Source of the DNA: Citreicoccus inhibens
GTDB taxonomy: Bacteria; Myxococcota; Myxococcia; Myxococcales; Myxococcaceae
DNA length: 64,000 bases
Direction: 5' to 3'
Assembly: GCF_019039035.1 (NCBI RefSeq)
Contig: NZ_JAHNZT010000005.1
Coordinates: 186,001-250,000, forward strand
Shown here: in pieces, positions 1 to 64,000 of the stretch
Position numbering within the stretch: position 1 is the stretch's first letter
How the letters are laid out: every line of letters begins with the position of its first letter
Position numbers and translations under genes: made by a program
The notes under the pieces: generated by a model
Told to the model about the DNA's origin: nothing
The model's input: only the letters and a program-made list of their open reading frames with translations
Databases searched by the model: none

Positions 1-1505
1 ACTGGACGCCCGATGGCGTGAACAGCGCGAAGGTGAGCCGCTATCCCCACCTGGAGGGCCTGCAAGGCATCAACCCGCGCAGCGTGTTCAGCATCACGCC
101 GTATGCCGCGGCCACCGTGGCGTTGAAGACGGACGACGGGCGCGGCGTGTTCCGGCCCAACGTGGGCGCGGACGCGCGCATCGACCCCGCGCCCTGGCTG
201 TCCATGAAGCTGACGGCCAACCCGGACTTCAGCGACGCGGAGGCGGACCAGGGCTTTCTCTTGCTGGACACCGAGCAGCCCCTCTTGCCGGAGCGCCGCC
301 AGTTCTTCCTGGAGAGCGAGCACCTCTTCATCGCGCCCATCAACGTGTTCACCTCGCGCCGCATCGCGCTGCGCCCGCATGACCGCGTCTGGGGGGGCCT
401 GCAGCTCACCGGCAAGCTGGGCGGCCTCAACTTCGCGCTGCTCGACGTGCAGCACCGAGACCTGTCCGGCCGCACCCCGGATGGCTCGGAGGTGTACGAG
501 AACGTCAACTCGGGCGTGGTGCGGCTGCAGCAGGACCTGGGCAAGCGCTCCATGCTGGCGCTCGTGGCGCTCAATCGCAGCGGACGCGGCGGCCTGTATG
601 GCGACTCGAACTTCTCCACGGTGGGAATGGACGCCAACATTCACATCTACGAGGAGTTCTTCATCCAGGCCGAGGCCCTGCGCAGTTGGAGCCCGCTGGG
701 CAACGTGGACGCGGACGCCTACCACGTGGGCCTCCACCGCTTCGACACGCTGTCGGAGTTCTGGCTCCAGTTCGAGGACATCGGGAAGAACTACGCGAAC
801 CCGCTGGGCTGGACGCCGGTGGTGGACAAGCAGGGCTGGAACTCGCACCTGTTCTTGAACCCGTTCCCCAAGTGGCGCTTCCTGCCTCGGCTGGACGTGA
901 CGTGGGACACGCTGTGGCGGCGCAACCACGAGGGCGCGCGCACGCGCTACCGCCAGCGGCTCAACGTGCAGCCCTACCTGCACCACAACTTCGCGCTCTA
1001 CTTCGACGGCATCTACGACGACAACGAGGGCTTCCGGAACCGCTTGGCCACGGCGGGCTTCACGCTGTTCCCGCATGACTGGCAGAGCTTCACGCTGACC
1101 GCGATTGGCGGGCGCTTCCTGGGCGGCGAGATTCGCGGCCTCAACGGCGCCTTCAACCTGAAGCTGGGGCCCCACATCGTCGCGAAGTTCAGCGGCTTCT
1201 ATACGCGCAACTTCGGCGTGCCCGAGGGCAGCAAGCTCTTTGGCGCCTCGGGGGATGGCTACAGCTGGTCTGGCTACGCGCAGCTTCGCTACCACTTCAG
1301 CCCGGACCTCTACGCGCGCGTCACGTTCCAGAAGGGCGATGTGTTCGAGCTGGCGGACTACAACAGCGTCAAGGGCACGTTCCTGGACGCGATGGTGGGG
1401 TGGCACTACCGCCAGTGGAGCGACATCTTCCTCGTCTATACGGATCAGCCCTTCAATGGCTCACAGGAGCGGCGAATCCTTTCCAAGATTTCCTTCAACT
1501 ACTGA
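1..1505 (+). CDS. DUF5916-type outer-membrane protein (C-terminal part)
   Basis: The frame is open from the first bases of the window, so this is the 3' part of a larger gene; the GTG at 18 is unlikely to be the start. The visible 500 residues match the C-terminal domain of DUF5916 proteins. An N-terminal segment carries the family's NPDFS..EAD and PERRQFFLE signatures. After it come many alternating hydrophobic/aromatic stretches (for example the repeated WxxF/YxxxF pattern) ending in Phe-Asn-Tyr, as expected for an outer-membrane beta-barrel closing on an aromatic residue. Full-length relatives usually carry a sugar-binding-like domain ahead of the barrel, which would lie outside the window. 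Function of the family is not established. The methyltransferase gene starts only 11 bases after the stop, so it may be the first gene of the MNIO operon. Confidence 0.75.
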   Translation, partial: WTPDGVNSAKVSRYPHLEGLQGINPRSVFSITPYAAATVALKTDDGRGVFRPNVGADARIDPAPWLSMKLTANPDFSDAEADQGFLLLDTEQPLLPERRQFFLESEHLFIAPINVFTSRRIALRPHDRVWGGLQLTGKLGGLNFALLDVQHRDLSGRTPDGSEVYENVNSGVVRLQQDLGKRSMLALVALNRSGRGGLYGDSNFSTVGMDANIHIYEEFFIQAEALRSWSPLGNVDADAYHVGLHRFDTLSEFWLQFEDIGKNYANPLGWTPVVDKQGWNSHLFLNPFPKWRFLPRLDVTWDTLWRRNHEGARTRYRQRLNVQPYLHHNFALYFDGIYDDNEGFRNRLATAGFTLFPHDWQSFTLTAIGGRFLGGEIRGLNGAFNLKLGPHIVAKFSGFYTRNFGVPEGSKLFGASGDGYSWSGYAQLRYHFSPDLYARVTFQKGDVFELADYNSVKGTFLDAMVGWHYRQWSDIFLVYTDQPFNGSQERRILSKISFNY

Positions 1506-1516
1506 GGACCCCCCGC

Positions 1517-2356
1517 ATGAGCTCCGCGAACCCCACGGCCCTCAAGAGCCGCTATGACGAGGTGTCGCCCAAGTATGAGCAGACGGCGCCCAACCACGTG
1601 GCCATCAAGCTGTTCTGGCTGGCGTACGAGCACCTGACCTGGAAGCCCGTGGAGGCGCTGCTGCCCAAGGACGGCCGGTCCTGGCGGGTGCTGGACGCGG
1701 GCGGGGGCGGCGGCAAGTTCGGCACGCGCTTCGCGGAGGCCGGGCACCACGTCACGGTGCTGGACATCTCGCCCGGGATGCTGGACGGCGCGCGCGCGCA
1801 GTTCTCCACGAAGGGCCTGCTGGAGCGGGCCACCTTCGTGGAGGGCAACGTGGCGGCGCTCGACTTCGCCGACGCGTCGTTCGACCTCGTCTTCTGCGAG
1901 GGCGACCCGGTCTCGTATTGCCTGGACGCCCATCCCCGCGCGGTGCGGGAGCTGGTGCGCGTGGCGAAGCCGGGCGCGCCGGTGGTGCTCGGCGTGGACA
2001 ACCGCTACGAGGCCTTCTCCGGGACGCTGAAGATGGGCAAGCCCGCTGACGCATTTCAATCCCTGCTCGATGGCCGCACCACGTGTCCCTATGGCCTGCC
2101 GGTGCACGCCTTCACGGTGCGCGAGCTGGAGAAGGTGGTGGCCGAAGCGGGCGCGGAGCTGGACGAGATTTTCGGCAAGCCCGTCATGTTCTTCGACATG
2201 CTCCAGGCCATGGCCGCCGCGCGCGGCACGCCCGGGACGCCGTGGGATGCGTGGGCGGCGCGCGACGAAATCCTCGCGCTCCAGGAGCGGCTGGCGCACG
2301 AGGGCTTCGCGGTGCTGGGGCAGCACTTCCAGGTCATGGCGCGCCGCAAGGCGTGA
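1517..2356 (+). CDS. class I SAM-dependent methyltransferase
   Basis: A 279-residue methyltransferase with the Rossmann motif I VLDAGGGGGKFG at about residues 58-69, an acidic strand-2 end (VLDIS) and a post-motif SFDLVFCEGDPVSY. The ATG at 1517 follows the previous stop by 11 bases; the frame stays open further upstream, but that part overlaps the barrel gene and lacks family similarity. The C-terminal half (about residues 180-279) is helical and probably forms the substrate cap. It lies directly upstream of an MNIO-family oxidase and that enzyme's partner-like protein with 10-15 base gaps, so a role in modifying the same substrate is plausible. Substrate unknown: it could equally be a small-molecule methyltransferase. 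Confidence 0.85.
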   Translation: MSSANPTALKSRYDEVSPKYEQTAPNHVAIKLFWLAYEHLTWKPVEALLPKDGRSWRVLDAGGGGGKFGTRFAEAGHHVTVLDISPGMLDGARAQFSTKGLLERATFVEGNVAALDFADASFDLVFCEGDPVSYCLDAHPRAVRELVRVAKPGAPVVLGVDNRYEAFSGTLKMGKPADAFQSLLDGRTTCPYGLPVHAFTVRELEKVVAEAGAELDEIFGKPVMFFDMLQAMAAARGTPGTPWDAWAARDEILALQERLAHEGFAVLGQHFQVMARRKA

Positions 2357-2366
2357 GGAGCGCGCC

Positions 2367-3197
2367 ATGGAGCTTCCCTATCTGGGCGTGGGTCTCAGCT
2401 ATCGCTGGGACCTGAACCCTCACCTCGCGCGAGGCAATCCGGGCGTGGACTGGCTGGAGGTGACGCCCGAGCACTTCCTGCCGCTCACGGACGACGCGGA
2501 GCGGCGCCTGGACGTCCTGGCCAAACGCTATCCGTTGGTGGGCCACAGCCTGGAGTTGAGCGTGGGCTCGGACGGCGTGGACGCGCCGGGCTATCGGGAT
2601 GGCTTGCGTCGCATCGTCTCGCGGACGAAGAGCGTGTGGCACGGGGACCATCTGTGTTTCACGCGCGTGGGACCTCTGCCCTTGCGCGCGCTCACGCCCG
2701 TGCCGCTGACGGACGAGGCGGTGGAGACGTGCGTGCGCAACGCCCGCGCGGTGCGCGCCGACCTGGGCGTGCCGTTCGTGCTGGAGAACATCGCCTATCT
2801 CTTCCACACCGACCTCGACACGCTGGACGAGGCGGACTTCATCCGTCGCGTGGTGGAGGGCGCGGACTGCGGCCTGCTGTTGGACTTGCACAACGTCTAT
2901 TGCAACGCGGTGAACCACGGCTACGACGCGTATCGCTTCCTCGACCGTCTGCCATTGGACCGCGTGGTGCAGATCCACCTCGCCGGCGGCGTGACGGCCG
3001 AGGGCCTGCGCTTGGACAGCCACTCCGCTCCCTCGCCCGAGGAGGTGTGGCAGCTGCTGGAGTACGTCGTCCCGCGCTGCCCGGTGCGCGGCGTCAACTT
3101 CGAGATGGACAGTGGTTTTCCTCCCTTCGTGCGCCTGGTGGAGGAGCTGGCGCGGGCGCGCGCCATCTTGCAACGCCATGGCGCGAGCAAAGCCTGA
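2367..3197 (+). CDS. DUF692 / MNIO-family multinuclear iron oxidase
   Basis: A 276-residue TIM-barrel protein of the DUF692 (MNIO) family, whose studied members use two or three iron atoms to modify cysteine, aspartate or other residues in ribosomally made peptides. Conserved candidate metal ligands are all present: E31 in WLEVTPEHF, H60 in GHSLELS, H92/H95 in WHGDHLCF, E140 in LENIAYL, D173 and H175 in LLDLHNVYCN, H204 in IHLAGG, H219 in DSHS and E246 in NFEMDSGF. The ATG at 2367 lies 10 bases after the methyltransferase stop. The next gene resembles the partner protein that usually accompanies these enzymes. No short precursor peptide is evident next to it, so the substrate may be encoded elsewhere or be carried by the partner protein. 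Confidence 0.9.
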   Translation: MELPYLGVGLSYRWDLNPHLARGNPGVDWLEVTPEHFLPLTDDAERRLDVLAKRYPLVGHSLELSVGSDGVDAPGYRDGLRRIVSRTKSVWHGDHLCFTRVGPLPLRALTPVPLTDEAVETCVRNARAVRADLGVPFVLENIAYLFHTDLDTLDEADFIRRVVEGADCGLLLDLHNVYCNAVNHGYDAYRFLDRLPLDRVVQIHLAGGVTAEGLRLDSHSAPSPEEVWQLLEYVVPRCPVRGVNFEMDSGFPPFVRLVEELARARAILQRHGASKA

Positions 3198-3212
3198 CGG
3201 AGCCTCCTCGCC

Positions 3213-3791
3213 ATGAGCTATTCCCAGTCATTGGAAGTGCTGGCGCGGCTGCACGTGGATCCGCGCTTTCGTCGGGCATGGAGTCAGGACGCGAGCGCCG
3301 CGCTCACGGCCTACGCGCTGACGCCTCGGGAGCGCGAGGCGCTTGGTCGCGTGGACGCGACCATGGTGGACCGGGCGGGCCGGATGATGGACTACCACCG
3401 CGGCGCGCGGGTGACCGAGCAGCTGCCGTGGGTGGACGTGTCGAAGCGTCCCGAGCTCGGGCCTCGGCTGCATCGTTTCATGGCGGAGGTGTTGCCCGAG
3501 CTGCTCAACCGCGAGGAGGCCATCACCTTCTGCCGTGACCTCGAAGCGCGGCCCGATGGGTTGCCCGCGTATGGGGCGGAGCTGGCGCGATGTGAGCGAT
3601 TGCGGCTCGGGCTCGCCTGGGGCCTGGAGCCGATGACAGGCGGCGCGCGGGTGGAGTCCTTCACCTACCCGGTGCTGGAGATTCTGGCCGCGCTGGCGGC
3701 GCGCCCGGGTTGGCCCGAGGTGACGCCGCGCCCCACGCGCGTGGAGTACCTGAAGGTGCCGGGCCTGCCCGCCGTGTGGGTGCGCGGGTAG
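3213..3791 (+). CDS. MNIO partner-like protein with leader-like N-terminus
   Basis: A 192-residue protein starting 15 bases after the MNIO gene. Residues about 8-50 have the pattern of a LigA-like helical domain (LxRLHVDPRFRRAW, then LTxYxLTPREREAL), a module found in front of some ribosomal-peptide precursors and in MNIO partner proteins. The rest, with the C-terminal FTYPVLEILAAL segment and a short strand-rich end, resembles the DUF2063-type proteins that present peptides to DUF692 enzymes. No catalytic motif is visible and only two cysteines are present. Most likely the substrate-recognition partner of the upstream oxidase. A less likely alternative is that the protein itself carries the modified residues. 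Identity rests on context as much as on sequence. Confidence 0.6.
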   Translation: MSYSQSLEVLARLHVDPRFRRAWSQDASAALTAYALTPREREALGRVDATMVDRAGRMMDYHRGARVTEQLPWVDVSKRPELGPRLHRFMAEVLPELLNREEAITFCRDLEARPDGLPAYGAELARCERLRLGLAWGLEPMTGGARVESFTYPVLEILAALAARPGWPEVTPRPTRVEYLKVPGLPAVWVRG

Positions 3792-3812
3792 GCCCGGAGC
3801 CCGTCGCCGCGC

Positions 3813-4313
3813 TCAGTGCGTGGCGCCGCGGTGGTGCACCTTCTGATAGGTGCCCAGCAGCTCGGCCTCGCCGAGCACGTGGCCGTTCATGGCCTCCCTT
3901 AGCTCGGCGCGCGTGGCCCGCCCCAGGTCGGGGAGCACGGTGTCCAGCGCGTACAGCCGGAAGAAATAGCGGTGGTTGCCGACGGGCGGCATGGGCCCGC
4001 CGTAGGCCGAGCGGTGGAAGTCGTTGAGCCCCTGCCGCACCCCGGCCGGGAGCACGTCCAGGTTGGCGCCGTCCGGCAGGTCCTGGGCGCCCGGGGGGAT
4101 GTTGTAGAGGACCCAGTGGCAGAAGGTCATCTTCGGGTTCTGCGGGTCCGGGGCATCCGGGTCCTCCACGATGAGGGCCAGGCTCTGGGTCCCAGCGGGC
4201 GGGTTCTCCCAGTGAAGGGGCGGCGCCTTGTCCTCCCCCTCCCCCGTGTAGGCGATGGGGATGGGGCCGCCGTTCTTGAATCGCGGGGACGTGAGCTCGA
4301 GCGGCTTGGGCAT
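3813..4313 (-). CDS. YbhB/YbcL-type PEBP protein
   Basis: A 166-residue phosphatidylethanolamine-binding-protein (Raf kinase inhibitor-like) family member. The ATG at 4313 gives MPKPLELTSPRF, the usual beginning of cytoplasmic bacterial forms. The fold's signature segments are present in order: IPIAYTGEGEDKAPPLHW, LIVEDPDAPDP, CHWVLYNIPP, SAYGGPMPPVGNHRYFFRLYALD. The DPDAPDP and GxHRYFF segments form the anion-binding pocket in solved structures. No signal peptide. Bacterial roles are poorly known. It is convergent with the MNIO operon (21 bases between stops) and divergent from the ATP synthase genes. Confidence 0.9.
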   Translation of the reverse strand: MPKPLELTSPRFKNGGPIPIAYTGEGEDKAPPLHWENPPAGTQSLALIVEDPDAPDPQNPKMTFCHWVLYNIPPGAQDLPDGANLDVLPAGVRQGLNDFHRSAYGGPMPPVGNHRYFFRLYALDTVLPDLGRATRAELREAMNGHVLGEAELLGTYQKVHHRGATH

Positions 4314-4628
4314 TCGACTCCTCCGGGACGACGCGCGGAAAGGATGCGGTGCGCAAGGCAAGCTGGCGACTCGGGAGCCGCCGCGGCGAGGCGCGGCCGG
4401 GCGGGCCCTGGCCTCGGCGTCCGCCCGCCAGACGAGCACGGCAGATCCTCCGAGCGAGAGAAGAACTCACGCCTGCCGCAACCCCCTCTCCCGAGGGAGT
4501 GTCCACCCCCGGATGGTAGCGGTTGCGCCTGCCGCTCATTCGGTGCTAAGCGGCGCCCGCGCGTGGAATGGGGCAGGGTGGGGTGATGGTGAAACCCAAG
4601 GTTTCCCAGGGTTTGGTGAGGCGTCCAC
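4314..4628. promoter_or_regulatory. divergent intergenic region, PEBP gene / atp F0 operon
   Basis: 315 bases with no supported gene. It must hold the promoters for the PEBP gene (leftward) and the F0 operon (rightward). A short inverted repeat, AAACCC at 4592-4597 and GGGTTT at 4609-4614, sits just ahead of the first ATP synthase gene and could form a leader hairpin or an operator. No convincing -35/-10 pair was picked out by eye. Confidence 0.4.
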
Positions 4629-4892
4629 ATGGCGGAGCGACGACCCTCGAACAACCGTCCCGATGACCGGGAGCTGGGCGAGACAGCCCGGCAGATGAGG
4701 GCCGCGGAGCCCTACATCTCGGCGGTGTGGAAGTTGGTGGGCGGCGCGGTGGTGGGGGTGCTGGGCGGGTGGTGGCTGGACCGGTGGTTGGGGACGGCGC
4801 CGTGGGTGCTGCTGGGGCTGAGCCTGGTGGGGATTTGCGTGGGCTTCTACGGCTTCCTCCGTGAGATGGCCCGACTGGGGAAGCGGAAGTGA
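4629..4892 (+). CDS. AtpZ/AtpI-family ATP synthase accessory protein
   Basis: An 87-residue membrane protein with two transmembrane segments (about residues 32-50 and 55-75) joined by WWLDRWLGTAPW. This is the hallmark arrangement of the short AtpZ/AtpI family encoded at the front of many F0 operons. These proteins help c-ring assembly or Mg2+/Ca2+ handling. The next gene starts at a GTG overlapping this stop codon (GTGA), so the two are translationally coupled. Confidence 0.85.
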   Translation: MAERRPSNNRPDDRELGETARQMRAAEPYISAVWKLVGGAVVGVLGGWWLDRWLGTAPWVLLGLSLVGICVGFYGFLREMARLGKRK

Positions 4893-5293
4893 CGCGGGAG
4901 TCTGGAAGCGACCCGTTCCGGTCGCACGCGGGGTTGGCGGCGGGGGTGATGGTCGTGGGGCTGGTGGTGGCCGCCGCGATGCCGAAGGCGGCGGATGACC
5001 GGCTGGCGGCCTTGTTGGGCGTGGGGTTGTCGGCGGTGGCGGGTGTCCTGGCGCTGCTGTTGAAGCGACGGGCGATGCGGCAGGCGGACCTGAAGGCCGC
5101 GCTGAAGGTCGTGGGGTTGGTGTTCGCGCTGCGCGGGGTGTGCGTGGGGTTGGGGTTGGCGTGGGTGGTGTCTCGAGATTTGAGCGCGGTGCCGTTCGTG
5201 GGCGGCTTCTTTGGCGTCTACTTCGCGCTGCAGTGGATTGAAGTGAGCTACGTGATGGCCGCGTCGAAAGGCGCGGCGGGCGGAGACGAGTGA
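4889..5293 (+). CDS. AtpI-like membrane protein of the F0 operon
   Basis: A 134-residue protein predicted to span the membrane four times (about residues 16-34, 40-60, 72-95 and 100-123), the size and topology of the classical AtpI/UncI subunit. It starts at GTG 4889 inside the preceding stop and its own stop overlaps the start of atpB, so atpZ, this gene and atpB form a chain of overlapping coding sequences. Sequence similarity to AtpI is weak by eye, so the call leans on topology and position. Family members assist c-ring assembly. Confidence 0.65.
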
Positions 5294-6381
5294 TGCGCAA
5301 GGCTATGGTGCTGTTCGCCTGTCTGTTCGCGGGCGCCGTGCAGGCCTCGGAGCATGAGTCCGAGGGGCACGAGCCCGCGGGCCACGAGGCCCCCGCGGGT
5401 GGCCATGAGGCGGCGGGGAAGGAGGACGTGGCCGGCTACATCCTCCACCACGTGGCGGACTCGAATGAGTACGAGTTCGAGGTGCCGCTCAGCTCCGAGG
5501 AGCACGTCATCCACCTGCCCCGGCTGCTCATCCCCTTCCACGAGGGGGCGTGCGCGCCGGTGGCCTCCGAGCACGGCGAAGTGACGCCGGGCCTGGGCGC
5601 CGGGTGCCTGGACCTCTCCATCACCAAGCACACGGTGATGATGTGGCTGGCGGCGGTGCTGCTCATCGGCTCGCTGATGCTGTGGAGCAACCGCGACAAG
5701 TCCAAGCTGGTGCCGCGCGGCGCCGGGGCCAACCTCTTCGAGATGCTCGTCCTCTTCGTGCGTGACGAGCTGGCCATCAAGAACATCGGCAAGGAGGAGG
5801 GGCCCAAGTACACGCCCTACCTGCTGACCGCGTTCTTCTTCATCCTCTTCATGAACCTGCTGGGCCTGTTCCCCTGGATGGCGACCGCCACGGGCAACAT
5901 TGCGGTCACCTGCGGCCTGGCGGTGTGCACCTTCGTCGTCACCCAGATTGCCGGCATCCGCGCGGCGGGCCTGGGCGGCTACCTGAAGCACCTGACGGGC
6001 GGCGTGGCCCCCTGGCTGTGGCCGATCATGATTCCGGTGGAAGTGCTGGGCCTGTTCACCAAGCCCTTCGCGCTCACCATCCGTCTCTTCGCCAACATGC
6101 TGGCGGGCCACATCGTCATCTTCTTCCTCCTGGGCCTCATCTTCATGCTGGCCCACCCCGCGGTGGCCCTGGTGAGCGTGCCGTTCGCCTTCGGCATCTA
6201 CCTGCTGGAGCTGTTCGTGGCCTTCGTGCAGGCGTACGTCTTCACGATGCTCTCGGCCCTCTTCATCGGCATGGGCGTGGCCATGGGCCACCACCACGAT
6301 GACCACGGCCACGAGGGCGACCACGGGCACGGCCACAAGGAAGACGGCCACGCCCACGACCACGGCAAGGCGCACGCCTGA
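5293..6381 (+). CDS. atpB: ATP synthase F0 subunit a
   Basis: A 362-residue subunit a, the proton half-channel of F0. The essential arginine of helix 5 is present (R264 in [14 protein letters not shown]), as is the MNLLGLFPW helix. The ATG at 5293 overlaps the preceding TGA; a GTG three bases earlier is the alternative. The protein is longer than usual because of two additions. The N-terminus has a signal-like hydrophobic stretch followed by a His/Glu-rich segment of about 30 residues. The C-terminus (about 331-362) is a His/Asp/Gly-rich tail with more than ten histidines. Such tails may bind metal ions; whether they affect the motor is unknown. Confidence 0.97.
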
Positions 6382-6407
6382 GCCGGTCGCGGTCTCATCG
6401 AGTTGAC

Positions 6408-6430
6408 GGGGCGCGGCGGTACGGCGCCCC
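6408..6430 (+). promoter_or_regulatory. hairpin between atpB and atpE
   Basis: A perfect 7-bp stem, GGGGCGC at 6408-6414 and GCGCCCC at 6424-6430, with a 9-base loop, lies in the 151-base gap between atpB and atpE. Subunit c is needed in about ten copies per complex. RNA elements between these genes are known in other bacteria to adjust its expression, so a processing or stabilising role is likely; there is no U-tract for termination. Confidence 0.4.
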
Positions 6431-6532
6431 GGTTGAAGACCTGGCGATTCGAAAGGTCGCCAGAGGTAGTCCTCAAGGGAATTCACGACCCCCCCACAAG
6501 CGGGTCCTCGCTCTGAAAGTAGAAGTGCTTCC

Positions 6533-6763
6533 ATGACCAACTTCGCTCTTGCCTTCCTCGCCGCCGGTATCGGCGCTGGCCTCTCCATCATCGGCGCCGC
6601 CCTCGGCATCGGTAAGCTCGCCGCCGCCGCCATGGACGCCACGGGCCGTCAGCCGGCCGCCGCTGGCGACATCCGCACCACGATGATCATCGCCGCGGCC
6701 CTCATCGAAGGCGCCACGCTGTTCGCGCTGGTCGTTTGCATCCTGCTCGCCATCAAGGCCTAA
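6533..6763 (+). CDS. atpE: ATP synthase F0 subunit c
   Basis: A 76-residue helical hairpin: helix 1 is the glycine/alanine-rich GIGAGLSIIGAALGIG stretch, the polar loop is the ATGRQPA segment, and helix 2 carries the ion-binding carboxylate E59 in ALIEGATLFA. The sodium-binding signature (Gln in helix 1, Ser/Thr next to the Glu) is missing: the helix-1 position is Ile26 and E59 is followed by Gly-Ala. The ring should therefore carry protons. The helix-1 GxGxG repeat is normal for tightly packed rings. Confidence 0.97.
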   Translation: MTNFALAFLAAGIGAGLSIIGAALGIGKLAAAAMDATGRQPAAAGDIRTTMIIAAALIEGATLFALVVCILLAIKA

Positions 6764-6879
6764 GCAGGTTCGTCACGCCGCACTGGCGCCCCGGGCTCGA
6801 GTCCGCGGGCGCCAGGTCGGTGCAGTTCCCGCTTCACCCGCAGTTCCCGCCCTCCTCTCTTCACGCCTCGGGACACGCC

Positions 6880-7416
6880 ATGCTCCTGCCCTCCGTCCTC
6901 GCCTCCAGCAGCTTCGTGGAGGTCCGCCCGGGACTCATCTTCTGGACCATCGTCACCTTCATCCTCGTGCTCGTCGTCCTCCGGGCGAAGGCGTGGGGCC
7001 CCATCCTCCAGTTGGTGGAGGAGCGCGAGAAGCAGATCTCCAACGCCATCGAGAGCGCCAAGCGTGAGCGCGCCGAGGCGGAGAAGCTGCTCGCCGACCA
7101 GAAGACGGCCATCGCCGAGGCCCGCCGTGAGGCCGCGGAGATGATGCGCCGCAACCAGGCGGACATGGAGAAGTTCCGCGACGAGCTGATGGCCAAGAGC
7201 CGCAAGGAGGCCGAGGAGCTCAAGGCCGGCGCTCGCCGCGAAATCGAGGAGCAGAAGTCCAAGGCCATCGCGGAGGTCCGCTCCATGGCCGTGGACCTGT
7301 CCATGGAAGTGGCCGGCAAGCTCCTGAACGAGCGCATGGACGACAGCAAGCACCGCGCGCTGGCCGAGCAGTTCGTGCAGTCCCTGCCGGTGCAGGGCGC
7401 GCGCAAGTCGGCCTAG
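6880..7416 (+). CDS. atpF: ATP synthase F0 subunit b
   Basis: A 178-residue stator subunit: one membrane helix near residues 17-36 (PGLIFWTIVTFILVLVVL) followed by a long charged coiled coil rich in Glu, Lys, Arg and Ala (about 45-150). Translation from the ATG at 6880 gives the normal family length; an earlier in-frame start near atpE would add an unrelated extension. The gene that usually follows, atpH (delta), and the rest of F1 (atpA, G, D, C) are not here. The next gene is ychF after 42 bases, so F1 must be encoded elsewhere. Confidence 0.95.
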   Translation: MLLPSVLASSSFVEVRPGLIFWTIVTFILVLVVLRAKAWGPILQLVEEREKQISNAIESAKRERAEAEKLLADQKTAIAEARREAAEMMRRNQADMEKFRDELMAKSRKEAEELKAGARREIEEQKSKAIAEVRSMAVDLSMEVAGKLLNERMDDSKHRALAEQFVQSLPVQGARKSA

Positions 7417-7458
7417 CGGGAAGCGTGCCCCCGGGCCCGCCTGTTCCAGGAATCCAAC

Positions 7459-8568
7459 ATGGCTCTCTCCATCGGCATTGTCGGACTGCCCAACGTGGGC
7501 AAGTCCACCCTGTTCAACGCGTTGTCCGCCGCGGGCGCGCAGGCGGCCAACTACCCGTTCTGCACCATCGAGCCGAACGTGGGCGTGGTGCCGGTGCCGG
7601 ATGACCGCCTGGACCAGCTGTCGGCCCTCATCAAGCCGCTGAAGAAGATCCCCACGTCGCTGGAGTTCGTGGACATCGCTGGCCTGGTGCGCGGCGCGTC
7701 CAAGGGCGAGGGCCTGGGCAACCAGTTCCTGGCGAACATCCGCCAGGTGGATGCCGTGCTCCACGTGCTGCGCTGCTTCGAGGACGAGAACATCACCCAC
7801 GTCGAGGGCGGCGTGGATCCGGTGCGGGACCGGGATGTCGTCGACACGGAGCTGTGCCTCAAGGACCTGGAGACGGTGGAGAAGCGCCGCGAGCGCGCCC
7901 AGCGCAACGCCAAGTCGGGCGGCAAGGCGGGCGACGAGGCCAAGGCCGAGCTGGTGCTGCTGGACCGCATCAAGGCGGGGCTGGACAACGCGACCACCGT
8001 GCGCGCGCAGAAGCTCACGGATGACGAGCGCGCGGCCATCCGCGACATGTTCCTGCTGACGGACAAGCCCGTGCTGTACGTGGCGAACATCAGCGAGGGG
8101 CAGATTGGCAAGGACGAGGGCGACAAGTACGTCCAGGCCGTGCGCGACATGGCCACCAAGGAAGGCGCGGGCGTGGTGGTGCTGGCCGCCGCCATGGAGT
8201 CGGAAATCCAACAGCTCCCCGAGGCCGAGCGTCCGGGCTTCCTGGAGAGCGCGGGGCTGACGGAGCCGGGCCTGCACAAGGTGGTGCGCGCCGGCTACAA
8301 GCTGCTGGGCCTGTGGACCTACTTCACGGTGGGCGAACAGGAGTGCCGTGCCTGGACCATCCACCAGGGCTTCAAGGCGCCGCAGGCGGCGGGCGTCATC
8401 CACTCGGACTTCGAGCGTGGCTTCATCAAGGCCGAGGTGATGCGCTGGGAGGACCTGGTGAAGCTGGGCAGCGAGTCCTCCGTGAAGGAGAAGGGCCTGC
8501 TGCGCGTGGAAGGCAAGGAGTACGTCGTCCAGGACGGCGACTGCATGCACTTCCGCTTCAACGTCTGA
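7459..8568 (+). CDS. ychF: YchF/Ola1-family P-loop ATPase
   Basis: A 369-residue protein of the universally conserved Obg-related YchF family. The P-loop GLPNVGKST is at residues 9-17 and switch II DIAGLVRGASKGEGLGN near 74-90. The G4 position reads NISE instead of NKxD, the change that gives this family its ATP preference. A coiled-coil insert lies around 130-190 and the C-terminal TGS domain holds ECRAWTI and DFERGFIKAEV. The protein binds ribosomes and is linked to oxidative-stress control in other bacteria. It follows atpF closely, and a strong terminator lies just past its stop, suggesting it ends the transcript. Confidence 0.97.
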   Translation: MALSIGIVGLPNVGKSTLFNALSAAGAQAANYPFCTIEPNVGVVPVPDDRLDQLSALIKPLKKIPTSLEFVDIAGLVRGASKGEGLGNQFLANIRQVDAVLHVLRCFEDENITHVEGGVDPVRDRDVVDTELCLKDLETVEKRRERAQRNAKSGGKAGDEAKAELVLLDRIKAGLDNATTVRAQKLTDDERAAIRDMFLLTDKPVLYVANISEGQIGKDEGDKYVQAVRDMATKEGAGVVVLAAAMESEIQQLPEAERPGFLESAGLTEPGLHKVVRAGYKLLGLWTYFTVGEQECRAWTIHQGFKAPQAAGVIHSDFERGFIKAEVMRWEDLVKLGSESSVKEKGLLRVEGKEYVVQDGDCMHFRFNV

Positions 8569-8594
8569 GGCGTCGCGCGAGCGCGGCCTACCCG

Positions 8595-8633
8595 GCGGGT
8601 GTCTCCTTCGTGGAGGCGCCCGCTTTCGTTTTC
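8595..8633 (+). terminator. intrinsic terminator after ychF
   Basis: A 12-bp stem with two G-U pairs (8595-8606 and 8612-8623), closed by a 5-base TTCGT loop, is followed directly by the T-rich run TTTCGTTTTC. It starts 26 bases past the ychF stop and also separates ychF from the convergent small membrane gene. Confidence 0.8.
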
Positions 8634-8643
8634 TGGGGGTGGC

Positions 8644-8928
8644 CTAGCCCGGCCCGCGCAGCAGCGTGAAGACCCAGAGCCCCACCGCGAACAGCGCGAT
8701 GACGGTGGTGGCGATGGCGGAGCGCCGGACGCGGCCAGAGGGGTCTGGCGTTCGCGACGCATACAGCCAAGCGCCGCCCACTCGGATGAGGAGGAAGAGG
8801 CCCAGCAGGACGGGACCCAGCACCTGCCAGCCGGTGGGGTGCATGAGGACCACGACCCAGGCCCCGATGAAGGCGACGTTTCCGAGCAACATCAGGACGG
8901 GCACGGGCAGCGGCGGGCGCGAATTCAC
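8644..8928 (-). CDS. small three-helix membrane protein, unknown function
   Basis: A 94-residue protein if the GTG at 8928 is used (MNSRPPLPVP...); an ATG-type start at 8964 would add 12 residues. Three hydrophobic segments are visible: VLMLLGNVAFIGAWVVVLM, a VLGPVLLGLFLLI segment and TTVIALFAVGLWVFTLL. The basic loop SGRVRRS lies before the last helix. No family was recognised. It is convergent with ychF and stands alone. Confidence 0.55.
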   Translation of the reverse strand: MNSRPPLPVPVLMLLGNVAFIGAWVVVLMHPTGWQVLGPVLLGLFLLIRVGGAWLYASRTPDPSGRVRRSAIATTVIALFAVGLWVFTLLRGPG

Positions 8929-9298
8929 GCCCGCCAGTCTGTCCGCCGGGTGTCCTGCCTCCAACCGGATTCACGGTGGGGATGCCTCACAGGTGACACA
9001 CCCGGGGTGGGCGCGACCGGGCCCCTCCTCCCTGGCAGGAGGCCCTGGCTGATGGCCGCGAGTATTCCGGGATGATTCTCTGGCGCGTACGGACTGTGAA
9101 ACGCCTCGCGGTCGTGGGAATCTCCGGGTCACCCGGCCGTCTTACGGCGGGTGACCGCAGGCAAATCAGTACAGCTGTCGCAGTCGCAGTGCGGTAACGC
9201 GACCGCTCCGAGGGGAGACGGGGCGGGCGCGGAGTTCGAGGCGCGGTGGTTCCCGTGGGGAGATGGGGACCACCGCGCCCCGAGCGTTTTTCCTCGCG
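8929..9298. other. 370-base non-coding stretch with two strong hairpins
   Basis: No supported gene. Two long hairpins are clear. The first pairs GGTCACCCGGCCG (9127-9139) with CGGCGGGTGACC (9145-9156), leaving one bulged base and a 5-base loop. The second pairs 9241-9254 with 9265-9278. The second lies just past the end of the citrate synthase gene on the minus strand. The first, and the lower-GC segment around 9060-9180, could belong to a leader, a small RNA or a second terminator; nothing matches a known riboswitch by eye. Confidence 0.35.
9241..9278 (-). terminator. strong hairpin after the HTH-citrate synthase gene
   Basis: A 14-bp stem with one G-U pair: GCGCGGTGGTTCCC at 9241-9254 against GGGGACCACCGCGC at 9265-9278, loop of 10 bases. 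It begins about 20 bases beyond the minus-strand stop. A GTTTTT run follows on the plus strand side (9286-9291), so it may also stop rightward transcription. On the minus strand there is no U-tract. Confidence 0.5.
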
Positions 9299-10600
9299 TC
9301 ACCGGCGCGGATCCGCTCGCGGTGTCTCCACGTAGCGCGCCCGAGGGCGCAGCAGGTGCCCCTGCTCGCGCTGCTCCAGCACGTGCGCCACCCAGCCCGC
9401 CGCGCGCCCCACGGCGAACAGCGTGGCCGCGGCGCCAGCGGGCAGTCCCAGCGCCAGGGACAGCGTCACCAACCCGAAGTCCAGGGAGGGCGCGGGGTGG
9501 CCCGCATCGCGCACCACTTCCAGCACGGCCTTCGCCACGCGCACCCCCGGGGCCTCGGGCCGCAGGGCCAGCGCCGCGTCGAGCAGCGGCGGGGTGCGTG
9601 GGTCGCCGTCCGGGTACAGCAGGTGGCCGAAGCCGGTGAGGGCCTCGCCGCGCCGGAGCCGCTCGCGCACCACCGAGGCCGCGCGCTCGGGGCGGCCCAC
9701 CTCGGTGAGCAGGGCCTCCACCCGGTCGCACGCGCCGCCGTGCTTGGGCCCGGAGAGCGCCGCCAGCGCCGCGCCCAGACACGCGTAGAGGTCCGCCCCC
9801 GATGAGGCCGTCACCCGCGCGGCGAAGGTGGACACGTTGAGTTCGTGATCCGCGCACAGCACCAGCGCCCGGTTGAGCAGCCCCGGTGCGTGTTTGCCTT
9901 TCGCGCCCCACGCGTGACCGAGCGACGCGGCCACGGTCGGTTCCTCCAGCGCGCGCGCCACCCGGCCCGGTGCTCGCGCCACGCAGCCCCAGGCGCCCAG
10001 GTGGCGCAGCAGGCGTCTCGCACGGGCCTTCTCTTGCTCGGGCGGTGCGGCGAAGCGCGCCGCGTCCTGTGCGCCCAGCAGGGCCACCAGCGCGGACAGG
10101 GACGCGATGGGAGGCGTGTCGCGTGGCAGCAGCGCCGCCAGCGTGGCGGTGGGCCATGGCGGTGGCTCTGGAGGTTCCCAGCGCGCGGGCGCGGTCGGGA
10201 GCGTGCCCGTCCACAGCAGCTCCGCGACGTCCTCGAAGGCGCGCCCCTCCAGCGCGAGCGACACGGCCGCGTGGCCTCGGTACGCGAGCCCCGCCGCGCC
10301 CACGCGAGACACAGACGAGTCGATGACGGGCTCACCCCAGCGCAGCGCGCCCGAGGCCACCGCGGCGTGCCCCGCGCGCGCGTCGTGTCGTGCCTTCATG
10401 CGCTCCAAGTCCGCGCGCACGTAGCGGTTCTCCTTGGTGCCCGGCTCGGGGACGCACCGCACGAGCCCTCGGCTGACGTACGTGTACAGCGTGGCCCGCT
10501 TCACGCCGAGCAGGGTGGCGGCCTCCGCCGCGGACATCAGCGCCTCCTCATGTCGAAGGTCGAATCGAGATTGAGAGCGACCGCCTTTGCGACCCACCAT
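9299..10600 (-). CDS. citrate synthase-family protein with N-terminal HTH
   Basis: A 433-residue protein. Residues about 20-65 form a MerR/excisionase-like DNA-binding motif (SAAEAATLLGVKRATLYTYV, then a RYVRADLER segment). The rest is a citrate synthase fold with the catalytic triad apparently intact: H287 in SGPKHGGA (His274 of pig enzyme), H326 in GFGHLLYPDGDPR (His320) and D374 in SLDFG (Asp375). H252 in the DHELNVSTF segment matches the conserved substrate histidine. The ATG at 10600 was chosen; one at 10537 would begin right at the HTH. HTH-fused citrate synthases are known in several bacteria but their roles are not settled. It is divergent from a methyltransferase gene 88 bases away. 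Confidence 0.9.
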   Translation of the reverse strand: MVGRKGGRSQSRFDLRHEEALMSAAEAATLLGVKRATLYTYVSRGLVRCVPEPGTKENRYVRADLERMKARHDARAGHAAVASGALRWGEPVIDSSVSRVGAAGLAYRGHAAVSLALEGRAFEDVAELLWTGTLPTAPARWEPPEPPPWPTATLAALLPRDTPPIASLSALVALLGAQDAARFAAPPEQEKARARRLLRHLGAWGCVARAPGRVARALEEPTVAASLGHAWGAKGKHAPGLLNRALVLCADHELNVSTFAARVTASSGADLYACLGAALAALSGPKHGGACDRVEALLTEVGRPERAASVVRERLRRGEALTGFGHLLYPDGDPRTPPLLDAALALRPEAPGVRVAKAVLEVVRDAGHPAPSLDFGLVTLSLALGLPAGAAATLFAVGRAAGWVAHVLEQREQGHLLRPRARYVETPRADPRR

Positions 10601-10688
10601 GCTGCACGCGCCTCCTGGCGCGCCATTGTCGACTCGACTCGACATCCCGTCGAGCCGAAGTCTCCAGCAGGCCCAGAGGAGCACCGCC

Positions 10689-11468
10689 ATGAACGTGGAC
10701 TTCGGACGCACGTCGTCGGACTACTTGAAGCACCGGGCCGGTTTCCCGGACGCCTTCTTCGCGCGGCTGGAGCGGGAGGGCGTGCTGCGCTCGGGCCTGC
10801 GCGCGTTGGACGTGGGCACGGGCACCGGCACCGTGGCGCGGGGGCTGGCCGCGCGGGGGTGCGCTGTCATCGCGCTGGACCCCGCCGCGCCTCAGCTCGC
10901 CGCCGCGCGCGAGGCCGCGGTGCAGGCGGGGCTCTCCATCGACTTCCGGCTGGGCCGCGCCGAGGAGGCGGGCCTGCCCACGGGCTCGGTGGACCTGTAC
11001 GTGGCGGGGCAGTGCTGGCACTGGTTCGAGCGCGACGCCGCCGCGCGCGAGGCGTTCCGGTTGGTGGCTCCAGGAGGGCGGCTGGTCATCGCCCACTTCG
11101 ACTGGCTGCCCACGCCCGGCAGCGTCGCCGAGGCCACCGAGGACCTCATCAATGCGTTCAACCCGGGCCCGCTGCCGCTGTACGTCCAACTGGGCCACGG
11201 CGCGGGCATCTATCCGCAGTGGTTCCATGACGTCACCGCGGCGGGCTTCCAGCGATTGGAGTCCTTCTCCTTCGACGCGCCCACGCTCTACGCGCGCTCG
11301 GCGTGGTTGGGGCGCGTCCGCGCGAGCGCACGGGTGGGGGCGTCGCTGCCGCCCGAGCAGGTGGCCCGCTTCGACGCGGAGCTGGCGCGCCGGCTCGCGG
11401 AGCGCTTCCCCGGAGAGACGTTGTCCATCCCGCATCGCGTGTTCGCGCTCATCGCCACGCGGCCCTGA
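10689..11468 (+). CDS. class I SAM-dependent methyltransferase
   Basis: A 259-residue methyltransferase: motif I ALDVGTGTGTVARGLAARG near residues 40-58, acidic ALDPA, then SVDLYVAGQCWHWFERDAA and the post-motif LVAPGGRLVIAHFDWLP. The CWHWFE segment is typical of the group annotated as yeast Crg1/trans-aconitate methyltransferase-like. Start ATG at 10689 is preceded by a GA-rich stretch. Substrate unknown; next to an HTH-citrate synthase, a tricarboxylate such as aconitate is an attractive guess but unproven. Confidence 0.85.
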   Translation: MNVDFGRTSSDYLKHRAGFPDAFFARLEREGVLRSGLRALDVGTGTGTVARGLAARGCAVIALDPAAPQLAAAREAAVQAGLSIDFRLGRAEEAGLPTGSVDLYVAGQCWHWFERDAAAREAFRLVAPGGRLVIAHFDWLPTPGSVAEATEDLINAFNPGPLPLYVQLGHGAGIYPQWFHDVTAAGFQRLESFSFDAPTLYARSAWLGRVRASARVGASLPPEQVARFDAELARRLAERFPGETLSIPHRVFALIATRP

Positions 11469-11559
11469 GGCGGGAGGGCGTCTCCACCTGAACCCCGTGG
11501 ACGGCGGGGCGTGGACTCCAAGGCGGGCGAGGCATCGCATCAGGTAGGGTGCGCCGGCC

Positions 11560-12060
11560 ATGGCTTCCCTCCTCGATGCGCTCGACCGCGAGCACCTTCT
11601 CAAGAACCGCGCCGCCGCCGCGGAGCATGTGCGGGCCGGGGAGCCGCCCCATGTGTCGCTCTTGCGGCTGTGCGACGCGGGCGCGCTGAGCGGAGGCCTG
11701 TCCGTGGCGTATGGCGTGCGGCCCGATGAGCTGGTGGGCCCGCTCACGGCCGCCATGGGAGGTGCGGCGCGGCGGCTGAAAATCACCGACGTGCGCGAGC
11801 GGCCCGTGCTCACGCTGCACGTGGAGGCCGAGGGCGCGGAGGAGCGCTGGGAGGTGGAGGACGCGGCCGCGCTCGCGCACAACCTGAATGACCTCTACCG
11901 CGCGGCCCCGGACGTGAGAGTGATTGTATTGCTGGGGGAGTGGGAGGACGCGTATCAGCTCGTGTGTGTGGAAAAACGGGCCGTGTCGCGACTGCTAAGG
12001 CAGACATTTTTCGCGCCGTTCAACCTCGAACAGCTCCGAGGGCTTGTCTCAGCGCGTTGA
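11560..12060 (+). CDS. conserved hypothetical protein
   Basis: A 166-residue soluble protein of mixed alpha/beta character with no signal peptide or membrane segment. No catalytic or binding motif was recognised. Features visible are a charged N-terminal helix (SLLDALDREHLLKNRAAAAEH), a central region alternating Arg and hydrophobic residues and an aromatic-rich stretch VLLGEWEDAYQLV. It lies between a methyltransferase and the H-NOX gene on the same strand, 92 bases ahead of the latter. Composition matches its neighbours, so it looks like a resident gene. Confidence 0.7.
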   Translation: MASLLDALDREHLLKNRAAAAEHVRAGEPPHVSLLRLCDAGALSGGLSVAYGVRPDELVGPLTAAMGGAARRLKITDVRERPVLTLHVEAEGAEERWEVEDAAALAHNLNDLYRAAPDVRVIVLLGEWEDAYQLVCVEKRAVSRLLRQTFFAPFNLEQLRGLVSAR

Positions 12061-12120
12061 TGTTCAGCGTTGGACCGGGTTCTCGCCCCCGGGTCGCACG
12101 CGGGCCGCGGAGCGTGCTAC

Positions 12121-12140
12121 GGCCGAGGGGAACCTCGGCC
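12121..12140 (+). promoter_or_regulatory. perfect hairpin ahead of the H-NOX gene
   Basis: GGCCGAGG (12121-12128) pairs perfectly with CCTCGGCC (12133-12140) around a GGAA loop. It ends 12 bases before the H-NOX ATG, with the purine-rich ribosome site (CGGAGG) following immediately. It could limit ribosome access, stabilise the leader, or end the transcript of the preceding gene 60 bases upstream. Confidence 0.5.
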
Positions 12141-12152
12141 CGGAGGCGCTCC

Positions 12153-12686
12153 ATGCACGGCATTCTCTTCCATGAGCTGCGGGGCTACGCCCAGTCGCGC
12201 CTGGGGACCCAGGGCTGGGAGTCGCTCCTGGAGCGAGCGGGTCTGCCTCAGCGCATCTATCTGGCGTTCCAGCAGTACCCGGACGAAGAGGTGACGGCCC
12301 TGGTCGCCGCCACCGCGCAGCTCTTGGGACAGGCCCCGCGCCTGGTGCTGGAGGACTTTGGCGAGTTCATCGCGCCGAGCCTGCTGCGCAAGTACCGCGT
12401 CCTCCTGGAGCCGAACTGGAGCGTGCTCGACATCGTGGAGCGGGCCGAGCACATCCTCCGGAGCGTGCGACAGGACGCGAAGCCGCCTCCCTCGAACCTG
12501 CGGATCCGCCGCGAGGAGGACGTGGTGCTCGTGTCCTATGGCTCGCCGCGGCGGCTGTGTGGCGTGGGCATTGGCTTCATCCGGGGGCTGGCGCGGGAGA
12601 TGGGGCAGCGCGTCGTCGTGCACGAGCACCAGTGCATGCATCAGCGGGCGCCCCGCTGCGAGCTCCAGGTGCTCCTCATGCCCTGA
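12153..12686 (+). CDS. H-NOX haem-NO/O2 sensor protein
   Basis: A 177-residue stand-alone H-NOX (HNOB) domain. The N-terminal MHGILFHELRGYAQ is the standard family opening. The proximal haem ligand is most likely H100 in VERAEHILR, and the porphyrin-propionate motif YxSxR is intact as Y129-G-S131-P-R133. The C-terminal HQCMHQRAPRCELQVLL carries two cysteines spaced as in family members where a zinc or redox switch has been proposed. Such proteins sense NO and hand the signal to a partner kinase, cyclic-di-GMP enzyme or chemoreceptor. No such partner gene is adjacent, so this one probably acts in trans or has an unknown partner. Confidence 0.88.
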   Translation: MHGILFHELRGYAQSRLGTQGWESLLERAGLPQRIYLAFQQYPDEEVTALVAATAQLLGQAPRLVLEDFGEFIAPSLLRKYRVLLEPNWSVLDIVERAEHILRSVRQDAKPPPSNLRIRREEDVVLVSYGSPRRLCGVGIGFIRGLAREMGQRVVVHEHQCMHQRAPRCELQVLLMP

Positions 12687-12738
12687 GTGTGGGCGCTCTC
12701 TCGACCGGGACCGGCCTGCTGGGGCAGCATGGGGAGAC

Positions 12739-15141
12739 ATGCGGATCGCCCTTGTCATCACGCTCGTGTGTCTCCATGCGGGCCTCGCGCTGGCCGAGCC
12801 GGACTCCTTTGGCCTGGGAACGGGCCGGGATGGCTCGCTGACCGTCTCGACGCCGGACGTCGTCATCAACACGGCCTTCGCCGCCATCTCGACGGACGCC
12901 GTCGCGGGCGCCACGGGGGTGCGGCTCTCGACCGTGGCGGGCTTCGCCGTCGGCGACCTGGTGCTGTTCCATCAGACGACCGAGCCCACCTGGGCCGCGC
13001 CCGTGGGGACGTCCTCCCTGGACCTGGGGCCGCGCAACCTGGGGCAGTGGGAGCTGGCGCGCGTGGGCAAGGTGGACACCACGGTGCGCCGGATGACGCT
13101 CACCGCGCCGCTGCGCTTCGGCTTCCAGGTCGGCGGGCAGGTGGTGCGCGTGCCCGAGTACAAGGACGTGACGGTGACCGCGTCGGGCTCGCTGGTGGCG
13201 CCGCCCTGGAAGGCGCCCACGGGCGGCATCCTCGCGTTCGTGGTGTCCGGCACGCTCTCCAATGCGGGCCGCGTCCACGCGGACGGCAAGGGCTTCGAGG
13301 GCGGCAGCCAGCGCGACCACTCCACGGGGCCGCTGGGGTGCACGGGGCTCAATCTGTCCTTCGAGGCGGGCGGCACCGAGCGCGGTGAAGGCGTGGCGAC
13401 GCGGGGCACGGGCCGAGGCAACGTCGCCAACGGCGGCGGCGGCGCCAACTGCAACAACGCGGGCGGCGGAGGCGGAGGCCATGGTGGCGTGGGCGGCGCG
13501 GGCGGGCGCACCGCCGAGAAGGACGGCCGACGCAACGAGGGGGGCCTGGGCGGCGCGTCGCTCACCTACACCCTCTATGACCACTTCCTCTTCGGCGGTG
13601 GCGGTGGCGCGGGCGAGGGCGACCAGACCCAGGGCACGGGAGGCGAGCGGGGCGGCGGGGCGGTCTTCACCCGCGCGTCGCTCTTCGTCGGCTCCGGGAC
13701 CTACTCGGCCAACGGCGCCGCGCCGGCGTTCACGACGGGCTCGGATGGCGCGGGGGGCGGCGGAGCGGGTGGCACGGTCATCCTGCGCAGCGCGACCCAG
13801 CTCAACTGTGGCTCCGCCCAGGCGAACGGCGGGCAGGGCGGAGACATCACGCCCTTCGCGTCGGAGCTGCTCGGCGCGGGCGGTGGCGGCGCGGGCGGGC
13901 GTCTGTTGTTGCAGGGCACGACCGTGACGTGCTCGTCGTCCGTGCAGGCCGGGCGCGGTGGCCTGTCGGTCATCTCGGATGGCGGGGTGGACATGGCCGC
14001 GCCGTTCGCGACCGACGTGGCGCCCTATGTGGGCACCGCGCAGCCGCTGCTGATTCCCTTCCGCGTGCTCGTCACGCCGGTGGTGGTCGCGCCGCGCGAG
14101 GGCAGCCTCGTGCTGAACCCGCTGCCGCGCATCGACGGCACGGCGGATGTCGTGGGCCCCGTGGTGTACGTGTCCGTGGACGGCGTGCGGCTGTCGGCGG
14201 TGGTGCCGGACTCCTCGGGGCGCTTCTCCGTCACCCCGCGCCAGCCGCTGCCTCCGGGCGAGCACCTGGTGGAGGTCTTCTCGGAGGTGTTGGGCATGGG
14301 CAGCGCGCCCGCCACGCCGGTTCGCTTCACCACGCCCGTGATGCTCTCGGATGGCGGCGTGGTGGTGGCGCCCGTGCTGGTGGTGCCCGCGACGGGAGAC
14401 ACCGTGAGCCCCACGCCGCTGTTCGCTGGCACCGCGACCAATGGCGCCTCGGTGGGGCTGGACATCGACGACGAGCCCGAGGTGGTGCTCTCCATGGACC
14501 TGGAGGGGCGCTTCCGCTACGCGCGGCCGGGAGACCAGCCGATGACGCCGGGCCCGCACCGCGCCCGCGTGCACGCGCATGACGAGAACGGCAACAACGG
14601 CCCCTCCTCCTCCGCGACCACCTTCGAGGTCGTGGTGGCGCAGGTCGACGGCGGGTCCGGACCGCCTCCCGACGCGGGCAACGGGGGCACGCCCGATGCG
14701 GGCGGGGGCGTTGACGCTGGGACGCAGCCGGACGCGGGCGTGAGGGATCCGCTGGCCCCGGTGCTGGTGCTGCCCGAGCAGGGCGAGGTGGTGGACCCCA
14801 CGCCGCTGTTCGCGGGAGTGGCGGTGGTGGGCGCCTCGGTGGCCCTGGAGCTGGATGGCGTGGCGCTGGCCACGGTCACCACGGATGACGCGGGGGTCTT
14901 CCGCCACGAGGTGAGCGCGAACCAGGCGCTGGCGCTGGGCGACCACCGCGTGGTGGCGCGCACCGTGGAGACGCAGGGCGTGGCGGGTGCGCGCTCGAGC
15001 GCGGTGGACTTCCAGGTGCGAGGCCCCACCGCGCTGGACGTGGGCTGCGGCTGCGGCGCGACCCCGCTGGACGGGCTGGCCGGCGCGGGGGCGTGGCTGG
15101 GGCTGCTCGCCCTGGCGCGGCGGCGAGCCCGGCGCGGCTAG
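12739..15141 (+). CDS. MYXO-CTERM cell-surface glycine-rich protein, AgmC-like
   Basis: An 800-residue exported protein. Residues 1-19 form a signal peptide (MRIALVITLVCLHAGLALA). About 160-420 is very glycine-rich, with many GGGGAGG-type runs. About 440-760 holds repeated Ig-like modules, two of which share the pattern DP/SPTPLFAG(T/V)A..GASV.L. A Pro/Asp/Gly linker of DAG repeats sits between them. The C-terminus is a MYXO-CTERM tail: GCGCG, a hydrophobic stretch, then ARRRARRG, the form recognised by myxosortase. The layout resembles proteins named AgmC (adventurous gliding), but no experiment links this copy to motility. The stop overlaps the convergent AIM24 gene by four bases. Confidence 0.8.
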   Translation: MRIALVITLVCLHAGLALAEPDSFGLGTGRDGSLTVSTPDVVINTAFAAISTDAVAGATGVRLSTVAGFAVGDLVLFHQTTEPTWAAPVGTSSLDLGPRNLGQWELARVGKVDTTVRRMTLTAPLRFGFQVGGQVVRVPEYKDVTVTASGSLVAPPWKAPTGGILAFVVSGTLSNAGRVHADGKGFEGGSQRDHSTGPLGCTGLNLSFEAGGTERGEGVATRGTGRGNVANGGGGANCNNAGGGGGGHGGVGGAGGRTAEKDGRRNEGGLGGASLTYTLYDHFLFGGGGGAGEGDQTQGTGGERGGGAVFTRASLFVGSGTYSANGAAPAFTTGSDGAGGGGAGGTVILRSATQLNCGSAQANGGQGGDITPFASELLGAGGGGAGGRLLLQGTTVTCSSSVQAGRGGLSVISDGGVDMAAPFATDVAPYVGTAQPLLIPFRVLVTPVVVAPREGSLVLNPLPRIDGTADVVGPVVYVSVDGVRLSAVVPDSSGRFSVTPRQPLPPGEHLVEVFSEVLGMGSAPATPVRFTTPVMLSDGGVVVAPVLVVPATGDTVSPTPLFAGTATNGASVGLDIDDEPEVVLSMDLEGRFRYARPGDQPMTPGPHRARVHAHDENGNNGPSSSATTFEVVVAQVDGGSGPPPDAGNGGTPDAGGGVDAGTQPDAGVRDPLAPVLVLPEQGEVVDPTPLFAGVAVVGASVALELDGVALATVTTDDAGVFRHEVSANQALALGDHRVVARTVETQGVAGARSSAVDFQVRGPTALDVGCGCGATPLDGLAGAGAWLGLLALARRRARRG

Positions 15142-15935
15142 CGGTTGCCCAGGCCCAGGTCGCCGAGTCCGAGGTTGCCCAGCACGGAGCCCTCCTCGGA
15201 CGAGCCGCCTGGGCGCGCGGCGGCGAGCACGCGCCCCGCGAGCCGGTTGAAGGGCAGGGACTGGAGCCACACGCGCCCCGGCCCCCGCACGGTGGCGAAG
15301 AAGAAGCCCTCTCCGCCGAAGAAGGCCGTCTTGATGCCGCTCACCGCCTGGATGTCGAAGTCCACGGTGGGCTGGAACGCGACGATGCAGCCGGTGTCCA
15401 CGCGCAAGAGCTCGCCCGGTCCCAGCATCCGCTCGTGCAGCGTGCCCCCCGCGTGGATGAAGACGAGGCCGTCGCCCTGGAGGCGCTGCATGATGAAGCC
15501 CTCGCCGCCGAAGAGGCCCGCGCCCAGCTTCTTCTGCATCGCGATGCCCAGCGACACGCCCTTGGCCGCCGCGAGGAAGCTGTCCTTCTGCGCGATGAGC
15601 TCGCCGCCCATCTGCCCCAGGTCCACGGGGATGATCTTCCCCGGGTGAGGCGCCCCGAAGGCCACCTTGCGCTTGCCGCCCGCGCGGTTGAGGAAGACGG
15701 TGGTGAAGAGGGACTCGCCCGCCAGCAGGCGCCGGCCCGCGCCAATCAGCGAGTCGAACAGGCCGCTCTTCGCCTTGGAGCCGTCGCCGAAGACGGTCTC
15801 CATCTCGATGCCGTCCTCCATGTACATGAACGCCCCCGCCTCGGCGACCGCGGCCTCTCCCGGGTCCAGCTCCACTTCCACGAACTGCAAATCATCGCCG
15901 TGAACCTGGAAGTCCACCTCGTGCATGCGCGCCAT
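15138..15935 (-). CDS. AIM24/TIGR00266-family protein
   Basis: A 265-residue protein of the TIGR00266 (AIM24) family, a double-stranded beta-helix fold. Key segments are present: VEVELDPGEAAVAEAGAFMYM, LAGESLFTTVFLN, FGAPHPGKIIPVDL, FLAAAKGVSLG and GEGFIMQRLQGDGLVFIHAGG. The ATG at 15935 has a GGAGGG site five bases upstream and is preferred to the GTG at 15941. Yeast Aim24 affects mitochondrial inner-membrane organisation; bacterial function is unknown. The glycine/leucine-rich C-terminus (LGNLGLGDLGLGNR) is a low-complexity tail. Confidence 0.9.
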   Translation of the reverse strand: MARMHEVDFQVHGDDLQFVEVELDPGEAAVAEAGAFMYMEDGIEMETVFGDGSKAKSGLFDSLIGAGRRLLAGESLFTTVFLNRAGGKRKVAFGAPHPGKIIPVDLGQMGGELIAQKDSFLAAAKGVSLGIAMQKKLGAGLFGGEGFIMQRLQGDGLVFIHAGGTLHERMLGPGELLRVDTGCIVAFQPTVDFDIQAVSGIKTAFFGGEGFFFATVRGPGRVWLQSLPFNRLAGRVLAAARPGGSSEEGSVLGNLGLGDLGLGNR

Positions 15936-16012
15936 GAACACCCTCCACTCGCCCCATCAGCTCGCGAGGGGATGCACGATAGCCGTGCCGAGGGGCGCCC
16001 GAGGCGCCGCCG

Positions 16013-16567
16013 CTACTTCGAGAGCAGCACGGAGAGGGCCGCCACGGCGCGCGCGCTGGAGTCCGCGATGAGCGGCGGGATGGAGACGCTCACCGGGTTC
16101 TCCACGCCGCGACCGCATGAGCGCGAGCCCTGGTAGAGCGCGTCCTGCTGCTTGAGCTGGTAGCTGCAGCGCCCCACGGTGCCGGTGAGCGTGTCCGGCG
16201 AAATCTTCAGGTTCGAGGGTTGCCCGGCGAAGAACCCCTTCGCCTCCAGCGTGTTGGCGTTCTCGGTGACCTTCAGGTTGACGGGGGACTGGCCAAACGA
16301 GCCGGTGACCTCCCCCTTCTCCTGGTTCAGGGACAGGTCCACCGTGCGGCCATACGCCCGCCCTCGCATGCTGTTCGAGTCCATCCCCAGCTGGAACTGC
16401 GGGCTGCTGATGTCCGTGGGCGTCACCTTCGCGGTGATGTCCTGCCTCGGCGTGCGCAGGGTGAGGTACTGGGACTGCGCCGCGTCGTCGGACTTCGGGT
16501 GGTCCTTGGCGAGCGCGGGGGCGGCCCCGAGCAGCAGACTGGCGACGAGCAGTGTGGAGGTCTTCAT
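16013..16567 (-). CDS. secreted hypothetical protein
   Basis: A 184-residue protein with a clean signal peptide (MKTSTLLVASLLLGAAPALA) and a probable cleavage site after ALA. The mature part is Ser/Thr/Gly-rich with a run of short predicted strands (SLNQEKGEVTGSFGQSPVNLKV, then KGFFAGQPSNLKI) suggesting a small beta-sheet domain. Two cysteines (GRCSYQL and SRSCGRG) could form a disulphide. No family recognised. A longer reading frame continues upstream on this strand, but it is antisense to the metallophosphoesterase gene and is not coding. Confidence 0.7.
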   Translation of the reverse strand: MKTSTLLVASLLLGAAPALAKDHPKSDDAAQSQYLTLRTPRQDITAKVTPTDISSPQFQLGMDSNSMRGRAYGRTVDLSLNQEKGEVTGSFGQSPVNLKVTENANTLEAKGFFAGQPSNLKISPDTLTGTVGRCSYQLKQQDALYQGSRSCGRGVENPVSVSIPPLIADSSARAVAALSVLLSK

Positions 16568-16750
16568 GGCCCAAACGTAGGCCCGGTCTTCCCGGCGGGA
16601 GGGGGGCGGGGCAGGGGCCTCGGGTCGCTTGCCCGGTGGCCGAGGCAGGGAACCCCAGGGGGGCGGGCGGGTTGCCGAGCGAGTGGGGGAGGCGGGCGTT
16701 ATCGTCCCGCCCCAGCGGCCCCGTCTCGGGCGCCGAAAGGGTGCGTGGCC

Positions 16751-17962
16751 GTGGCGGAGCTGTCCCCTGGGGTCGATGCGGAGCGGGGGCCTCGGCTGCC
16801 CGCGAGCGTGCTGTGGGCCTTCGTCGTGCGGGTGGGCGTCATCCTCTGCCTGTTCGGCGGGTTCCACGCATACGTGGGCCTCCGGCTGTTCGCGGAGCCC
16901 GCGTGGCCCGCGCCCTGGACCCTGCTGGGCGAGCTGGCGCTGGGGGCGCTCTTCGTGATGCTGCCCGCGGGCATGCTGCTGGGGCGGCACGAGTCCTCTG
17001 GCGCCCTGCGCGTGCTCAAGTGGGTGGCCTTCATCTGGTTGGGCTCGCTGGGCGTGTTCTTCACCACCACGGTGGCCGCGGACCTGGTGGGCGCGGTGCT
17101 GCGCTGGACGGGCACCGTCACCGACCCGCAGGCCCTGGCGCGAGGCAAGGCGTTGGGCGTGCTGCTGACGGCGCTGCCCGCGGTGGGGTTCGCGTTCCTC
17201 ACCGCGCGCGGGCGGGCTCGGGTGGAGCGGGTGACGGTGCCCGTGGAGGGACTGGGCGCCGGCCTGAGCGGCCTGAAGGTGGTGCAGATCTCCGACATCC
17301 ACGTGGGCCCCACGCTGGACGGGAAGTGGCTGACGCGCGTGGTGGAGCAGGTGAACGCGCTCGCGCCGGACGTGGTGGCGGTGACGGGGGACCTGGTGGA
17401 CGGCAGCGTGGAGGCGCTGCGCGACGAGGTGGCGCCGCTCGCGGGGCTGCGCGCGAAGCTGGGCGTCTTCTACGTGACGGGGAATCACGAGTACTACCAC
17501 GGCGGCCGGGCCTGGGCCGCCGAGGTGGCGCGCCTGGGCCTCACGGTGCTGCGCAACGAGCACCGCGTGGTGGAGCGGGACGGGGCGCGGCTCGTCGTGG
17601 CCGGCGTCACCGACTACAACGCGGGAAGCATCGACCCCGAGCACGCGAGCCGTCCGGACCTCGCGCTGGCGGGCGCTCCGGCGGACGTGCCGCGCGTGCT
17701 GCTCGCGCACCAGCCGCGCTCGGCGCTGTCGCTCCAGGGCCTGCGGGTGGATCTCCAGCTCTCCGGCCACACCCACGGTGGCCAGGTGTTCCCCTTCATG
17801 TTCTTCGTGAAGCTCCAGCAGCCCGTGGTTCGCGGGCTTGCCCGAGTGGCCGGCGTTCGCGTCTACACCCACCGGGGCACCGGCTACTGGGGCCCGCCCC
17901 TGCGGCTCGGCCCCTCGCCGGAGATCGCCGAGCTGACCCTGGTCCCCACCCAGCCCCACTGA
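16751..17962 (+). CDS. membrane-anchored metallophosphoesterase
   Basis: A 403-residue protein: four hydrophobic helices in the first 150 residues, then a calcineurin-like phosphoesterase domain. The metal-binding blocks are all present: SDIHVGP, TGDLVDG, TGNHEYYHG, LAHQPRS and SGHTHGGQ. The GTG at 16751 has AAAGGG nine bases upstream; a GTG at 16745 is the alternative. The arrangement matches the YkuE/YaeI-type family, some members of which act on lipid phosphates such as UDP-diacylglucosamine-like or phospholipid substrates. The substrate here is unknown. Confidence 0.9.
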   Translation: MAELSPGVDAERGPRLPASVLWAFVVRVGVILCLFGGFHAYVGLRLFAEPAWPAPWTLLGELALGALFVMLPAGMLLGRHESSGALRVLKWVAFIWLGSLGVFFTTTVAADLVGAVLRWTGTVTDPQALARGKALGVLLTALPAVGFAFLTARGRARVERVTVPVEGLGAGLSGLKVVQISDIHVGPTLDGKWLTRVVEQVNALAPDVVAVTGDLVDGSVEALRDEVAPLAGLRAKLGVFYVTGNHEYYHGGRAWAAEVARLGLTVLRNEHRVVERDGARLVVAGVTDYNAGSIDPEHASRPDLALAGAPADVPRVLLAHQPRSALSLQGLRVDLQLSGHTHGGQVFPFMFFVKLQQPVVRGLARVAGVRVYTHRGTGYWGPPLRLGPSPEIAELTLVPTQPH

Positions 17963-17996
17963 GCAGGTCCCGACAGGGCATGGATTGAAGCAAAAC

Positions 17997-18025
17997 TTGA
18001 TATTTCCACTAATGCTGTCTACTCT
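17997..18025 (+). promoter_or_regulatory. candidate sigma-70 promoter
   Basis: TTGATA (17997-18002) and TACTCT (18020-18025) are 17 bases apart in a locally AT-rich stretch that contrasts with the surrounding high GC. The expected transcription start is at about 18032. It would drive the receiver-like gene and the coupled DUF4157-like gene. Confidence 0.5.
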
Positions 18026-18031
18026 TGGGGT

Positions 18032-18553
18032 GTGTCCACTGTTCCCCTCCCGTATGTGACCGCCCCCTCCCCGCTGACCCTCCCGCTGATGGGGGGGATG
18101 CTGCCTGGAGGATGGGAGCGGCCTGGGGTGGGGGTCCGGAACCGGGCTGGGTCAGGCGCGCCTCGGGTGATGGTGGTGTCCGAGCTGCCATTGATTCGAC
18201 TGGCGGTGGGGCGGGAGCTGGTCTCTCAGTGTGAGATGTTGCACGCGCTGGGGACGGCGTCCGCGGAGCGGCGGTTGGACGCGGGGGCCACGCCGGAGCT
18301 GCTGGTGCTGGACATGGATTGTACGGCGCGTCCCATCCTGGAAGGGTTCCTGGCCCGGCTGGTGGAGCGGGGCTTTGAGGGACCCCGCATCCTGTTGTCC
18401 GCTGGCTTCCGTACAGAGGCCGCCGCCCGGGTCCGGGCGTCATGCGTCACCCACTTCGCACTCGGTCGGCCCTGGCGCCCGGGCGAGCTGCGCCTGCTCG
18501 TGGAGTCGGTGCTTGGGATCTCCCGCTTTCCTGCCGCCGCACGCAGCCCATGA
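18032..18553 (+). CDS. degenerate response-regulator receiver protein
   Basis: The frame runs from a GTG at 18032 (173 residues). Only the part from about residue 45 looks like a protein domain: RVMVVSELPLIRLAVGREL, then LLVLDMDC with the phospho-acceptor aspartate, then ILLSAG and RPWRPGELRLL. This is a receiver fold in which the usual conserved lysine (K-P-F) has become G-R-P-W and the first acidic pair is missing, so normal phosphorylation is doubtful. The true start may be further in (ATG 18089, or ATG 18170 at MVVSELP); GTG 18032 would make a leaderless message from the promoter just upstream. The stop at 18553 overlaps an ATG (ATGA), see next entry. Confidence 0.5.
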   Translation: MSTVPLPYVTAPSPLTLPLMGGMLPGGWERPGVGVRNRAGSGAPRVMVVSELPLIRLAVGRELVSQCEMLHALGTASAERRLDAGATPELLVLDMDCTARPILEGFLARLVERGFEGPRILLSAGFRTEAAARVRASCVTHFALGRPWRPGELRLLVESVLGISRFPAAARSP

Positions 18554-18578
18554 AGGCCGGTCCGCGTCCCCGGTCTCG

Positions 18579-19334
18579 CTGACTGACCGGTGCCTGGACG
18601 CTGGGCATGGACTCGTCACGGGACTCATCAGCGCCTCGGCGGGCGCGGCGCGCAGCGCCATCTTCGCCCTGGCCTCGCTGGCGGGGGGCGTGGCCCGCTG
18701 CGCCTCGGGGCGCTCGCGCGAGGGGTTGCCCCAGCTGAAGCAGGGGCTGTGGCGGATGGCGCAGCTCCCCGTGGACGTGGTGTTGATGGTGAGCGTGCGG
18801 GTGCTGAGCGCCGCGCAGGTCCTCGCCGGCCTGGAGACCCTGGGCCGCCGCCTCACCGACGCCGAGGTGGCGCGGCTGCGTCCCATCTTCGGGGGCAGCC
18901 TGGACTACGGCGCCGTGCGCGTGAAGGAAGGTCCGCTGGGGCTCTTGGGCGTGACGGGCCGGGCCTTCGCGCACGGCGACACCGTCTTCCTGCCGCCGGG
19001 GGACTCGGCCGCGGACTTCGGGCTGCTCGTGCATGAGCTGACGCACGTGTGGCAGCACCAGCACGGGGGCACGGCCTACTTGAGCGCCGCGCTGCTCGCG
19101 CAATGCCTGGGGGATGGCTACGACTGGCGCAAGGCCGTCTCGCAGCGGCGGCGCTGGGCCGAGCTGAACCCCGAGCAGCAGGCGCAGCTCATCCAGGACG
19201 CGGTGGAGGCCCACCTGGTGCCGCCCGTCTCCGCGCCCACCGCGCAGGTGCGCCTGCGGGGCTGGTCCGACAGCGCGCTGTCCCTGCTGGACGAGGCCAT
19301 GGACTGCCTCTACGCCGGCCGCGGCGCGCCCTGA
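18579..19334 (+). CDS. DUF4157-like HExxH protein, start uncertain
   Basis: The frame ends at 19334 and holds an HExxH metallopeptidase-type motif in VHELTHVWQHQHGG, with the flanking YGAVRVKEG and VFLPPGD segments usual for DUF4157-like (eCIS-core) proteins. Similarity appears to begin near DAGHGLVTGLISASAG, but no ATG or GTG lies there in frame. The ATG at 18550, overlapping the previous stop, is in another frame and stops after ten codons. Possible starts are CTG 18579 (used here), TTG 18513 or the internal ATG 18756. A one-base frameshift between 18550 and 18580 would restore a normal coupled start. Function unknown; related domains occur in secreted toxin and contractile-injection-system proteins. 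Confidence 0.65.
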   Translation: MTDRCLDAGHGLVTGLISASAGAARSAIFALASLAGGVARCASGRSREGLPQLKQGLWRMAQLPVDVVLMVSVRVLSAAQVLAGLETLGRRLTDAEVARLRPIFGGSLDYGAVRVKEGPLGLLGVTGRAFAHGDTVFLPPGDSAADFGLLVHELTHVWQHQHGGTAYLSAALLAQCLGDGYDWRKAVSQRRRWAELNPEQQAQLIQDAVEAHLVPPVSAPTAQVRLRGWSDSALSLLDEAMDCLYAGRGAP

Positions 19335-19347
19335 GCTCCGAAACGAC

Positions 19348-19390
19348 TCCGGGGCCCCCGACTCGCATCGCGCGAGCCGGACGCCCCGGA
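19348..19390. terminator. bidirectional terminator-like hairpin
   Basis: TCCGGGGC (19348-19355) pairs perfectly with GCCCCGGA (19383-19390), and a smaller CTCGC/GCGAG stem sits inside the loop. It lies between the convergent stops at 19334 and 19417. Confidence 0.55.
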
Positions 19391-19416
19391 AGGACTGCGC
19401 TGCGGTGGACTCGCGC

Positions 19417-20094
19417 TCAGCCGCGGTACTGGTGCACCGACATGATGGGGTAGTTCATCGAGCTGAGGGTGATGCGCTGCGAGCCATCCGCGTTCACGTT
19501 GTTGGAGCCGATGAACTGGGGCTGGCCGTTCTTCCAGCCCGCGAACATCACCACGTGCTCGCCGCCGGGGGTCTTCATGCTGACCACGTCGCCCGGCTTG
19601 GCGTCCTGGAGGCTCACGCGCTTGAAGTTCGGGTCGCGGTCCAGGTTCGACTGGAGGCCGTACACCGAGTTGTTGTGCTGGCTGTTGCTGATCTGCCCCG
19701 CCTGCTCCAGGCACGCGGAGACGAAGTTGGCGCAGTTGACGTCGTTGGGAATCCCGTCGTCCATGTCCGAGCCCACGCCCGTGGTCTCCAGCTTCAGGGA
19801 GCCGGCGTTCTTGCCGAGCTGCGCCTGGGCGATGTCGAACGGGCTGCCCTTGGGACCCTTGGTGCCGGGGCCGGAGTTGATGGGGCCGGAGCCGTCGATG
19901 TTGCCCGAGCCGCTCGGACGCAGCGACGGGGAGTCGAAGCCGTCCTTGCTGCCCGGGATGTTCAGGGACTTGCCCGCGTAGATGAGGTCGGCGTTCTGGA
20001 TCTGCGGATTGGCCTTCATCAGCGCGCCGACGCTGGTGTTGTAGCGCTGGGCGAGGGCGGACAAGGTGTCGCCGGACTTGATCTTGATGCTCAC
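19417..20094 (-). CDS. LysM domain plus NlpC/CHAP-like amidase
   Basis: A 225-residue protein. Residues 1-48 are a LysM peptidoglycan-binding motif (IKIKSGDTLSALAQRYNTSV ending in NADLIYAGKSLNIP). A Ser/Gly/Pro linker follows to about residue 90. The C-terminal domain carries a candidate catalytic cysteine in DVNCANFVSACL and histidine in GGEHVVMFAGW, the Cys-His order of NlpC/P60 and CHAP peptidases that cut cell-wall peptides. The GTG at 20094 has a GGAG site six bases upstream and gives the family's usual beginning; a start at 20136 adds 14 unrelated residues. No signal peptide is visible, so export may use another route. Confidence 0.82.
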   Translation of the reverse strand: MSIKIKSGDTLSALAQRYNTSVGALMKANPQIQNADLIYAGKSLNIPGSKDGFDSPSLRPSGSGNIDGSGPINSGPGTKGPKGSPFDIAQAQLGKNAGSLKLETTGVGSDMDDGIPNDVNCANFVSACLEQAGQISNSQHNNSVYGLQSNLDRDPNFKRVSLQDAKPGDVVSMKTPGGEHVVMFAGWKNGQPQFIGSNNVNADGSQRITLSSMNYPIMSVHQYRG

Positions 20095-20195
20095 AGGGGG
20101 CTCCGGGGAGAGAGAGCGATGGCGGTCAGTTACCAATTGCTGCGATTGTTTTCATTCTCTGAGATGGCGCGGCTTTGTTGCGTCCCGCGACGGAT

Positions 20196-20223
20196 TTGTC
20201 ACCGGATCAGCTGGGACTGTAAA
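20196..20223 (+). promoter_or_regulatory. candidate promoter of the phosphatase gene
   Basis: TTGTCA (20196-20201) and TGTAAA (20218-20223) with a 16-base spacer, in a stretch less GC-rich than its surroundings. Transcription would begin about 30 bases ahead of the ATG at 20262. Confidence 0.42.
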
Positions 20224-20261
20224 ACTCGCGAGGTGGCGGGGCTGGCCCTAGGTTGTGAGGC

Positions 20262-20816
20262 ATGAGCCCGTCGCGTTGGAAGCTGAACCTCGATTGGGTG
20301 ACGCCTTCGCTCGCGGTGGGGGGCCGCTTCCCCATCGAGGCGGCGGACCACCTGGCCCGGAACCTCGGCATCTCCGCCATCGTGGACGTGCGCGGCGAGG
20401 CCCGTGACGACGAGCGCGCCCTGCGCGAGCACGGCATCGCGTTCCTGCACCTGCCCGCCCAGGACCTCGGAGCGCTCCGCCTGGAACGCCTGGACGACGG
20501 CGTGGCCTGGGTGGCCGAGCGACTGGCGCGCGGAGAGAAGGTGCTCATCCACTGCGAGCACGGCGTGGGCCGCAGCGCGCTGCTGGCGCTGTGCGTCATG
20601 GTGGCGCGAGGCGAGGCGCCGCTGGAGGCCCTGGCGAACGCGAAGGCGCGGCGGTGGCAGGTGTCGCCCAGTGAGACGCAGCTGAGGGCCTTCCGCGCGT
20701 GGACGGCGCGGTGGCGCGAGGGGCACGCGGTGTCCTGGGCGGTGCCGTCGGTGGAGGCCCTGGCGGAGCGGGCCTACAGTCACCTGCGCCACCCACCCCC
20801 GGCCGAAGAGTCCTGA
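20262..20816 (+). CDS. dual-specificity protein phosphatase family protein
   Basis: A 184-residue cysteine phosphatase. The signature HCEHGVGRS places the nucleophile at C98, the phosphate-binding R104 and S105. A candidate general acid is D42 in IVDVRGEARDD or the aspartate in PAQDLG. It is clearly a paralogue of the phosphatase at 34745-35329: both share HCEHGVGR, the AVIDLR/AIVDVR block and a common ending (SETQLRAF / NDRQLRGL). Substrate may be protein, nucleotide or lipid phosphate. Same strand as the TIGR00300 gene 80 bases downstream. Confidence 0.85.
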   Translation: MSPSRWKLNLDWVTPSLAVGGRFPIEAADHLARNLGISAIVDVRGEARDDERALREHGIAFLHLPAQDLGALRLERLDDGVAWVAERLARGEKVLIHCEHGVGRSALLALCVMVARGEAPLEALANAKARRWQVSPSETQLRAFRAWTARWREGHAVSWAVPSVEALAERAYSHLRHPPPAEES

Positions 20817-20896
20817 AGGACGCGCGAGGGTGGAGTGCGGGACGGGGGCGCGTCGCGGCGCTTGAACGGTGCGGAGGGGCCGCGCATGGTGGCGCG

Positions 20897-21985
20897 GTGA
20901 CCTCCATCGCTCATCCTGATTTCTCGGCCGCGCGGTTCGCGCAGTTCCCGGACGCGCGCTTCGAGCCGGCGCCCGCGGACGGCGTCCTGCCCGAGGGCTT
21001 CTTCACCACCACCAACCTGCCCACGTACGTGCGGCTGCAAGGGCAGTGGCGCATGCCGCGCGAGCCGCGCATGGACGGCGCGCTGGTGCTGGACGCGCAG
21101 GGCGCGCTCTGGGTCCGCGAGGGACGCCGCGTGCGCGCGGGCGAGCGCGTGGTGGTGGGGCGCGCGGAGGACGGCAGCGAGGGCGTCTTCGTGAACATGG
21201 CGTACCTCACCGAGGGCGGCGAGGGTGAGTTCAAGTTCATGACGTCCGAGGTGTCGCGCGAGAAGCCCATCGACTACGCGCACATGGCCCGGCTGCTGGT
21301 GGAGGAGCGCGAGCGCGGCGGCTATCCCGTGTGGGTGACGGGGCCGGCGCTGGTGCACTCGCGGGCGCGCGCGGACATGACGTGGTTCATCGAGAACGGC
21401 TTCGTGGGCGCGCTCCTGGCGGGCAACGCGGTGGCGGTGCACGACATCGAGGCGTCCATCTACGGCACCACGCTGGGCATGAGCGGCTCGGGCGAGGCGA
21501 CGTCGGGCGGCCACGGCCTGCACATGCGCGCCATCAACAAGGTGCGCGCGGCGGGCTCCATCGCGGCGGCGGTGAAGGCGGGCGTCATCACCAACGGCAT
21601 CATGCACGCGTGCGTGACGCGCAACGTGCCCTTCGTCCTCACCGGCTCCATCCGGGATGACGGCCCGCTGCCGGACGTGGTGACGGACAACCTGGCCGCG
21701 CAGGACGCCATGCGCCGCCACGCGGTGAAGGCCACCCTGGCGGTGCTCATCGCCACGGCGCTGCACGCCATCGCCACGGGCAACATGCTGCCCGCGTTCG
21801 TCACCGAGTCGGACGGCGCGCTGCGCGAGCTGCCCACCATCTGCGTGGACTCGTCCGAGTTCGTGGTGAGCAAGCTGAAGGACCGGGGCACGCATCAGGC
21901 CTTCGGCGTGGTGACCAACGCCCAGGACTTCATGCACATCCTCCGGCTCTACGTGGAGCGCGAGCTGGCGGCCCGCGCTCGCTGA
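20897..21985 (+). CDS. TIGR00300 (LOR/SDH conserved region) protein
   Basis: A 362-residue protein from GTG 20897. It matches the TIGR00300 family, called the LOR/SDH conserved region because the same unit occurs in plant lysine-degradation fusion enzymes. Visible blocks: NMAYLTEGGEGEFKFMTSEV, VWVTGPALVHSRA, a glycine-rich GNAVAVHDIEASIYGTTLGM run, and ITNGIMHACVTRNVPFVLTGSIRDDGPLPD. An archaeal family member has ornithine cyclodeaminase activity and the domain forms the C-terminal part of cyanobacterial ArgZ/AgrE; whether this copy does the same is inference. Confidence 0.85.
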   Translation: MTSIAHPDFSAARFAQFPDARFEPAPADGVLPEGFFTTTNLPTYVRLQGQWRMPREPRMDGALVLDAQGALWVREGRRVRAGERVVVGRAEDGSEGVFVNMAYLTEGGEGEFKFMTSEVSREKPIDYAHMARLLVEERERGGYPVWVTGPALVHSRARADMTWFIENGFVGALLAGNAVAVHDIEASIYGTTLGMSGSGEATSGGHGLHMRAINKVRAAGSIAAAVKAGVITNGIMHACVTRNVPFVLTGSIRDDGPLPDVVTDNLAAQDAMRRHAVKATLAVLIATALHAIATGNMLPAFVTESDGALRELPTICVDSSEFVVSKLKDRGTHQAFGVVTNAQDFMHILRLYVERELAARAR

Positions 21986-21994
21986 CGCCTCCTG

Positions 21995-22027
21995 CGCGCG
22001 GCGGCTCGACCTTGCGAGCGCCGCGCG
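21995..22027. terminator. bidirectional terminator hairpin
   Basis: CGCGCGGCGGCTCG (21995-22008) pairs with CGAGCGCCGCGCG (22015-22027), one base bulged, 6-base loop. It lies between the convergent stops at 21985 and 22044. Confidence 0.65.
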
Positions 22028-22043
22028 CGGAAGACTCAGGCCC

Positions 22044-23858
22044 TCAGTACGACTCCTCGGGCACGTCCATCAGGTCCAGGTTGCCGCGCTCCACCATGCG
22101 CGCGGCGTGGGCGATGCCGGGCAGCACCTCGTGGCAGAACCACCGGGCGCTGGCCACCTTGCCGGCGTAGAAGGCCTTGTCGCCGGGGTTCTCCTTCATC
22201 CGCTCCAGCGCCACGCCGGCGTGCCGCACCAGCAGCCAGCCCATCACCACCTCGGCCACGGCGAACAGCACGCGGTTGCCCTGCAGGCCCACGTGGTAGA
22301 CGGACTCGCCCAGCTTGCCCATCAGCGTGCCGAGCATCATCTCGAGCTGGCCGAGCGCCTCGCCCAGCGCCTCGCGCTCGGACTTCAGCTCGGCGCCGCC
22401 CTCGTCTCCCTCGGCCGTCTGCCGCACCTTCGCGAGCAGCCCCTGGAGCGTGGCGCCACCGTCGCGCGCCACCTTGCGCATCAAGAGGTCGAGCGCCTGG
22501 ATGTGCGTGGTGCCCTCGTAGAGCGTGTCGATCTTCTGGTCCCGGATGTACTGCTCCACCGGGTAGTCCTGCAGGTAGCCCGAGCCGCCGTGCACCTGCA
22601 GCGAGAGCGCGAGCAGCTCGTACGACTTCTCCGAGCAGTAGCCCTTCACCAACGGCAGGAGCATGTCGTTGAGGACGTCCGCCTCGCCGGCCTCGGTGGC
22701 GCGGTGGCCGCCCATGCGCTCCACCTGGTCCTGGATGGACGCGGTGTAGAGGCACAGCGCGCGCATGCCCTCGGCGTGGGCCTTCTGCGCCATCAGCATG
22801 CGGCGCACGTCCGGGTGCTGGAAGACGGGCACGCGCGGCGCGGACTTGTCGCGCGCCTTCATCAGGTCCGCGCCCTGCAGGCGCTCCTTGGAGAAGGCCA
22901 GCGCGCGCATGTAGCCCGCGGACAGCGCGGACATGGACTTGACGCCCACCGCCATGCGCGCCTGCTCGATGACGTGGAACATCTGGCGGATGCCGTCATG
23001 CACCTCGCCCACGAGGAGGCCGCGCGCCGGCTTGCCGTCGCCGAACGTCAGCTCGCAGGTGACGGAGCCCTTGAGCCCCATCTTCTTCTCGAGCTTGGTG
23101 CACACCACGCCGTTCAGCTCGCCCAGGTTGCCCTGCTCGTCCACCCAGTACTTGGGCACGATGAAGAGGGACAGGCCCTTGGTGCCCGGCGCCGCGCCCT
23201 CGGGGCGGGCCAGCACCATGTGGATGACGTTCTCGGACATGTCCGAGTCGCCGTTGGTGATGAAGCGCTTGACGCCCTCAATCTCCCAGAGGTCGCCCTC
23301 CACGTGCCGCGCCTTCGTGCGCGCCGCGCCCACGTCGCTGCCGGCGTCCGGCTCGGTGAGCACCATGGTGCCACCCCAGCGCTTGTCCAGGATGTGCGGC
23401 AGGAAGCGGCGCTTCTGCGACTCGGTGCCCAGCCGGTCGATGATGCGCGCCATCAGGTTGCCCAGCGTGTAGAAGGCCAGCGACGCGTTGGCGCCCACCA
23501 GCAGCTCGAACGCGGCCCAGCCCAGCGTCGGCGGCGCGCCCATGCCGCCCAGGTGCGGCGGCTGCTCCAGCAGGTGCATGCCCGCGTCGTAGCAGGCCGT
23601 CATGCCGCGCTTGAGTCCCGGCGGCAGCGTCACCACGCCGTTCTCCAGCTTCGGCGGGTTGTGCTCCGCCTCGTCGAAGCTCGTCGCCAGCTCCTCCGTG
23701 CACAGCTTGGCGAACATCTCCAGCATCTGCCGCGCCGCCGTCTCGTCCAGGTCGCCAAAGGGCGCGTGGCCCAGCGAGGTCCTCCCGATGTCGAGGAACT
23801 CGAAGAGGTTGAACTGGAGGTCGCGGAGGTTGGGCGTGTAGTGGTGCGACGACGACAT
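22044..23858 (-). CDS. acyl-CoA dehydrogenase (about 600-residue form)
   Basis: A 604-residue flavoprotein of the long acyl-CoA dehydrogenase type used in beta-oxidation. FAD/substrate blocks are present: GTMVLTEPDAGSDVG, WEIEGVKRFITNGD, LGELNGVVCTKLEKKMGLKGS and QVHGGSGYLQDYPVEQYIRDQKIDTLYEGTTHIQ split across the active site; the glutamate in LYEGTTHIQ is the usual base position. A C-terminal helical region of about 130 residues beyond the core is normal for this longer group. ATG 23858 begins MSSSHHYTPNLRD; the upstream in-frame start at 23888 is not favoured. Confidence 0.93.
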   Translation of the reverse strand: MSSSHHYTPNLRDLQFNLFEFLDIGRTSLGHAPFGDLDETAARQMLEMFAKLCTEELATSFDEAEHNPPKLENGVVTLPPGLKRGMTACYDAGMHLLEQPPHLGGMGAPPTLGWAAFELLVGANASLAFYTLGNLMARIIDRLGTESQKRRFLPHILDKRWGGTMVLTEPDAGSDVGAARTKARHVEGDLWEIEGVKRFITNGDSDMSENVIHMVLARPEGAAPGTKGLSLFIVPKYWVDEQGNLGELNGVVCTKLEKKMGLKGSVTCELTFGDGKPARGLLVGEVHDGIRQMFHVIEQARMAVGVKSMSALSAGYMRALAFSKERLQGADLMKARDKSAPRVPVFQHPDVRRMLMAQKAHAEGMRALCLYTASIQDQVERMGGHRATEAGEADVLNDMLLPLVKGYCSEKSYELLALSLQVHGGSGYLQDYPVEQYIRDQKIDTLYEGTTHIQALDLLMRKVARDGGATLQGLLAKVRQTAEGDEGGAELKSEREALGEALGQLEMMLGTLMGKLGESVYHVGLQGNRVLFAVAEVVMGWLLVRHAGVALERMKENPGDKAFYAGKVASARWFCHEVLPGIAHAARMVERGNLDLMDVPEESY

Positions 23859-23951
23859 CTCAGGCTCCTCACGACCCCGCGGACGCACCGCGCGGGCCGG
23901 GTTCGGGGGATTCCAGAAGGGCCCCGAGGCTACCCGAGATTGATTCGTGAG

Positions 23952-24620
23952 TCAGAGCGCCGCGCCGCCCGGGGCGACCACGTCCCACCAGCCGAACCAC
24001 ATGGTGCGCTGCTCGGTGAGGTGCACCCAGCCGGGGGCGTGCGCGTAGGCGCGGGGCATCAAGCCGGCTTGCGTCAAGGCGCGGGCGGTCTCCTCGAAGG
24101 AGTACAGGTTCAAGGTGACCTGGGGGCCCGCGGTGGGGATGACGCGCGTGGCGGACGTGTGCGCCTCCAGGCCCGGGCGCCGCTCCAGGAGGGTGAGGAG
24201 CATTCGTCCCCCGGGCTTCAGGGCGGCGGCGAAGTTCCCGAGCACGCGCGGCAGGTCATGGCAGAAGTCGAGACAGCCGATGGCGAGCGCGACGTCGAAG
24301 CGGCCCAGCTCCGCGGGCACGGGCTGGTGGTAGCTGTGCACGCGCCACGTTCCGGTGGGGCGCGCGCGTCGGGCCAGCGCCAGCATCTCGGGGGAGAGGT
24401 CCAGGCCCACCACGTCCACCGAGGACGCCAGCGCGCGCGTGTGCGGGCCGGGGCCGCAGCCCACGTCGAGCACGCGGCATCCTGGCGTCACCGCGTCGTC
24501 GAGGAAGCGCTCCACCCGGTCGCCGTAGCGGTGCAGCACCGGGAAGAGCGCCTCATAGGCGGGGGCGATCTCCTCGTACACCTGCCGCACGGCGTCTTCC
24601 TGCTGCGCATCCCGGGACAT
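23952..24620 (-). CDS. class I SAM-dependent methyltransferase
   Basis: A 222-residue methyltransferase. Motif I VLDVGCGPGPHT lies near residues 50-61, followed by VVGLDLSPEML, GRFDVALAIGCLDFCHDLP and LKPGGRMLLTLLERR. The N-terminal VRQVYEEIAPAYEALFP is the usual lid of small-molecule methyltransferases of this type. Substrate unknown. It reads toward the acyl-CoA dehydrogenase gene on the same strand, 93 bases away, but common transcription is only possible. Confidence 0.85.
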   Translation of the reverse strand: MSRDAQQEDAVRQVYEEIAPAYEALFPVLHRYGDRVERFLDDAVTPGCRVLDVGCGPGPHTRALASSVDVVGLDLSPEMLALARRARPTGTWRVHSYHQPVPAELGRFDVALAIGCLDFCHDLPRVLGNFAAALKPGGRMLLTLLERRPGLEAHTSATRVIPTAGPQVTLNLYSFEETARALTQAGLMPRAYAHAPGWVHLTEQRTMWFGWWDVVAPGGAAL

Positions 24621-24677
24621 GCGGGGCTCACGGTAGCACGGCCCCCGTGCGCGCCCTGGCGCGGTGAGGCCGCGTGT

Positions 24678-25943
24678 TCAGGGGGCGGCGAAGTCCACCG
24701 AGCGCCACGTCTCCAGCGCCCAGTCCTGCTCGTCGGGGTCGTCGAAGCTGACCACGCCCACCGCGCGCCGGGTGCCCGCGTGGTACAGGGCCATGAGGCG
24801 ACACAGGCCGGGCTCCAGGTGCAGGGACGCGCGGCTCGTCACGCGCTCCGTCTGGTGCTCCAGGTCGAGGGCGTGTCGCTCGGCGCCGCTGGGCTCGGGC
24901 GCGCCTGCGTCCGCGTCCTCCATGGTCAACACGCGCACGCTGCGCCGATGGTCTCGCGCCACCCAGCTGCCGTCCTCCAGCCGCGACTCCGAGAACGAGC
25001 CGGGGACGCGCACCCGCCAGCCTCCCGGGAGGTCCACCCGAAGCGTGCCCCGGCGATAACCCAGCGGCGGTCCCCCGGCGCTGGCGCCCGCGCGCCGGTG
25101 GACCTCCTCGGCGAGCGTGCCGCCCATGCCCAGATAGCCCAGCACCTCCTGCCACGCTCGCCAGGGGTAGGGCAGGGAGGGGTCCTCGCGCCAGGCCAAT
25201 TGCAGCGTGCGCGCCACGTCGCGGAGCAGTCGCCGCTCGTCGTCCAGGAGGGGCGGGCGCCACATCACGTCCGTCCACAGCCGGCACAGCGCGCGGCCCA
25301 GCCGCACGCGCGCGGTCACCGTGGGCTCCCACCAGGGGAACACGTCGCGGCCCTGGCTGGGGTCCTCGAGGACGCCGAGCATCCACGGTTCGTCGCGCGG
25401 GCCCAGGGGCGTGAGCAGCGCGCCGGGGTGCTCGAAGTCGTGGCCCGGAGGCAGCGAGAGCGTGAGACCGGACTCGCCCACGCTTCGGCGCCGCAAGAGG
25501 CGCCCGATGGAGAGGTGGAGCCACGCGAGAAACCCCGGCTCGATGGACGCGGGGTTCGCCGAGTGGAAGTAGCCCGTGGCGTCGCCCACGCCGGCGCCCT
25601 CGTCGGGGTCCGCCCAGAAGATGCCGTGCGCGTCGCCCATGTTCCGCAGGTGGTCGCAGAGGTAGCGGTGGTAGCCGGGGCCGACGGCGGACGTCTCGGC
25701 GGAGACGACGATGCGGCCCTCGCTCGCGGCCACGATGCTGAGGTCGCTGGCGGCGGGGTGCAGCCGCAGGCGCAGCATGAGCGAGTCATGGGGGCCGGGC
25801 TCCACGCGCGCGCCCGCCATCCACTCGCCCGCGCACGCGTCGTGGAACCACTGCTCCACCTGGCGCAGCCAGTCTCCCGTGGAGCCGTCCGCGGAGAGGG
25901 GGACTTCGCCCTGGCCACGTCGGCCCGCCAGCAACAGCTTCAT
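24678..25943 (-). CDS. conserved hypothetical protein
   Basis: A 421-residue soluble protein from ATG 25943 (MKLLLAGRRG). No family was recognised. It has a Trp-rich character: many single tryptophans in aromatic surroundings, for example WLRQVEQWFHDACAGEW and FPWWEPTVTARV. A polar C-terminal domain (about 290-421) begins with a short strand pair around LRVDLPGGWRVRVPGSF. No signal peptide, membrane segment or obvious catalytic motif. It reads in the same direction as the methyltransferase 57 bases downstream, so the two may share a transcript. Confidence 0.65.
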   Translation of the reverse strand: MKLLLAGRRGQGEVPLSADGSTGDWLRQVEQWFHDACAGEWMAGARVEPGPHDSLMLRLRLHPAASDLSIVAASEGRIVVSAETSAVGPGYHRYLCDHLRNMGDAHGIFWADPDEGAGVGDATGYFHSANPASIEPGFLAWLHLSIGRLLRRRSVGESGLTLSLPPGHDFEHPGALLTPLGPRDEPWMLGVLEDPSQGRDVFPWWEPTVTARVRLGRALCRLWTDVMWRPPLLDDERRLLRDVARTLQLAWREDPSLPYPWRAWQEVLGYLGMGGTLAEEVHRRAGASAGGPPLGYRRGTLRVDLPGGWRVRVPGSFSESRLEDGSWVARDHRRSVRVLTMEDADAGAPEPSGAERHALDLEHQTERVTSRASLHLEPGLCRLMALYHAGTRRAVGVVSFDDPDEQDWALETWRSVDFAAP

Positions 25944-26249
25944 GTCTCGGGTTCCTCGCGCATCGGGTTCATTGCCCCGGATGAACGCCGGAGCATCGCG
26001 GATATGTCGCGGAGCGAGCCACTTCGCCCGTCCTTCGCGCGCTGAACACCGGGCGTGTGGAACCCCGTGACTCCCTTGGTCGCTGGTGGGTGCGTCGAAC
26101 ATCGGGCGGGCGGGCCCTGTTCCTTCCTCCGACTCCAGGCGGGCGTGCCAGCGCTGGCGCGCGGAGGCGACGCTCGCTGTTTCCAGGGGGGCGGAGCCCG
26201 TGCCTCAGCGCGCGCGGGCTCCGCCGTGGAAGGCTTCAGCGCGCCTGGA
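25944..26249. other. 306-base intergenic stretch with a long hairpin
   Basis: No supported gene. It holds the promoter region for the 421-residue protein (leftward) and, at its right end, an 11-bp perfect stem: GGCGGAGCCCG at 26190-26200 against CGGGCTCCGCC at 26215-26225 with a 14-base loop. This begins 25 bases past the end of the Pro/Gly-rich lipoprotein gene on the minus strand and is listed separately as its likely terminator. Confidence 0.45.
26190..26225 (-). terminator. terminator-like hairpin after lipoprotein gene
   Basis: Perfect 11-bp inverted repeat (arms 26190-26200 and 26215-26225) just beyond the minus-strand stop at 26250. No U-tract follows, as is common in very GC-rich genomes. 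Confidence 0.55.
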
Positions 26250-26819
26250 CTAGCGGGTGGTGCTGTCCTTCGGCGGCGGGTTGTTGGTGTTCGGCGCGTA
26301 CGGGTCCATCGTGCCCTGGCCCGCGCTGTTGGACGACGGCGGGTTGTTCATGTCGCCGCCGGTGCTGCCGGAGCCGCCGGAGCTGGGCGGCATCGTCGTG
26401 TCACCCGAGGACGGCGGCGGGTTCATGTCCTGGCCGGAGCCGCCCGTGCTGGGCGAGTTCATGTCGCCATGGTGCACGCCCGGCTCGGACTCGCCGGTGC
26501 TGGAGGTGCCGGAGCCGCCGCTGTCCGGGGGCAGCGAGGACGGCGGCTGGGTGACGGGCTCATTGCCCATGCCGCTGTTGTCGGGCGGAGGCGGCGGGTT
26601 GGGCTGCTCGTAGCCGGAGCCGCCGCTGCTGGGCGGCGGAGTGCCGGTCTCCGTGGGCGCCTGACCCGGTCCCTGGTCCGTGCCCGTGTAGTCCGTCGCG
26701 GGGGGCATGGGCTCCGTGCCGCGCTCCGCCGACTTGTTCGTCTTGCAGCCCGTGCCGAGCGCGAGCGCGCCGACGAGGAGGCTGGCCACGGTGAGCTGGG
26801 TCTTGAAGAACTTCGTCAT
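26250..26819 (-). CDS. Pro/Ser/Gly-rich lipoprotein
   Basis: A 189-residue protein from ATG 26819 with a lipobox in the signal peptide (LALGTGC, Cys25), so it should be lipid-anchored. The rest is low complexity, rich in Pro, Ser, Gly, Thr and Asn with repeated PPSSGGSG-type units, and looks disordered; there is no enzymatic motif. Short tandem repeats in the DNA match the repeated protein units. The gene at 27761-28192 encodes a similar Pro/Gly/Ser lipoprotein, so the two may be related surface or linker proteins. Confidence 0.65.
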   Translation of the reverse strand: MTKFFKTQLTVASLLVGALALGTGCKTNKSAERGTEPMPPATDYTGTDQGPGQAPTETGTPPPSSGGSGYEQPNPPPPPDNSGMGNEPVTQPPSSLPPDSGGSGTSSTGESEPGVHHGDMNSPSTGGSGQDMNPPPSSGDTTMPPSSGGSGSTGGDMNNPPSSNSAGQGTMDPYAPNTNNPPPKDSTTR

Positions 26820-26966
26820 TGCGACTCTCCCGCTGTGAGGGTCCGACTGCTCGCCCGAACGTGGGCAGCCGCTCCCGCACGCGCAGGGGGCGCTCCCCTG
26901 GCCGTCCGCGCCCGGAGCCGCACCCGCGAGGCCTCCAGTCCGCACGCACCGGGGCGCGAACGTTCG

Positions 26967-27683
26967 TCAGTCGCCGTCGTTGGGGCCCACGAGCCGGGGG
27001 CGATCATCCTTGCGCGGCGCGGCGGCGGCCCGGCGCGCCAGCGACTCACGCCACCCCGGCGTCAGCCGCGGACACTCCGCGAGCGCCGCGGCGGCCTCGC
27101 GGTCCTGCGCGTGCATGGCGTGGTTCGCGAACGCCACGGTGAACGCGGGGAAGGGACGCTCCAGCAACTCCAGGGCATCACCCGCCGCCACGGTGCCCTC
27201 CTCCAGCACGCGGAAGTACCAGCCGGTGCGCCCGGACTGCTGCATCACCAGGGGCAGGTCCTTGCGATTCCACCGCCGCGCCTGCTTCCAGCAAGGCTGA
27301 CGCGGCTGGGAGACCTCGAGCAGCGCGGTGCCCACGCGCACGCGGTCGCCAATGCACGCGCTGTCCTCGGCGCCGCCCGAGAGGACGAAGTTCTCACCGA
27401 ACGCCCCCGGGCCCACGTCCTCTCGCGCGAGCAGCTCGCGCCAGAAGGCGTAGTGGCGTTCGGCGTAGGCCAGCACGGCCTTCTCGGGGCCACCGTGAAC
27501 CTTCAGGTCCGCTTGCCCGTCTCCGCGAAGCCCCGTGCGGGTGAGCCACACGGGGCCCGTCACGGGCGCCTTGTACGTGCCGCTCACCCACGGCCGCGCC
27601 AGCGGATCCGCCGCGCCGGCGACGCCATGTTCGCGCACCAGCCCAACGCACAGGGAGAGGATTCGAGGCGCGGCGGAGTCCAT
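26967..27683 (-). CDS. MOSC-domain protein (YiiM-like)
   Basis: A 238-residue MOSC-domain protein. Characteristic blocks are LTRTGLRGDGQADLKVHGGPEKAVLAYAERHY, read across about residues 47-78, then GAFGENFVLSG and QPRQPCWKQARRW, which holds the conserved cysteine that binds the molybdenum cofactor sulphur. The C-terminal TPGWRESLARR ending is typical of YiiM-like forms. E. coli YiiM reduces N-hydroxylated purines with the molybdenum cofactor; the same role here is inference. Start at ATG 27683. Confidence 0.9.
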   Translation of the reverse strand: MDSAAPRILSLCVGLVREHGVAGAADPLARPWVSGTYKAPVTGPVWLTRTGLRGDGQADLKVHGGPEKAVLAYAERHYAFWRELLAREDVGPGAFGENFVLSGGAEDSACIGDRVRVGTALLEVSQPRQPCWKQARRWNRKDLPLVMQQSGRTGWYFRVLEEGTVAAGDALELLERPFPAFTVAFANHAMHAQDREAAAALAECPRLTPGWRESLARRAAAAPRKDDRPRLVGPNDGD

Positions 27684-27760
27684 GGGGGTGGCGACAAAGC
27701 AGGCACCGGGCAGCGTGTCCAGCGACGCGCGAACCCCGGCGCCCTCACGTCATCGCGGCC

Positions 27761-28192
27761 TCAGCGGCCCATGCCTCCGTCGATGACCGAGCCGCTCGGC
27801 GCGGGCAGGAAGTCCCCCGAGGTGTTGGTGTCGGGGCCCACCGTCGTCCCCGCGCCGCCCATGCCCGGTGCCGCGGTCCCTGTGCCCGGCGGCAGCACCG
27901 CGCTCGAGCTCAACCCCGCGTCACCTCCGCCGCTGGAGGAGTAGGGCGTGGGCAGCGTCGCGCCCGAGCCGCCCGTGCCCGCGTCCGTCTGTCCATACGA
28001 CGGCGGCGGCGTGGGCGGCGCCAGTCCGGTCGTCATGCCGGGTTCGTCCGGCTGTTGTTGTCCCGGCATCCCGGGAGTGACTTGCGCGAGCCGCGTGGGC
28101 GCCGCCCGCGTCGAGCTGCACGCACCGCCGAGCAGCACCACGCACGCCAGCCCGCCGAGCCGCGCGCTCCCCCATCCACCGTGCTTCCCCAT
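27761..28192 (-). CDS. Gly/Pro/Ser-rich lipoprotein
   Basis: A 143-residue protein with a signal peptide ending in the lipobox LLGGAC and a low-complexity mature part (Gly, Pro, Ser, Thr, with many PPP and GGxG stretches). No domain recognised. It lies 39 bases upstream of the RND transporter gene's stop side, in the same direction, and resembles the lipoprotein at 26250-26819 in composition. Confidence 0.6.
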   Translation of the reverse strand: MGKHGGWGSARLGGLACVVLLGGACSSTRAAPTRLAQVTPGMPGQQQPDEPGMTTGLAPPTPPPSYGQTDAGTGGSGATLPTPYSSSGGGDAGLSSSAVLPPGTGTAAPGMGGAGTTVGPDTNTSGDFLPAPSGSVIDGGMGR

Positions 28193-28231
28193 GCCCTGCC
28201 TCCTCGCGTGCGAGCCTCCAGCTGCGACACG

Positions 28232-30748
28232 TCAGTTCACGGGCGTGGTCCGCTGACCGCCGGCGCCCGCCTCCGGCGCCCGAGTCCGGGGCCGGTGGCG
28301 GCGGTGCTCGGACACCACCAGCAGCAGCGCGGGGAACGACACCAACATGACGACGAGGTTGGTGCCGAAGCCCAGGTTGGCCAGCACGCCAATCGACTTG
28401 AGCCCTGGATGGTTCGCCATGAGCAGCGCGCCAAAGCCCACCGCGCTCGTCAGCAGCCCTCCGGCGATGGCCTTGCCCGTCTCCGAGTACACCTGCTCGA
28501 AGTCGCTGCCCGGTGAAGCGAGCCGCGTCAGCAGGTGCACGCCCGCGTCCACCGTCGTCCCGATGAGCACGGGGATGACCAGGATGTTCAGGTAATTGAA
28601 TGGCAGGTGCAACAGCGGCATCACCCCGAGCAACGCGAACAGCGACACCACGGTAGGCAGCAGGCACAACAGCGCCATGCGCAGCCCGCCCAGCGTCAGC
28701 CACATGGCCCCGAGCACGGCCAGCGTGGTGCCGCCCAGGATGAGCGGCGACTCGTGCGTCACCAGGTTGATGATGTCCGCCAGCACCATGGGCTCGCCCG
28801 CGGCGGACACGCGGCGCCCGTCCGGGAGCTGCACGCCGCGCACCTCGCGGGCCAGGGCGCGCATGGCCTGTCCGTCTGACTGGCTCACGCTCGGGTACAC
28901 CAGCACGAAGCCGCTCTGGTTGCCGCGCCGGTCCAGGAACTGCTGGCGCACGCTGGGGGGCAGGTCCTCTTCGGTATAGGGCCGGGCCTTCACCTGCTCA
29001 CGGAGGCTCGTGAGCTGCTCGCGCTGCTTGGGGTCGAGGGAGTCCTCGGGCACGTCCTCCAGCACCTTCGCGATGTCTCTCAGCAGCACCTGTTTTCGCT
29101 GCTGCTCGGCGGGCACGAGGCTGGAGAGCGAGATGACGAAGTCGACGGTGGAGTCCTTGCCGAGCCGCCGCTTGCGCTCGTTGAGCTCGCGCACCACGGC
29201 CTGTTCCTCTTCGGCCGAGTTGGTCAGCACCACCACGGGAGACTGCGAGTATCCGATGATCTGGTTGACGGCGCGGTCCAGCACGAACGAGGGCAGGTCC
29301 TCGTCCCACAGCGAGCTGAAGTCATAGTCGAAGCTCAGCCGCGGAAGCTGGGTCAGCAGCGCGAGCAGCACCACGCCGGACACGCCGGTGATGAGGCCGC
29401 GGCGGCGCAGGATGAGGCGCCCCATGGAGAAGCGCGAGGACCGGGACGACTCGCGGCGTGGACGCGCGCGCCAGCCCCAGCGGGCCGCCAGCCCGAGCAC
29501 CGCCGGGAGCACCAGGACATAGGCGGCGATGAGCACCACCATGCCCGTGCCCGCGATGACGCCGAACTCGCGGAACGCGCGCAGGCGCGACGTGCCGAGC
29601 ACGAAGAAGGTGAGCGCCGCCACCAGCGCGGAGATGAGCGCCGCGCCGCCGGTGTGCGTGAAGGCCTCTCGCGTGGCCTCCTCGGAGGACTCGCCCTCGG
29701 CGCGCAGGTTCATGTAGCGCCCCAAGAGGTGGATGCCGTGCTCCACGCCCAGGCCGCCGAGGATGGCGCCCAGGAACGCGGTCAGCAGGTTCACCTGCCC
29801 GTAGGCCAGGCCCACCAGCCCGTAGGTCCACGCGAGCCCCGCGCCCACGGGCGCCAGCACCAGCCCCACGGCCAGCGCGCTGCGGAAGTGGAACCACAGG
29901 TAGAGCAGCACCAGCACCGTGGCCACCGTCGAGGACACCGCCACGTCGCGGGTGATTTGCGCCTGTTGATCGATCTTCTTCTGGAACGTGCCGGTGATGG
30001 CCACATGGAAGCGCGGGCCGAAGCGGGACAGGTTCTCTTGCGCGAGCAGCCCGCGCACCTCTCCCACGATGCGCTCCGAGTAGGTGAGGTCCGCCGAGGA
30101 CTGCTCGGGCTTGGCCAGCAGCACCACGCGGCGCGCTTGGGGATCCACGTACGCGTCGCTCGTTCCGCGTGACAGGCGCCGCGCGCCGCTGCCGCCGTAC
30201 TTCGACTCCAGGTCGGAGAAGTCCAGCGAGGGCGCGTCCTCGTCGGTGAGGTTCACGTAGAGCGGGTTGGCCTGCTGCTTCTCCCACGTGATGCGCGCGT
30301 CGAGGCGCCGATGCACCTCCTGAAGGTCCTCGGGGGACAGGAAGTAGAGCGCGTGGTCGCGGAAGAACGTTCCCGGCCGCCGCGCCTCCACGTAGCGGAT
30401 GCCCGGCAGGGCCTCCAGCTTCGGCGCCAGCTCATCGGAGAAGCGCTGGAGCGCCTCGGGCTCCGCGTCCTCGCCCACCACCACCACCCAACCCAACGCG
30501 CCGAAGCGCTGCTCCAGGGTGTGCAGGTCCTGCACGCTCTCGAAGGACTCGGGCAGCAGGTCCGCGAGGTTGGCGTTGAGCGTCAACGTGCGCGCCAGGT
30601 CCAACCCCACCGCGCTGAGCACCAGCGTCGCCAGCAGCGCCAGCCACGGGCGCCGGTGGTTGTGCACGGCCAGGCTGCCCACGGCGAGCTCCACGCGATG
30701 CATCCACGGTCGCTCCCCGGGTGAAGACTCCGACGGGTCCGAGGCCAT
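28232..30748 (-). CDS. RND/MMPL-family membrane transporter
   Basis: An 838-residue RND-superfamily protein from ATG 30748. It shows the expected two-fold pattern. A first membrane helix (WLALLATLVLSAVGLDL) is followed by a periplasmic domain of about 200 residues. A five-helix block around 265-430 contains GGLGVEHGIHLLGRYMNL. A second loop leads to a repeated five-helix block with IGTTVDAGVHLLTRLA near the end. The EHGIH and DAGVH motifs are the charged transmembrane residues of the MMPL/HpnN-like branch, which move lipids or hydrophobic compounds rather than classical drugs. The paralogue at 31097-33574 is divergently transcribed. Substrate unknown. Confidence 0.88.
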   Translation of the reverse strand: MASDPSESSPGERPWMHRVELAVGSLAVHNHRRPWLALLATLVLSAVGLDLARTLTLNANLADLLPESFESVQDLHTLEQRFGALGWVVVVGEDAEPEALQRFSDELAPKLEALPGIRYVEARRPGTFFRDHALYFLSPEDLQEVHRRLDARITWEKQQANPLYVNLTDEDAPSLDFSDLESKYGGSGARRLSRGTSDAYVDPQARRVVLLAKPEQSSADLTYSERIVGEVRGLLAQENLSRFGPRFHVAITGTFQKKIDQQAQITRDVAVSSTVATVLVLLYLWFHFRSALAVGLVLAPVGAGLAWTYGLVGLAYGQVNLLTAFLGAILGGLGVEHGIHLLGRYMNLRAEGESSEEATREAFTHTGGAALISALVAALTFFVLGTSRLRAFREFGVIAGTGMVVLIAAYVLVLPAVLGLAARWGWRARPRRESSRSSRFSMGRLILRRRGLITGVSGVVLLALLTQLPRLSFDYDFSSLWDEDLPSFVLDRAVNQIIGYSQSPVVVLTNSAEEEQAVVRELNERKRRLGKDSTVDFVISLSSLVPAEQQRKQVLLRDIAKVLEDVPEDSLDPKQREQLTSLREQVKARPYTEEDLPPSVRQQFLDRRGNQSGFVLVYPSVSQSDGQAMRALAREVRGVQLPDGRRVSAAGEPMVLADIINLVTHESPLILGGTTLAVLGAMWLTLGGLRMALLCLLPTVVSLFALLGVMPLLHLPFNYLNILVIPVLIGTTVDAGVHLLTRLASPGSDFEQVYSETGKAIAGGLLTSAVGFGALLMANHPGLKSIGVLANLGFGTNLVVMLVSFPALLLVVSEHRRHRPRTRAPEAGAGGQRTTPVN

Positions 30749-31096
30749 GTCGTCCTGACCGCCCGAGGCGGTCACCCCTTCCCTGGGCGCCCGCTGTGCG
30801 AGCCGCCTGTCCTGTGGGGGAACGTGGCCACGGCGCACGGCGTCTGCACGGGGCCCGGGTCCGCTGTCCGGTGTCAGGAAATGCGGAGGGACGCCCCCAC
30901 TCCCCGCGTGCGCCAGTGAATGCTCGCTCGCCCGAAATGCATCCCGTGCAACGAAATGCGCGGGTCGTTAGATGGTGCGGTCATTCGGGGCCTTACCTTC
31001 CGGGATGCGGCATAAACGCGTTGACTCCCTGGTTTGGCCGTGCCCAAGGTGGGCCGCCTTTTTTCGGTCGGAAGTCAACACAGCGGGTGTCGCAAC
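30749..31096. promoter_or_regulatory. shared control region of two RND transporters
   Basis: 348 bases between two divergently transcribed paralogues, no supported gene. An exact inverted repeat, GTTGACT at 31020-31026 and AGTCAAC at 31073-31079, flanks 46 bases just ahead of the right-hand gene. It could be an operator or could pair in the leader RNA. A short T-run (31059-31064) lies between the arms. Confidence 0.4.
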
Positions 31097-33574
31097 ATGG
31101 CTGAGATGCGTTGGTCCGAGCGGTTCCAGGCGGCGATGGGCAAGACAGCTGCCCGGAGCCACCAGAGGCCCTGGCGGGCCTTGCTCGTGGCGCTGGTCCT
31201 GACGGCGATTGGTGGGTACTTCGCCCAATCCCTGTCACTCAACGCGGACCTGGTGGGACTGCTCCCCAAGTCGTTCCAGAGCGTTCAGGACATCGAGAAG
31301 CTGCGCAAGCGCTTCGGTGGGCAGGGCAACGTGGTGGTGGTGGGCATGGGCGCGGACGCGGATGCGCTCAAGCGCTTCGTGGACGACATGTCCCCGCAGC
31401 TCGCGAAGCTGCCGGAGATCCGCTACGTCAACGCGCAGCGCCCGCGCGCCTTCTTCGAAGAGCACGCGCTCTACTACCTGGACGTGGACGACCTGAAGGC
31501 GGTGCAGGAGCGCATCGACTCGCGCATCGCGTGGGAGAAGGAGCAGGCCAACCCGCTCTTCGTCCGGCTGGATGACTCCCCGGCGCCGTCGCTGGACTTC
31601 TCCGACATCGAGCACAAGTACGCGGGCCGCGCCAACACGCGCCTGTCCGGGGGCGGAGACCTCTACTACCTGGACGCCAAGTCGCGCATGGTGGTGATGA
31701 TGCTCAAGCCCAAGGGCAGCTCCGCGGACCTGAGCTACTCCAAGCGCGTCATCGCGCAGGTGGAGGACTTCCTCGGCAAGCAGGACCTGTCCAAGTACGG
31801 GCCCGGCTTCAAGACGGCCATCACCGGCACGTTCAAGAAGAAGATTGATCAACAGGGCGTCATCTCCAACGACCTGGCGACCACGGGCACGGTGGCCATG
31901 GTGCTGCTGGTCCTCTACCTCATCTTCCACTTCCGCAGCGGCGTGTCCGTGGGCCTCTCCATGGCCCCGGTGATGGCGGGCCTGGCGTGGACCTACGGCT
32001 TCGTGGGCCTGATGTACGGCCAGGTCAACCTGCTGACCGCGTTCCTCGCGGCGGTGCTGGGGGGCTTGGGCGTGGAGCACGGCATCCACTTGTTGGGGCG
32101 CTATGGCGCGCTGCGCGCCGAGGGGGCGACCTCCGAGGACGCGGTGGAGGAGACCTTCCGGCACACCGGCTACTCGGCGCTCATCTCCGCGCTGGTGGCG
32201 GCGCTGACATTCCTCAGCCTCTCGCTGTCCGAGTTCCGAGCGTTCCGTGAGTTCGGCGTCATCGCGGCGGTGGGCATGGTGGTGAGCGTGCTGACGTACG
32301 TGCTCATCCTCCCGGCGCTGCTCGGGCTGGCGGCGCGCTTCAACTGGATGCCGAAGGTGCATCACGCGTCCGGTGGCCCCATGGCGATGCTGGCGCGCTG
32401 GCTGCCGCGCAGCTACCGGGGCGTGGCCATCGTGGTGGGCGTGGGCTCGCTGGCGCTCATCAGCCAGGCGTGGCGCGTGTCGTTCAACTACGACATGTCC
32501 AAGCTGGATGACGTGAGCCTGCCCTCCGTGCAGTTGGACCAGAAGGTGAACCACATCCTCGGCTACTCGCAGACGCCGGTGGTGGTGCTGACCGACTCGC
32601 AGAACATGGAGCGCGAGGTCGTGCGCCAGTTGGAGGCGCGCAAGCAGTCGCGCGGCAAGGACTCCACCATCGACTTCGTGGGCGCGCTGGAGGACCTGGT
32701 CCCCACGCGGCAGGCGGAGAAGCAGGTCATCCTGGACGCCATCGCGTCCAAGCTGGGGAAGATTGACGCGGCCCACCTGAAGGGCCAGACGCGCACGGAC
32801 CTGGAGCGCGCGCAGCGCATGTCGCTGGCCAGGCCCTTCACCCAGGCGGACATGCCCGAGGGCGTGCGCCACCAGTTCGAGAGCCTGGATGGCAGCACCG
32901 GCGGCGTGGTGCTGGTGTACGCGGGCATCAGCCTGTCGGACGGCGCGGGCACGCGGAAGTTCGCCAAGGAAGTGCGCGACATGTCGCTGCCGGACGGCAC
33001 GCGCGTGTCGGCGGCCGGCGAGGCGCTCATCCTCGCGGACATCCTGGACATGGTCGCGCGCGAGGGTCCCCGCATCCTGGCCGCCGCGGTGCTCAGCGTG
33101 ATGGCCGCCATGTGGGTCACCATGGGCCGGCTGCGCACGGCGCTCATCTGCATGCTGCCCACGCTGCTGTCCATCGCGGCGCTGGTGGGCCTGATGTCGC
33201 TGCTGGGTCTGGAGTTCAACTACCTGAACATCGTGGTGCTGCCGGTGCTGGTGGGCACCACGGTGGACGCGGGCGTGCACCTGGTGGAGCGCTTGGGAGA
33301 ACCGGGCGCGGACTTCGTCTCGGTCTACGCCGAGACGGGGCGCGCCATCACCGGCGGTCTGCTGACGAGCGCCATCGGCTTCCTCGCCCTCATCATGGCC
33401 AAGCACCCGGGCCTCAACTCGATTGGTGACCTGGCCAACCTGGGCTTCGGCGTGAATATGCTCATCGTGCTCCTGGGCTTCCCGTCGCTGCTGCTCATCG
33501 TCGAGCGCTGGCGCCGCAAGCACGGGGGCGTGCCGGAGCACCCCGAGCAGCCCGCCACCACACCGGAGGCTTGA
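31097..33574 (+). CDS. RND/MMPL-family membrane transporter (paralogue)
   Basis: An 825-residue close relative of the transporter at 28232-30748, read along the whole length. Shared blocks include WxALLxxLVLxAxG at the first helix, NADLVGLLPKSFQSVQDIEKL, GLGVEHGIHLLGRY and GTTVDAGVHLVERLGEPG. The ATG at 31097 begins MAEMRWSERFQ; a TTG 63 bases upstream would add 21 residues that the paralogue lacks. The pair may form a two-pump lipid export unit or heteromer. A small lipoprotein gene starts four bases after the stop. Confidence 0.88.
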   Translation: MAEMRWSERFQAAMGKTAARSHQRPWRALLVALVLTAIGGYFAQSLSLNADLVGLLPKSFQSVQDIEKLRKRFGGQGNVVVVGMGADADALKRFVDDMSPQLAKLPEIRYVNAQRPRAFFEEHALYYLDVDDLKAVQERIDSRIAWEKEQANPLFVRLDDSPAPSLDFSDIEHKYAGRANTRLSGGGDLYYLDAKSRMVVMMLKPKGSSADLSYSKRVIAQVEDFLGKQDLSKYGPGFKTAITGTFKKKIDQQGVISNDLATTGTVAMVLLVLYLIFHFRSGVSVGLSMAPVMAGLAWTYGFVGLMYGQVNLLTAFLAAVLGGLGVEHGIHLLGRYGALRAEGATSEDAVEETFRHTGYSALISALVAALTFLSLSLSEFRAFREFGVIAAVGMVVSVLTYVLILPALLGLAARFNWMPKVHHASGGPMAMLARWLPRSYRGVAIVVGVGSLALISQAWRVSFNYDMSKLDDVSLPSVQLDQKVNHILGYSQTPVVVLTDSQNMEREVVRQLEARKQSRGKDSTIDFVGALEDLVPTRQAEKQVILDAIASKLGKIDAAHLKGQTRTDLERAQRMSLARPFTQADMPEGVRHQFESLDGSTGGVVLVYAGISLSDGAGTRKFAKEVRDMSLPDGTRVSAAGEALILADILDMVAREGPRILAAAVLSVMAAMWVTMGRLRTALICMLPTLLSIAALVGLMSLLGLEFNYLNIVVLPVLVGTTVDAGVHLVERLGEPGADFVSVYAETGRAITGGLLTSAIGFLALIMAKHPGLNSIGDLANLGFGVNMLIVLLGFPSLLLIVERWRRKHGGVPEHPEQPATTPEA

Positions 33575-33577
33575 GCC

Positions 33578-33835
33578 ATGCGCGCCCTGCCCATTCGGGT
33601 CCTGGGGTGCGTGGCCGCGGGCCTGCTGTGGACAGGCTGTGTCCACGAGCGGCCGCGCGAGGTGGCGCGGTGCCCCGAGTCCCAGGACCGCTTCTGCCTC
33701 ACGGCGGTCGAGTGCTCGATGGACAAGAAGCGCGGCTGCGAGGTCTGCCAGTGCTCGAAGGGGCCCACGGCGACGTCGCAGGATGACCGCCTGCCCTCGG
33801 GCGTGCCGCCGGACCAGCGGCTGCCCGGGAACTGA
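33578..33835 (+). CDS. small cysteine-containing lipoprotein
   Basis: An 85-residue protein beginning four bases after the transporter stop, so probably made from the same transcript. It has a signal peptide with lipobox LLWTGC. The short mature part holds six further cysteines within about 35 residues (ARCPESQDRFCLTAVECSM, then GCEVCQCSK), likely forming disulphides in the periplasm, and a Pro/Arg-rich tail. Too short to assign to a family; a periplasmic accessory of the transporter is a reasonable guess. Confidence 0.6.
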   Translation: MRALPIRVLGCVAAGLLWTGCVHERPREVARCPESQDRFCLTAVECSMDKKRGCEVCQCSKGPTATSQDDRLPSGVPPDQRLPGN

Positions 33836-33841
33836 GGCCGG

Positions 33842-33856
33842 GCACCCGCAGGGTGC
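33842..33856. terminator. small hairpin between convergent genes
   Basis: GCACCC (33842-33847) and GGGTGC (33851-33856) form a perfect 6-bp stem with a 3-base loop, between the stops at 33835 and 33857. Weak alone but well placed. Confidence 0.4.
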
Positions 33857-34546
33857 TCAGCTCCAGTGGGAGACGGCTTCCCAGCCCCACCACGTCCCGA
33901 TGAAGACCGAGAGCGCGCCGGCCAGCCCCAGCACCGCGGCCCGCGCGCTCCCGTTCCCCGCCAGCCGCCGCAGTGGCAGGCCCGCCAGCCCGGTGAGCGC
34001 GGCCATGCCGGCCACCGAGCCCAACCCGAAGGCGAAGATGTAGAGCAGCCGCGTGCCCACGGTGGGCAGCTCCGCCAGCACCAGGGCCGTGAGCGCGCCG
34101 CTGCCGGCCAGCCCGTGCATCAGCCCCACGAGCAGCGGGCGCCGCGCGAGCGTCCAGCGTCCCACGTGCACGTGCTCGGCGTGGCCCGCGTGTGTGTGCT
34201 CCGTGGCGCCGTGGTGGTGCGGCACGGGCGCGCCGCCCGTGCCCTCGCGGAAGGCCTGCACGAGCGCGCGCAGTCCCAGCGTGGCCACCATGACGGCCAC
34301 GCACAGCTCCAGGCCCTGCTCCACCTGCGGAGGCATCTGCGTGCGCAGCGCCGCGAGCGTCCCGCCCACCACGAACAGCGCCAGGGTGTGCCCCGCGCCC
34401 CACACCGCGCCCAGCATCAGGTTCTCGCGCAGCGGGCGCGAGCGCTCGACGGACAGCGTGGAGACGGCGGCGAGATGGTCGGGCTCGAGCGCGTGCCGCA
34501 TCCCGAGCATGAGTCCCAAGAGACAGCCACCCAGCAGTGCCAGCAT
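33857..34546 (-). CDS. nickel/cobalt transporter-like membrane protein
   Basis: A 229-residue membrane protein with about six helices from ATG 34546. The motif GMRHALEPDH in the first loop is the family's metal motif (usually RHAxDADH, here E-P-D). A cytoplasmic or periplasmic loop around residues 112-130 is very His-rich (VPHHHGATEHTHAGHAEHVHV), as in NicO/UreH-type nickel exporters and importers. Direction of transport cannot be told. No hydrogenase or urease genes are nearby. Confidence 0.75.
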   Translation of the reverse strand: MLALLGGCLLGLMLGMRHALEPDHLAAVSTLSVERSRPLRENLMLGAVWGAGHTLALFVVGGTLAALRTQMPPQVEQGLELCVAVMVATLGLRALVQAFREGTGGAPVPHHHGATEHTHAGHAEHVHVGRWTLARRPLLVGLMHGLAGSGALTALVLAELPTVGTRLLYIFAFGLGSVAGMAALTGLAGLPLRRLAGNGSARAAVLGLAGALSVFIGTWWGWEAVSHWS

Positions 34547-34744
34547 GTGTCGTCGCCTCGTGCGTGGCCCAGGGTGCCTCCAGCGGGGCGGGGCCATGCG
34601 CGCCACCCGGGAGGCGCACTCTACGGTCCGCGAGGGGTCGCGCGGGCCGCCATCGAGGCGCTGGGTGGCTGGACTCGTGCCTACCCAGCCTTGCCGGTGG
34701 TGTCAACGCGGCGGCGGGCGTTCCGTGCGCCCGCGCACGTCCTC

Positions 34745-35329
34745 CTACGCGGCCCGGCCCGCCTCGCGCGCCGTCCAGCCGGCCACGAAGTCCGCCAGCC
34801 CGCGCAGCTGCCGGTCGTTCAGCGTCGCCTGCCAGCGCGCCTCGCGCAGCGCCCGGTACGCGTCTGGCGCGTCCCAGCCTCGGGCCACCATGACGGCCAG
34901 CCCCATCAGCGGCCCGCGCCCCACGCCGTGCTCGCAGTGGGTGTACAGCACCCCCCCCGCGTCCAGCCGGGGCAGGGCCCACTCCACGCCGCGCGACAGC
35001 TGCTCCACCGAGGGGGGGTAGCGGTCCGTCACGGGCAGGTGCAGCAAATCGATGCCCAGGGCCGCGAGCGCCTCGGCGTCATCCTGGCGCTCGGCGCGCA
35101 GGTCAATCACCGCGGTGATTCCCTGGGCCTTCAGCTCCGCGTACCGCGAGCGCGGCACCGAGCCGCCCACGTGCAGCCACGCATTCACCCGCGACACGTT
35201 CAACGCGCGCCGCCCGGGGAGCTTGGTGGTCCACTCCACGCCGCGCGCCACCACGCGCAGCACCTGCTTGCGCACCCAGCCTCGCACTCCCGGCACATGG
35301 TGCACCGACCGCAGCAGCGACTCGCTCAC
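34745..35329 (-). CDS. dual-specificity phosphatase, last gene of the inositol-lipid cluster
   Basis: A 194-residue phosphatase from GTG 35329, 11 bases after the preceding stop. The signature HCEHGVGRG gives nucleophile C132 and R138; the residue after the arginine is Gly139 where most relatives have Ser/Thr. A candidate acid is D76 in AVIDLRAERQDD. It is a paralogue of 20262-20816. Phosphatases of this fold dephosphorylate lipid headgroups as well as proteins (mitochondrial PTPMT1 acts on phosphatidylglycerol phosphate). Given the upstream inositol genes, removal of phosphate from phosphatidylinositol phosphate is the best guess. Confidence 0.8.
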   Translation of the reverse strand: MSESLLRSVHHVPGVRGWVRKQVLRVVARGVEWTTKLPGRRALNVSRVNAWLHVGGSVPRSRYAELKAQGITAVIDLRAERQDDAEALAALGIDLLHLPVTDRYPPSVEQLSRGVEWALPRLDAGGVLYTHCEHGVGRGPLMGLAVMVARGWDAPDAYRALREARWQATLNDRQLRGLADFVAGWTAREAGRAA

Positions 35330-35340
35330 GCCCCGCGCTC

Positions 35341-36327
35341 CTACTCGCCTTCCAGCGTCACTTCCAACAAGCCCTGCACCGGCGTCTTGCCCGCCTGCTC
35401 CAGCACGCCGCGGTGCAGATACGTCACGGGTGAGCCCACCACCGGCCGCACCAGCCCGGCCAGCATTCCCAGCTGCTCCACCGGCGCGTTGCGCTGGAGG
35501 ATGGAGGTGGAGCGCAGCGCCATGGCCATGTGCCCGTCGTCTCCGGTGAACTCCGCGCGCCACACGCTGCGCTCCTTGGTGCCCTCGCGGTTGAGCGTGA
35601 AGGACTCCAGCCGGCGCGGCGCCTGGCCCTCTTCCCAGAAGTACACGGGGCCGAACTCGCCGTCCTGGCCCTCGCGCGCCAGCAGCACCAGGTGCTGGCC
35701 GCCCCGCAGCGCGCGGAAGCGCACCCAGCGGCGCGCCAGCTTCGCGGGCGGAATCGTCGAGCGGGTGTGGTCCGCGTAGCCGCCGCCCGTCAGCGTCTCC
35801 TCGGCGGACTTGGGTGGCTGGAGGGTGACCTTCACGGGGCTGGTGGCCACCAGCACCTCGTGGCGGTAGCGCTCGTTGCCCACCTCCACCACGGAGCCGT
35901 CCGGCGAACGGGGCGACAGCGGCGCGTCATACGTCAGCGTCACGCGGCCGCCGTCCAGGGGCGCCTCCACCTGCGTCCCGGTGGCGCTCGAGCGCGCCCA
36001 GCAATCACCGACCTGGAGCGTGGACGTGGCGGCGTCATAGCGCCACTGCTTGCCGCCCACGCGATTCTGCGGCGTCCAGGCCCGCTGACCGGGCCGCAGC
36101 ACCGTCGCCCGGCAGATGCCGGTGCGCGAGCCGGGCCCGATGTTCGTCATGGACAGCTGCACGAGGACGAAGCCGCCGTCGTCCAGGTCGCCAATGAACG
36201 TGAAGCTCTCGCCGTAGTTGTCGTTCGTGGAGAACGTGGGCTCCAGCGCCGCGCCGCGAGCCGCCGTGCCCGCGAGCGCGAGCAGGGCGGCCAGCAGCAG
36301 CGACGACAGCCGCGTCTCACGCCGCAT
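35341..36327 (-). CDS. exported lipocalin-like protein of the inositol cluster
   Basis: A 328-residue protein from ATG 36327 with a signal peptide (LSSLLLAALLALAGTAARG). Its start overlaps the end of the phosphotransferase gene by 11 bases, so it is translationally coupled. The mature part has segments alternating short strands with aromatics (NYGESFTFIGDLDDGGFVLV, then LRGGQHLVLLAREG), reminiscent of the double-lipocalin proteins related to CrtC/Svf1/tocopherol cyclase; this is a weak resemblance. Such proteins bind or modify lipids, which would fit the cluster. No catalytic residues were recognised. Confidence 0.65.
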   Translation of the reverse strand: MRRETRLSSLLLAALLALAGTAARGAALEPTFSTNDNYGESFTFIGDLDDGGFVLVQLSMTNIGPGSRTGICRATVLRPGQRAWTPQNRVGGKQWRYDAATSTLQVGDCWARSSATGTQVEAPLDGGRVTLTYDAPLSPRSPDGSVVEVGNERYRHEVLVATSPVKVTLQPPKSAEETLTGGGYADHTRSTIPPAKLARRWVRFRALRGGQHLVLLAREGQDGEFGPVYFWEEGQAPRRLESFTLNREGTKERSVWRAEFTGDDGHMAMALRSTSILQRNAPVEQLGMLAGLVRPVVGSPVTYLHRGVLEQAGKTPVQGLLEVTLEGE

Positions 36328-37558
36328 GGGGGCGCTGCTCCAGCAGCGCGTCCGGAGCGTCGTTGAACACGTAGTCGCGCTGCAGGGGCAGGTTCCACGC
36401 GAAGAACACCACCCCGCGCACCACCCACCAGCCAAGCGTGTAGGCCAGCTGCGGGTGCAGCGTCATCAGCGCCACGCCGCCCGCGTTGAGCAGCGCGCTC
36501 GTCGCGCTCACCACCGTGTAGCGCGCCAGCTGCGGCGCCACCGCTCCACTGCTGCGGAAGGTCAGCACGCGGTTGAGCGAGTAGTTCACCACGCCCCCGA
36601 GCACACAGCCGGCCACCGTGGCCCACGCGGGGGACATCGCGCCCCACTCGACCATGGCGAGCACCGCGGCGAAGTCCACCGCCGTGGCCACCGCGCCCGA
36701 CGCCGCGTTGAGCCCCACCAGCGCCACGCCCGAGCGCGCCGCCTGCGGCTTCTTGGGCGCCAGTGCCTCCACCAGCTTGCGGAAGCGCGAGAGCGCCGTG
36801 ACGTTGCTCATCACCGCCACGAAGACGAGCCCCGCCACCGCCAGCCAGTGCATGGGGTGCTTGTGCTCGGGCCAGAAGATGGCCTCCAGGATGGGGGACA
36901 GCGCCGTGCCCACGCCGAGGAAGAGCACGCGCTCCAGCCGCTGCATGGCGCCGTCGCGCACGCTCACGCCCAGGCCCTCGCCGCGCGCCCGGACATAGGG
37001 CACCAGCGACGAGCCGAGGAAGGCCACCAGCGCGGGCAGGAGCACCCAGGTGTCCCGGTAGTACCAGGCCAAGCCCATCAGCATCGCCGAGTCGACATAC
37101 CGGTCCAGCACCGAGTCCAGCGCGGCGCCGGCCGGGTTGGCCTCCTTGCGCGTCCGGGCGATGCGGCCGTCCATCACGTCCAGGATGCCGGCCATGAGGA
37201 ACAGCCAGCCGCCGAGCGCGAAGCGCCCCGCCGCCACGGCCACGCCGGAGGACACCCCCAGCAGGCCGGACAGCATGGACAGCGCGTTGGCCGGCAACCC
37301 CGAGCGCAGGAGCAGCTGCCACAGGGGCTGGATGACCCAGAAGAAGTAGTGCCGCAGGAAGAAGCCCACCAGCACGGTCTTGCCGCGGGTGAGCGTCTCC
37401 GCGTCGCGGGGGATGCCCTTGAAGGCGCACCGCACGCAGAACAACAGGAGACCGCCCAGGAAGTAACAACAGGCCAGCAGCGCCGGCGCGAGCGCCGACC
37501 AGATGCGGGCGGACGGGGACAGGTCGCCCGTCAGCCACGCCAGGAGGTTGTCATGCAC
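36317..37558 (-). CDS. CDP-alcohol phosphotransferase fused to GtrA-like domain
   Basis: A 413-residue integral membrane protein. Residues about 65-240 are a CDP-alcohol phosphatidyltransferase with a complete catalytic motif: D127-x2-D130-G131-x2-A134-R135-x8-G144-x3-D148-x3-D152 (DVMDGRIAR then GAALDSVLD). Residues about 285-400 are a GtrA domain of four helices (VNYSLNRVLTFRSSG), a family that moves lipid-linked sugars across membranes. Phosphotransferases of this class join a CDP-lipid to an alcohol such as inositol 3-phosphate, glycerol phosphate or serine. With inositol-3-phosphate synthase in the same operon, phosphatidylinositol phosphate is the likeliest product; fusion to a flippase-type domain is unusual. 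Overlaps both neighbours. Confidence 0.85.
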   Translation of the reverse strand: MHDNLLAWLTGDLSPSARIWSALAPALLACCYFLGGLLLFCVRCAFKGIPRDAETLTRGKTVLVGFFLRHYFFWVIQPLWQLLLRSGLPANALSMLSGLLGVSSGVAVAAGRFALGGWLFLMAGILDVMDGRIARTRKEANPAGAALDSVLDRYVDSAMLMGLAWYYRDTWVLLPALVAFLGSSLVPYVRARGEGLGVSVRDGAMQRLERVLFLGVGTALSPILEAIFWPEHKHPMHWLAVAGLVFVAVMSNVTALSRFRKLVEALAPKKPQAARSGVALVGLNAASGAVATAVDFAAVLAMVEWGAMSPAWATVAGCVLGGVVNYSLNRVLTFRSSGAVAPQLARYTVVSATSALLNAGGVALMTLHPQLAYTLGWWVVRGVVFFAWNLPLQRDYVFNDAPDALLEQRPHAA

Positions 37559-38480
37559 GGGTGTCTCCTCCAGGAGTCAGGGGCACCGGTACAGGCACCG
37601 GCGCCAGCTGGCGGGCGAACGCGAGCTCCACCGCCATGCAGGCGAGGAGCGCGGCGGTCATGCCAGCGGTCACGTCCAGGACGTAATGGTGCGACAGATA
37701 GACTGCGGAGAACGCGATGAGGGCGGAGAACAGCCCCGCGCCCACGCGCCACAACGGCCCGCGGTGCCACGTGTGCCACAACACCAACACCGGATAGGCC
37801 GAGTGCAGGGAGGGCATGGCGCCGAAGACGTTCTGGTTGCGTGAGTAGAAGTTGTGGAAGTACTGGATGCCGAAGAACGCGTCGAAGCGGGCCGCGCCCG
37901 CCGCGCTCGGGGCCACCGCGAGGTCCGCCGGGCCCAGGCCGTGCGTGAGCACATACCAGGGTGGCGCCGCCGGATAGAGCATGTACGTGGCCACGCCCAC
38001 GACGTTGACCACGAGGAAGCTCCAGCACAACTGCTCGAAGCGCGGATGCTTCGCCACGAAGAAGAAGATGACGACCGCGAAGACCTCGAAGAGGTACGTC
38101 GCGTAGCCAAATCCACACAACAGGTCGAGCACGACATGGCTGCGCTCGGCCAGGTACGCGGGCCAGTTGGCGGCGCCCGCGGGCGCGGGGAACACCCGAC
38201 CATCCAGGGTGAACAAGTCCCCGGTGTGGATGTCTCCACGCCAACCCAACCACAGGCCCTGGCTGTCCATCAGCATGCCGGACAGCCACAGCGGGAACCC
38301 GCCGCGGAGGAACCGCCGCGTCCGGGGGCCAATCCAGGCCAGCCCCACGACGAGCAGATCCACCACGGCGTGCTCCCACCGGAGCCGCCCGGCGGCGGTC
38401 ACGAACGCCAGGTGGCCCACCGCCATGACGGTGGTGAGCCACATGAACGCGCTCGGTCTAGCGGGCGATTGGGAGGTCAT
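37551..38480 (-). CDS. PAP2/inositol-phosphorylceramide synthase-like enzyme
   Basis: A 309-residue membrane protein with about six helices. The PAP2/Aur1 active-site blocks are present: YPAAPPWY (about 169-176), MPSLHSAYP with catalytic H226, and SHHYVLDV with H264/H265 and D269. This spacing matches inositol phosphorylceramide synthases and inositol transferases that swap lipid headgroups, more than the broad-range lipid phosphatases. Start overlaps the preceding ino1 stop by 23 bases, and its end overlaps the phosphotransferase gene. In the pathway proposed here it would transfer phosphoinositol from phosphatidylinositol to ceramide or another alcohol. Confidence 0.8.
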   Translation of the reverse strand: MTSQSPARPSAFMWLTTVMAVGHLAFVTAAGRLRWEHAVVDLLVVGLAWIGPRTRRFLRGGFPLWLSGMLMDSQGLWLGWRGDIHTGDLFTLDGRVFPAPAGAANWPAYLAERSHVVLDLLCGFGYATYLFEVFAVVIFFFVAKHPRFEQLCWSFLVVNVVGVATYMLYPAAPPWYVLTHGLGPADLAVAPSAAGAARFDAFFGIQYFHNFYSRNQNVFGAMPSLHSAYPVLVLWHTWHRGPLWRVGAGLFSALIAFSAVYLSHHYVLDVTAGMTAALLACMAVELAFARQLAPVPVPVPLTPGGDTRA

Positions 38481-39792
38481 CCCCGTAGTAGTCGAGGCCG
38501 AGGTGGGTGATGGGCTCTTCGCCCGCGACGACGCGCAACGTGTTCTTCAGCTTCGTCAGCTGGATGAACAGGTCGTGCTCCACGGGCAGACCCGGGTGGG
38601 CCATGGGGCTCTTGAAGTAGAACGACATCCACTCCTGGATGCCGCGCCACTCCATCCGCTTGGCCAGGTCCAGGAACAGCGCGATGTCCAGGACGAGCGG
38701 CGCCGCCAGGATGGAGTCGCGGCAGAGGAAGTTGATCTTGATCTGCATCGGGTAGCCGAGCCACCCGAAGATGTCGATGTTGTCCCACCCCTCCTTCGCG
38801 TCGCCGCGGGGCGGGTAGTAGTGGATGGACACCTTGTGGGAGTACTTGTTGTACAGCTCCGGGTAGAGCTCCGGCTGGAGGATGGTGTCCAGCACGCTGG
38901 ACTTGGTGACCTCCTTGGCCTTGAAGGCGGCGGGATCGTCCAGCACCTCACCATCGCGGTTGCCCAGGATGTTGGTGGAGAACCAGCCCTCCAGGCCCAG
39001 CATGCGCGCCTTGAGCGCGGGGGCGATGACCGTCTTCATCATCGTCTGGCCGCTCTTCAGGTCACGGCCCGCGACGGGGACGTTCTCCTGCTTGGCCAGC
39101 TCCTGGAGCGCCGGGGTATCCACGCTGGCGTTCGGGGTGGCGTTCGCGAAGGGCACGCCCTCCTTGATGGCCGCGTAGGCGTAGAGCGCCGTCGGGTTGA
39201 TGTCCGGGCTGTTCGCGTCCAGCGCCTTCTCGAAGTTCGCCAGCGACTGGAAGGCCGCGGGCATCGGGCGGAACGTCTCCACGCTGCTGCACACCACCAT
39301 CACCGCGCGCTTCGCGTTCAGCTCCTTCTTGAAGTCGCGGATGTCCTGGCGCAGCGCCTCGATGCTCTCGCGGTGCGTCTTGGTGGCCTTGACGTGGTTC
39401 GCCTCGATGCGGCGGACGAACTCGGCGTCATGCACGCCCTTCTTGGGCTTGATGCTCTGCAGGAAGGGCTTCACCTGCTCCAGGTGCTTGTCGTTCAGCA
39501 CGCCGGAGCGCACCGCCACCTGGTACGCGTCCTCGCTGATGATGTCCCAGGCCCCGAAGGCCACGTCGCCCAGCTCCGTCAGCGGAACCAGCTCGTTGAG
39601 CTTCACGGTCCGGCCGTCGGTGCGCTTGCCCAGGCGCGCCGTGCCCATCTGCGTCAGGGACCCGATGGGGGCGCCCTTGCCCTGCCGCGTCAATTCCACG
39701 CCCGCCATGAGCGTCGTGGACACCGCGCCCAGCCCCGGGATGAGCACTGCCAGCTTGCCCTCGGGCTTCGACACCGACTTCTTGGTCTCCAT
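38458..39792 (-). CDS. ino1: myo-inositol-3-phosphate synthase
   Basis: A 444-residue NAD-dependent enzyme that turns glucose 6-phosphate into inositol 3-phosphate, the first step of inositol synthesis. The NAD-binding LIPGLGAVSTTLMAG is at residues about 17-31, and conserved blocks include NPTALYAYAAIKEGVPFANATPN, GRDLKSGQTMMKT and the catalytic-lysine region KINFLCRDSILAAPLVLDI. The ATG at 39792 has AAGGAA about nine bases upstream. First gene of the five-gene minus-strand cluster; a candidate promoter lies about 110 bases upstream. Confidence 0.95.
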   Translation of the reverse strand: METKKSVSKPEGKLAVLIPGLGAVSTTLMAGVELTRQGKGAPIGSLTQMGTARLGKRTDGRTVKLNELVPLTELGDVAFGAWDIISEDAYQVAVRSGVLNDKHLEQVKPFLQSIKPKKGVHDAEFVRRIEANHVKATKTHRESIEALRQDIRDFKKELNAKRAVMVVCSSVETFRPMPAAFQSLANFEKALDANSPDINPTALYAYAAIKEGVPFANATPNASVDTPALQELAKQENVPVAGRDLKSGQTMMKTVIAPALKARMLGLEGWFSTNILGNRDGEVLDDPAAFKAKEVTKSSVLDTILQPELYPELYNKYSHKVSIHYYPPRGDAKEGWDNIDIFGWLGYPMQIKINFLCRDSILAAPLVLDIALFLDLAKRMEWRGIQEWMSFYFKSPMAHPGLPVEHDLFIQLTKLKNTLRVVAGEEPITHLGLDYYGDDLPIAR

Positions 39793-40298
39793 CGTCTGGT
39801 TCCTTCAAAAAGAGCGGAAGTCTGAGCCCGCCCCGTTAGATGACCTGCGCCCACAGTCACCGCGCAGGCTTCGCTGGGCGGGAATGCGGAAAATCTCGAA
39901 TGCGGATGGTTGATACTCTAAAGCGTTCGTGACTTCAACGTCATGTGCAGTCCGGCGCCTCGTTACCACGGAGGTCGCTACGTGAATGGCGCACGGAGTG
40001 CCCAGCTACAAGCCAGGACGAACGCGGCTGTCAGAGAAACATCAGGTTGGCGGCGCCACCCCCACCCATGAGGGAGCGAGGGCGCGCGCGTCCAACGGAT
40101 CTACACGAGACGTGGGTTTCTGGGGGGCGATGTCCGTCTCGCGGATCCCCGGTGAGATCCGTTGCCTGGAGAGCACCCGGCCATGAGTGGGCGCAAAAAG
40201 AGCAGCGCGCCTCCCCGCGGCGTGGGCCCGGTGCGCTGGACCTGGCGCGGCGGTGGCGAGGCCGGGTGTCGTGTGGCGGACGTCGCGCGGCGGACGAC
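39793..40298. other. 506-base non-coding region upstream of ino1
   Basis: No supported gene; short frames here are mostly antisense to the flanking genes. It contains the ino1 leader and promoter region and an AT-richer stretch around 39890-39950. The right-hand part (40050-40298) is GC-rich, with the ATG at 40184 opening a small basic frame that runs into the antisense of the next gene and is not believed. Confidence 0.45.
39910..39938 (-). promoter_or_regulatory. candidate ino1 promoter
   Basis: On the minus strand, TTGAAG (39938-39933) and TATCAA (39915-39910) are exactly 17 bases apart, in the least GC-rich part of the gap. Transcription would start about 110 bases ahead of ino1, leaving room for leader control. 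Confidence 0.45.
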
Positions 40299-40829
40299 TC
40301 AGGAGATGGGCGCGCCGCGGTCGTCGAAGGTGAGGCGCGCGTTGTCGCCGGCCTCGTCGGAGCCATGTCCGTTGAGCGCGGCCCGCACGCGTCTGGCCCA
40401 GTGGACCCTGCGGCGGGTGGACGCGTCCCAGTACTCGGCCTTCTCCACGGAGACGCGCAAGAGGGCCAGCTCTGGATCATCCAGGCCCTGGGGGAACCAG
40501 GCCTGGAGCGCGGGGCTCCACAGGGCGCGGGCCCTGTCCCGGTCGAGCACGAGCTGACAACGGCCGCTGAGGGACACGAAGCGCTCGCGCGCGGCGTCCG
40601 CGTAGGACAGGTTCACGTGGTGGTCGTGCGAGACTTCGCCCACCTTGGAGGCGTGCTCGCGGGTGAAGAGCCAGAGTGAGCCGTCCGCGTCGCGTCCCCG
40701 GGTCCACATGGGCCGGGCGCGCAGGCTCCCGTCCTCCTCCACCGTGGTCATCATGGCCACGCGCATCTCCTGGATGAGGGCATCGAGGTGGTCGAGGGCG
40801 TCTCGCGGGTCCTTCTGCTGACTGGCCAT
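40299..40829 (-). CDS. pyridoxamine 5'-phosphate oxidase-fold protein
   Basis: A 176-residue protein of the PPOX/FMN-binding split-barrel superfamily, in the general-stress (Gsp26/PNPOx-like) group. Blocks: MRVAMMTTVEEDGSLRARPM, GSLWLFTREHASKVGEVSHD and VSLSGRCQLVLDRDRARALW, with AWFPQGLDDPELALLRVSVE near the end. The ATG at 40829 has a GGGAGG site five bases upstream. It probably binds FMN or F420 and may act as a general-stress reductase; no substrate can be assigned. Divergent from the next gene, with 154 bases between starts. Confidence 0.85.
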   Translation of the reverse strand: MASQQKDPRDALDHLDALIQEMRVAMMTTVEEDGSLRARPMWTRGRDADGSLWLFTREHASKVGEVSHDHHVNLSYADAARERFVSLSGRCQLVLDRDRARALWSPALQAWFPQGLDDPELALLRVSVEKAEYWDASTRRRVHWARRVRAALNGHGSDEAGDNARLTFDDRGAPIS

Positions 40830-40983
40830 GGCTGCCTCCCTGTGCACTCAAGGTGCGCAGCGGGGAGGTGGGCGGCAGCGAGCCCGGGCCCGGTCGGAGC
40901 CAGGGCGGGCGGGCGGTGTGATAGGTGCGTGCCCGGATGCTCCCGGGCGCGCGGCCGGGGATGACGCTGAAGGAGCGACACGG

Positions 40984-41478
40984 ATGCTGAAGACGGCGTG
41001 GAACGAGTGGAGCCTCAAGGCGCTGCAACTGGAGACGGCGTTGCTGGCGCTCGAGGAGATCGAGCTGCCGTCGGAGATGCAGGCGCAGCAGTCGGCGGCG
41101 GAGGAGAAGCTGGTGGAGCTGGCCCGCGCGTGGCAGCAGCGGCAGCCCGCCAAGGAGCCTCGCCAGTGGAAGCGCGAGCTGACGGTGGGGGGAGAGCCGC
41201 GCGACGCCGAGCTGAAGGACCTGGTGGGCGGCTTCCGGGAGGAGGGCAAGACGTGGACCCTCTACCGGCTCACCAGCGACAAGAAGGAAGTGGTGGAGAC
41301 GGTGGTGTCGGATGGCCGCGCGTGCATGAACGCGGGGGGCGAGTACTACCTGGGCCAGTGGAACACCGAGGAGGAGACGCTCGAGGTGGGCCGCGACGAC
41401 GAGGCGGGCGAGCCCGGCACGGGGCTGGTGCTCGCGCCGAGCGGGGAGCTCGACTACACGCCGGACCCGGAGCTCTGA
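40984..41478 (+). CDS. conserved hypothetical protein
   Basis: A 164-residue soluble protein from ATG 40984. An N-terminal coiled-coil-like segment (about 15-60, rich in Leu, Glu, Gln and Ala) is followed by a compact strand-rich part with several aromatics (GKTWTLYRLTSDKKEVV, then GGEYYLGQWNTEEET). No recognised family. It lies 123 bases upstream of the repeat protein gene; whether they are co-transcribed is unclear. Confidence 0.6.
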   Translation: MLKTAWNEWSLKALQLETALLALEEIELPSEMQAQQSAAEEKLVELARAWQQRQPAKEPRQWKRELTVGGEPRDAELKDLVGGFREEGKTWTLYRLTSDKKEVVETVVSDGRACMNAGGEYYLGQWNTEEETLEVGRDDEAGEPGTGLVLAPSGELDYTPDPEL

Positions 41479-41601
41479 GCGTCCGGGCCTCGGGCGCGAG
41501 GTCTGAATCCGCGCGGTGACAGTTCCGCAAGGGACGGGTGTTTCCTGTCGCGAGGGGCGGCGACACGGCCCCACTCGTCTCTGTTCAGGAAGGTCCCGGC
41601 G

Positions 41602-43017
41602 ATGAAGCGCAAGATTTCGGTGGTTGCGGGTGTGATGGCGGCGGTGGTCGCGGTCTCGGCCAGGGCCGAGGAGGCTTCGGCCGCGCCTGCCGCGGAGCAG
41701 GGCGTGAGCGCTCCCGCGGAATTTCCGGTGGCGCAGGCTCCGCTGTCTCCCGCGCCGCTGGTGGACGCGACGACGGGGGCCGGCACGGTGGCCGCGCCGT
41801 CCGCCGCGCCCGCGGTGGCGACGAGCGCCCAGGCCACGCCGGATGAAGTCTACGTGCCCATCAGCCTGACGCTGCTGCCCAACATCAGCACCGCGGGCAT
41901 GCACACCGGCAACGTGGTGACCAACTATTCGCTCGGATTGCTGGCCACCCACGCGAAGCGGGTGAACGGCCTGGCGACGTCACTGGGCGCCAACTGGGTG
42001 GAGGCGGGCCTGTCCGGCGTGCAGATGACGGTGGGCGCCAACGTGTCGCGCGGGCCGGTGTCTGGCGCGCAGTTCGCGGTGGGCGCCAACGTGGCCACGC
42101 AGGACCTCGTCGGCATCCAGCAGTCCGCGGGCATCAACGTGGTGCGCGGCGGGATGGAGGGCGCCCAGTTCGGCGTGGGCGCGAACATCACGGGTGGCTT
42201 GATGAATGGCGCGCAGTTCAGCGCGGGCGCGAACGTCGCGAGCGCGGGCGGCGTGGGCGCGCAGCTCGGCGTGGGCGCGAACATCGCCGGTGCCACCTTC
42301 CGCGGCCTCCAGGCCACCGCGGGCCTCAACGTCGCTCAGGAGATGACAGGGCTCCAGATGTCCTCGGGCGTCAGCTCCGCGCGGAAGCTGGACGGCGCCC
42401 AGCTCTCCATCATCAACGTGGGCGGCGACATCGACGGCGCGCAGGTGGGCATCGTCAACGTCGGGGGGCGCGTGGACGGACTGCAGCTCGGGGTCATCAA
42501 CGTGGCGCGCGAGTCCGAGGGCGAGTCCGTGGGCCTGATGAGCTTCGTTGGCAACGGCCAGGGCAACCTCCAGCTCTGGGGCGGCGACCTGGCGGCGATG
42601 AACGCGGCGGTGAAGTTCGGGGGCAAGCACCTGTACACGCTGCTCACCGTGGGCTTCAATCCGGGCTCGGACACGCGCCGCCGCCGCTACCTCCTGGGAG
42701 CGGCCTTCGGCGCGCACATCCCCATGGAGCGCTTCTTCATCGACATGGATGTGATGGGCAGCAGCGTCCATGATGATCGGCTGTTCAAGGATGGAGACGG
42801 CGAGAACATCCTCGGCCAGCTCCGGCTCGTGGGCGGGTGGCAGGTGGCGCGGCGCTTCGCGCTCATTGGCGGCATCACCGGCAACACGCTGGTGACCATG
42901 CACGGCAGCGACCGCTGGGAGGAGCTGGGCATCGGGCCCGAGTGGAAGAACGTGTCTGACAACGGACGCACCACCGTGCGCGTGTGGCCGGGCTTCCTGT
43001 TGGGCGTGCAGATTTGA
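41602..43017 (+). CDS. LA_2272-like surface repeat protein
   Basis: A 471-residue exported protein with signal peptide (KISVVAGVMAAVVAVSARA) and an Ala/Pro-rich segment to about residue 75. Residues about 130-300 form at least eight imperfect repeats of about 20 residues with the core G(A/V/I)QxxVGAN(V/I), for example SGVQMTVGANV, SGAQFAVGANV, EGAQFGVGANI and GAQLGVGANI, passing into DGAQLSIINVGG-type repeats. They should stack as a beta-solenoid or barrel. The C-terminal part alternates hydrophobic residues and ends in aromatics (PGFLLGVQI), as outer-membrane beta strands do. Function unknown. Confidence 0.75.
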   Translation: MKRKISVVAGVMAAVVAVSARAEEASAAPAAEQGVSAPAEFPVAQAPLSPAPLVDATTGAGTVAAPSAAPAVATSAQATPDEVYVPISLTLLPNISTAGMHTGNVVTNYSLGLLATHAKRVNGLATSLGANWVEAGLSGVQMTVGANVSRGPVSGAQFAVGANVATQDLVGIQQSAGINVVRGGMEGAQFGVGANITGGLMNGAQFSAGANVASAGGVGAQLGVGANIAGATFRGLQATAGLNVAQEMTGLQMSSGVSSARKLDGAQLSIINVGGDIDGAQVGIVNVGGRVDGLQLGVINVARESEGESVGLMSFVGNGQGNLQLWGGDLAAMNAAVKFGGKHLYTLLTVGFNPGSDTRRRRYLLGAAFGAHIPMERFFIDMDVMGSSVHDDRLFKDGDGENILGQLRLVGGWQVARRFALIGGITGNTLVTMHGSDRWEELGIGPEWKNVSDNGRTTVRVWPGFLLGVQI

Positions 43018-43077
43018 GTGACAGCTTTTCATGTGCGCGGTGTTCCCCTGGCGCATTGCCAGGAAAGGGAGTCGCGC

Positions 43078-43914
43078 ATGTGGAAGCTCACGGGGGTGGG
43101 GGCCGTCGCGGCCGCGTTGCTGATGGGCTGTCATCTCCACGTGGACGACGAGGAGGACGGCTTCAAGGTCACCGAGTCGCGCTCGCTCGAGGGCTTCACC
43201 CGCGTGGAGAACCGCACGTCCATGCGGGTGGAGGTCCACGAGGCCGCGCGCGCCGAGGTCCGCGTGACACTGGAGCGCCAGCTCCAGGATGAGCTGGAGA
43301 CGTGGGTGGACGGCGACACGCTCATCATCGACAGCGGCGGGCCGCTCTCGTTCCGCGGTGATGGGGTGGTGAGCGTGGGCCTGCCCCGCTTCCTGGGCGC
43401 GACGCTGGTCTCCTCGGGGACGTTGACGGTGGGGGACCTGACGCGCGAGGAGGACGTGCGGTTGGTGGCGCGCGGCTCGGGGGATCTGCGCTATTGCGGC
43501 CCGGCGCGCTCGCTCACCGCGGAGCTGTCCAGCTCGGGCAGCGTGACGCTGTGCGCGCCCGAGGGCGCGGTGACGGAGTCGGTGTCGCTGACCGCGTCGG
43601 GCTCGGGCAACGTGCGCTGGTCCGGGCTGGCGCGGAGCCTGGAGGCGGAGACGCGCGGCTCGGGCGGCATCACGCTCCAGGGTGAGGCCCAGCAGCTGCG
43701 CGCCCGCGTGGGCGGCAGCGGCGACTTGGACGCGACCGCGATGCGGGCGACGAACGCGGACCTGTCATCCGAGGGCTCAGGTGGGGTGCGGGCGCGGGCG
43801 GAGGGCGGCTCGGTCGACGTCTTCATCGGATCGTCGGGGAACGTGGAGCTGTGGGGCGATGCCGCGGTGCGAACGGTTCGCGTGAGCGGGAGCGGCAAGC
43901 TCGTCCGCCATTGA
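43078..43914 (+). CDS. GIN-domain (DUF2807) lipoprotein
   Basis: A 278-residue lipoprotein from ATG 43078 with lipobox LLMGC. The mature part is a head, gut and littoral-type domain (DUF2807): VTESRSLEGFTRVENRTSM then a regular right-handed repeat with many SGS, GSG and SSG turns (ARGSGDL, SSSGSV, TASGSGNV, TRGSGGI, VGGSGDL, SEGSGGV, IGSSGNV). These turns define a three-sided beta-helix. Often assumed to bind surface glycans or take part in cell-envelope sensing; no experiment is known to me. It follows the repeat protein after 60 bases, probably in one operon. Confidence 0.85.
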   Translation: MWKLTGVGAVAAALLMGCHLHVDDEEDGFKVTESRSLEGFTRVENRTSMRVEVHEAARAEVRVTLERQLQDELETWVDGDTLIIDSGGPLSFRGDGVVSVGLPRFLGATLVSSGTLTVGDLTREEDVRLVARGSGDLRYCGPARSLTAELSSSGSVTLCAPEGAVTESVSLTASGSGNVRWSGLARSLEAETRGSGGITLQGEAQQLRARVGGSGDLDATAMRATNADLSSEGSGGVRARAEGGSVDVFIGSSGNVELWGDAAVRTVRVSGSGKLVRH

Positions 43915-44071
43915 GGCCAGACGCGCGTGTCCCAGCCGACGCGCGCGGGCCACCTGACGTCGCGGGCGTCCCGTGGTGGACGGACCTCCACCCGGTGCGC
44001 GCGAGCGCTCGGCGCGTGACTCCTATCCTCGTGCGCGCGCCCGGCGAGGGTCGGGCGGGAGGTGGGACGCG

Positions 44072-45073
44072 ATGACTGGCACGATGCGCGCGATGGTGCT
44101 CCCGGAGCCAGGGCAGCCCCTGCGCGAGGAGCGCTGGCCGATTCCCACGCCAGGGCCAGGGCAGCTCCTCTTGCGGGTGTCGGCCTGCGCCGTGTGTCGC
44201 ACGGACCTGCACGTGGTGGATGGCGAGCTGCCCGACGCGAAGCGGCCCCTCATTCTGGGCCACGAAATCGTGGGCACGGTGGTGGACGCGGGGCCGGGCG
44301 CGGGGGCATTTCCGCTCGGGCAACGGGTGGGGGTGCCGTGGTTGGGGTGGAGCTGCGGCGAGTGTCGCTTCTGCCTGTCCGGGCGCGAGAACCTGTGCGA
44401 CCGAGCGCGCTTCACCGGCTATCAAATCGACGGGGGCTACGCCGAATACACCGTGGCGGACCACCGCTACTGCTTCCCGTTGCCGCAGGGCTATTCGGAC
44501 GTCGAGGCCGCGCCGCTGATGTGCGCGGGGCTCATCGGGTTTCGCAGCCTGCGGTTCGCGGGGGACGCGAAGCGGCTGGGCCTGTATGGCTTTGGCGCGG
44601 CGGCGCACATGCTCATCCAGGTGGCGCGCTATCAAGGCCGCGAGGTGTATGCCTTCACGCGCCCGGGGGACTCAAGCGGGCAGGCCTTCGCCCGGGAGCT
44701 GGGCGCGGCGTGGGCGGGCGGCTCGGACGTGCTGCCTCCCGAGGCCCTGGACGCGGCCATCCTCTTCGCGCCGGTGGGCGCGCTGGTACCCGCCGCGCTG
44801 CGCGCCGTGGACAAGTCCGGCGTGGTGGTGTGCGGCGGCATCCACATGAGTGACATCCCCTCGTTCCCCTACGCGTGGCTGTGGGAGGAGCGACAGGTGC
44901 GCTCGGTGGCGAACCTCACGCGGATGGACGCCATGGACTTCCTGGCGCTCGTGCCGCGGGTGCCGGTGCGCACGCAGGTGCAGGTGTTTCCCTTGGCCGC
45001 CGCGAACGAGGCGCTCGCCGCGCTCCGTCACGGACAGGTGAAGGGCGCGGCCGTGCTGGAGGTTCCCGAGTAG
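44072..45073 (+). CDS. zinc-dependent alcohol dehydrogenase
   Basis: A 333-residue medium-chain dehydrogenase from ATG 44072. Catalytic-zinc ligands C42 (AVCRTDLHV) and H64-E65 (GHEIVG) are present. The structural-zinc lobe has four cysteines, C95, C98, C101 and C109 (SCGECRFCLSGRENLCD). The cofactor-binding region is LGLYGFGAAAHMLIQVARYQG, where the usual GxGxxG reads G-F-G-A-A-A. It belongs to the group of zinc-binding alcohol dehydrogenases that use an NAD-type cofactor on primary alcohols; substrate cannot be told. Confidence 0.92.
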   Translation: MTGTMRAMVLPEPGQPLREERWPIPTPGPGQLLLRVSACAVCRTDLHVVDGELPDAKRPLILGHEIVGTVVDAGPGAGAFPLGQRVGVPWLGWSCGECRFCLSGRENLCDRARFTGYQIDGGYAEYTVADHRYCFPLPQGYSDVEAAPLMCAGLIGFRSLRFAGDAKRLGLYGFGAAAHMLIQVARYQGREVYAFTRPGDSSGQAFARELGAAWAGGSDVLPPEALDAAILFAPVGALVPAALRAVDKSGVVVCGGIHMSDIPSFPYAWLWEERQVRSVANLTRMDAMDFLALVPRVPVRTQVQVFPLAAANEALAALRHGQVKGAAVLEVPE

Positions 45074-45162
45074 CGCCGGGCGCCCAGTGGCGCCGCCGAG
45101 CGGGACGCGATAGAGCAGCGCCGGGGGAGCGGCGCCATGGGGGGCCCACCCCGTGGAATTCC

Positions 45163-46602
45163 ATGTCATCCTCGCCCGACTCCGGGACGTCTCATGTGAC
45201 GCGCTGGCTGGGAATGCTGGCGTTGCCGGTCGTCTTCCTGACGTGGTCCGTGTGCGTGGTAGCGCCGGTCTGGCTCCAGGCCGCGCGGCACTGCTTCACG
45301 CATTACGACCTGGGCATCTACACGCAAGCGTTGGCGCGGCTGTCCCTGCGCGAGCCGAACCCCTGGCTCAGCGCGCGTCAGGTCTTCATCTTCAACGACC
45401 ACTTCGATCCGGTCCTCTGGCTGGCGCGCCCGTTGGGTGTGTTCCTCTCCCCGCTGCATGCGGGGCTGTTGGCCGAGGCCCTCTTCGTGTCGCTGTCGGT
45501 GGCGCCGCTCGTGTGGATGCAGGCGCGGGGATTGCTGGACCGCGTGTCCACCGCGTTCCTGTGCGCGCTGCTCTTGCTCAACACGAGCATCGTCGAGGCG
45601 CTCGTCTTCCCCATCCACCCGACCACGTGGTCCGTGCTGCCGTGCGTGCTGCTCGCCGTGGCGTATCACCTGCGCAAGTCCGGCGTGATGCTGCTCGCGC
45701 TGGTGCTCCTCTTCGCGTGCAAGGAGGAGTTCCCGCTCGCGGGCCTCATGCTGGCGCTGGGGCTGTGGTGGCGCGGGGAGCGGCGGCTCGCGCTGAGCGT
45801 GTTCGCGCTGTCGGCGGCGTGGCTGCTCTTCGTCATGGTCGTGAGGCCCTGGTGGTGGGGACCCACGGTGGATTACCGCGGGCGGCTCTTGCCCGCGCCC
45901 GGCCAGGACTGGCTTGCGTATCTGCACTCGCGCTTCGCGCCGTGGCACCTGCGGCGCATGGGCACGCTGCTGCTGCTCTTCGTTCCCTTGGGCGTGTGGG
46001 CCTGGCGCGAGCAGTGGAAGCCCGATGTTCCGTGGCTGTTGATGCTGTTGCCGCTGGTGGCCATCCGCGTGGCGGCCATGGCGTGGCGTGAGCACTACGG
46101 TGCGCCGGTGCTCGCCCTGGGCGTGCTCGCGTTGCTGCCGCTCGTGCGCACGCGCCGGCCACCCGCGTGGGTGCTCGTGTCCACCGCGGTGCTGCTCATC
46201 ACCACCAACGAGGTGAACTTCCGGGACGGGCTGCGCACGCTCACCCATCCCGAGTCCTTCCCTCGCGTGTGCCCGGCGGACGCGCTCCGGCTCGCCAGCG
46301 TGCGGCGAGGACTCGACGTGCTCGCGTCGCGCTCGGAGGGGCGCGCGCTGCTGGGCGGCAACCTGGTGGCGGACCTGGTCACGCGCGACGAGGTCTACGC
46401 GGTGGGCGGTCCGCAGGCCGAGGGCTCGCTCGTCTACGACTGGGTGCTGGTGGAGAAGCCCCCGGCGGGGAACATCCTGCCCGTCACGCCGGAGCGCATG
46501 GCGGCGCTCATCGCGCTGTGGCGTGGCGAGCCCGGCGCCGAGGTGCTCATCGACGATGCGCACGTCTTCCTCGCGCGAGGGCACTTCACCGTCAGCCATT
46601 GA
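45163..46602 (+). CDS. DUF2079-like polytopic membrane protein
   Basis: A 479-residue protein with about ten hydrophobic segments. The N-terminal YDLGIYTQALARLSLREPNPWLS then NDHFDPVLWLARPL matches the DUF2079 pattern (catalytic-type Asp and His in the first loop), which is related to glycosyltransferases of the GT-C class that use lipid-linked sugars. The C-terminal hydrophilic tail (about 390-479) is shorter than in many relatives. Substrate unknown. Start at ATG 45163, 90 bases after the alcohol dehydrogenase stop. Confidence 0.75.
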   Translation: MSSSPDSGTSHVTRWLGMLALPVVFLTWSVCVVAPVWLQAARHCFTHYDLGIYTQALARLSLREPNPWLSARQVFIFNDHFDPVLWLARPLGVFLSPLHAGLLAEALFVSLSVAPLVWMQARGLLDRVSTAFLCALLLLNTSIVEALVFPIHPTTWSVLPCVLLAVAYHLRKSGVMLLALVLLFACKEEFPLAGLMLALGLWWRGERRLALSVFALSAAWLLFVMVVRPWWWGPTVDYRGRLLPAPGQDWLAYLHSRFAPWHLRRMGTLLLLFVPLGVWAWREQWKPDVPWLLMLLPLVAIRVAAMAWREHYGAPVLALGVLALLPLVRTRRPPAWVLVSTAVLLITTNEVNFRDGLRTLTHPESFPRVCPADALRLASVRRGLDVLASRSEGRALLGGNLVADLVTRDEVYAVGGPQAEGSLVYDWVLVEKPPAGNILPVTPERMAALIALWRGEPGAEVLIDDAHVFLARGHFTVSH

Positions 46603-46846
46603 AGGACAGACATCGCGCGGCGCGAGGCCAGACGGCTCGCTGCGTGCCGCCGTGACGTGGCGGCCCGTGCGAATTCGCGTCGGTTGCGCGCGGGCCCTGC
46701 GCAGGCCCGTGCGAGCCATTATATGCTGAGTCACAAGGCGGTGGCACTTTCCGCCGCCCTTCAGAGAGTGAGGCATTCGCAGGTCGCGAAGGCGTTGGGA
46801 AGACGGTGCAAACCGGCCCCGCGCGGGGCCCCATCCGAGGCGGACG

Positions 46847-47182
46847 ATGAACCGAGCGCTGCAAATCACCTACCGGGGTATGGCGACGAGCGATGCCCTG
46901 AGCGAGCACATCCGTGACCACGCAGAGAAGCTGGAGCAGTTCTTCGATGGAATCGTAGGGTGCCACGTCGTGGTGGAGGAGCCTCACCGCCACAAGCAGC
47001 AAGGCAATCCGTTTCACGTGCGCGTGGATCTCCACGTCCCGGGCAAGGACATCGTGGTGGGGAACGACTCGCACGAGCGCACGACCCACGTGGATGCCTA
47101 CCAGGCCGTGAGCGCCGCATTCGACGCCGCGCGCCGCCAACTCCAACACTACGCAGATTCCCTGCACGGCCATCGCCGCTGA
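46847..47182 (+). CDS. ribosome hibernation factor, HPF/RaiA family
   Basis: A 111-residue short-form ribosome hibernation protein. The beta-alpha-beta-beta-beta-alpha fold is readable: LQITYRGMATSDALSEHIRDHAEKLEQFF split over the first helix, CHVVVEEPHRH, HVRVDLHVPGKDIVV and the last helix DAYQAVSAAFDAARRQLQHY. It binds the small subunit at the decoding site in non-growing cells. An AT-rich element (TTATATG around 46719) lies about 120 bases upstream and may be its -10 box, although no clear -35 was seen. Confidence 0.93.
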   Translation: MNRALQITYRGMATSDALSEHIRDHAEKLEQFFDGIVGCHVVVEEPHRHKQQGNPFHVRVDLHVPGKDIVVGNDSHERTTHVDAYQAVSAAFDAARRQLQHYADSLHGHRR

Positions 47183-47638
47183 AGGTCGCGTCACCCCGCT
47201 GGCCGCGCGCCGCTCCTGTTCGCTCGGGGCGGTGGCGCGGCCGCGCTGTTTCCGGCGCGCATCCGACGGAGATTGAACACTCGCGCTCGGGGCCCGGGTC
47301 CCGTCTCACCGCTCGCGACGCTACACTGGCGGAGCCAACGAGGGGCCGCGGCGGCCCCGGGCGCCCGTCTCCCCCACGCGGGGACGGGTCCAGGAGTGCG
47401 CGCGGGCTCACGGCCTGGCAGGGCATGACGCGGCGGTCGCGCTCGACGTGGCGGCGGCCCTGACACCCCTCCCACCGTTCCGCTGAGCGTGTCGCGCCAG
47501 GGAGCGGCGTGTGTTCCCCGCCCGCCTCGGAGCGCCCCGCGCGTCCGGATTCCCTCCCCTTCCATCCCTCGCCGCGCGCCGTGGGCAATGGCCCGCGGCG
47601 AAGTGCGTGGGCGGCGTCTTCTTGAAGGGAGGCAAGTG
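47183..47638. other. 456-base GC-rich intergenic stretch
   Basis: No supported gene. Frames on both strands here run on as antisense shadows and lack start sites or typical protein composition. Several short GC-rich inverted repeats are present (for example GGGGCCGCGGCGGCCCC around 47341-47357) and may form a terminator for the hibernation-factor gene. The last 15 bases hold a strong GGGAGG ribosome site for the response regulator. Confidence 0.4.
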
Positions 47639-48016
47639 ATGGATGCGTCATGGGCCATGGGCCGCTGCCTGCTGGTGGTGGAGGACGATGAGTTCATCCG
47701 GCTGGCGCTCGCGGAGCTGCTGGAGGACGTGGGCTTCGCGGTCATCACCGCGGGCTCGTTTCGCGAGGCCGCGGGACTCTTGCAGCGTCCGCGCGCCATC
47801 GACGTGGTGCTGCTGGACCAGGAGCTGGGAGATGGCGTGGGCAGCGCGCTGGTGCCGCTGGTGCGCCAGGTGATGCCCGAGGCGAAGGTCGTCTTCGTCA
47901 CCGGCAAGGAGGACGCGAGGCTGTCGCCCACCGCGGATGCGCTGTTCCGCAAGGATGGACGCTTCGATGAGCTGCTCGCGTTCCTGCTGAAGCTGTTGCC
48001 CTCGCACGCGCTGTGA
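47639..48016 (+). CDS. single-domain response regulator
   Basis: A 125-residue receiver domain with no output domain, like CheY. Conserved residues are present: the acidic pair in VVEDDEF, the phospho-acceptor aspartate in VVLLDQELGDG, the switch threonine in VFVTGKED and the lysine in ALFRKDG. ATG 47639 follows a GGGAGG site. It probably receives phosphate from a kinase encoded elsewhere and acts on a protein partner. Neighbouring genes do not suggest its pathway. Confidence 0.88.
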   Translation: MDASWAMGRCLLVVEDDEFIRLALAELLEDVGFAVITAGSFREAAGLLQRPRAIDVVLLDQELGDGVGSALVPLVRQVMPEAKVVFVTGKEDARLSPTADALFRKDGRFDELLAFLLKLLPSHAL

Positions 48017-48100
48017 GGGTCGCCGCGCTCGAATCTTCGAAATGAAGCCCGTGGGGTAGTGTTTCGGGGCCAGCCGCTCTGCTGACTCAACGGAGATTCG

Positions 48101-49486
48101 ATGCTGCCCGATGCTACCGAGCGTGCCGCCTTCCTGCGGCGCCGTGACTTGCTTGCCCGTGCCCTGGGAGGGACCGCGGCCTTGTTGGCCTCCAGTCGCC
48201 CGCGTGCTCGCAACTACGCCGCACACCAGTTCCCCTTCCGGGCGTCCAGCCACTTCCTCTACCTGTTCGGTCCGGGGCTGCCGGACGCGATGGCCTTCTA
48301 CGACGGCCAGACGTGGACGCTGTATCTGCCCGAGCCCGCCGCGGACGACGTGCTGTGGGATGGCGCGGTGCCCTCCTTCACGGAGATCTCCGTGGCGCTC
48401 GCGTGTCCGGTGAAGCCGCGCTCCGCCTTGCCCGCCGCGCTGCGCGGCCGGCTGGTGGCCACGCTGCCCACGCCGCACCTGGAGACGTGTCTGGACCTCG
48501 CGGAGCTGCTCGGTCGCGAGGTGAAGCCGGGGCGCCTGGCGCCTGGAGACGAGCCGCTGGCGGACGCGATGATTGCCCTGCGCTTGCGGCAGGACGACGC
48601 GGCGGTCGCGCAGATGCGGCAGGCGGCGGAGGTCACGTGCGCCGCGCATCTGGCGGGCATGCGGGCCACGCGGCCCGGGCTGCGCGAGTCCGTGGTGCGC
48701 GCGGCGATGGAGGCCGAGTTCCTCGCGCGCGATGTGGCGCCTGCCTACAACCCCATCGTCACGGTGCACGGCGAGGTGCTGCACAACGTGAAGTATCACC
48801 ACATGATGCAGCCCCAGGACCTGCTGCTCGCGGACGTGGGCGGAGAGAGCCCGGGGGGCTGGCCCGCGGACGTGACGCGCACGTGGCCGGTGAGCGGGCG
48901 TTTCAGCACCACGCAGCGCGAGCTGTACGAGGTGGTGTTGCGCGCGCAGAAGGCGGCCATCGCCACGGTTCGTCCTGGCGTGCGCTACCGCGACGTTCAC
49001 CTGGCCGCGCACCGCGCGACGGCCGAGGGGCTCCTGGCGCTGGGCATCCTGCGCGGGGACGCGGAGGAACTGGTGGCGGATGGCGTCACCGCGCGGCTGT
49101 TCCCCCATGGCGTGGGCCACCTGCTGGGCCTGGATGTGCATGACATGGAGGACCTGGGCGACCGCGCCGGCTACGCGCCGGGCCGCACGCGCTCGAAGGA
49201 GTTCGGGCTCGCGTACCTGCGCCTGGACCGAGACCTGGTGCCGGGCATGGCGGTGACCATCGAGCCGGGCGTGTATCAGGTGCCCGCCATCCTGTCGGAT
49301 GCGCGCTTGATGGACGTGGCGAAGGACCGCCTGGACCGCGACGTGCTCGCGCGGTTCTCGGACGTGCGCGGCATCCGCATCGAGGACGACGTGCTGGTGA
49401 CGGAGCAGGGCCAGGAGGTGTTGACCGCGGCCATTCCGAAGGAACTCGCGGACGTGGAAGCCGCGATGCGGGCGGGCTCGGCCTGA
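48101..49486 (+). CDS. aminopeptidase P (M24B) family peptidase
   Basis: A 461-residue metallopeptidase with an N-terminal creatinase-like domain (about 1-180) and a C-terminal pita-bread domain. The metal ligands are present in order: LLADVGGE, ADVTRTWPVSG, FPHGVGHLLGLDVHD, TIEPGVYQV and RIEDDVLVT. Such enzymes remove N-terminal residues preceding proline; the N-terminal ERAAFLRRRDLLARAL resembles the helical part of PepP-type forms. No signal peptide: although the N-terminal region is Ala-rich it lacks a cleavable hydrophobic core. Confidence 0.93.
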   Translation: MLPDATERAAFLRRRDLLARALGGTAALLASSRPRARNYAAHQFPFRASSHFLYLFGPGLPDAMAFYDGQTWTLYLPEPAADDVLWDGAVPSFTEISVALACPVKPRSALPAALRGRLVATLPTPHLETCLDLAELLGREVKPGRLAPGDEPLADAMIALRLRQDDAAVAQMRQAAEVTCAAHLAGMRATRPGLRESVVRAAMEAEFLARDVAPAYNPIVTVHGEVLHNVKYHHMMQPQDLLLADVGGESPGGWPADVTRTWPVSGRFSTTQRELYEVVLRAQKAAIATVRPGVRYRDVHLAAHRATAEGLLALGILRGDAEELVADGVTARLFPHGVGHLLGLDVHDMEDLGDRAGYAPGRTRSKEFGLAYLRLDRDLVPGMAVTIEPGVYQVPAILSDARLMDVAKDRLDRDVLARFSDVRGIRIEDDVLVTEQGQEVLTAAIPKELADVEAAMRAGSA

Positions 49487-49526
49487 GCCCCCGCGCCGCG
49501 TGCGGACGGGATGTCCCGCACGGGGC

Positions 49527-49883
49527 TCAGCGCATCGGGCGCCCCACCTGATGGGCTGCCCGCGCGGGCCGCGCCTCCAACGGGGGCGTGGCCAGCGCGA
49601 GGAGCACCGAGACGTCGTGGTGCTGCTCGACCGGGTGTCTCAACGGCAGATCTCCGCGGACGGTGTAGTGGTTGCGCCGTCCCTCCCGTGCGCGGAGCAG
49701 ATACCCCGCTTCCTCCAGGTCACTGACGATGCGTTGTACGGCCCGCTCGGTGATGCCCACGCGCTCGGAGACATCTCGGAGACGAATCTCCGGGTCTGCC
49801 GCGATGCAAAGCAAGACATGCGCGTGGTTGGTGAGGAACGTCCATGCGGGCGAGGTCAACCGCTCGTTGTCCGAGGCGTCCAT
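49527..49883 (-). CDS. MarR/ArsR-like winged-helix regulator
   Basis: A 118-residue transcription factor from ATG 49883. The winged helix is HVLLCIAADPEIRLRDVSERVGITERAVQRIVSDLEEAGYLLRAREGRRNHYTV read in parts: helix 3 is ITERAVQRIVSDLEEAGY and the wing is RAREGRRNHY. The C-terminus (RHPVEQHHDVSVLLALA) is His-rich and could bind a ligand or metal. Convergent with the aminopeptidase gene with 40 bases between stops. Targets unknown. Confidence 0.82.
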   Translation of the reverse strand: MDASDNERLTSPAWTFLTNHAHVLLCIAADPEIRLRDVSERVGITERAVQRIVSDLEEAGYLLRAREGRRNHYTVRGDLPLRHPVEQHHDVSVLLALATPPLEARPARAAHQVGRPMR

Positions 49884-49935
49884 GGCGCCGCGGACACTAG
49901 CCCAAACCTCGGGCCACGCGCTTGGCGGGGCCCCC

Positions 49936-50514
49936 TCAACTCCAGCTCTGTCCGTCGAGTTCTGGAAAGGAGACCTGGCATTGGCCCGGGACGACATTGT
50001 CCTCGCGGGCATGACCGTTTGCGTTGAGCGTGCCTTCGCGCTTGCTGCCGTCCGGCAGCGTCACGACGTAGCGCGCGTGGGGAACGGGCTTGCCGGACTC
50101 GTCCTTCAGCTCGATGGCCAGGAAGGTCAGCTCCGCCGGGGCATCTTCCGCCGCTTTCTGCCGGGGCGGCGCGGGCCAGGCGGGGGGCACGAGCGTGGGG
50201 CGGTCCACCTGGAGCGCCACCAGCTCCCCTCGGGCGAAGGCCTCCTCCAGGCGGTGCTTCAATCGCTGCTCGTAGCGGCTGCGCTCCAGTCCGGTCAGCC
50301 CCAGGGGGCGGTGGCCACCCAGCGTCTCGTACATGGCATCCAGTGTTCGAGCCACGGGGGTGGAGAGCCACCGGTCCAGGTACGAGGTGACGAAGACCTC
50401 AGGGACGCGGGTTCGTTCTGGGGTCCGCGCCTCCGTGTCGAGCGATGACACAATGAGCCAATCCGTGGATTGGGCTGGCAGGAGCCAGCGGCGGTGGTCG
50501 TGAACGTTTGCCAT
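49936..50514 (-). CDS. hypothetical protein with C-terminal Ig-like domain
   Basis: A 192-residue protein from ATG 50514. The N-terminal half is of unknown type (Trp/Arg-rich, mostly helical). The C-terminal part (about 125-192) resembles the short beta-sandwich found after peptidoglycan-binding or type VI secretion spike modules in myxobacteria: FLAIELKDESGKPVPHARYVV, then LPDGSKREGTLNANGHA and VPGQCQVSFPELDGQSW. Those domains are thought to bridge secreted effectors to a carrier. Stand-alone function unknown. It reads in the same direction as the MarR-like gene 52 bases downstream. Confidence 0.6.
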   Translation of the reverse strand: MANVHDHRRWLLPAQSTDWLIVSSLDTEARTPERTRVPEVFVTSYLDRWLSTPVARTLDAMYETLGGHRPLGLTGLERSRYEQRLKHRLEEAFARGELVALQVDRPTLVPPAWPAPPRQKAAEDAPAELTFLAIELKDESGKPVPHARYVVTLPDGSKREGTLNANGHAREDNVVPGQCQVSFPELDGQSWS

Positions 50515-50710
50515 GTGAATGTCTCCCCAGGCGCGAGCCTAGCAGGGCTTCGAGGGGCGTGCGCTGCGACGCATCGCGGTGATGTCACGGCCGCCTGAGT
50601 GATTCTCGCGGCCTCAGGGGAGAGGAAACGCAGGGAGTTGAGTGGCGAGGGGCTGTGCGTCGGATTAGCTCTCCGGCCGCCGTTTCTCACGTCCTCTCGT
50701 AGGGAGTTCC

Positions 50711-51802
50711 ATGTCACTCCAGCACTACCTCACCCTGGGTCGTTCCGGTCTTCGGGTCAGTCCATTCTGTCTGGGCGCGATGACGTTCGGAGAGGACCTG
50801 GGCTTCGGCAGCTCGGTCGAGACCTCCGCGGCCATCCTGGACCGGTTCATCGAGCGCGGCGGCAACTTCATCGACACGGCCAATCTCTACACGCGGGGCC
50901 ACTCGGAGAAAATCATTGGGGACCATCTCGGTCGCCACCCGAACAAGCGCGACCGGCTCGTCATCGCGACCAAGTTCTTCGGCAACCTGTTCGCGTCGGA
51001 TCCGAACGGAGGTGGCGCGGGCCGCAAGTCCCTGGTGGCCGCGTGCGAGGAGTCCTTGCGCCGCCTGCAGACGGACTACATCGATTTGTATTGGATGCAC
51101 TGCTACGACATCCACACGCCCATCGAGGAGACGCTGCGCGCGCTGGATGACCTGGTTCGCGCCGGCAAGATTCGCTACGCGGGCATCTCCGACACGCCGG
51201 CGTGGAAGGTGGCGCAGGCGCAGGTGATGTCTTCCTTCCGAGGCTGGGCGCCGCTCATCGCGCTGCAGATTGAGTACTCGCTCATCGAGCGCACGGTGGA
51301 AGGGGAGCTCATCCCCATGGCGCGCGAGCTGGGGCTGGGGGTGACGCCGTGGTCGCCGCTCAAGGGAGGCGCGCTCAGCGGCAAGTTCACGCGCGAGAAC
51401 GCGGGCAAGCTGAAGTCGGACCGGGGCGCGCGGCTGGATGCCTCGCTCACCGAGCGCACCTACGGCATCCTCGATGTGCTCCAGCGCGTGGCGAAGGAGC
51501 AGTCCTCGACGGTGGCGCGCGTGGCGCTCGCGTGGGTGCAGGGGCGGCCGGGCGTGTCGTCCACCATCATCGGCGCGCGCACGCTGGCGCAGCTCGATGA
51601 CAACCTGGGCGCGCTGGAGCTGAAGCTGACGGACGCGCAGGTGAAGGCGTTGGATGACGCCTCCGCGCCAACGCTGGGGTTCCCGGCGGCCTTCATCACG
51701 GCCACGCCCATCTACATGCACGGTGGGCTGTCGGTGAACGGGGTGAAGGCGCCGCCTTCGCCCCTGATGGCGCTCCGCCCGGACGACGTGGAGCGCTGGT
51801 AG
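50711..51802 (+). CDS. aldo/keto reductase
   Basis: A 363-residue NADPH-dependent reductase. The catalytic tetrad can be read: Asp in NFIDTAN, Tyr in NLYTRG, Lys in IATKFFG and His in YWMHCYD. The C-terminal cofactor segment is STIIGARTLAQLDDNLGAL. Similar to the Tas/YajO group. A strong ribosome site (TAGGGAG) precedes ATG 50711. Substrate unknown, probably small aldehydes or sugars. Divergent from the Ig-like gene with 196 bases between starts. Confidence 0.92.
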   Translation: MSLQHYLTLGRSGLRVSPFCLGAMTFGEDLGFGSSVETSAAILDRFIERGGNFIDTANLYTRGHSEKIIGDHLGRHPNKRDRLVIATKFFGNLFASDPNGGGAGRKSLVAACEESLRRLQTDYIDLYWMHCYDIHTPIEETLRALDDLVRAGKIRYAGISDTPAWKVAQAQVMSSFRGWAPLIALQIEYSLIERTVEGELIPMARELGLGVTPWSPLKGGALSGKFTRENAGKLKSDRGARLDASLTERTYGILDVLQRVAKEQSSTVARVALAWVQGRPGVSSTIIGARTLAQLDDNLGALELKLTDAQVKALDDASAPTLGFPAAFITATPIYMHGGLSVNGVKAPPSPLMALRPDDVERW

Positions 51803-52089
51803 CGCGCGGCGGTGGGTCCGGAACAGTCCTCACGGGTGGCTTCCGCGTCGCGAGGATTCGGCGTTCAAGAGAAGACGGGCGGGGTGGCGCGGGCGCGAGG
51901 TCGCCCTGGCTTGATGCCCTGGCGGGGGTGGGAGGGTCGAGTGGTGGGCGAGGGGCAGGGCGTGGGCAGGTGGCGTGCACGGGTCCTCGGGCCCGTGCAC
52001 GCCACGGAGCGAGGCGCGCGGGACGGTGCCTTCACGGGGGCCCGCGGTTATCCTCCGGGGCTCGACGTCATGCGCCCCCCGGAATCCGA

Positions 52090-52392
52090 GTGACAGACAC
52101 CACGGAGTTGCATCTGTGTCACCGTTGCCTCGTTCGCCTGGAGGCGAGCGCGGGCGGGGTGGACCTGCCGCGCCGGGTGCGAGAGACGCTCCAGTCGCGG
52201 GGGCTGGGTGAGCGCACGCGCATCGTTCCCGCCCCGTGCCTCGGGCGCTGCCCCACGGGGCAGGTGACGGTGCTCGTCATCCCCGACTCCACCGGCCGGG
52301 GCTCTCACTCGACGCTCATCGACCCCGAGCGGGACGGCGAGGACCTCGTCGCGCACCTGGAGGCGAAACTGCGGCGAGCGCCGCGGCCTTGA
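52090..52392 (+). CDS. thioredoxin-like [2Fe-2S] ferredoxin-type protein
   Basis: A 100-residue protein from GTG 52090. The four cysteines lie as HLCHRCLVRLE then APCLGRCPTGQ, the C-x2-C...C-x3-C pattern of thioredoxin-like 2Fe-2S ferredoxins, separated by about 40 residues. A low-complexity Ser/Gly/Thr tail is present before the stop. Its last 77 bases overlap the end of the convergent pdxA gene, which is unusually long for a convergent overlap. Confidence 0.72.
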   Translation: MTDTTELHLCHRCLVRLEASAGGVDLPRRVRETLQSRGLGERTRIVPAPCLGRCPTGQVTVLVIPDSTGRGSHSTLIDPERDGEDLVAHLEAKLRRAPRP

Positions 52393-53362
52393 GCAGCGCT
52401 TCCACCATGGGGACGCAGCTCGCCTTGCCCGTGCCCGCCAGCGCGTAGGCCGTGCCGTGGTCCGGCGACGTGCGCGGCACCGGCAGCCCGAGCGTCACGT
52501 TCACCGTGCGCTCGAAGTCCAGCGCCTTGGCCGGGATGAGTCCCTGGTCGTGGTACATGGCCAGCACCACGTCGTACTCGGCGCCCACGCGCTCCGGCTG
52601 CGCGAAGAGCCCATCCGCCGCGAGCGGCCCGTGCGCATCCACCTTCGCGCGCCGCGCTCGCTGGATGGCGGGGCCAATCACCTCGACCTCCTCGCGCCCC
52701 AACAGTCCGCCCTCGCCCGCGTGCGGGTTGAGCCCCAGCACCGCGATGCGCGGCCGACGGCCCACCACCGGCGCGAGGCTCCGAGACAACAGCTGGAGTT
52801 GCTCCGTGAGCCCCTCCACCGTGAGCCGCGAGGACAGCGAGGCCACGGGCACGTGGTTGGTGGCCAGCGCGATGCGCATGCGCGGACCATCCATCATCAT
52901 GAGCACCTCCACGCCGAAGGACTCCGCGAGGACCTCCGTGTGGCCCATGAACGGAATGCCAGCGCGCGAAATCTGCTCCTTCGACACGGGCGCGGTGCAC
53001 AGCGCATCCACATGGCGCGCCCGCATGGCGTCGATGGCCGCCGTCACGTAGGCATACTGCGCGCGCCCGCCCACGCGCGAGGGCTTGCCCGGCACGCGGT
53101 CCTTCGCGGCGAGCCGGGTGACCTCCACCGCCGTGGGGCCATGCACGCGGCCCAGCTCCTCGGGGGACGCGCGCTGGTAGTCGCGGAACTGCGGGAAGCG
53201 CTCCAGCGTGGGGCCGTCTCCAAACACCACCGGGACGAGCGCGCGGCGCACGGCGGGGCGCGCCAGCGCGGCGGCCGTCACCTCCGGCCCGATGCCCGAG
53301 ACATCCCCCAGCGAGATGCCCACCACGGGCCGCTGGGGGGCGCTCCCCGCGCCGCGCGTCAC
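52316..53362 (-). CDS. pdxA: 4-hydroxythreonine-4-phosphate dehydrogenase
   Basis: A 348-residue enzyme of pyridoxal 5'-phosphate synthesis (DXP-dependent route). Family blocks: VGISLGDVSGIGPEV at the start, MGHTEVLAE, GLNPHAGEGGLLG (metal-binding His) and MYHDQGLIPAKAL (metal-binding His), then RTSPDHGTAYALAG. Start is GTG 53362 overlapping the stop of the upstream isomerase gene (GTGA), so it is made from the same transcript as three isomerase genes. The C-terminus (after about residue 325) is Ala/Arg-rich and reaches past the normal family end. Confidence 0.93.
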   Translation of the reverse strand: MTRGAGSAPQRPVVGISLGDVSGIGPEVTAAALARPAVRRALVPVVFGDGPTLERFPQFRDYQRASPEELGRVHGPTAVEVTRLAAKDRVPGKPSRVGGRAQYAYVTAAIDAMRARHVDALCTAPVSKEQISRAGIPFMGHTEVLAESFGVEVLMMMDGPRMRIALATNHVPVASLSSRLTVEGLTEQLQLLSRSLAPVVGRRPRIAVLGLNPHAGEGGLLGREEVEVIGPAIQRARRAKVDAHGPLAADGLFAQPERVGAEYDVVLAMYHDQGLIPAKALDFERTVNVTLGLPVPRTSPDHGTAYALAGTGKASCVPMVEALLKAAALAAVSPPGARRGPRRPARGR

Positions 53363-54330
53363 AGCTTCACTTCGACGTTGGCCTTCGAGCGCAGCTCCTG
53401 GACGTACTGGTCCAGGAACTTCTCCGTCTTCTCCTGGAGCAGCTTGGACTCCAGCTTGGGCTTCATCTCGTCGTAGGAGGAGACCTTCACGTTGCGGCGC
53501 TCCTCCACCTTCAGGATGTGCCAGCCGAAGTTGGTGCGGATGGGCTCGCTCACCTCGCCGTCCTTCAGCGTGAAGGCGGCCTTCTCGAAGGCGGCCACCA
53601 TCACGCCGCGCTTGAAGAAGCCCAGGTCACCACCATCCGCCGCGCTCGGGCCCTCGCTGCGCGCGCGCGCGAGCGCCGAGAAGTCCATGCCGGGACGCCG
53701 GGCCTCCTGCGCGATGCCCTCGGCCTTCTTGCGCGCGGCCTCCACCACCTCGGGCGTGGCCTTGGCGTCCACCTGCACGAGGATGTGGCGGGCGTGGACC
53801 TCGGTGTCCTCGCCCTCCAGCCGCGAGTACTGCGCGTAGGCGGCCTTGAGGTCCTCCTCGGTCACCTTGACCTTGGGGCCCACCTTCATTCGCAGCAGGC
53901 GGTCTCGCAGGATGCGCTTGCGCATCATGTCCCGGTAGCGGGGCATGGTGAGGCCCTCGCCGGCGAGGAGCTGCTCGAACTGGGCCGCGTCCGTGATGTT
54001 GTTCTGCTTGCGGACGTCGGCCACCAGCTCCTCGACCTCGGCGTCCGTGGCGGTGATGCCGAGCTGCTGGATTTCACCCTCCATCAGCTTCTCGCCGATG
54101 AGCGTGTCCAGCGTCGTCTTCAGCACCTGGCCGCGCTCCTCGGCGCGCTTGCGCGAGTCGCGCTCGGCGTTGATCCGCTGCATCTCCGGCGCGGCGCGCT
54201 GCTCCAGCTCCGAGAGCGAGATGACGTCGCGGTTCACCACCGCGACCACCTTGTCCACCAGCTCCGCGCGCGCGGCCGTCGGGCCCGCCAGGAGCGCCAC
54301 CGCCGCCATGAACGCCAACAGCTTCTTCAT
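53359..54330 (-). CDS. periplasmic SurA-like peptidyl-prolyl isomerase
   Basis: A 323-residue protein with a signal peptide (MKKLLAFMAAVALLAGPTAARA), a SurA-type N-terminal chaperone domain (LVDKVVAVVNRDVISLSELEQRA) and a parvulin domain (about residues 175-275). Parvulin blocks are VHARHILVQVD, DGGDLGFFKRGVMVAAFEKA and IRTNFGWHILKVEERR. It helps fold outer-membrane proteins in the periplasm. Third and closest to pdxA in a run of three similar genes. Confidence 0.93.
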   Translation of the reverse strand: MKKLLAFMAAVALLAGPTAARAELVDKVVAVVNRDVISLSELEQRAAPEMQRINAERDSRKRAEERGQVLKTTLDTLIGEKLMEGEIQQLGITATDAEVEELVADVRKQNNITDAAQFEQLLAGEGLTMPRYRDMMRKRILRDRLLRMKVGPKVKVTEEDLKAAYAQYSRLEGEDTEVHARHILVQVDAKATPEVVEAARKKAEGIAQEARRPGMDFSALARARSEGPSAADGGDLGFFKRGVMVAAFEKAAFTLKDGEVSEPIRTNFGWHILKVEERRNVKVSSYDEMKPKLESKLLQEKTEKFLDQYVQELRSKANVEVKL

Positions 54331-54375
54331 CTCAAGTCCTCGCCATCATCAGGCCGGTAACCCAGACCCGAACAA

Positions 54376-55371
54376 TCAATCACCCGTGGCCGCGTGCGGC
54401 GTGGGCCGCCCGCGGATGGCCTGCAGCGAGGCCTCGTTCACCCAGACCTGCGCCTTGTCCCGCAGGTCCTTTTCGAAGGCTTCCTGGGCTTGCGACCGCT
54501 TCTCCTCCAGCACCCGGGTCTCCACCACCTGCCGCACCTCCGCGAACTCGCGCTTGCGGGCCGGCTTGCGCTCCAACACCTTGAACAGGTGATAGCCGTA
54601 CTCGGTGGAGACCACGTCCGAAACCTGCCCCACCCCCAGCTTGAATACCACTTCGTCGAACGCGGGCGGCATCTGGCCTCGGGGGAAGAACCCCAGGTCG
54701 CCTCCCACCTTGGCGTCCGCGCTCAGCGAGTACCTGCGCGCCAGGTCCGAGAACTTCTTTCCGGACTTGAGCTGCGCCTGGAGCCGGCGGGCCTCATCCA
54801 GGCCCTTCACCACGATTTGCGCGGCGTGGACCTCCTCGGGCTCGTGGAAGTCCGCCTCACGGGTGGCATAGAAGGCGCGCAGCTCCTCCTCCGTCACCGC
54901 CACGCGCGAGTACACGTGATGGGTGAACAGCTTCTCGATGGTGAGCCGGCTCGTCTCGCGGGCACGCAGCTCGGACATGGAGAGCTGGCCCTGGGCCAAC
55001 ACCTCGTTGAAGTTGCCCGCCGGGTAGTCGCCCGACAGCCGGAGCACGCCTCGGTCCACCTCTTCGGGCGTCACCGCGACGTTGTTCTGCCGGGCCGCCT
55101 GGAGCAGCAGCATCCGCTTCACCAGCGTGTCCACCAGCGCCCGCTTGAAGGGCTCCACCTCTTCCGGAGTGCGCTCGGGGCCCTCGGTGGAGGCCAGCTC
55201 GCGGGACAGCTCCTGCTCGAAGTCGGTGCGGTTGAGCACCTCGCCGTTCACGGTGGCCACCACGGACGGGTCCGGGGCCTCCTGCGAGGGCTTGTGGCAA
55301 CCGGCCAGGCCGGCGCCCAGGACCAGGGTGGACCACAGCAGCCAGGAGGTGGGGGCAAAGGCGGGGCGCAT
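54376..55371 (-). CDS. PpiC/SurA-like isomerase lipoprotein
   Basis: A 331-residue parvulin-type protein from ATG 55371 with a lipobox LGAGLAGC, so it is anchored in the membrane. It has the SurA-like N-terminal domain (VVATVNGEVLNRTDFEQEL) and one parvulin domain (VHAAQIVVKGLDEARRLQAQ, then GGDLGFFPRGQMPPAFDEV and TEYGYHLFKVLER). Middle gene of the three-isomerase run; 45 bases separate it from the next one. Client proteins unknown. Confidence 0.9.
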   Translation of the reverse strand: MRPAFAPTSWLLWSTLVLGAGLAGCHKPSQEAPDPSVVATVNGEVLNRTDFEQELSRELASTEGPERTPEEVEPFKRALVDTLVKRMLLLQAARQNNVAVTPEEVDRGVLRLSGDYPAGNFNEVLAQGQLSMSELRARETSRLTIEKLFTHHVYSRVAVTEEELRAFYATREADFHEPEEVHAAQIVVKGLDEARRLQAQLKSGKKFSDLARRYSLSADAKVGGDLGFFPRGQMPPAFDEVVFKLGVGQVSDVVSTEYGYHLFKVLERKPARKREFAEVRQVVETRVLEEKRSQAQEAFEKDLRDKAQVWVNEASLQAIRGRPTPHAATGD

Positions 55372-55448
55372 GCGCGGAGGCCTCGGGGTGGGGGAGGACA
55401 AAGTCCCCCCGAAGGTGGTGCCGGGAAGGCGAGCTGGCAAGCGGGGGC

Positions 55449-56447
55449 TCACGGTGGGGGTACCGTTCCGGGCGGTGGACCCGAGGGCTTCTCCATGGGG
55501 CCGCCCACATCCAGGGGCACCGCGTCCAGCGCGGCGGTGTCCACCTTCAGCGACAGGCGGCGGGAGGCGTCCTCCAGGTACGAGGCCCAGGCGTGGGCGC
55601 GCTGCTCGCCCTCCAGGCGCACGCGCAGCCCCTCGCGCGCCTCCTCCAGGGGGACGTCCAGCGCGGGTCGCCGCGCGCGCAGCTTCAGCACGTGGAGGCC
55701 CGCGTCCGTCTGCACCACGCCGCTGAGCGCGCCCTCGGCGGTGAGCGCGCGCGCGGCGCTGGTCACCTCGGGGCCGAGCTGCTGGGTCAGCTCCGCGTCC
55801 GAAAGGAAACGCAGGTCGCCGTCCAGCGGGGCGGTGCGGGGCTCCTCGCTGAGCGTGCGCGCGAGCTTCCCGAAGCCAGCGAAGTCATCTGGAGCCAGCG
55901 CGAGCGCCTGGACGCGCACGGCCTCGGCCCGCTCGCGCGCCTTCGCCACGCGGGCCGCGTCCGAGCGGGGCGCGGCGAGGAACACATGGGACAGGCGCAC
56001 GACCTCCGGGCGGGTGAAGTCCTCGCGGCGCGCGGCATAGGCGGCGTCGACGTCCGCGTCGGACACCGCGATGGCGGCCTCCTCCAGCTTCGCGCGCATC
56101 AGCCGGTTCACCAGGGCGCGCTTGGTGGCCTCCACCACCTCCGGGTCGTCCTGGAGCCCGCGGGCCAGGGCCTCACGGACCAGCACGTCGAAGCGGGCGA
56201 GCGCCTCGACGTACTCGCGCCGGGCTGGAGGCGACTGGTAGCGCTCGCGCAGCGCGGGGCTCATCTCGCGGAAGCGCTGGGCCACCTCGTCGGTGGTGAC
56301 CCCGTCGCCGGACCAGCTGACGGCCGGGGGCGAGCGGGGGGCGCGGGTGTGCCGCAGGTCCATCACCGCGCGCCCGTCCGCCGGCGCGCGCTCGCACGCG
56401 GCGAGCGCCAGCAGGGCGAGGGCAAGGGGGCGGGCGGAGAGGGGCAT
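55449..56447 (-). CDS. PpiC/SurA-like isomerase lipoprotein, divergent
   Basis: A 332-residue protein from ATG 56447 with a lipobox ALLALAAC. N-terminal SurA-like helical domain, then a parvulin-like domain around residues 150-260 (VRLSHVFLAAPRSDAARVAK, then LDGDLRFLSDAELTQQL and VQTDAGLHVLKLRARR). The segment that usually reads GGDLGFF is GDLRFLSD and the whole domain is more divergent than in its two neighbours, so catalysis is less certain. The C-terminus is Pro-rich. First gene of the operon. Confidence 0.82.
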   Translation of the reverse strand: MPLSARPLALALLALAACERAPADGRAVMDLRHTRAPRSPPAVSWSGDGVTTDEVAQRFREMSPALRERYQSPPARREYVEALARFDVLVREALARGLQDDPEVVEATKRALVNRLMRAKLEEAAIAVSDADVDAAYAARREDFTRPEVVRLSHVFLAAPRSDAARVAKARERAEAVRVQALALAPDDFAGFGKLARTLSEEPRTAPLDGDLRFLSDAELTQQLGPEVTSAARALTAEGALSGVVQTDAGLHVLKLRARRPALDVPLEEAREGLRVRLEGEQRAHAWASYLEDASRRLSLKVDTAALDAVPLDVGGPMEKPSGPPPGTVPPP

Positions 56448-56513
56448 GGGCGGCGGATTCCGGCTAGCACGGCGGGGGAGCCCGGACAACCGGAGGAGGG
56501 GGCACCCGGCCGC

Positions 56514-57533
56514 TCAGGCCCGGGTCGCGTGCGAGGACAGGAACGCCTCCACCAGGGGGAAGATTTCGTCCGGCGCGCGGCGACCCAGAATCAGGTCCGC
56601 GTGGCCGTAGTCCGCGCCGAAGCCGTGGGCTCGCCCGGCGACGAGGAACTTCACCGGTCCGCCCAGGTGCTCCTTCGCGCGCGCCACGGCCATGGGCGGG
56701 GCGAGCAGGTCGCGGCTGCCGGCCAGGAGCAGGAAGGGGATGCGCACCTGCGCGAGCGGCGGGCGGTAGTCGAAGCTGCCGTCGTGGGTGGTGAACTGGT
56801 TGGTGACGATCCACCGGGCGAACTGGCGCCCCACGCCGCCCGAGATGTCCGAGGGGACGTTGGCCATGGCGCGGCGGATGACCTCCGGCTCCATGTTCTC
56901 CGCCAGCATGAGGTAGCGGCTGATGGGGCCCGGGGGGGCGCCCAACAAGGCGATGCCGGTGATGCGGCGGGTGGGGATGGCCTTGAGGCTCAGCAGGGGC
57001 TCCATGCGGCGGATGAAGGAGCGCAGCCCCGGCTGCACCGCGAAGGTGAACGGACTGCCGAGCGCCGCCGCGGCTCTCACGGGCGCCTGGGGATTCTTCG
57101 CCAGGTGCGCGTAGATCATCAGTCCGCCCTTGGAGTGCCCCACCCAGAGCACCTGCTTGGCGCCGGTGGACAGCACGGTGCGCAGGGCGGCGCGCACGTC
57201 GTAATCCGCCTGGTCGTCGAAGGTGAAGTCGCCGCACTCGCCCGCGAGCCCGCGTCCGCGCAGCTCCAGCACCCAGGTCTCGAAGCCGGCGCGGGCGAGC
57301 GCGCGCGCCATGCTGTAGTGCTCGTTGAAGTCGAGGTGGAAGCGGTTGGCGGCCAGCCCGTGGCAGAGGATGACGGGCTCGGCGTGGCGGCGCTCGCCGC
57401 GCGGATGGTAGCGGCCGAGCGCGATGGCGGCGCCGTCGTCCGTGGGGACTCGATACAGCTCGTCGGGCCGGAAGCTGAGCGTGAGCAACCCCTCCTTGCC
57501 GCGGTCCATCGCCCGCGAGAAGAGATCCGCCAT
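56514..57533 (-). CDS. alpha/beta-hydrolase fold protein
   Basis: A 339-residue hydrolase from ATG 57533. The nucleophile is the serine of WVGHSKGGLM (GxSxG), the acid D in LAGSRDLLAPP, and the histidine in GHADLILG or FLVAGRAHGFG. The oxyanion strand ends in ILCHGLAANRFHLDFNEHY, typical of PHB-depolymerase/lipase-like hydrolases. Long-chain ester or polyester substrates are possible. It reads in the same direction as the isomerase run 66 bases downstream, so a shared transcript is possible. Confidence 0.88.
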   Translation of the reverse strand: MADLFSRAMDRGKEGLLTLSFRPDELYRVPTDDGAAIALGRYHPRGERRHAEPVILCHGLAANRFHLDFNEHYSMARALARAGFETWVLELRGRGLAGECGDFTFDDQADYDVRAALRTVLSTGAKQVLWVGHSKGGLMIYAHLAKNPQAPVRAAAALGSPFTFAVQPGLRSFIRRMEPLLSLKAIPTRRITGIALLGAPPGPISRYLMLAENMEPEVIRRAMANVPSDISGGVGRQFARWIVTNQFTTHDGSFDYRPPLAQVRIPFLLLAGSRDLLAPPMAVARAKEHLGGPVKFLVAGRAHGFGADYGHADLILGRRAPDEIFPLVEAFLSSHATRA

Positions 57534-57677
57534 ACGACCCAGCCGCGCTACCTGTCTTCGTGTCACGGGCGCGAGTCTACGTCCGACCCGGGGCTGTTGC
57601 CGCGCCGATTCCGGATGCTCGACACCCAGGCTGCCCCTGGAGGTGGGGTCCGCGCGGCGGATAGAGTGCCCAGGCCC

Positions 57678-57950
57678 GTGCCCCGCGAATCCCCCGGCTG
57701 GACTGTCTACATGCTGCGCTGCCGCGACGGCACGCTCTACACCGGCGCCACGAATGACCTGTCGCGCCGGGTGGCCACGCACGCGAAGGGACGCGGCGCC
57801 GCCTACACGCGCGCCCGCCTGCCCATCACCCTGGTGTGGAGCGAGCCCGCGCAGGACCGGAGCGCCGCGCTCCGCCGCGAGGCCGCCATCAAGCGGCTGA
57901 CCCGGGCGGACAAGCTGCGCCTGCTGCCGCCGCGCGCCCGCACACCCTAG
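57678..57950 (+). CDS. GIY-YIG domain protein (UPF0213/YhbQ-like)
   Basis: A 90-residue GIY-YIG domain from GTG 57678. Blocks: TVYMLRCRDGTLYTGATNDLSRRV (the usual GIY-YIG reads VYML and LYTGA here), HAKGRGAAYTRARLP and ALRREAAIKRLTRADKLRLL. The general base tyrosine and arginine (R in DLSRRV) and the metal-binding Glu (RREAAIK) are present. YhbQ-like proteins are small nucleases of unclear role. Divergent from the hydrolase gene. Confidence 0.88.
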   Translation: MPRESPGWTVYMLRCRDGTLYTGATNDLSRRVATHAKGRGAAYTRARLPITLVWSEPAQDRSAALRREAAIKRLTRADKLRLLPPRARTP

Positions 57951-58171
57951 CCTCCGGTCCGAGGGATATGTCGCGCGGTGCCCATCGTTCTTCCCCCGTC
58001 CGAGCGGCCGGGGAGCCTGGCGCGGCGGGGATGGGACTGGCGCCCGCCCAATCGCTCATGGAACGCTGGCCGGTGCGGTTCATCGTGAAGTCGCGGACAC
58101 CCTGCTCTCGAGGACCAGTGTGGTGCCTCGGAGGGCAGCTCTAGGGTTCGGTCGTTCCTTGCAGGGAGAAG

Positions 58172-58579
58172 ATGTCCATGTCTCGAGTGCGTACGTCCAT
58201 GTTCGTCGTGCTGGCGGTGGGCGCGGTTGGAATCGGATGCGGTGACGGCAACCATCTGCCGCGCATCACGGTGGGGCCGCGGCTGTCCCTCGCGGGAGTC
58301 TCCGAGGGCGGTGTGCGCGTGACGGAGGGCACCACCGTCCAACTCCAGCTCGAGGTGAATGACGAGGACGGCGACACGCTGGAGTTCAACTGGCGCCAGG
58401 AGCCGGAGACCCCGGCGGGGCAGTTCTCGGATCCCCACGCGCGCGCGCCCACATGGGTCGTGCCCCCGCAGAACGCGGACCATCCCGAGACGCCCCTCTT
58501 CATCTACGTCAACGTGCAGGACGGCAACGGGGGCGGCCTGTTGGGCCGCACCGCGCCCATCTACGTCTCGAAGGGCTGA
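58172..58579 (+). CDS. small lipoprotein with PKD-like region
   Basis: A 135-residue lipoprotein from ATG 58172 (lipobox VGIGC). The mature part (about 45-125) has the alternating pattern of a PKD/Ig-like beta-sandwich: TVQLQLEVNDEDGDTLEFNW then IYVNVQDGNGGG. The DxDGD segment may bind calcium. No enzymatic motif. Convergent with the next gene with nine bases between stops. Confidence 0.65.
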   Translation: MSMSRVRTSMFVVLAVGAVGIGCGDGNHLPRITVGPRLSLAGVSEGGVRVTEGTTVQLQLEVNDEDGDTLEFNWRQEPETPAGQFSDPHARAPTWVVPPQNADHPETPLFIYVNVQDGNGGGLLGRTAPIYVSKG

Positions 58580-58588
58580 GCGCGGCTC

Positions 58589-58894
58589 CTACGCCGCCGA
58601 GGCGGGAGGCGGCGTCGATGTGTCATCGCGGCGGGCCACTCGGCGGGCCCGCACGGCGAGCAGGATGCCGAGGATGAGGCCGACGCCCGCGCCCACCGAC
58701 GCGCCGATGAGCTGGTAGCGCAGGAGCTCGTGGGTCACCTCCCGGACGACCTGGGGGAGGTTGCACATGGTCTGCGTGGCGAGCGGGGTGCTGTTGTACC
58801 ACTCGAGGAAACTCGGGGCCATCAGCGACGCCACGAAGATTCCCAGCAGGGCAAAGCCGAAGATGAAGTTGAGGAACGTCTTCACGGCGGACAT
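58589..58894 (-). CDS. small two-helix membrane protein
   Basis: A 101-residue protein from ATG 58894, preceded by a GAGGAGG ribosome site eight bases upstream. Two hydrophobic helices: FLNFIFGFALLGIFVASLM and ASVGAGVGLILGILLAV, followed by a basic tail (RARRVARRDD). No known family. Divergent from the 99-residue membrane protein, with starts 74 bases apart. Confidence 0.65.
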   Translation of the reverse strand: MSAVKTFLNFIFGFALLGIFVASLMAPSFLEWYNSTPLATQTMCNLPQVVREVTHELLRYQLIGASVGAGVGLILGILLAVRARRVARRDDTSTPPPASAA

Positions 58895-58968
58895 GGCGGC
58901 GACCTCCTCGCTCACTGAGCGGCGGGCCGTCCTTAGTATGCGCACCGAGGACACGCCAGGGGGCAAGC

Positions 58969-59268
58969 ATGCTAAGGGTTGGCGCCGTGTCGGTCCTGCC
59001 CTTCGCCATCCTGTTCGCGGTGCTCGCGCTCGTGTGCGCGGCGTTCCTCTTGATGCATGCCTTCCGCCGCAGCGTGGGCACAGGGATGATGGTGCTGCTC
59101 ATCCCCTTCTACGTGCTGTTCTACGCCTTCAGTCAGTTCGAGCACCCGCGCAAGAACCTCATCGTCACGGGCTTCATGGCCTGCTCGGTGCTCGCCGCGG
59201 TGTTCCTGGGCCTGGGCGGGCACGGCGTGGCCTCGGCCACAGCGCACGTGGCCCCCTCCGGCTTCTGA
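58969..59268 (+). CDS. small membrane protein, unknown function
   Basis: A 99-residue protein with three hydrophobic segments: VLPFAILFAVLALVCAAFLLM, GMMVLLIPFYVLFYAF and VTGFMACSVLAAVFLGLG. A short basic loop (HPRKN) separates the second and third. No family recognised. The next gene begins 15 bases later on the same strand, so the two probably share a transcript. Confidence 0.65.
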   Translation: MLRVGAVSVLPFAILFAVLALVCAAFLLMHAFRRSVGTGMMVLLIPFYVLFYAFSQFEHPRKNLIVTGFMACSVLAAVFLGLGGHGVASATAHVAPSGF

Positions 59269-59283
59269 GCGGAAGCGCGCGCC

Positions 59284-59727
59284 ATGGGCACCGATGACTC
59301 GGTCCTGCTCATCGGCGCCCGTTGCGCGGAGCACCCGGAGCGTGGCGCGGTGGTCACCTGCGCGCGCTGCGGTCGCTTCCTCTGCGGTGACTGCCTCGAG
59401 GTCCAAGCCGAGGATGCCCTGTGCGGCGCGTGCGTGGTGTGGCTGCGCGAGCAGGGTTCGCCCTCGCGCGCGGTGACCGTGTGGATGGGGGTGAACTTCC
59501 TGGGGCTGGCGCTGCTCCTGGGCCTGCTGTTCCCGCTGGGCGCCTTCGTGGGCGGGGCGGGGGGCCTGCTGTGCGTCAAGCAGGAGGCCCGGCGCGTGCC
59601 CGACGCCCGGTGGAACTCGCGGGCCTTCAACCGGGTGCGGGCGCTGCGCGGGGTGGCGCGCGTCAACCTGGGCCTGACGCTCGTCTGGCTCGTGGTGGTG
59701 GGGACGATGCTGTGGACGGCCGATTGA
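59284..59727 (+). CDS. B-box-type zinc-finger membrane protein
   Basis: A 147-residue protein. Residues about 14-50 hold a B-box-like zinc-binding region with cysteines and histidine spaced as CAEHPERGAVVTC then CGRFLCGDC and CGAC. Two hydrophobic helices follow (WMGVNFLGLALLLGLLFPLG and RVNLGLTLVWLVVVGTML). Bacterial B-box plus membrane-helix proteins are widespread in myxobacteria but uncharacterised; the zinc domain probably sits in the cytoplasm. Confidence 0.75.
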   Translation: MGTDDSVLLIGARCAEHPERGAVVTCARCGRFLCGDCLEVQAEDALCGACVVWLREQGSPSRAVTVWMGVNFLGLALLLGLLFPLGAFVGGAGGLLCVKQEARRVPDARWNSRAFNRVRALRGVARVNLGLTLVWLVVVGTMLWTAD

Positions 59728-59737
59728 CGGGCCGCGC

Positions 59738-60430
59738 TCAGACGCCGCGCGCGTTGGGTTCCCACATGTACTTGTGCATCTGCAGCTGGAAGCGCACGGG
59801 GAGCCGGTCGTCGATGATCCACTCGGCGAGCTGGCGTGGGTGGAGCTTGTCGAACACCGTGGAGAAGAGGACGCCGTAGGGACGGCGGGTCAGGTCGTGC
59901 TCGGCCACGAGCGCCCGCGACCACTCGTAGTCCTCGCGCGAGCCGATGACGAACTTGAGCTCGTCGCGCGCGTTCATGGAGGCGAAGTTGCGGTAGTCGT
60001 TGCGGCCGGACTCGCCCGACGAGGGCGTCTTCATGTCGACAATCTTGTGCACGTCCGGCGGCACGAGCCGCACGTCGATGGCGCCGCTGGTCTCCAGCAG
60101 CACCTTGAGGCCCGCGTCCAAGAGCGCCTCCATGAGCGGATAGACGCCGGGCTGGAGCAGGGGCTCACCGCCCGTCACCTCCACCATGGGCGTGTTCATC
60201 GCGCGCACCTGCGCGACGACGTCCGCGTTCTTCACGCGCTGGCCGCCGCGGAAGGCGAACTCACTGTCGCAATACGAGCAGCGCAGGTGGCAGCCAGTGA
60301 GGCGCACGAACGCGCAGAGCAGCCCCGCGTGCGAGGACTCCCCCTGGACGGAGAGATAGATTTCCTTCACCACCACGGAGTCGGCGGCGGGGACACGGCG
60401 GGGTTCGATGTGCGGGCGCGCTGCGGGCAT
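59738..60430 (-). CDS. queE: 7-carboxy-7-deazaguanine synthase (radical SAM)
   Basis: A 230-residue radical-SAM enzyme of queuosine/7-deazaguanine synthesis. The cluster-binding CX3CX2C is CHLRCSYC near residue 47, followed by MVEVTGGEPLLQPG (SAM-binding GGE), LLETSGAIDV and HKIVDMKTPSSGES. It makes 7-carboxy-7-deazaguanine, the step after QueD. No other que genes are adjacent. Convergent with the zinc-finger gene by ten bases. Confidence 0.95.
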   Translation of the reverse strand: MPAARPHIEPRRVPAADSVVVKEIYLSVQGESSHAGLLCAFVRLTGCHLRCSYCDSEFAFRGGQRVKNADVVAQVRAMNTPMVEVTGGEPLLQPGVYPLMEALLDAGLKVLLETSGAIDVRLVPPDVHKIVDMKTPSSGESGRNDYRNFASMNARDELKFVIGSREDYEWSRALVAEHDLTRRPYGVLFSTVFDKLHPRQLAEWIIDDRLPVRFQLQMHKYMWEPNARGV

Positions 60431-60534
60431 GGTCGTACGGGAGCGGGCGCATCAAGCGCACCCGAGGGGGCCGGGTCAAGGGCACACCGGCCTCGCTGAC
60501 GAACAGGAGGCGCGGGCCGTGGGATTCCCGGGAC

Positions 60535-61365
60535 TTACCGCGTGGCCTTCACCCGCGCGATGAAGGAGTCGATGAGGTGCCGGGCGATGCTGATGGGCGG
60601 CGGGATGCGGGGCAGGTCATCCACCGAGAACCAGCGGGCCTCGGCGATCTCCTTGCCGTCCACGGCGATCTCCCCGCCGGCGTACTCCGCGGTGAAGCCC
60701 ACCATCAGCGAGCGACCGTAGGGCCAGGGCTGGCTGCCGAAGTAGCGCACGTCGCGCAGCTCCAGGCCGACCTCCTCCTTCACCTCGCGCCGGACGGTCT
60801 CCTCCAGGGACTCGCCCGCGTCCACGAAGCCCGCGAGCGTGCTGTACATGGGCTCGGGGAACGTCGCGTTGCGCGCCAGCAGCATCTGGTCGCCTCGGGT
60901 GATGAGGACGATGATGGCCGGGGCGATGCGCGGGTAGAAGGGCGTGTGGTCCACCGGGCAGCGGCGCGCGCGCTCGCCCGGGACGAGCTGGGTGGCGTGG
61001 CCGCAGCGCCCGCAGAAGCGGTGCATGAGGTCCCACTCGGCGATGGCCAGCGCGCGGCCGACGACGGCGAAGCGCGCCTCGTCCACCCGCTTGAACAGGG
61101 TGCGGGCTGCCACCACCTTCAGGGGGGCGGGGAGCGGGTGGTCCGGCGGCAACGACACGGCGTAGCAGTCCGTGGTCGCGTCCAGGACGCCGAGGAAGTG
61201 CGCGTCCGCCATCAAGGTGGGGAAGCTCGCGCCGGTGGGGATGACCACCGCGCCGTCGCGCTCCTCGATGACCAGGTCCAGGCCGCGCGCGAGGAAGAAG
61301 AGGGCGCCATCCCGGGGGCGGTGAGGGGGCTCGTGTCCGGGCTCGAAGTGGGAAGGGAGGCTCAC
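60535..61365 (-). CDS. nudC: NAD(H) pyrophosphatase NudC
   Basis: A 276-residue Nudix hydrolase that cuts NADH and can remove NAD caps from RNA. The Nudix box is complete: GFVDAGESLEETVRREVKEEVGL. The SQPWPYGRSLM segment just beyond is the NudC-specific block (SQPWPFP in others). The zinc ribbon reads CGRCG then CPVDHTPFYPR: the fourth zinc ligand, normally a second Cys-x2-Cys, appears as Asp or His (CPVDH), so zinc binding may be altered. The start codon is at 61365. Confidence 0.93.
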   Translation of the reverse strand: MSLPSHFEPGHEPPHRPRDGALFFLARGLDLVIEERDGAVVIPTGASFPTLMADAHFLGVLDATTDCYAVSLPPDHPLPAPLKVVAARTLFKRVDEARFAVVGRALAIAEWDLMHRFCGRCGHATQLVPGERARRCPVDHTPFYPRIAPAIIVLITRGDQMLLARNATFPEPMYSTLAGFVDAGESLEETVRREVKEEVGLELRDVRYFGSQPWPYGRSLMVGFTAEYAGGEIAVDGKEIAEARWFSVDDLPRIPPPISIARHLIDSFIARVKATR

Positions 61366-61454
61366 GGGCAGGCACCTTAACGGGCTCGGTGCGGACGTGC
61401 AGTGTCCGAAGCCCGCGTTATGTTCGCGCCACTCGACGTGACGGGGCGCATTGC

Positions 61455-61670
61455 GTGAACGACATCTTCATCCGGCTGGTGTGTGGCGTGCTCGTCGCCG
61501 TGATGGGGCTGGGCATGGTGGCCCATCCCCCCACGAACACGATGCAGGTGGTGGGCATGCTGCTGCCCGTCTCCATGCTCCTGAGCGTGGCCATCCGCGG
61601 GCTGCCGTGGCGGCGCTCCAGCTTCCCGAGGAAGCGCGTGCCGCCTCCGCCGCCTGACGCGGGGGGCTAG
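61455..61670 (+). CDS. small membrane protein, unknown function
   Basis: A 71-residue protein from GTG 61455 with one or two hydrophobic segments ([18 protein letters not shown], then [18 protein letters not shown]) and a Pro/Arg-rich tail ([15 protein letters not shown]). No family. Its stop overlaps that of the convergent YebC gene by four bases. Support is moderate, mainly frame composition. Confidence 0.5.
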
Positions 61671-62371
61671 TCCTTGAGCCCCACGTAGATGTTCTGAACG
61701 TCGTCGTCGCCGTCGAGCCCCTCGAGGAACGCCTCGACGTCCGGGCGCGCCGCGTCGTCGAGCTGCACGGGGTTCTTGGCGAGCCACGCGAGGCTCTGCG
61801 CCGACACCTTCCAGCCCTGGCCCGCGAGCGCCTTGCTCACCGTGTCCAGCTCGGCCGCCTCGGTGACGAAGCGGGTGGCGCCCTCATCCGCGGGCTCCAC
61901 GTCCTGCGCGCCGGCCTCGATGGCGGCCGTCTCCGCGTCGGTGCCGGGGGCGGGTGGCGTGGCTTCGATGACGCCTCGGCGGTTGAAGTCCCACGACACC
62001 GCGCCGCTGGTGGCGAGCTGTCCTTTGCGGAACAGGATGCGGATGTTGGTGGCGGTGCGGTTCTTGTTCTCGGTGAGGCACTCGACGATGACCGGCACCT
62101 GGTGGGGCGCGAAGCCCTCGTAGGTGACGAGTTCGTAGTTCACCTGCTCATCGAGCTCGCCCGCGCCCTTCTTGATGGCGCGCTCCAGGGTGTCGCGCGG
62201 CATGGAGGCCTTCTTCGCGGCGTCCATGGCCATGCGCAGCCGGGGGTTGTTCTCCGGGTCCGAGCCCCCCGCCTTGGCGGCGACCATGATTTCCTTCACC
62301 AGCTTGGTGAAGAGCTTTCCCTTCGCGGCCGCGTGCTCGGTGCGGCCCTTGTGCTTCCACTGAGCGCCCAT
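61667..62371 (-). CDS. YebC/PmpR-family regulator
   Basis: A 234-residue protein with the family's blocks: [19 protein letters not shown] at the start, [38 protein letters not shown] read in parts, [19 protein letters not shown] and [13 protein letters not shown]. The family includes transcriptional regulators (PmpR) and proteins that help ribosomes at proline stretches (YebC/TACO1). Which applies here cannot be told. Follows an FKBP gene 42 bases upstream on the same strand. Confidence 0.95.
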
Positions 62372-62413
62372 GGGGTGTGCTCCTACTCCAGGTCCGGGCC
62401 TGGATTCATCCGT

Positions 62414-62875
62414 CTAGATGACGTTCACCAGCTCCACGTCGAAGACGAGCACCGAGTCGGGCGGGATGATGCCTCCCGCGCCGTCGCCGCCGTAGCCCAG
62501 CTCGGAGGGAATCACGAGCCGGCGCTTGCCGCCCACGCGCATGCCGGCGACGCCCTCGTCCCACCCGTCAATGACCTGGCGGCGCCCGAGCGTGAACGAG
62601 AAGGGCTTGTCCGACCCGGTGTTCTGATCGAACCGCCGGCCATCGGGGAGCCAGCCCGAGTAGTGCACCTGCACGACCTTGCCCTTCACGGCCTCGGCGC
62701 CGGTGCCCGTCTCCAGGTCCTGGATGTAGAGGCCGCTCTCCTGGCGAGACATCGCGGTGAGGTCCACGCCCAGCTCCGCCGCGTACGTCACCTTCGTGGG
62801 GTCGCCCGAGTCGGCGCTGGAGCCGCAACCGGGCAGGGCGAGGAGGAGCGCACACAAGGTCAGGGCTCGGAGCAT
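62414..62875 (-). CDS. FKBP-type peptidyl-prolyl isomerase lipoprotein
   Basis: A 153-residue protein from ATG 62875 with a lipobox LLALPGC. The FKBP domain follows: VVQVHYSGWLPDGRRFDQNT, PFSFTLGRRQVIDGWDEGV, MRVGGKRRLVIPSELGYGG and GGIIPPDSVLVFDVELVNV. All drug/proline-pocket residues (Tyr, Phe, Asp, Trp, Tyr, Phe) can be matched. It should act on proteins on the outer side of the membrane. Confidence 0.95.
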   Translation of the reverse strand: MLRALTLCALLLALPGCGSSADSGDPTKVTYAAELGVDLTAMSRQESGLYIQDLETGTGAEAVKGKVVQVHYSGWLPDGRRFDQNTGSDKPFSFTLGRRQVIDGWDEGVAGMRVGGKRRLVIPSELGYGGDGAGGIIPPDSVLVFDVELVNVI

Positions 62876-63052
62876 CGGGCGGGGCCTTTTCGGGAGGAGA
62901 GGACGAGACGGGCGAGAGCCTGCCTGCGCGACGCGCACCGCGCAAAGGGGCATTCGCTGCTTGCTCGGACAGATGGGGGCGATTCGAGGGCTCCACGCGC
63001 CACTCTTGCTTGAAGCGCTCCCTCGAGCGGCTTATCCGTGCGCGGTCTTCCC

Positions 63053-64000
63053 ATGTCCACGACACCTTCAGAGTCCTCATCGGCCGCGCCGGCGGGAATG
63101 CGCCGCTCACTCGTGTGGCTGATGGCCGCCGCCTCGGGCGCGACCGCCGCGAACCTCTATTACAACCAGCCCCTGCTCGGTGACATCGGGCGGGACCTGG
63201 CGGCCTCGGGCAGCTCGCTCGGGCTCATCCCCACGATGACGCAGGTGGGGTACGCGATTGGGATGTTGTTCATCGTCCCGCTGGGGGACAGCCATGAGCG
63301 GCGGCGAATCATCCTCATCATGTGTGGGCTGGTCAGTCTGGCGTTGGTGGCCGCGGCGCTGGCGCCGAGCCTGGCGTGGATGGTGTTGGCCAGCTTCCTC
63401 GTGGGCGCCACCACGGTGATTCCGCAGTTGCTGGTGCCCTTCGCGGCGCACCTGGCCCCGCCCGCCGAGCGTGGGCGCGTGGTGGGCACGGTGATGAGCG
63501 GCTTGCTCATCGGCATCTTGCTGTCGCGCACGGCGGCGGGCTTCGTGGGGACGCACCTGGGTTGGCGCGCGATGTTCTGGATGGGCGCGGGGCTGATGGT
63601 GGCGCTCGCCGCACTGCTGCGGATGACGTTGCCCGCGCAGCCCCCCGCGGCGGCCATGTCCTATCCGGAGTTGATGCGCTCGCTGGGCCATCTGGCGCGC
63701 ACCGAGCCCGCGCTGCGACTGCACTCGCTGTTGGGCGCGCTGACGTTCGGTGCGTTCGGCGCGTTCTGGGCCACGCTGGCCCTGTATCTCCAGCGCCTCC
63801 CGCAGCACTACGACGCGCAGGTGGCGGGGCTCTTCGGCGTGGTGGGCATGGTGGGCGCGGTCATGGCGCCGGTGGTGGGGCGCTACTCGGATCAGGGCGG
63901 GGGAGATCGCCGCATCAACGCGCTGTCCATTGGCGTGCTGGGGCTGTCCTTCGTCGTGATGTGGGCGACGGGACACTCGCTGTGGGGCATCGGGCTGGGC
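63053..64000 (+). CDS. MFS transporter (N-terminal part)
   Basis: The gene runs off the right edge; 316 codons are visible and the stop is missing. The start is ATG 63053. Family blocks: NLYYNQPLLGDIGRDL in helix 1, PLGDSHERRRIIL as the loop 2-3 motif (usually GxLaDrxGRr), and a matching loop in the second half (APVVGRYSDQGGGDRR). At least nine hydrophobic helices are visible. It belongs to the drug/sugar-type MFS group whose substrates cannot be told from sequence. Confidence 0.88.
   Translation, partial: MSTTPSESSSAAPAGMRRSLVWLMAAASGATAANLYYNQPLLGDIGRDLAASGSSLGLIPTMTQVGYAIGMLFIVPLGDSHERRRIILIMCGLVSLALVAAALAPSLAWMVLASFLVGATTVIPQLLVPFAAHLAPPAERGRVVGTVMSGLLIGILLSRTAAGFVGTHLGWRAMFWMGAGLMVALAALLRMTLPAQPPAAAMSYPELMRSLGHLARTEPALRLHSLLGALTFGAFGAFWATLALYLQRLPQHYDAQVAGLFGVVGMVGAVMAPVVGRYSDQGGGDRRINALSIGVLGLSFVVMWATGHSLWGIGLG

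Follow-up and report, generated by a model that had tools for sequence, protein, structure and literature searches.

The window, a stretch of 64,000 nucleotides from the myxobacterium Citreicoccus inhibens (contig NZ_JAHNZT010000005.1), contains five adjacent minus-strand genes at positions 34745-39792 that, judged from their sequences, very probably form a conserved myxobacterial cluster for making inositol phospholipids and inositol sphingolipids. The synthesis of these lipids by the cluster is well supported, and we infer that they are also flipped by a GtrA domain, carried by an exported lipocalin-like protein and exported by an RND pump. Taken as a whole, such an assembly line is likely. 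The cluster bears on how bacterial inositol lipids and sphingolipids move from their site of synthesis to the outer membrane. The natural fusions of phosphatidylinositol phosphate (PIP) synthase with GtrA, and in some lineages with the lipocalin, give a direct indication of partners and topology, and the RND, MlaC-like and TolC-like genes linked to the cluster are candidates for export.

The open reading frames sit where the earlier note had placed them. Gene 1 (38458-39792, 444 aa; Pfam PF07994 and PF01658) encodes an inositol-3-phosphate synthase (MIPS), and gene 2 (37551-38480, 309 aa; PAP2_3, NF052609) a PAP2-fold enzyme resembling phosphoinositol (dihydro)ceramide synthase. Gene 3 (36317-37558, 413 aa; CDP-OH_P_transf and GtrA) is a fusion of a CDP-alcohol phosphotransferase of the PIP synthase type with GtrA. 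Gene 4 (35341-36327, 328 aa) is predicted from an AF2 model and hydropathy to be an exported double-lipocalin protein of the AttH/CrtC/Svf1 superfamily, and gene 5 (34745-35329, 194 aa, GTG start) is a dual-specificity phosphatase (DSP) with the active-site loop HCEHGVGR and a candidate PIP phosphatase. As had been claimed, the MIPS and PAP2 genes overlap by 23 bases, the PAP2 gene and gene 3 by 8 bases and genes 3 and 4 by 11 bases, and a gap of 11 bases separates gene 4 from gene 5. The family labels given earlier to genes 1, 2, 3 and 5 hold (Inos-1-P_synth/NAD_binding_5, PAP2_3, CDP-OH_P_transf plus GtrA, and DSP/PTPase, respectively). The label "lipocalin-like" for gene 4 left no sign in the family search and was recovered by structure prediction.

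In the proposed pathway, MIPS would supply inositol 3-phosphate, from which the PIP synthase half of gene 3 would form PIP with CDP-diacylglycerol at the cytosolic face, and the DSP would strip the phosphate to give phosphatidylinositol (PI). PI would reach the periplasmic leaflet moved or helped by the GtrA half of gene 3. There, the PAP2 enzyme would transfer phosphoinositol from PI to ceramide, yielding inositol phosphoceramide and diacylglycerol, and gene 4, as an exported Svf1-like double lipocalin, would bring or present ceramide, diacylglycerol or the product to the PAP2 enzyme. Finally, a neighbouring HpnN-like RND pump, joined in some relatives by MlaC-like and TolC-like partners, would send the product towards the outer membrane. 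It is highly probable that the MIPS, the PIP synthase and the PAP2 enzyme of the window carry out the steps assigned to them. Dephosphorylation of PIP by gene 5 is rather probable, movement of PI by GtrA has an even chance, and the carrier role of gene 4 and the exporting role of the pump are tentative, each slightly short of even.

The order of the genes is kept in relatives. The earlier note had suggested looking for it across myxobacteria and had allowed that the genes might not stay together; all five stand side by side, on one strand and in one order, in 45 of the 146 Myxococcota genomes searched, with order and spacing checked by script. All 45 genomes belong to the window's own family, the Myxococcaceae, and among the matches listed, DSP matches above 285 bits and gene 4 matches above 300 bits each fall in exactly these genomes. 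The arrangement is found at 21 of 22 named loci of the window's type; at the 22nd (L101), the contig ends after gene 3. A named record of Myxococcus xanthus (L068) contains the five-gene cluster, which is therefore present in a tractable organism. Because the order is conserved in 45 genomes and gene fusions exist, a chance neighbourhood is ruled out.

Gene 1 is the sole match to PF01658 in the genome. Its best match in the PDB is 7nwr with 483 bits (next, 200 bits), identified in the data statement of PMC9246714 as BT_1526 of Bacteroides thetaiotaomicron, and by sequence gene 1 is thus closest to this MIPS among solved structures. The phosphotransferase domain of gene 3 (36863-37291, minus strand, residues 90-232; PF01066, 52.4 bits) aligns to PIP synthase structures, which are the best solved matches of gene 3. 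Among NCBIfam models, gene 3 scores 119 bits with archin_ph_syn, 117 bits with PIPSynBT1523 (NF052561; curated cut-off 350) and 97 bits with PIPSynth (cut-off 170), thus staying below the two cut-offs. Models of the pgsA and pssA types reach just 20-27 bits, and since these scores are so much lower than 97-119 bits, a function as phosphatidylglycerophosphate or phosphatidylserine synthase is rejected. The CDP-alcohol phosphotransferase motif DX2DGX2AR...GX3DX3D is present in gene 3 and in 77 of 79 homologues drawn from the best 80 of 304 matches, while two PIP synthases lack its exact form. On these comparisons, the phosphotransferase of gene 3 belongs with the PIP synthases.

The active-site loop [HY]CX5R is found in all 23 homologues of gene 5. 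The matches of gene 5 in the PDB include protein tyrosine phosphatases, PRL-type enzymes and PTPMT1, none of them specific, with PTPMT1 scoring like several others. PTPMT1 acts on phosphatidylglycerophosphate. Gene 5 might hence act on protein or phosphatidylglycerophosphate and leave the dephosphorylation of PIP to another enzyme, a reading consistent with the second DSP in the window (20262-20816) and with the PIP synthase clusters of Polyangium (L113, L115, L117), which have no DSP or gene 4 match nearby. However, all 45 cluster genomes of the 146 contain the gene 5 orthologue, with scores above 285 bits (the next-best match reaches 96), and among the matches listed no other genome does. 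Moreover, at two other loci (L089, L095) the RND gene is immediately followed, within one gene run, by a more distantly related DSP, and at a third (L088) a gene for a HAD phosphatase separates GtrA from gene 4, so that a phosphatase of some kind recurs. Another substrate for gene 5 is therefore rather unlikely, and removal of phosphate from PIP is the reading we prefer.

The GtrA/DPMS transmembrane domain occupies residues 286-398 of gene 3 (36365-36703, minus strand; PF04138, 56.2 bits). Fusions were counted in a locus survey whose query was the fusion alignment and which retained the 80 top-scoring matches out of 304, so their frequencies are biased upwards: with this bias, PIP synthase and GtrA are fused at 63 of 79 loci, and gene 4 is fused to both at 8 of 79. 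PIP synthase and GtrA are separate genes at 7 of the 79 loci, and PIP synthase stands alone at 9. L061 falls outside the eight triple fusions since phmmer missed its gene 4 part, and four triple-fusion loci present in both surveys (L032 = L062, L034 = L060, L035 = L056, L036 = L057), recognised as identical by the lengths of their contigs, were each counted once. Contig fragments among the survey loci include L055, L058, L101, L105, L112, L118 and L126. The translational fusion of gene 4 with PIP synthase-GtrA, seen in other Myxococcota, occurs in two distinct forms, and in the triple fusions a hydrophobic segment precedes the beta domain; the structure model of such a fusion is weak (pTM 0.43), and domain packing cannot be read from it. 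We found no earlier account of a PIP synthase-GtrA fusion cluster in titles and abstract openings of the open-licence literature. Deletion of the B. theta GtrA gene BT_1524 is described as lowering inositol phosphoceramide and raising PI, "through an unknown mechanism" (PMC8791184), while Heaver et al. report no change on TLC (PMC9246714).

The AF2 model of gene 4 is confident (pLDDT 90.1, pTM 0.90) and resembles, with VIA Z 18.6-22.8, only the AttH/CrtC/Svf1 superfamily (next, 8.2). According to this model, gene 4 consists of two lipocalin domains in one chain; its full-length matches are double-lipocalin structures, with no solved Svf1 structure among them, and its sequence identity to solved superfamily members is 8-14%. 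Hydropathy places a hydrophobic segment at residues 10-28. The window copy has no Pfam match even at E 10, no NCBIfam match and no phmmer match in the PDB. Svf1_C is matched by 8 of 33 gene 4 homologues, with a best E-value of 8.2e-6 and not including the window copy, and the fusion homologue L036 reaches 26.2 against a curated cut-off of 25. The phylum's two best matches to Svf1_C (G030, G011) come from stretches in which the search turned up none of the other cluster genes. A search of the genome with PF08622 (the N-terminal Svf1 family) gave no match, but neither did its control, so the result is no sign of absence.

Synthesis could proceed as proposed with gene 4 being a lipid-modifying enzyme, such as a hydratase or lyase, and not a carrier. 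The full-length structural matches of tested function are Fsa2, CghA and Phm7 (pericyclases), kievitone hydratase and 25-phosphosteroid lyase, and CrtC is a weak match (E 7e-4) of one distant gene 4-like protein (L141). Furthermore, all 33 homologues have Tyr158 and Asp160 (model numbering), and CrtC depends on His, Trp, Tyr and Asp residues, arranged as a Tyr-x-Asp pair with His-x-Trp 25-27 residues earlier (PMC4717167). This His-x-Trp, matched by spacing and not by superposition, has no conserved counterpart in the gene 4 family: position 130 is His in just 22 of 33 homologues, and no Trp is conserved at positions 131-134. In addition, the His after Asp is replaced by Thr in the eight fusion sequences of the first form, and Svf1_C is the sole family below E 0.005 in the scan of the 33 homologues, with no enzyme family of this fold among the matches listed. 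By residue comparison, a CrtC-type hydratase appears less likely, and we consider an enzymatic role of gene 4 in general improbable, if worth keeping in view beside the carrier role.

Gene 2 matches PF14378 (PAP2_3) with 83.6 bits. Among NCBIfam models, it scores 136 bits with NF052609 (PhinosDhcerSyn), under the cut-off of 480, and the PAP2 enzyme of Polyangium scores 180 bits with the same model. The next model reaches 19 bits only, and on score an undecaprenyl-diphosphatase is rejected. A motif of the PSLH...HHYxxD type is present in 43 of 44 homologues, the exception being the PAP2 enzyme of L108, which lacks the exact motif. By sequence, gene 2 groups with phosphoinositol-ceramide synthase. 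The enzyme might still use another acceptor than ceramide or hydrolyse lipid phosphates, the main product then being PI or a PI-based glycan: PAP2 enzymes are diverse, the PhinosDhcerSyn score is far under the equivalog cut-off, and several loci (L092, L097, L111, L116) contain PIP synthase-GtrA and MIPS with no PAP2 match within the fetched stretch. Against this, no NCBIfam model other than PhinosDhcerSyn matches gene 2 strongly, the genome has a serine palmitoyltransferase gene at another site (NF047600, 513.8 bits, cut-off 640; PDB 3a2b, 401 bits), and ceramide phosphoryl-myo-inositol is reported as a product of M. xanthus (PMC9246714). A PAP2 enzyme that does not use ceramide is thus quite improbable. 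The inositol lipid pathway that the earlier note had outlined gains support from family placement, catalytic motifs and gene-order conservation, and also from the serine palmitoyltransferase of the same genome and the lipids reported for M. xanthus, which shares the cluster.

Just past the cluster, and omitted from the coordinates of the earlier note, lie two genes for HpnN-like transporters. The first (31034-33574, plus strand; MMPL/RND) is a probable functional partner by its gene neighbourhood, and the second (28232-30838, minus strand) forms a divergent pair with it and is 56% identical. BT_1522-1526 of B. theta has corresponding core enzymes and likewise includes GtrA (PMC9246714, PMC8791184), and both RND genes of the window are outside the operon, one of them opposite in direction and with a NicO-like gene between. 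The cluster might accordingly represent the Bacteroidota pathway in another phylum, with the RND pump and gene 4 as accidental neighbours. The two forms in which gene 4 is fused to PIP synthase-GtrA argue against this, as do gene 4-like proteins and RND genes in a second cluster type, built on MIPS and a CDP-inositol-type CDP-alcohol phosphotransferase. Moreover, the 9.05-Mb genome has five RND matches above 230 bits, two of which adjoin the cluster and one the serine palmitoyltransferase gene; the latter is flanked by this third HpnN-like RND gene and by MlaC and TolC-like genes. Accidental neighbourhood of the pump and gene 4 hence has little probability. Among the 67 loci that extend 3 kb or more downstream (from the best 80 of 304 matches), an RND gene lies no more than 300 bp from the PIP synthase gene and on its strand at 14, anywhere in the locus at 46, and is not in view at 21. 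RND genes are accompanied by a MlaC/HpnM-like family at 8 of 22 loci and by a TolC-like family at 6 of 22. Titles and abstract openings of the open-licence literature yielded no earlier account of HpnN-class pumps with sphingolipids that matches the cluster.

A more far-reaching reading, which we regard as possible but doubtful, is a trans-envelope line in which PI synthase, GtrA as a lipid flippase and an Svf1-like carrier of ceramide in the periplasm act as one unit that passes its product to a dedicated RND-MlaC-TolC exporter. In some lineages, this unit would literally be one polypeptide, GtrA would here be a PI flippase, and the phenotype of the BT_1524 deletion would be accounted for. 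Eukaryotic Svf1 would be related to a bacterial envelope protein already serving inositol phosphoceramide synthesis, tying the bacterial gene to a protein that binds ceramide and likewise supplies the synthesis of complex sphingolipids.

The closest known system is the B. theta operon BT_1522-BT_1526, which includes the GtrA gene BT_1524 (PMC8791184, PMC9246714). There, gene roles are described for inositol phosphate and PIP synthesis, for dephosphorylation by a different phosphatase and for the transfer to ceramide, and the lipids are described in B. theta and M. xanthus. Both systems cluster MIPS, PIP synthase, GtrA, inositol phosphoceramide synthase and a phosphatase and share the same chemical logic. 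In the window, however, GtrA is fused to PIP synthase, the phosphatase is dual-specificity where that of B. theta is PgpA-like, an exported double-lipocalin gene and nearby RND pump genes are added, and the gene order differs. The statement of the earlier note that no known arrangement matches is hence correct for the fusion, the double lipocalin, the phosphatase and the linked RND genes, but not for GtrA, which is already part of BT_1522-1526. Some Myxococcota resemble the CDP-inositol route (NTP transferase, CDP-alcohol phosphotransferase, HAD; PMC9246714) with an NTP transferase (L141) or a HAD protein (L142), whereas the cluster type of the window uses PIP synthase. The RND genes are of the same class as the lipid transporters HpnN and BstA (PMC10942540), but score far under the equivalog cut-offs and, in the loci examined, are linked to inositol lipid and serine palmitoyltransferase genes. 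With AttH NE1406 and the lipocalin-like pericyclases, gene 4 shares the modelled double-lipocalin fold, but differs in its low identity, its gene context and the lack of conserved CrtC His and Trp. Yeast Svf1 is a lipocalin-like, ceramide-binding protein that works between ER and Golgi and also has a cytosolic pool (PMC10583516). Like Svf1, gene 4 is modelled with two lipocalin domains and would act next to complex sphingolipid synthesis, and some of its relatives match the C-terminal Pfam domain of Svf1, a likeness by profile and not by Svf1 sequence. Unlike Svf1, gene 4 carries an export signal or a membrane-protein tether, its ceramide binding is putative, and the window copy has no Pfam match.

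The five minus-strand genes described in the earlier note match the window sequence exactly in coordinates and junctions. Read as open reading frames from that sequence, they are inositol-3-phosphate synthase (MIPS; gene 1, 38458-39792), a PAP2 enzyme (gene 2, 37551-38480), a CDP-alcohol phosphotransferase (CDP-AP) of phosphatidylinositol phosphate (PIP) synthase type fused to GtrA (gene 3, 36317-37558), an exported protein (gene 4, 35341-36327) and a dual-specificity phosphatase (gene 5, 34745-35329). The first three junctions overlap by 23, 8 and 11 bases and the fourth is an 11-base gap; the genome measures 9.05 Mb. The best solved relative of gene 1 is 7nwr (483 bits; next 200), which is Bacteroides thetaiotaomicron BT_1526. 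Three inositol-phosphate-type CDP-AP models match the first half of gene 3 at 97-119 bits, versus 20-27 bits for pgsA- and pssA-type models, and gene 3 is alignable with PIP synthase structures. Structure-sequence alignment places Arg190 and Arg210 of gene 3 as counterparts of Lys135 and Arg155 in 6h53, which we take to be inositol-phosphate contacts; by our own column mapping, neither position varies across the family alignment. The sole strong NCBIfam match of gene 2 is phosphoinositol dihydroceramide synthase (136 bits, below the cut-off of 480), and the gene 5 phosphatase carries HCEHGVGR. Catalytic motifs are present in 43/44 PAP2, 77/79 PIP synthase and 23/23 phosphatase homologues. With these four enzymes, the B. 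thetaiotaomicron genes and the lipid precedent in Myxococcus xanthus, the reading as an inositol-lipid pathway stands. Some 14 kb away from the cluster, the window encodes a second dual-specificity phosphatase (20262-20816, plus strand) with 40% identity to gene 5, and a number of relatives have a paralogue about 14 to 66 kb off on the same contig. Another gene (18231-19334, plus strand) encodes an eCIS core domain protein, matching PF13699 at 27 bits against a cut-off of 22, which may have a link to a contractile injection system.

The five-gene order, which the earlier note had proposed to trace across myxobacteria, is kept. The same 146 Myxococcota genomes were searched with each gene; by our count, 65 belong to the window's family. 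All five genes share one contig, strand and order in 45 genomes, all within this family, and a script run on matched coordinates confirmed the order in 45/45, with junctions between matched ends of -20 to 112 bases. Gene 5 matches above 285 bits occur in all of those 45 genomes and only there (next best 96 among the matches listed), and gene 4 matches above 300 bits in exactly the same 45; weaker gene 4 homologues (at most 267 bits) are found in 22 more (67/146 in total). Among 79 named loci, taken from the best 80 of 304 matches to a PIP synthase/GtrA fusion-alignment query, 21 of 22 window-type clusters, including that of M. xanthus (L068), keep the full order, the last (L101) being interrupted by its contig end. 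Most named records with the whole cluster come from Myxococcus, Corallococcus, Pyxidicoccus and Hyalangium, which makes it very probable that the window's organism, too, belongs to the Myxococcaceae. One record named Comamonas sp. KCTC 72670 (L065) also holds a typical Myxococcus-type cluster; that name is probably wrong. Outside the window's family, the order MIPS, PAP2, PIP synthase/GtrA recurs in Polyangium (L113, L115, L117) and on a contig labelled Candidatus Dadabacteria (L066).

The structure of gene 4 predicted from 33 sequences (pLDDT 90.1, pTM 0.90) bears out its description as lipocalin-like, since the predicted fold matches double lipocalins. Full-length matches are of the AttH/CrtC type, which fill Foldseek ranks 1-27 and reach VIA Z scores between 18.6 and 22.8 across 262-287 residues, ahead of 8.2 for the next match. 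HHpred ties the AttH fold to PF07143 (CrtC) and PF08622 in the paper on the AttH structure (PMC2954199), PF08622 being Svf1 in Pfam. A Pfam scan of gene 4 itself gave no match, while Svf1_C is matched at E up to 1 by 8 of the 33 homologues, the best at 8.2e-6, and one of them (L036) exceeds the curated cut-off. A search of the 146 genomes with Svf1_C at E up to 0.1 gave 14 matches, spread over 11 genomes; every one falls in an open frame also matched by gene 4 or its profile. Ten share a stretch with CDP-AP or MIPS (G050, G003, G013, G020, G027, G031, G042, one of two in G038, two of three in G035); in the stretches of the two strongest (G030, G011), no CDP-AP or MIPS match was found. According to a review, yeast Svf1 is a potential ceramide transfer protein, and cells lacking it have more ceramide and fewer complex sphingolipids (PMC10583516). 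Gene 4 could alternatively be an enzyme, as the Tyr-x-Asp invariant among its homologues might suggest. Despite this motif, a carrier is tentatively favored because of the Svf1 links and because residue comparison found no conserved counterpart of the essential CrtC His and Trp in the homologues.

PIP synthase and GtrA form one protein in 63 of the 79 loci and neighboring but distinct proteins in 7; the other 9, some of them fragments, have PIP synthase alone. The fusion frequency is biased upwards because the query is itself a fusion alignment. In 8 of these loci (best 80 of 304 matches), the fusion protein also includes gene 4, in two forms. The first, in seven loci, has 757-804 aa (L052, L053, L054, L056, L057, L059, L060), and the second 736 aa (L062), its gene lying downstream of a distant MIPS homolog (22 bits) and PAP2 and upstream of a same-strand RND gene. 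Beyond these 8, L033 is an additional example of the first form. A hydrophobic 19-mer precedes the beta domain in the first form (mean hydropathy 1.67-2.43) and is weaker in L062 (1.33); a low-confidence triple-fusion structure model has a helix there (387-409). If PIP synthase, as in its family, crosses the membrane six times with a cytosolic C-terminus, and GtrA contributes four further helices, the extra helix would place the gene-4 part in the periplasm, in agreement with the hydrophobic, signal-like segment at residues 10-28 of the separate protein.

Beside the cluster lies an HpnN-like RND gene (31034-33574, plus strand; 276 bits, cut-off 752). The window's genome has ten RND matches, five above 230 bits: two are beside the cluster and one (C46:399941-402304, HpnN-like) is beside serine palmitoyltransferase (C46:402773-404329; NF047600 SerpalmtaseCFB 513.8 bits, cut-off 640; 401 bits against PDB 3a2b), which also adjoins GNAT, MlaC-like and TolC-like genes. 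This 518-aa frame (L139:9774-11330) has family matches to about residue 394, leaving about 120 C-terminal residues unexplained. In 67 loci the sequence extends 3 kb or more past the downstream end of PIP synthase; 46 of these have an RND gene of at least 100 bits in view, and in 14 it is co-directional and no more than 300 bp away. One locus (L089) runs MIPS, PAP2, PIP synthase-GtrA, RND, phosphatase. Among 22 gene-called loci, 8 have an MlaC-like family and 6 a TolC-like one, each assigned by Pfam from two members. We infer that an RND pump with associated genes would export the lipid. Elsewhere in the window's genome, an MlaC-like gene (C68:407852-408259) lies about 2.5 kb from an HpnN-like RND gene (410761-413247).

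A second cluster type appears in another Myxococcota family (f13), among 13 stretches of which 12 were picked for holding a gene-4-like or Svf1_C match. A gene-4-like protein is near a different CDP-AP in seven (L141, L142, L143, L144, L148, L149, L150), with MIPS close by in three (L141, L142, L145) and an RND gene in five (L141, L142, L143, L149, L150). This CDP-AP matches the CDP-inositol-type bifunctional family below cut-off in L141 and L148, the two tested, and in L151. Because its CDP-AP differs, the link between gene 4, RND pump and inositol lipid genes is independent of any one enzyme type. Kelch-repeat proteins lie between the gene-4-like and RND genes in two stretches (L141:12290-13354, L142:5784-6872).

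Another set of Myxococcota clusters combines PIP synthase, GtrA and PAP2 genes with a class-III aminotransferase family, present in nine of the 22 gene-called loci and assigned by Pfam in L054 and L123. In L096 and L123, which also have MIPS, a GFO/IDH/MocA oxidoreductase that weakly matches inositol dehydrogenase is similarly placed (L123:6801-7934 and 9289-10689; L096:9179-10522 and 10545-11642; L054:10510-11760). Together, the two could make an amino-inositol head group.

In B. thetaiotaomicron, BT_1522-1526 are described as inositol phosphoceramide (IPC) synthase, PIP synthase, a GtrA protein, a PgpA-like PIP phosphatase and MIPS, and knock-outs exist (PMC9246714, PMC8791184). Deletion of the GtrA gene BT_1524 lowered IPC and raised phosphatidylinositol in total membranes in one report (PMC8791184) and left TLC unchanged in the other (PMC9246714). 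The latter, citing Lorenzen 2014, mentions ceramide phosphoryl-myo-inositol in M. xanthus, and a review places phosphatidylinositol and sphingolipids in myxobacteria (PMC9131029). With this operon and these lipids already reported, the pathway and its lipids are known and the arrangement is what is new: from it comes a proposal, which experiments could check, for the flipping, carrying and export steps that the known operon did not explain.
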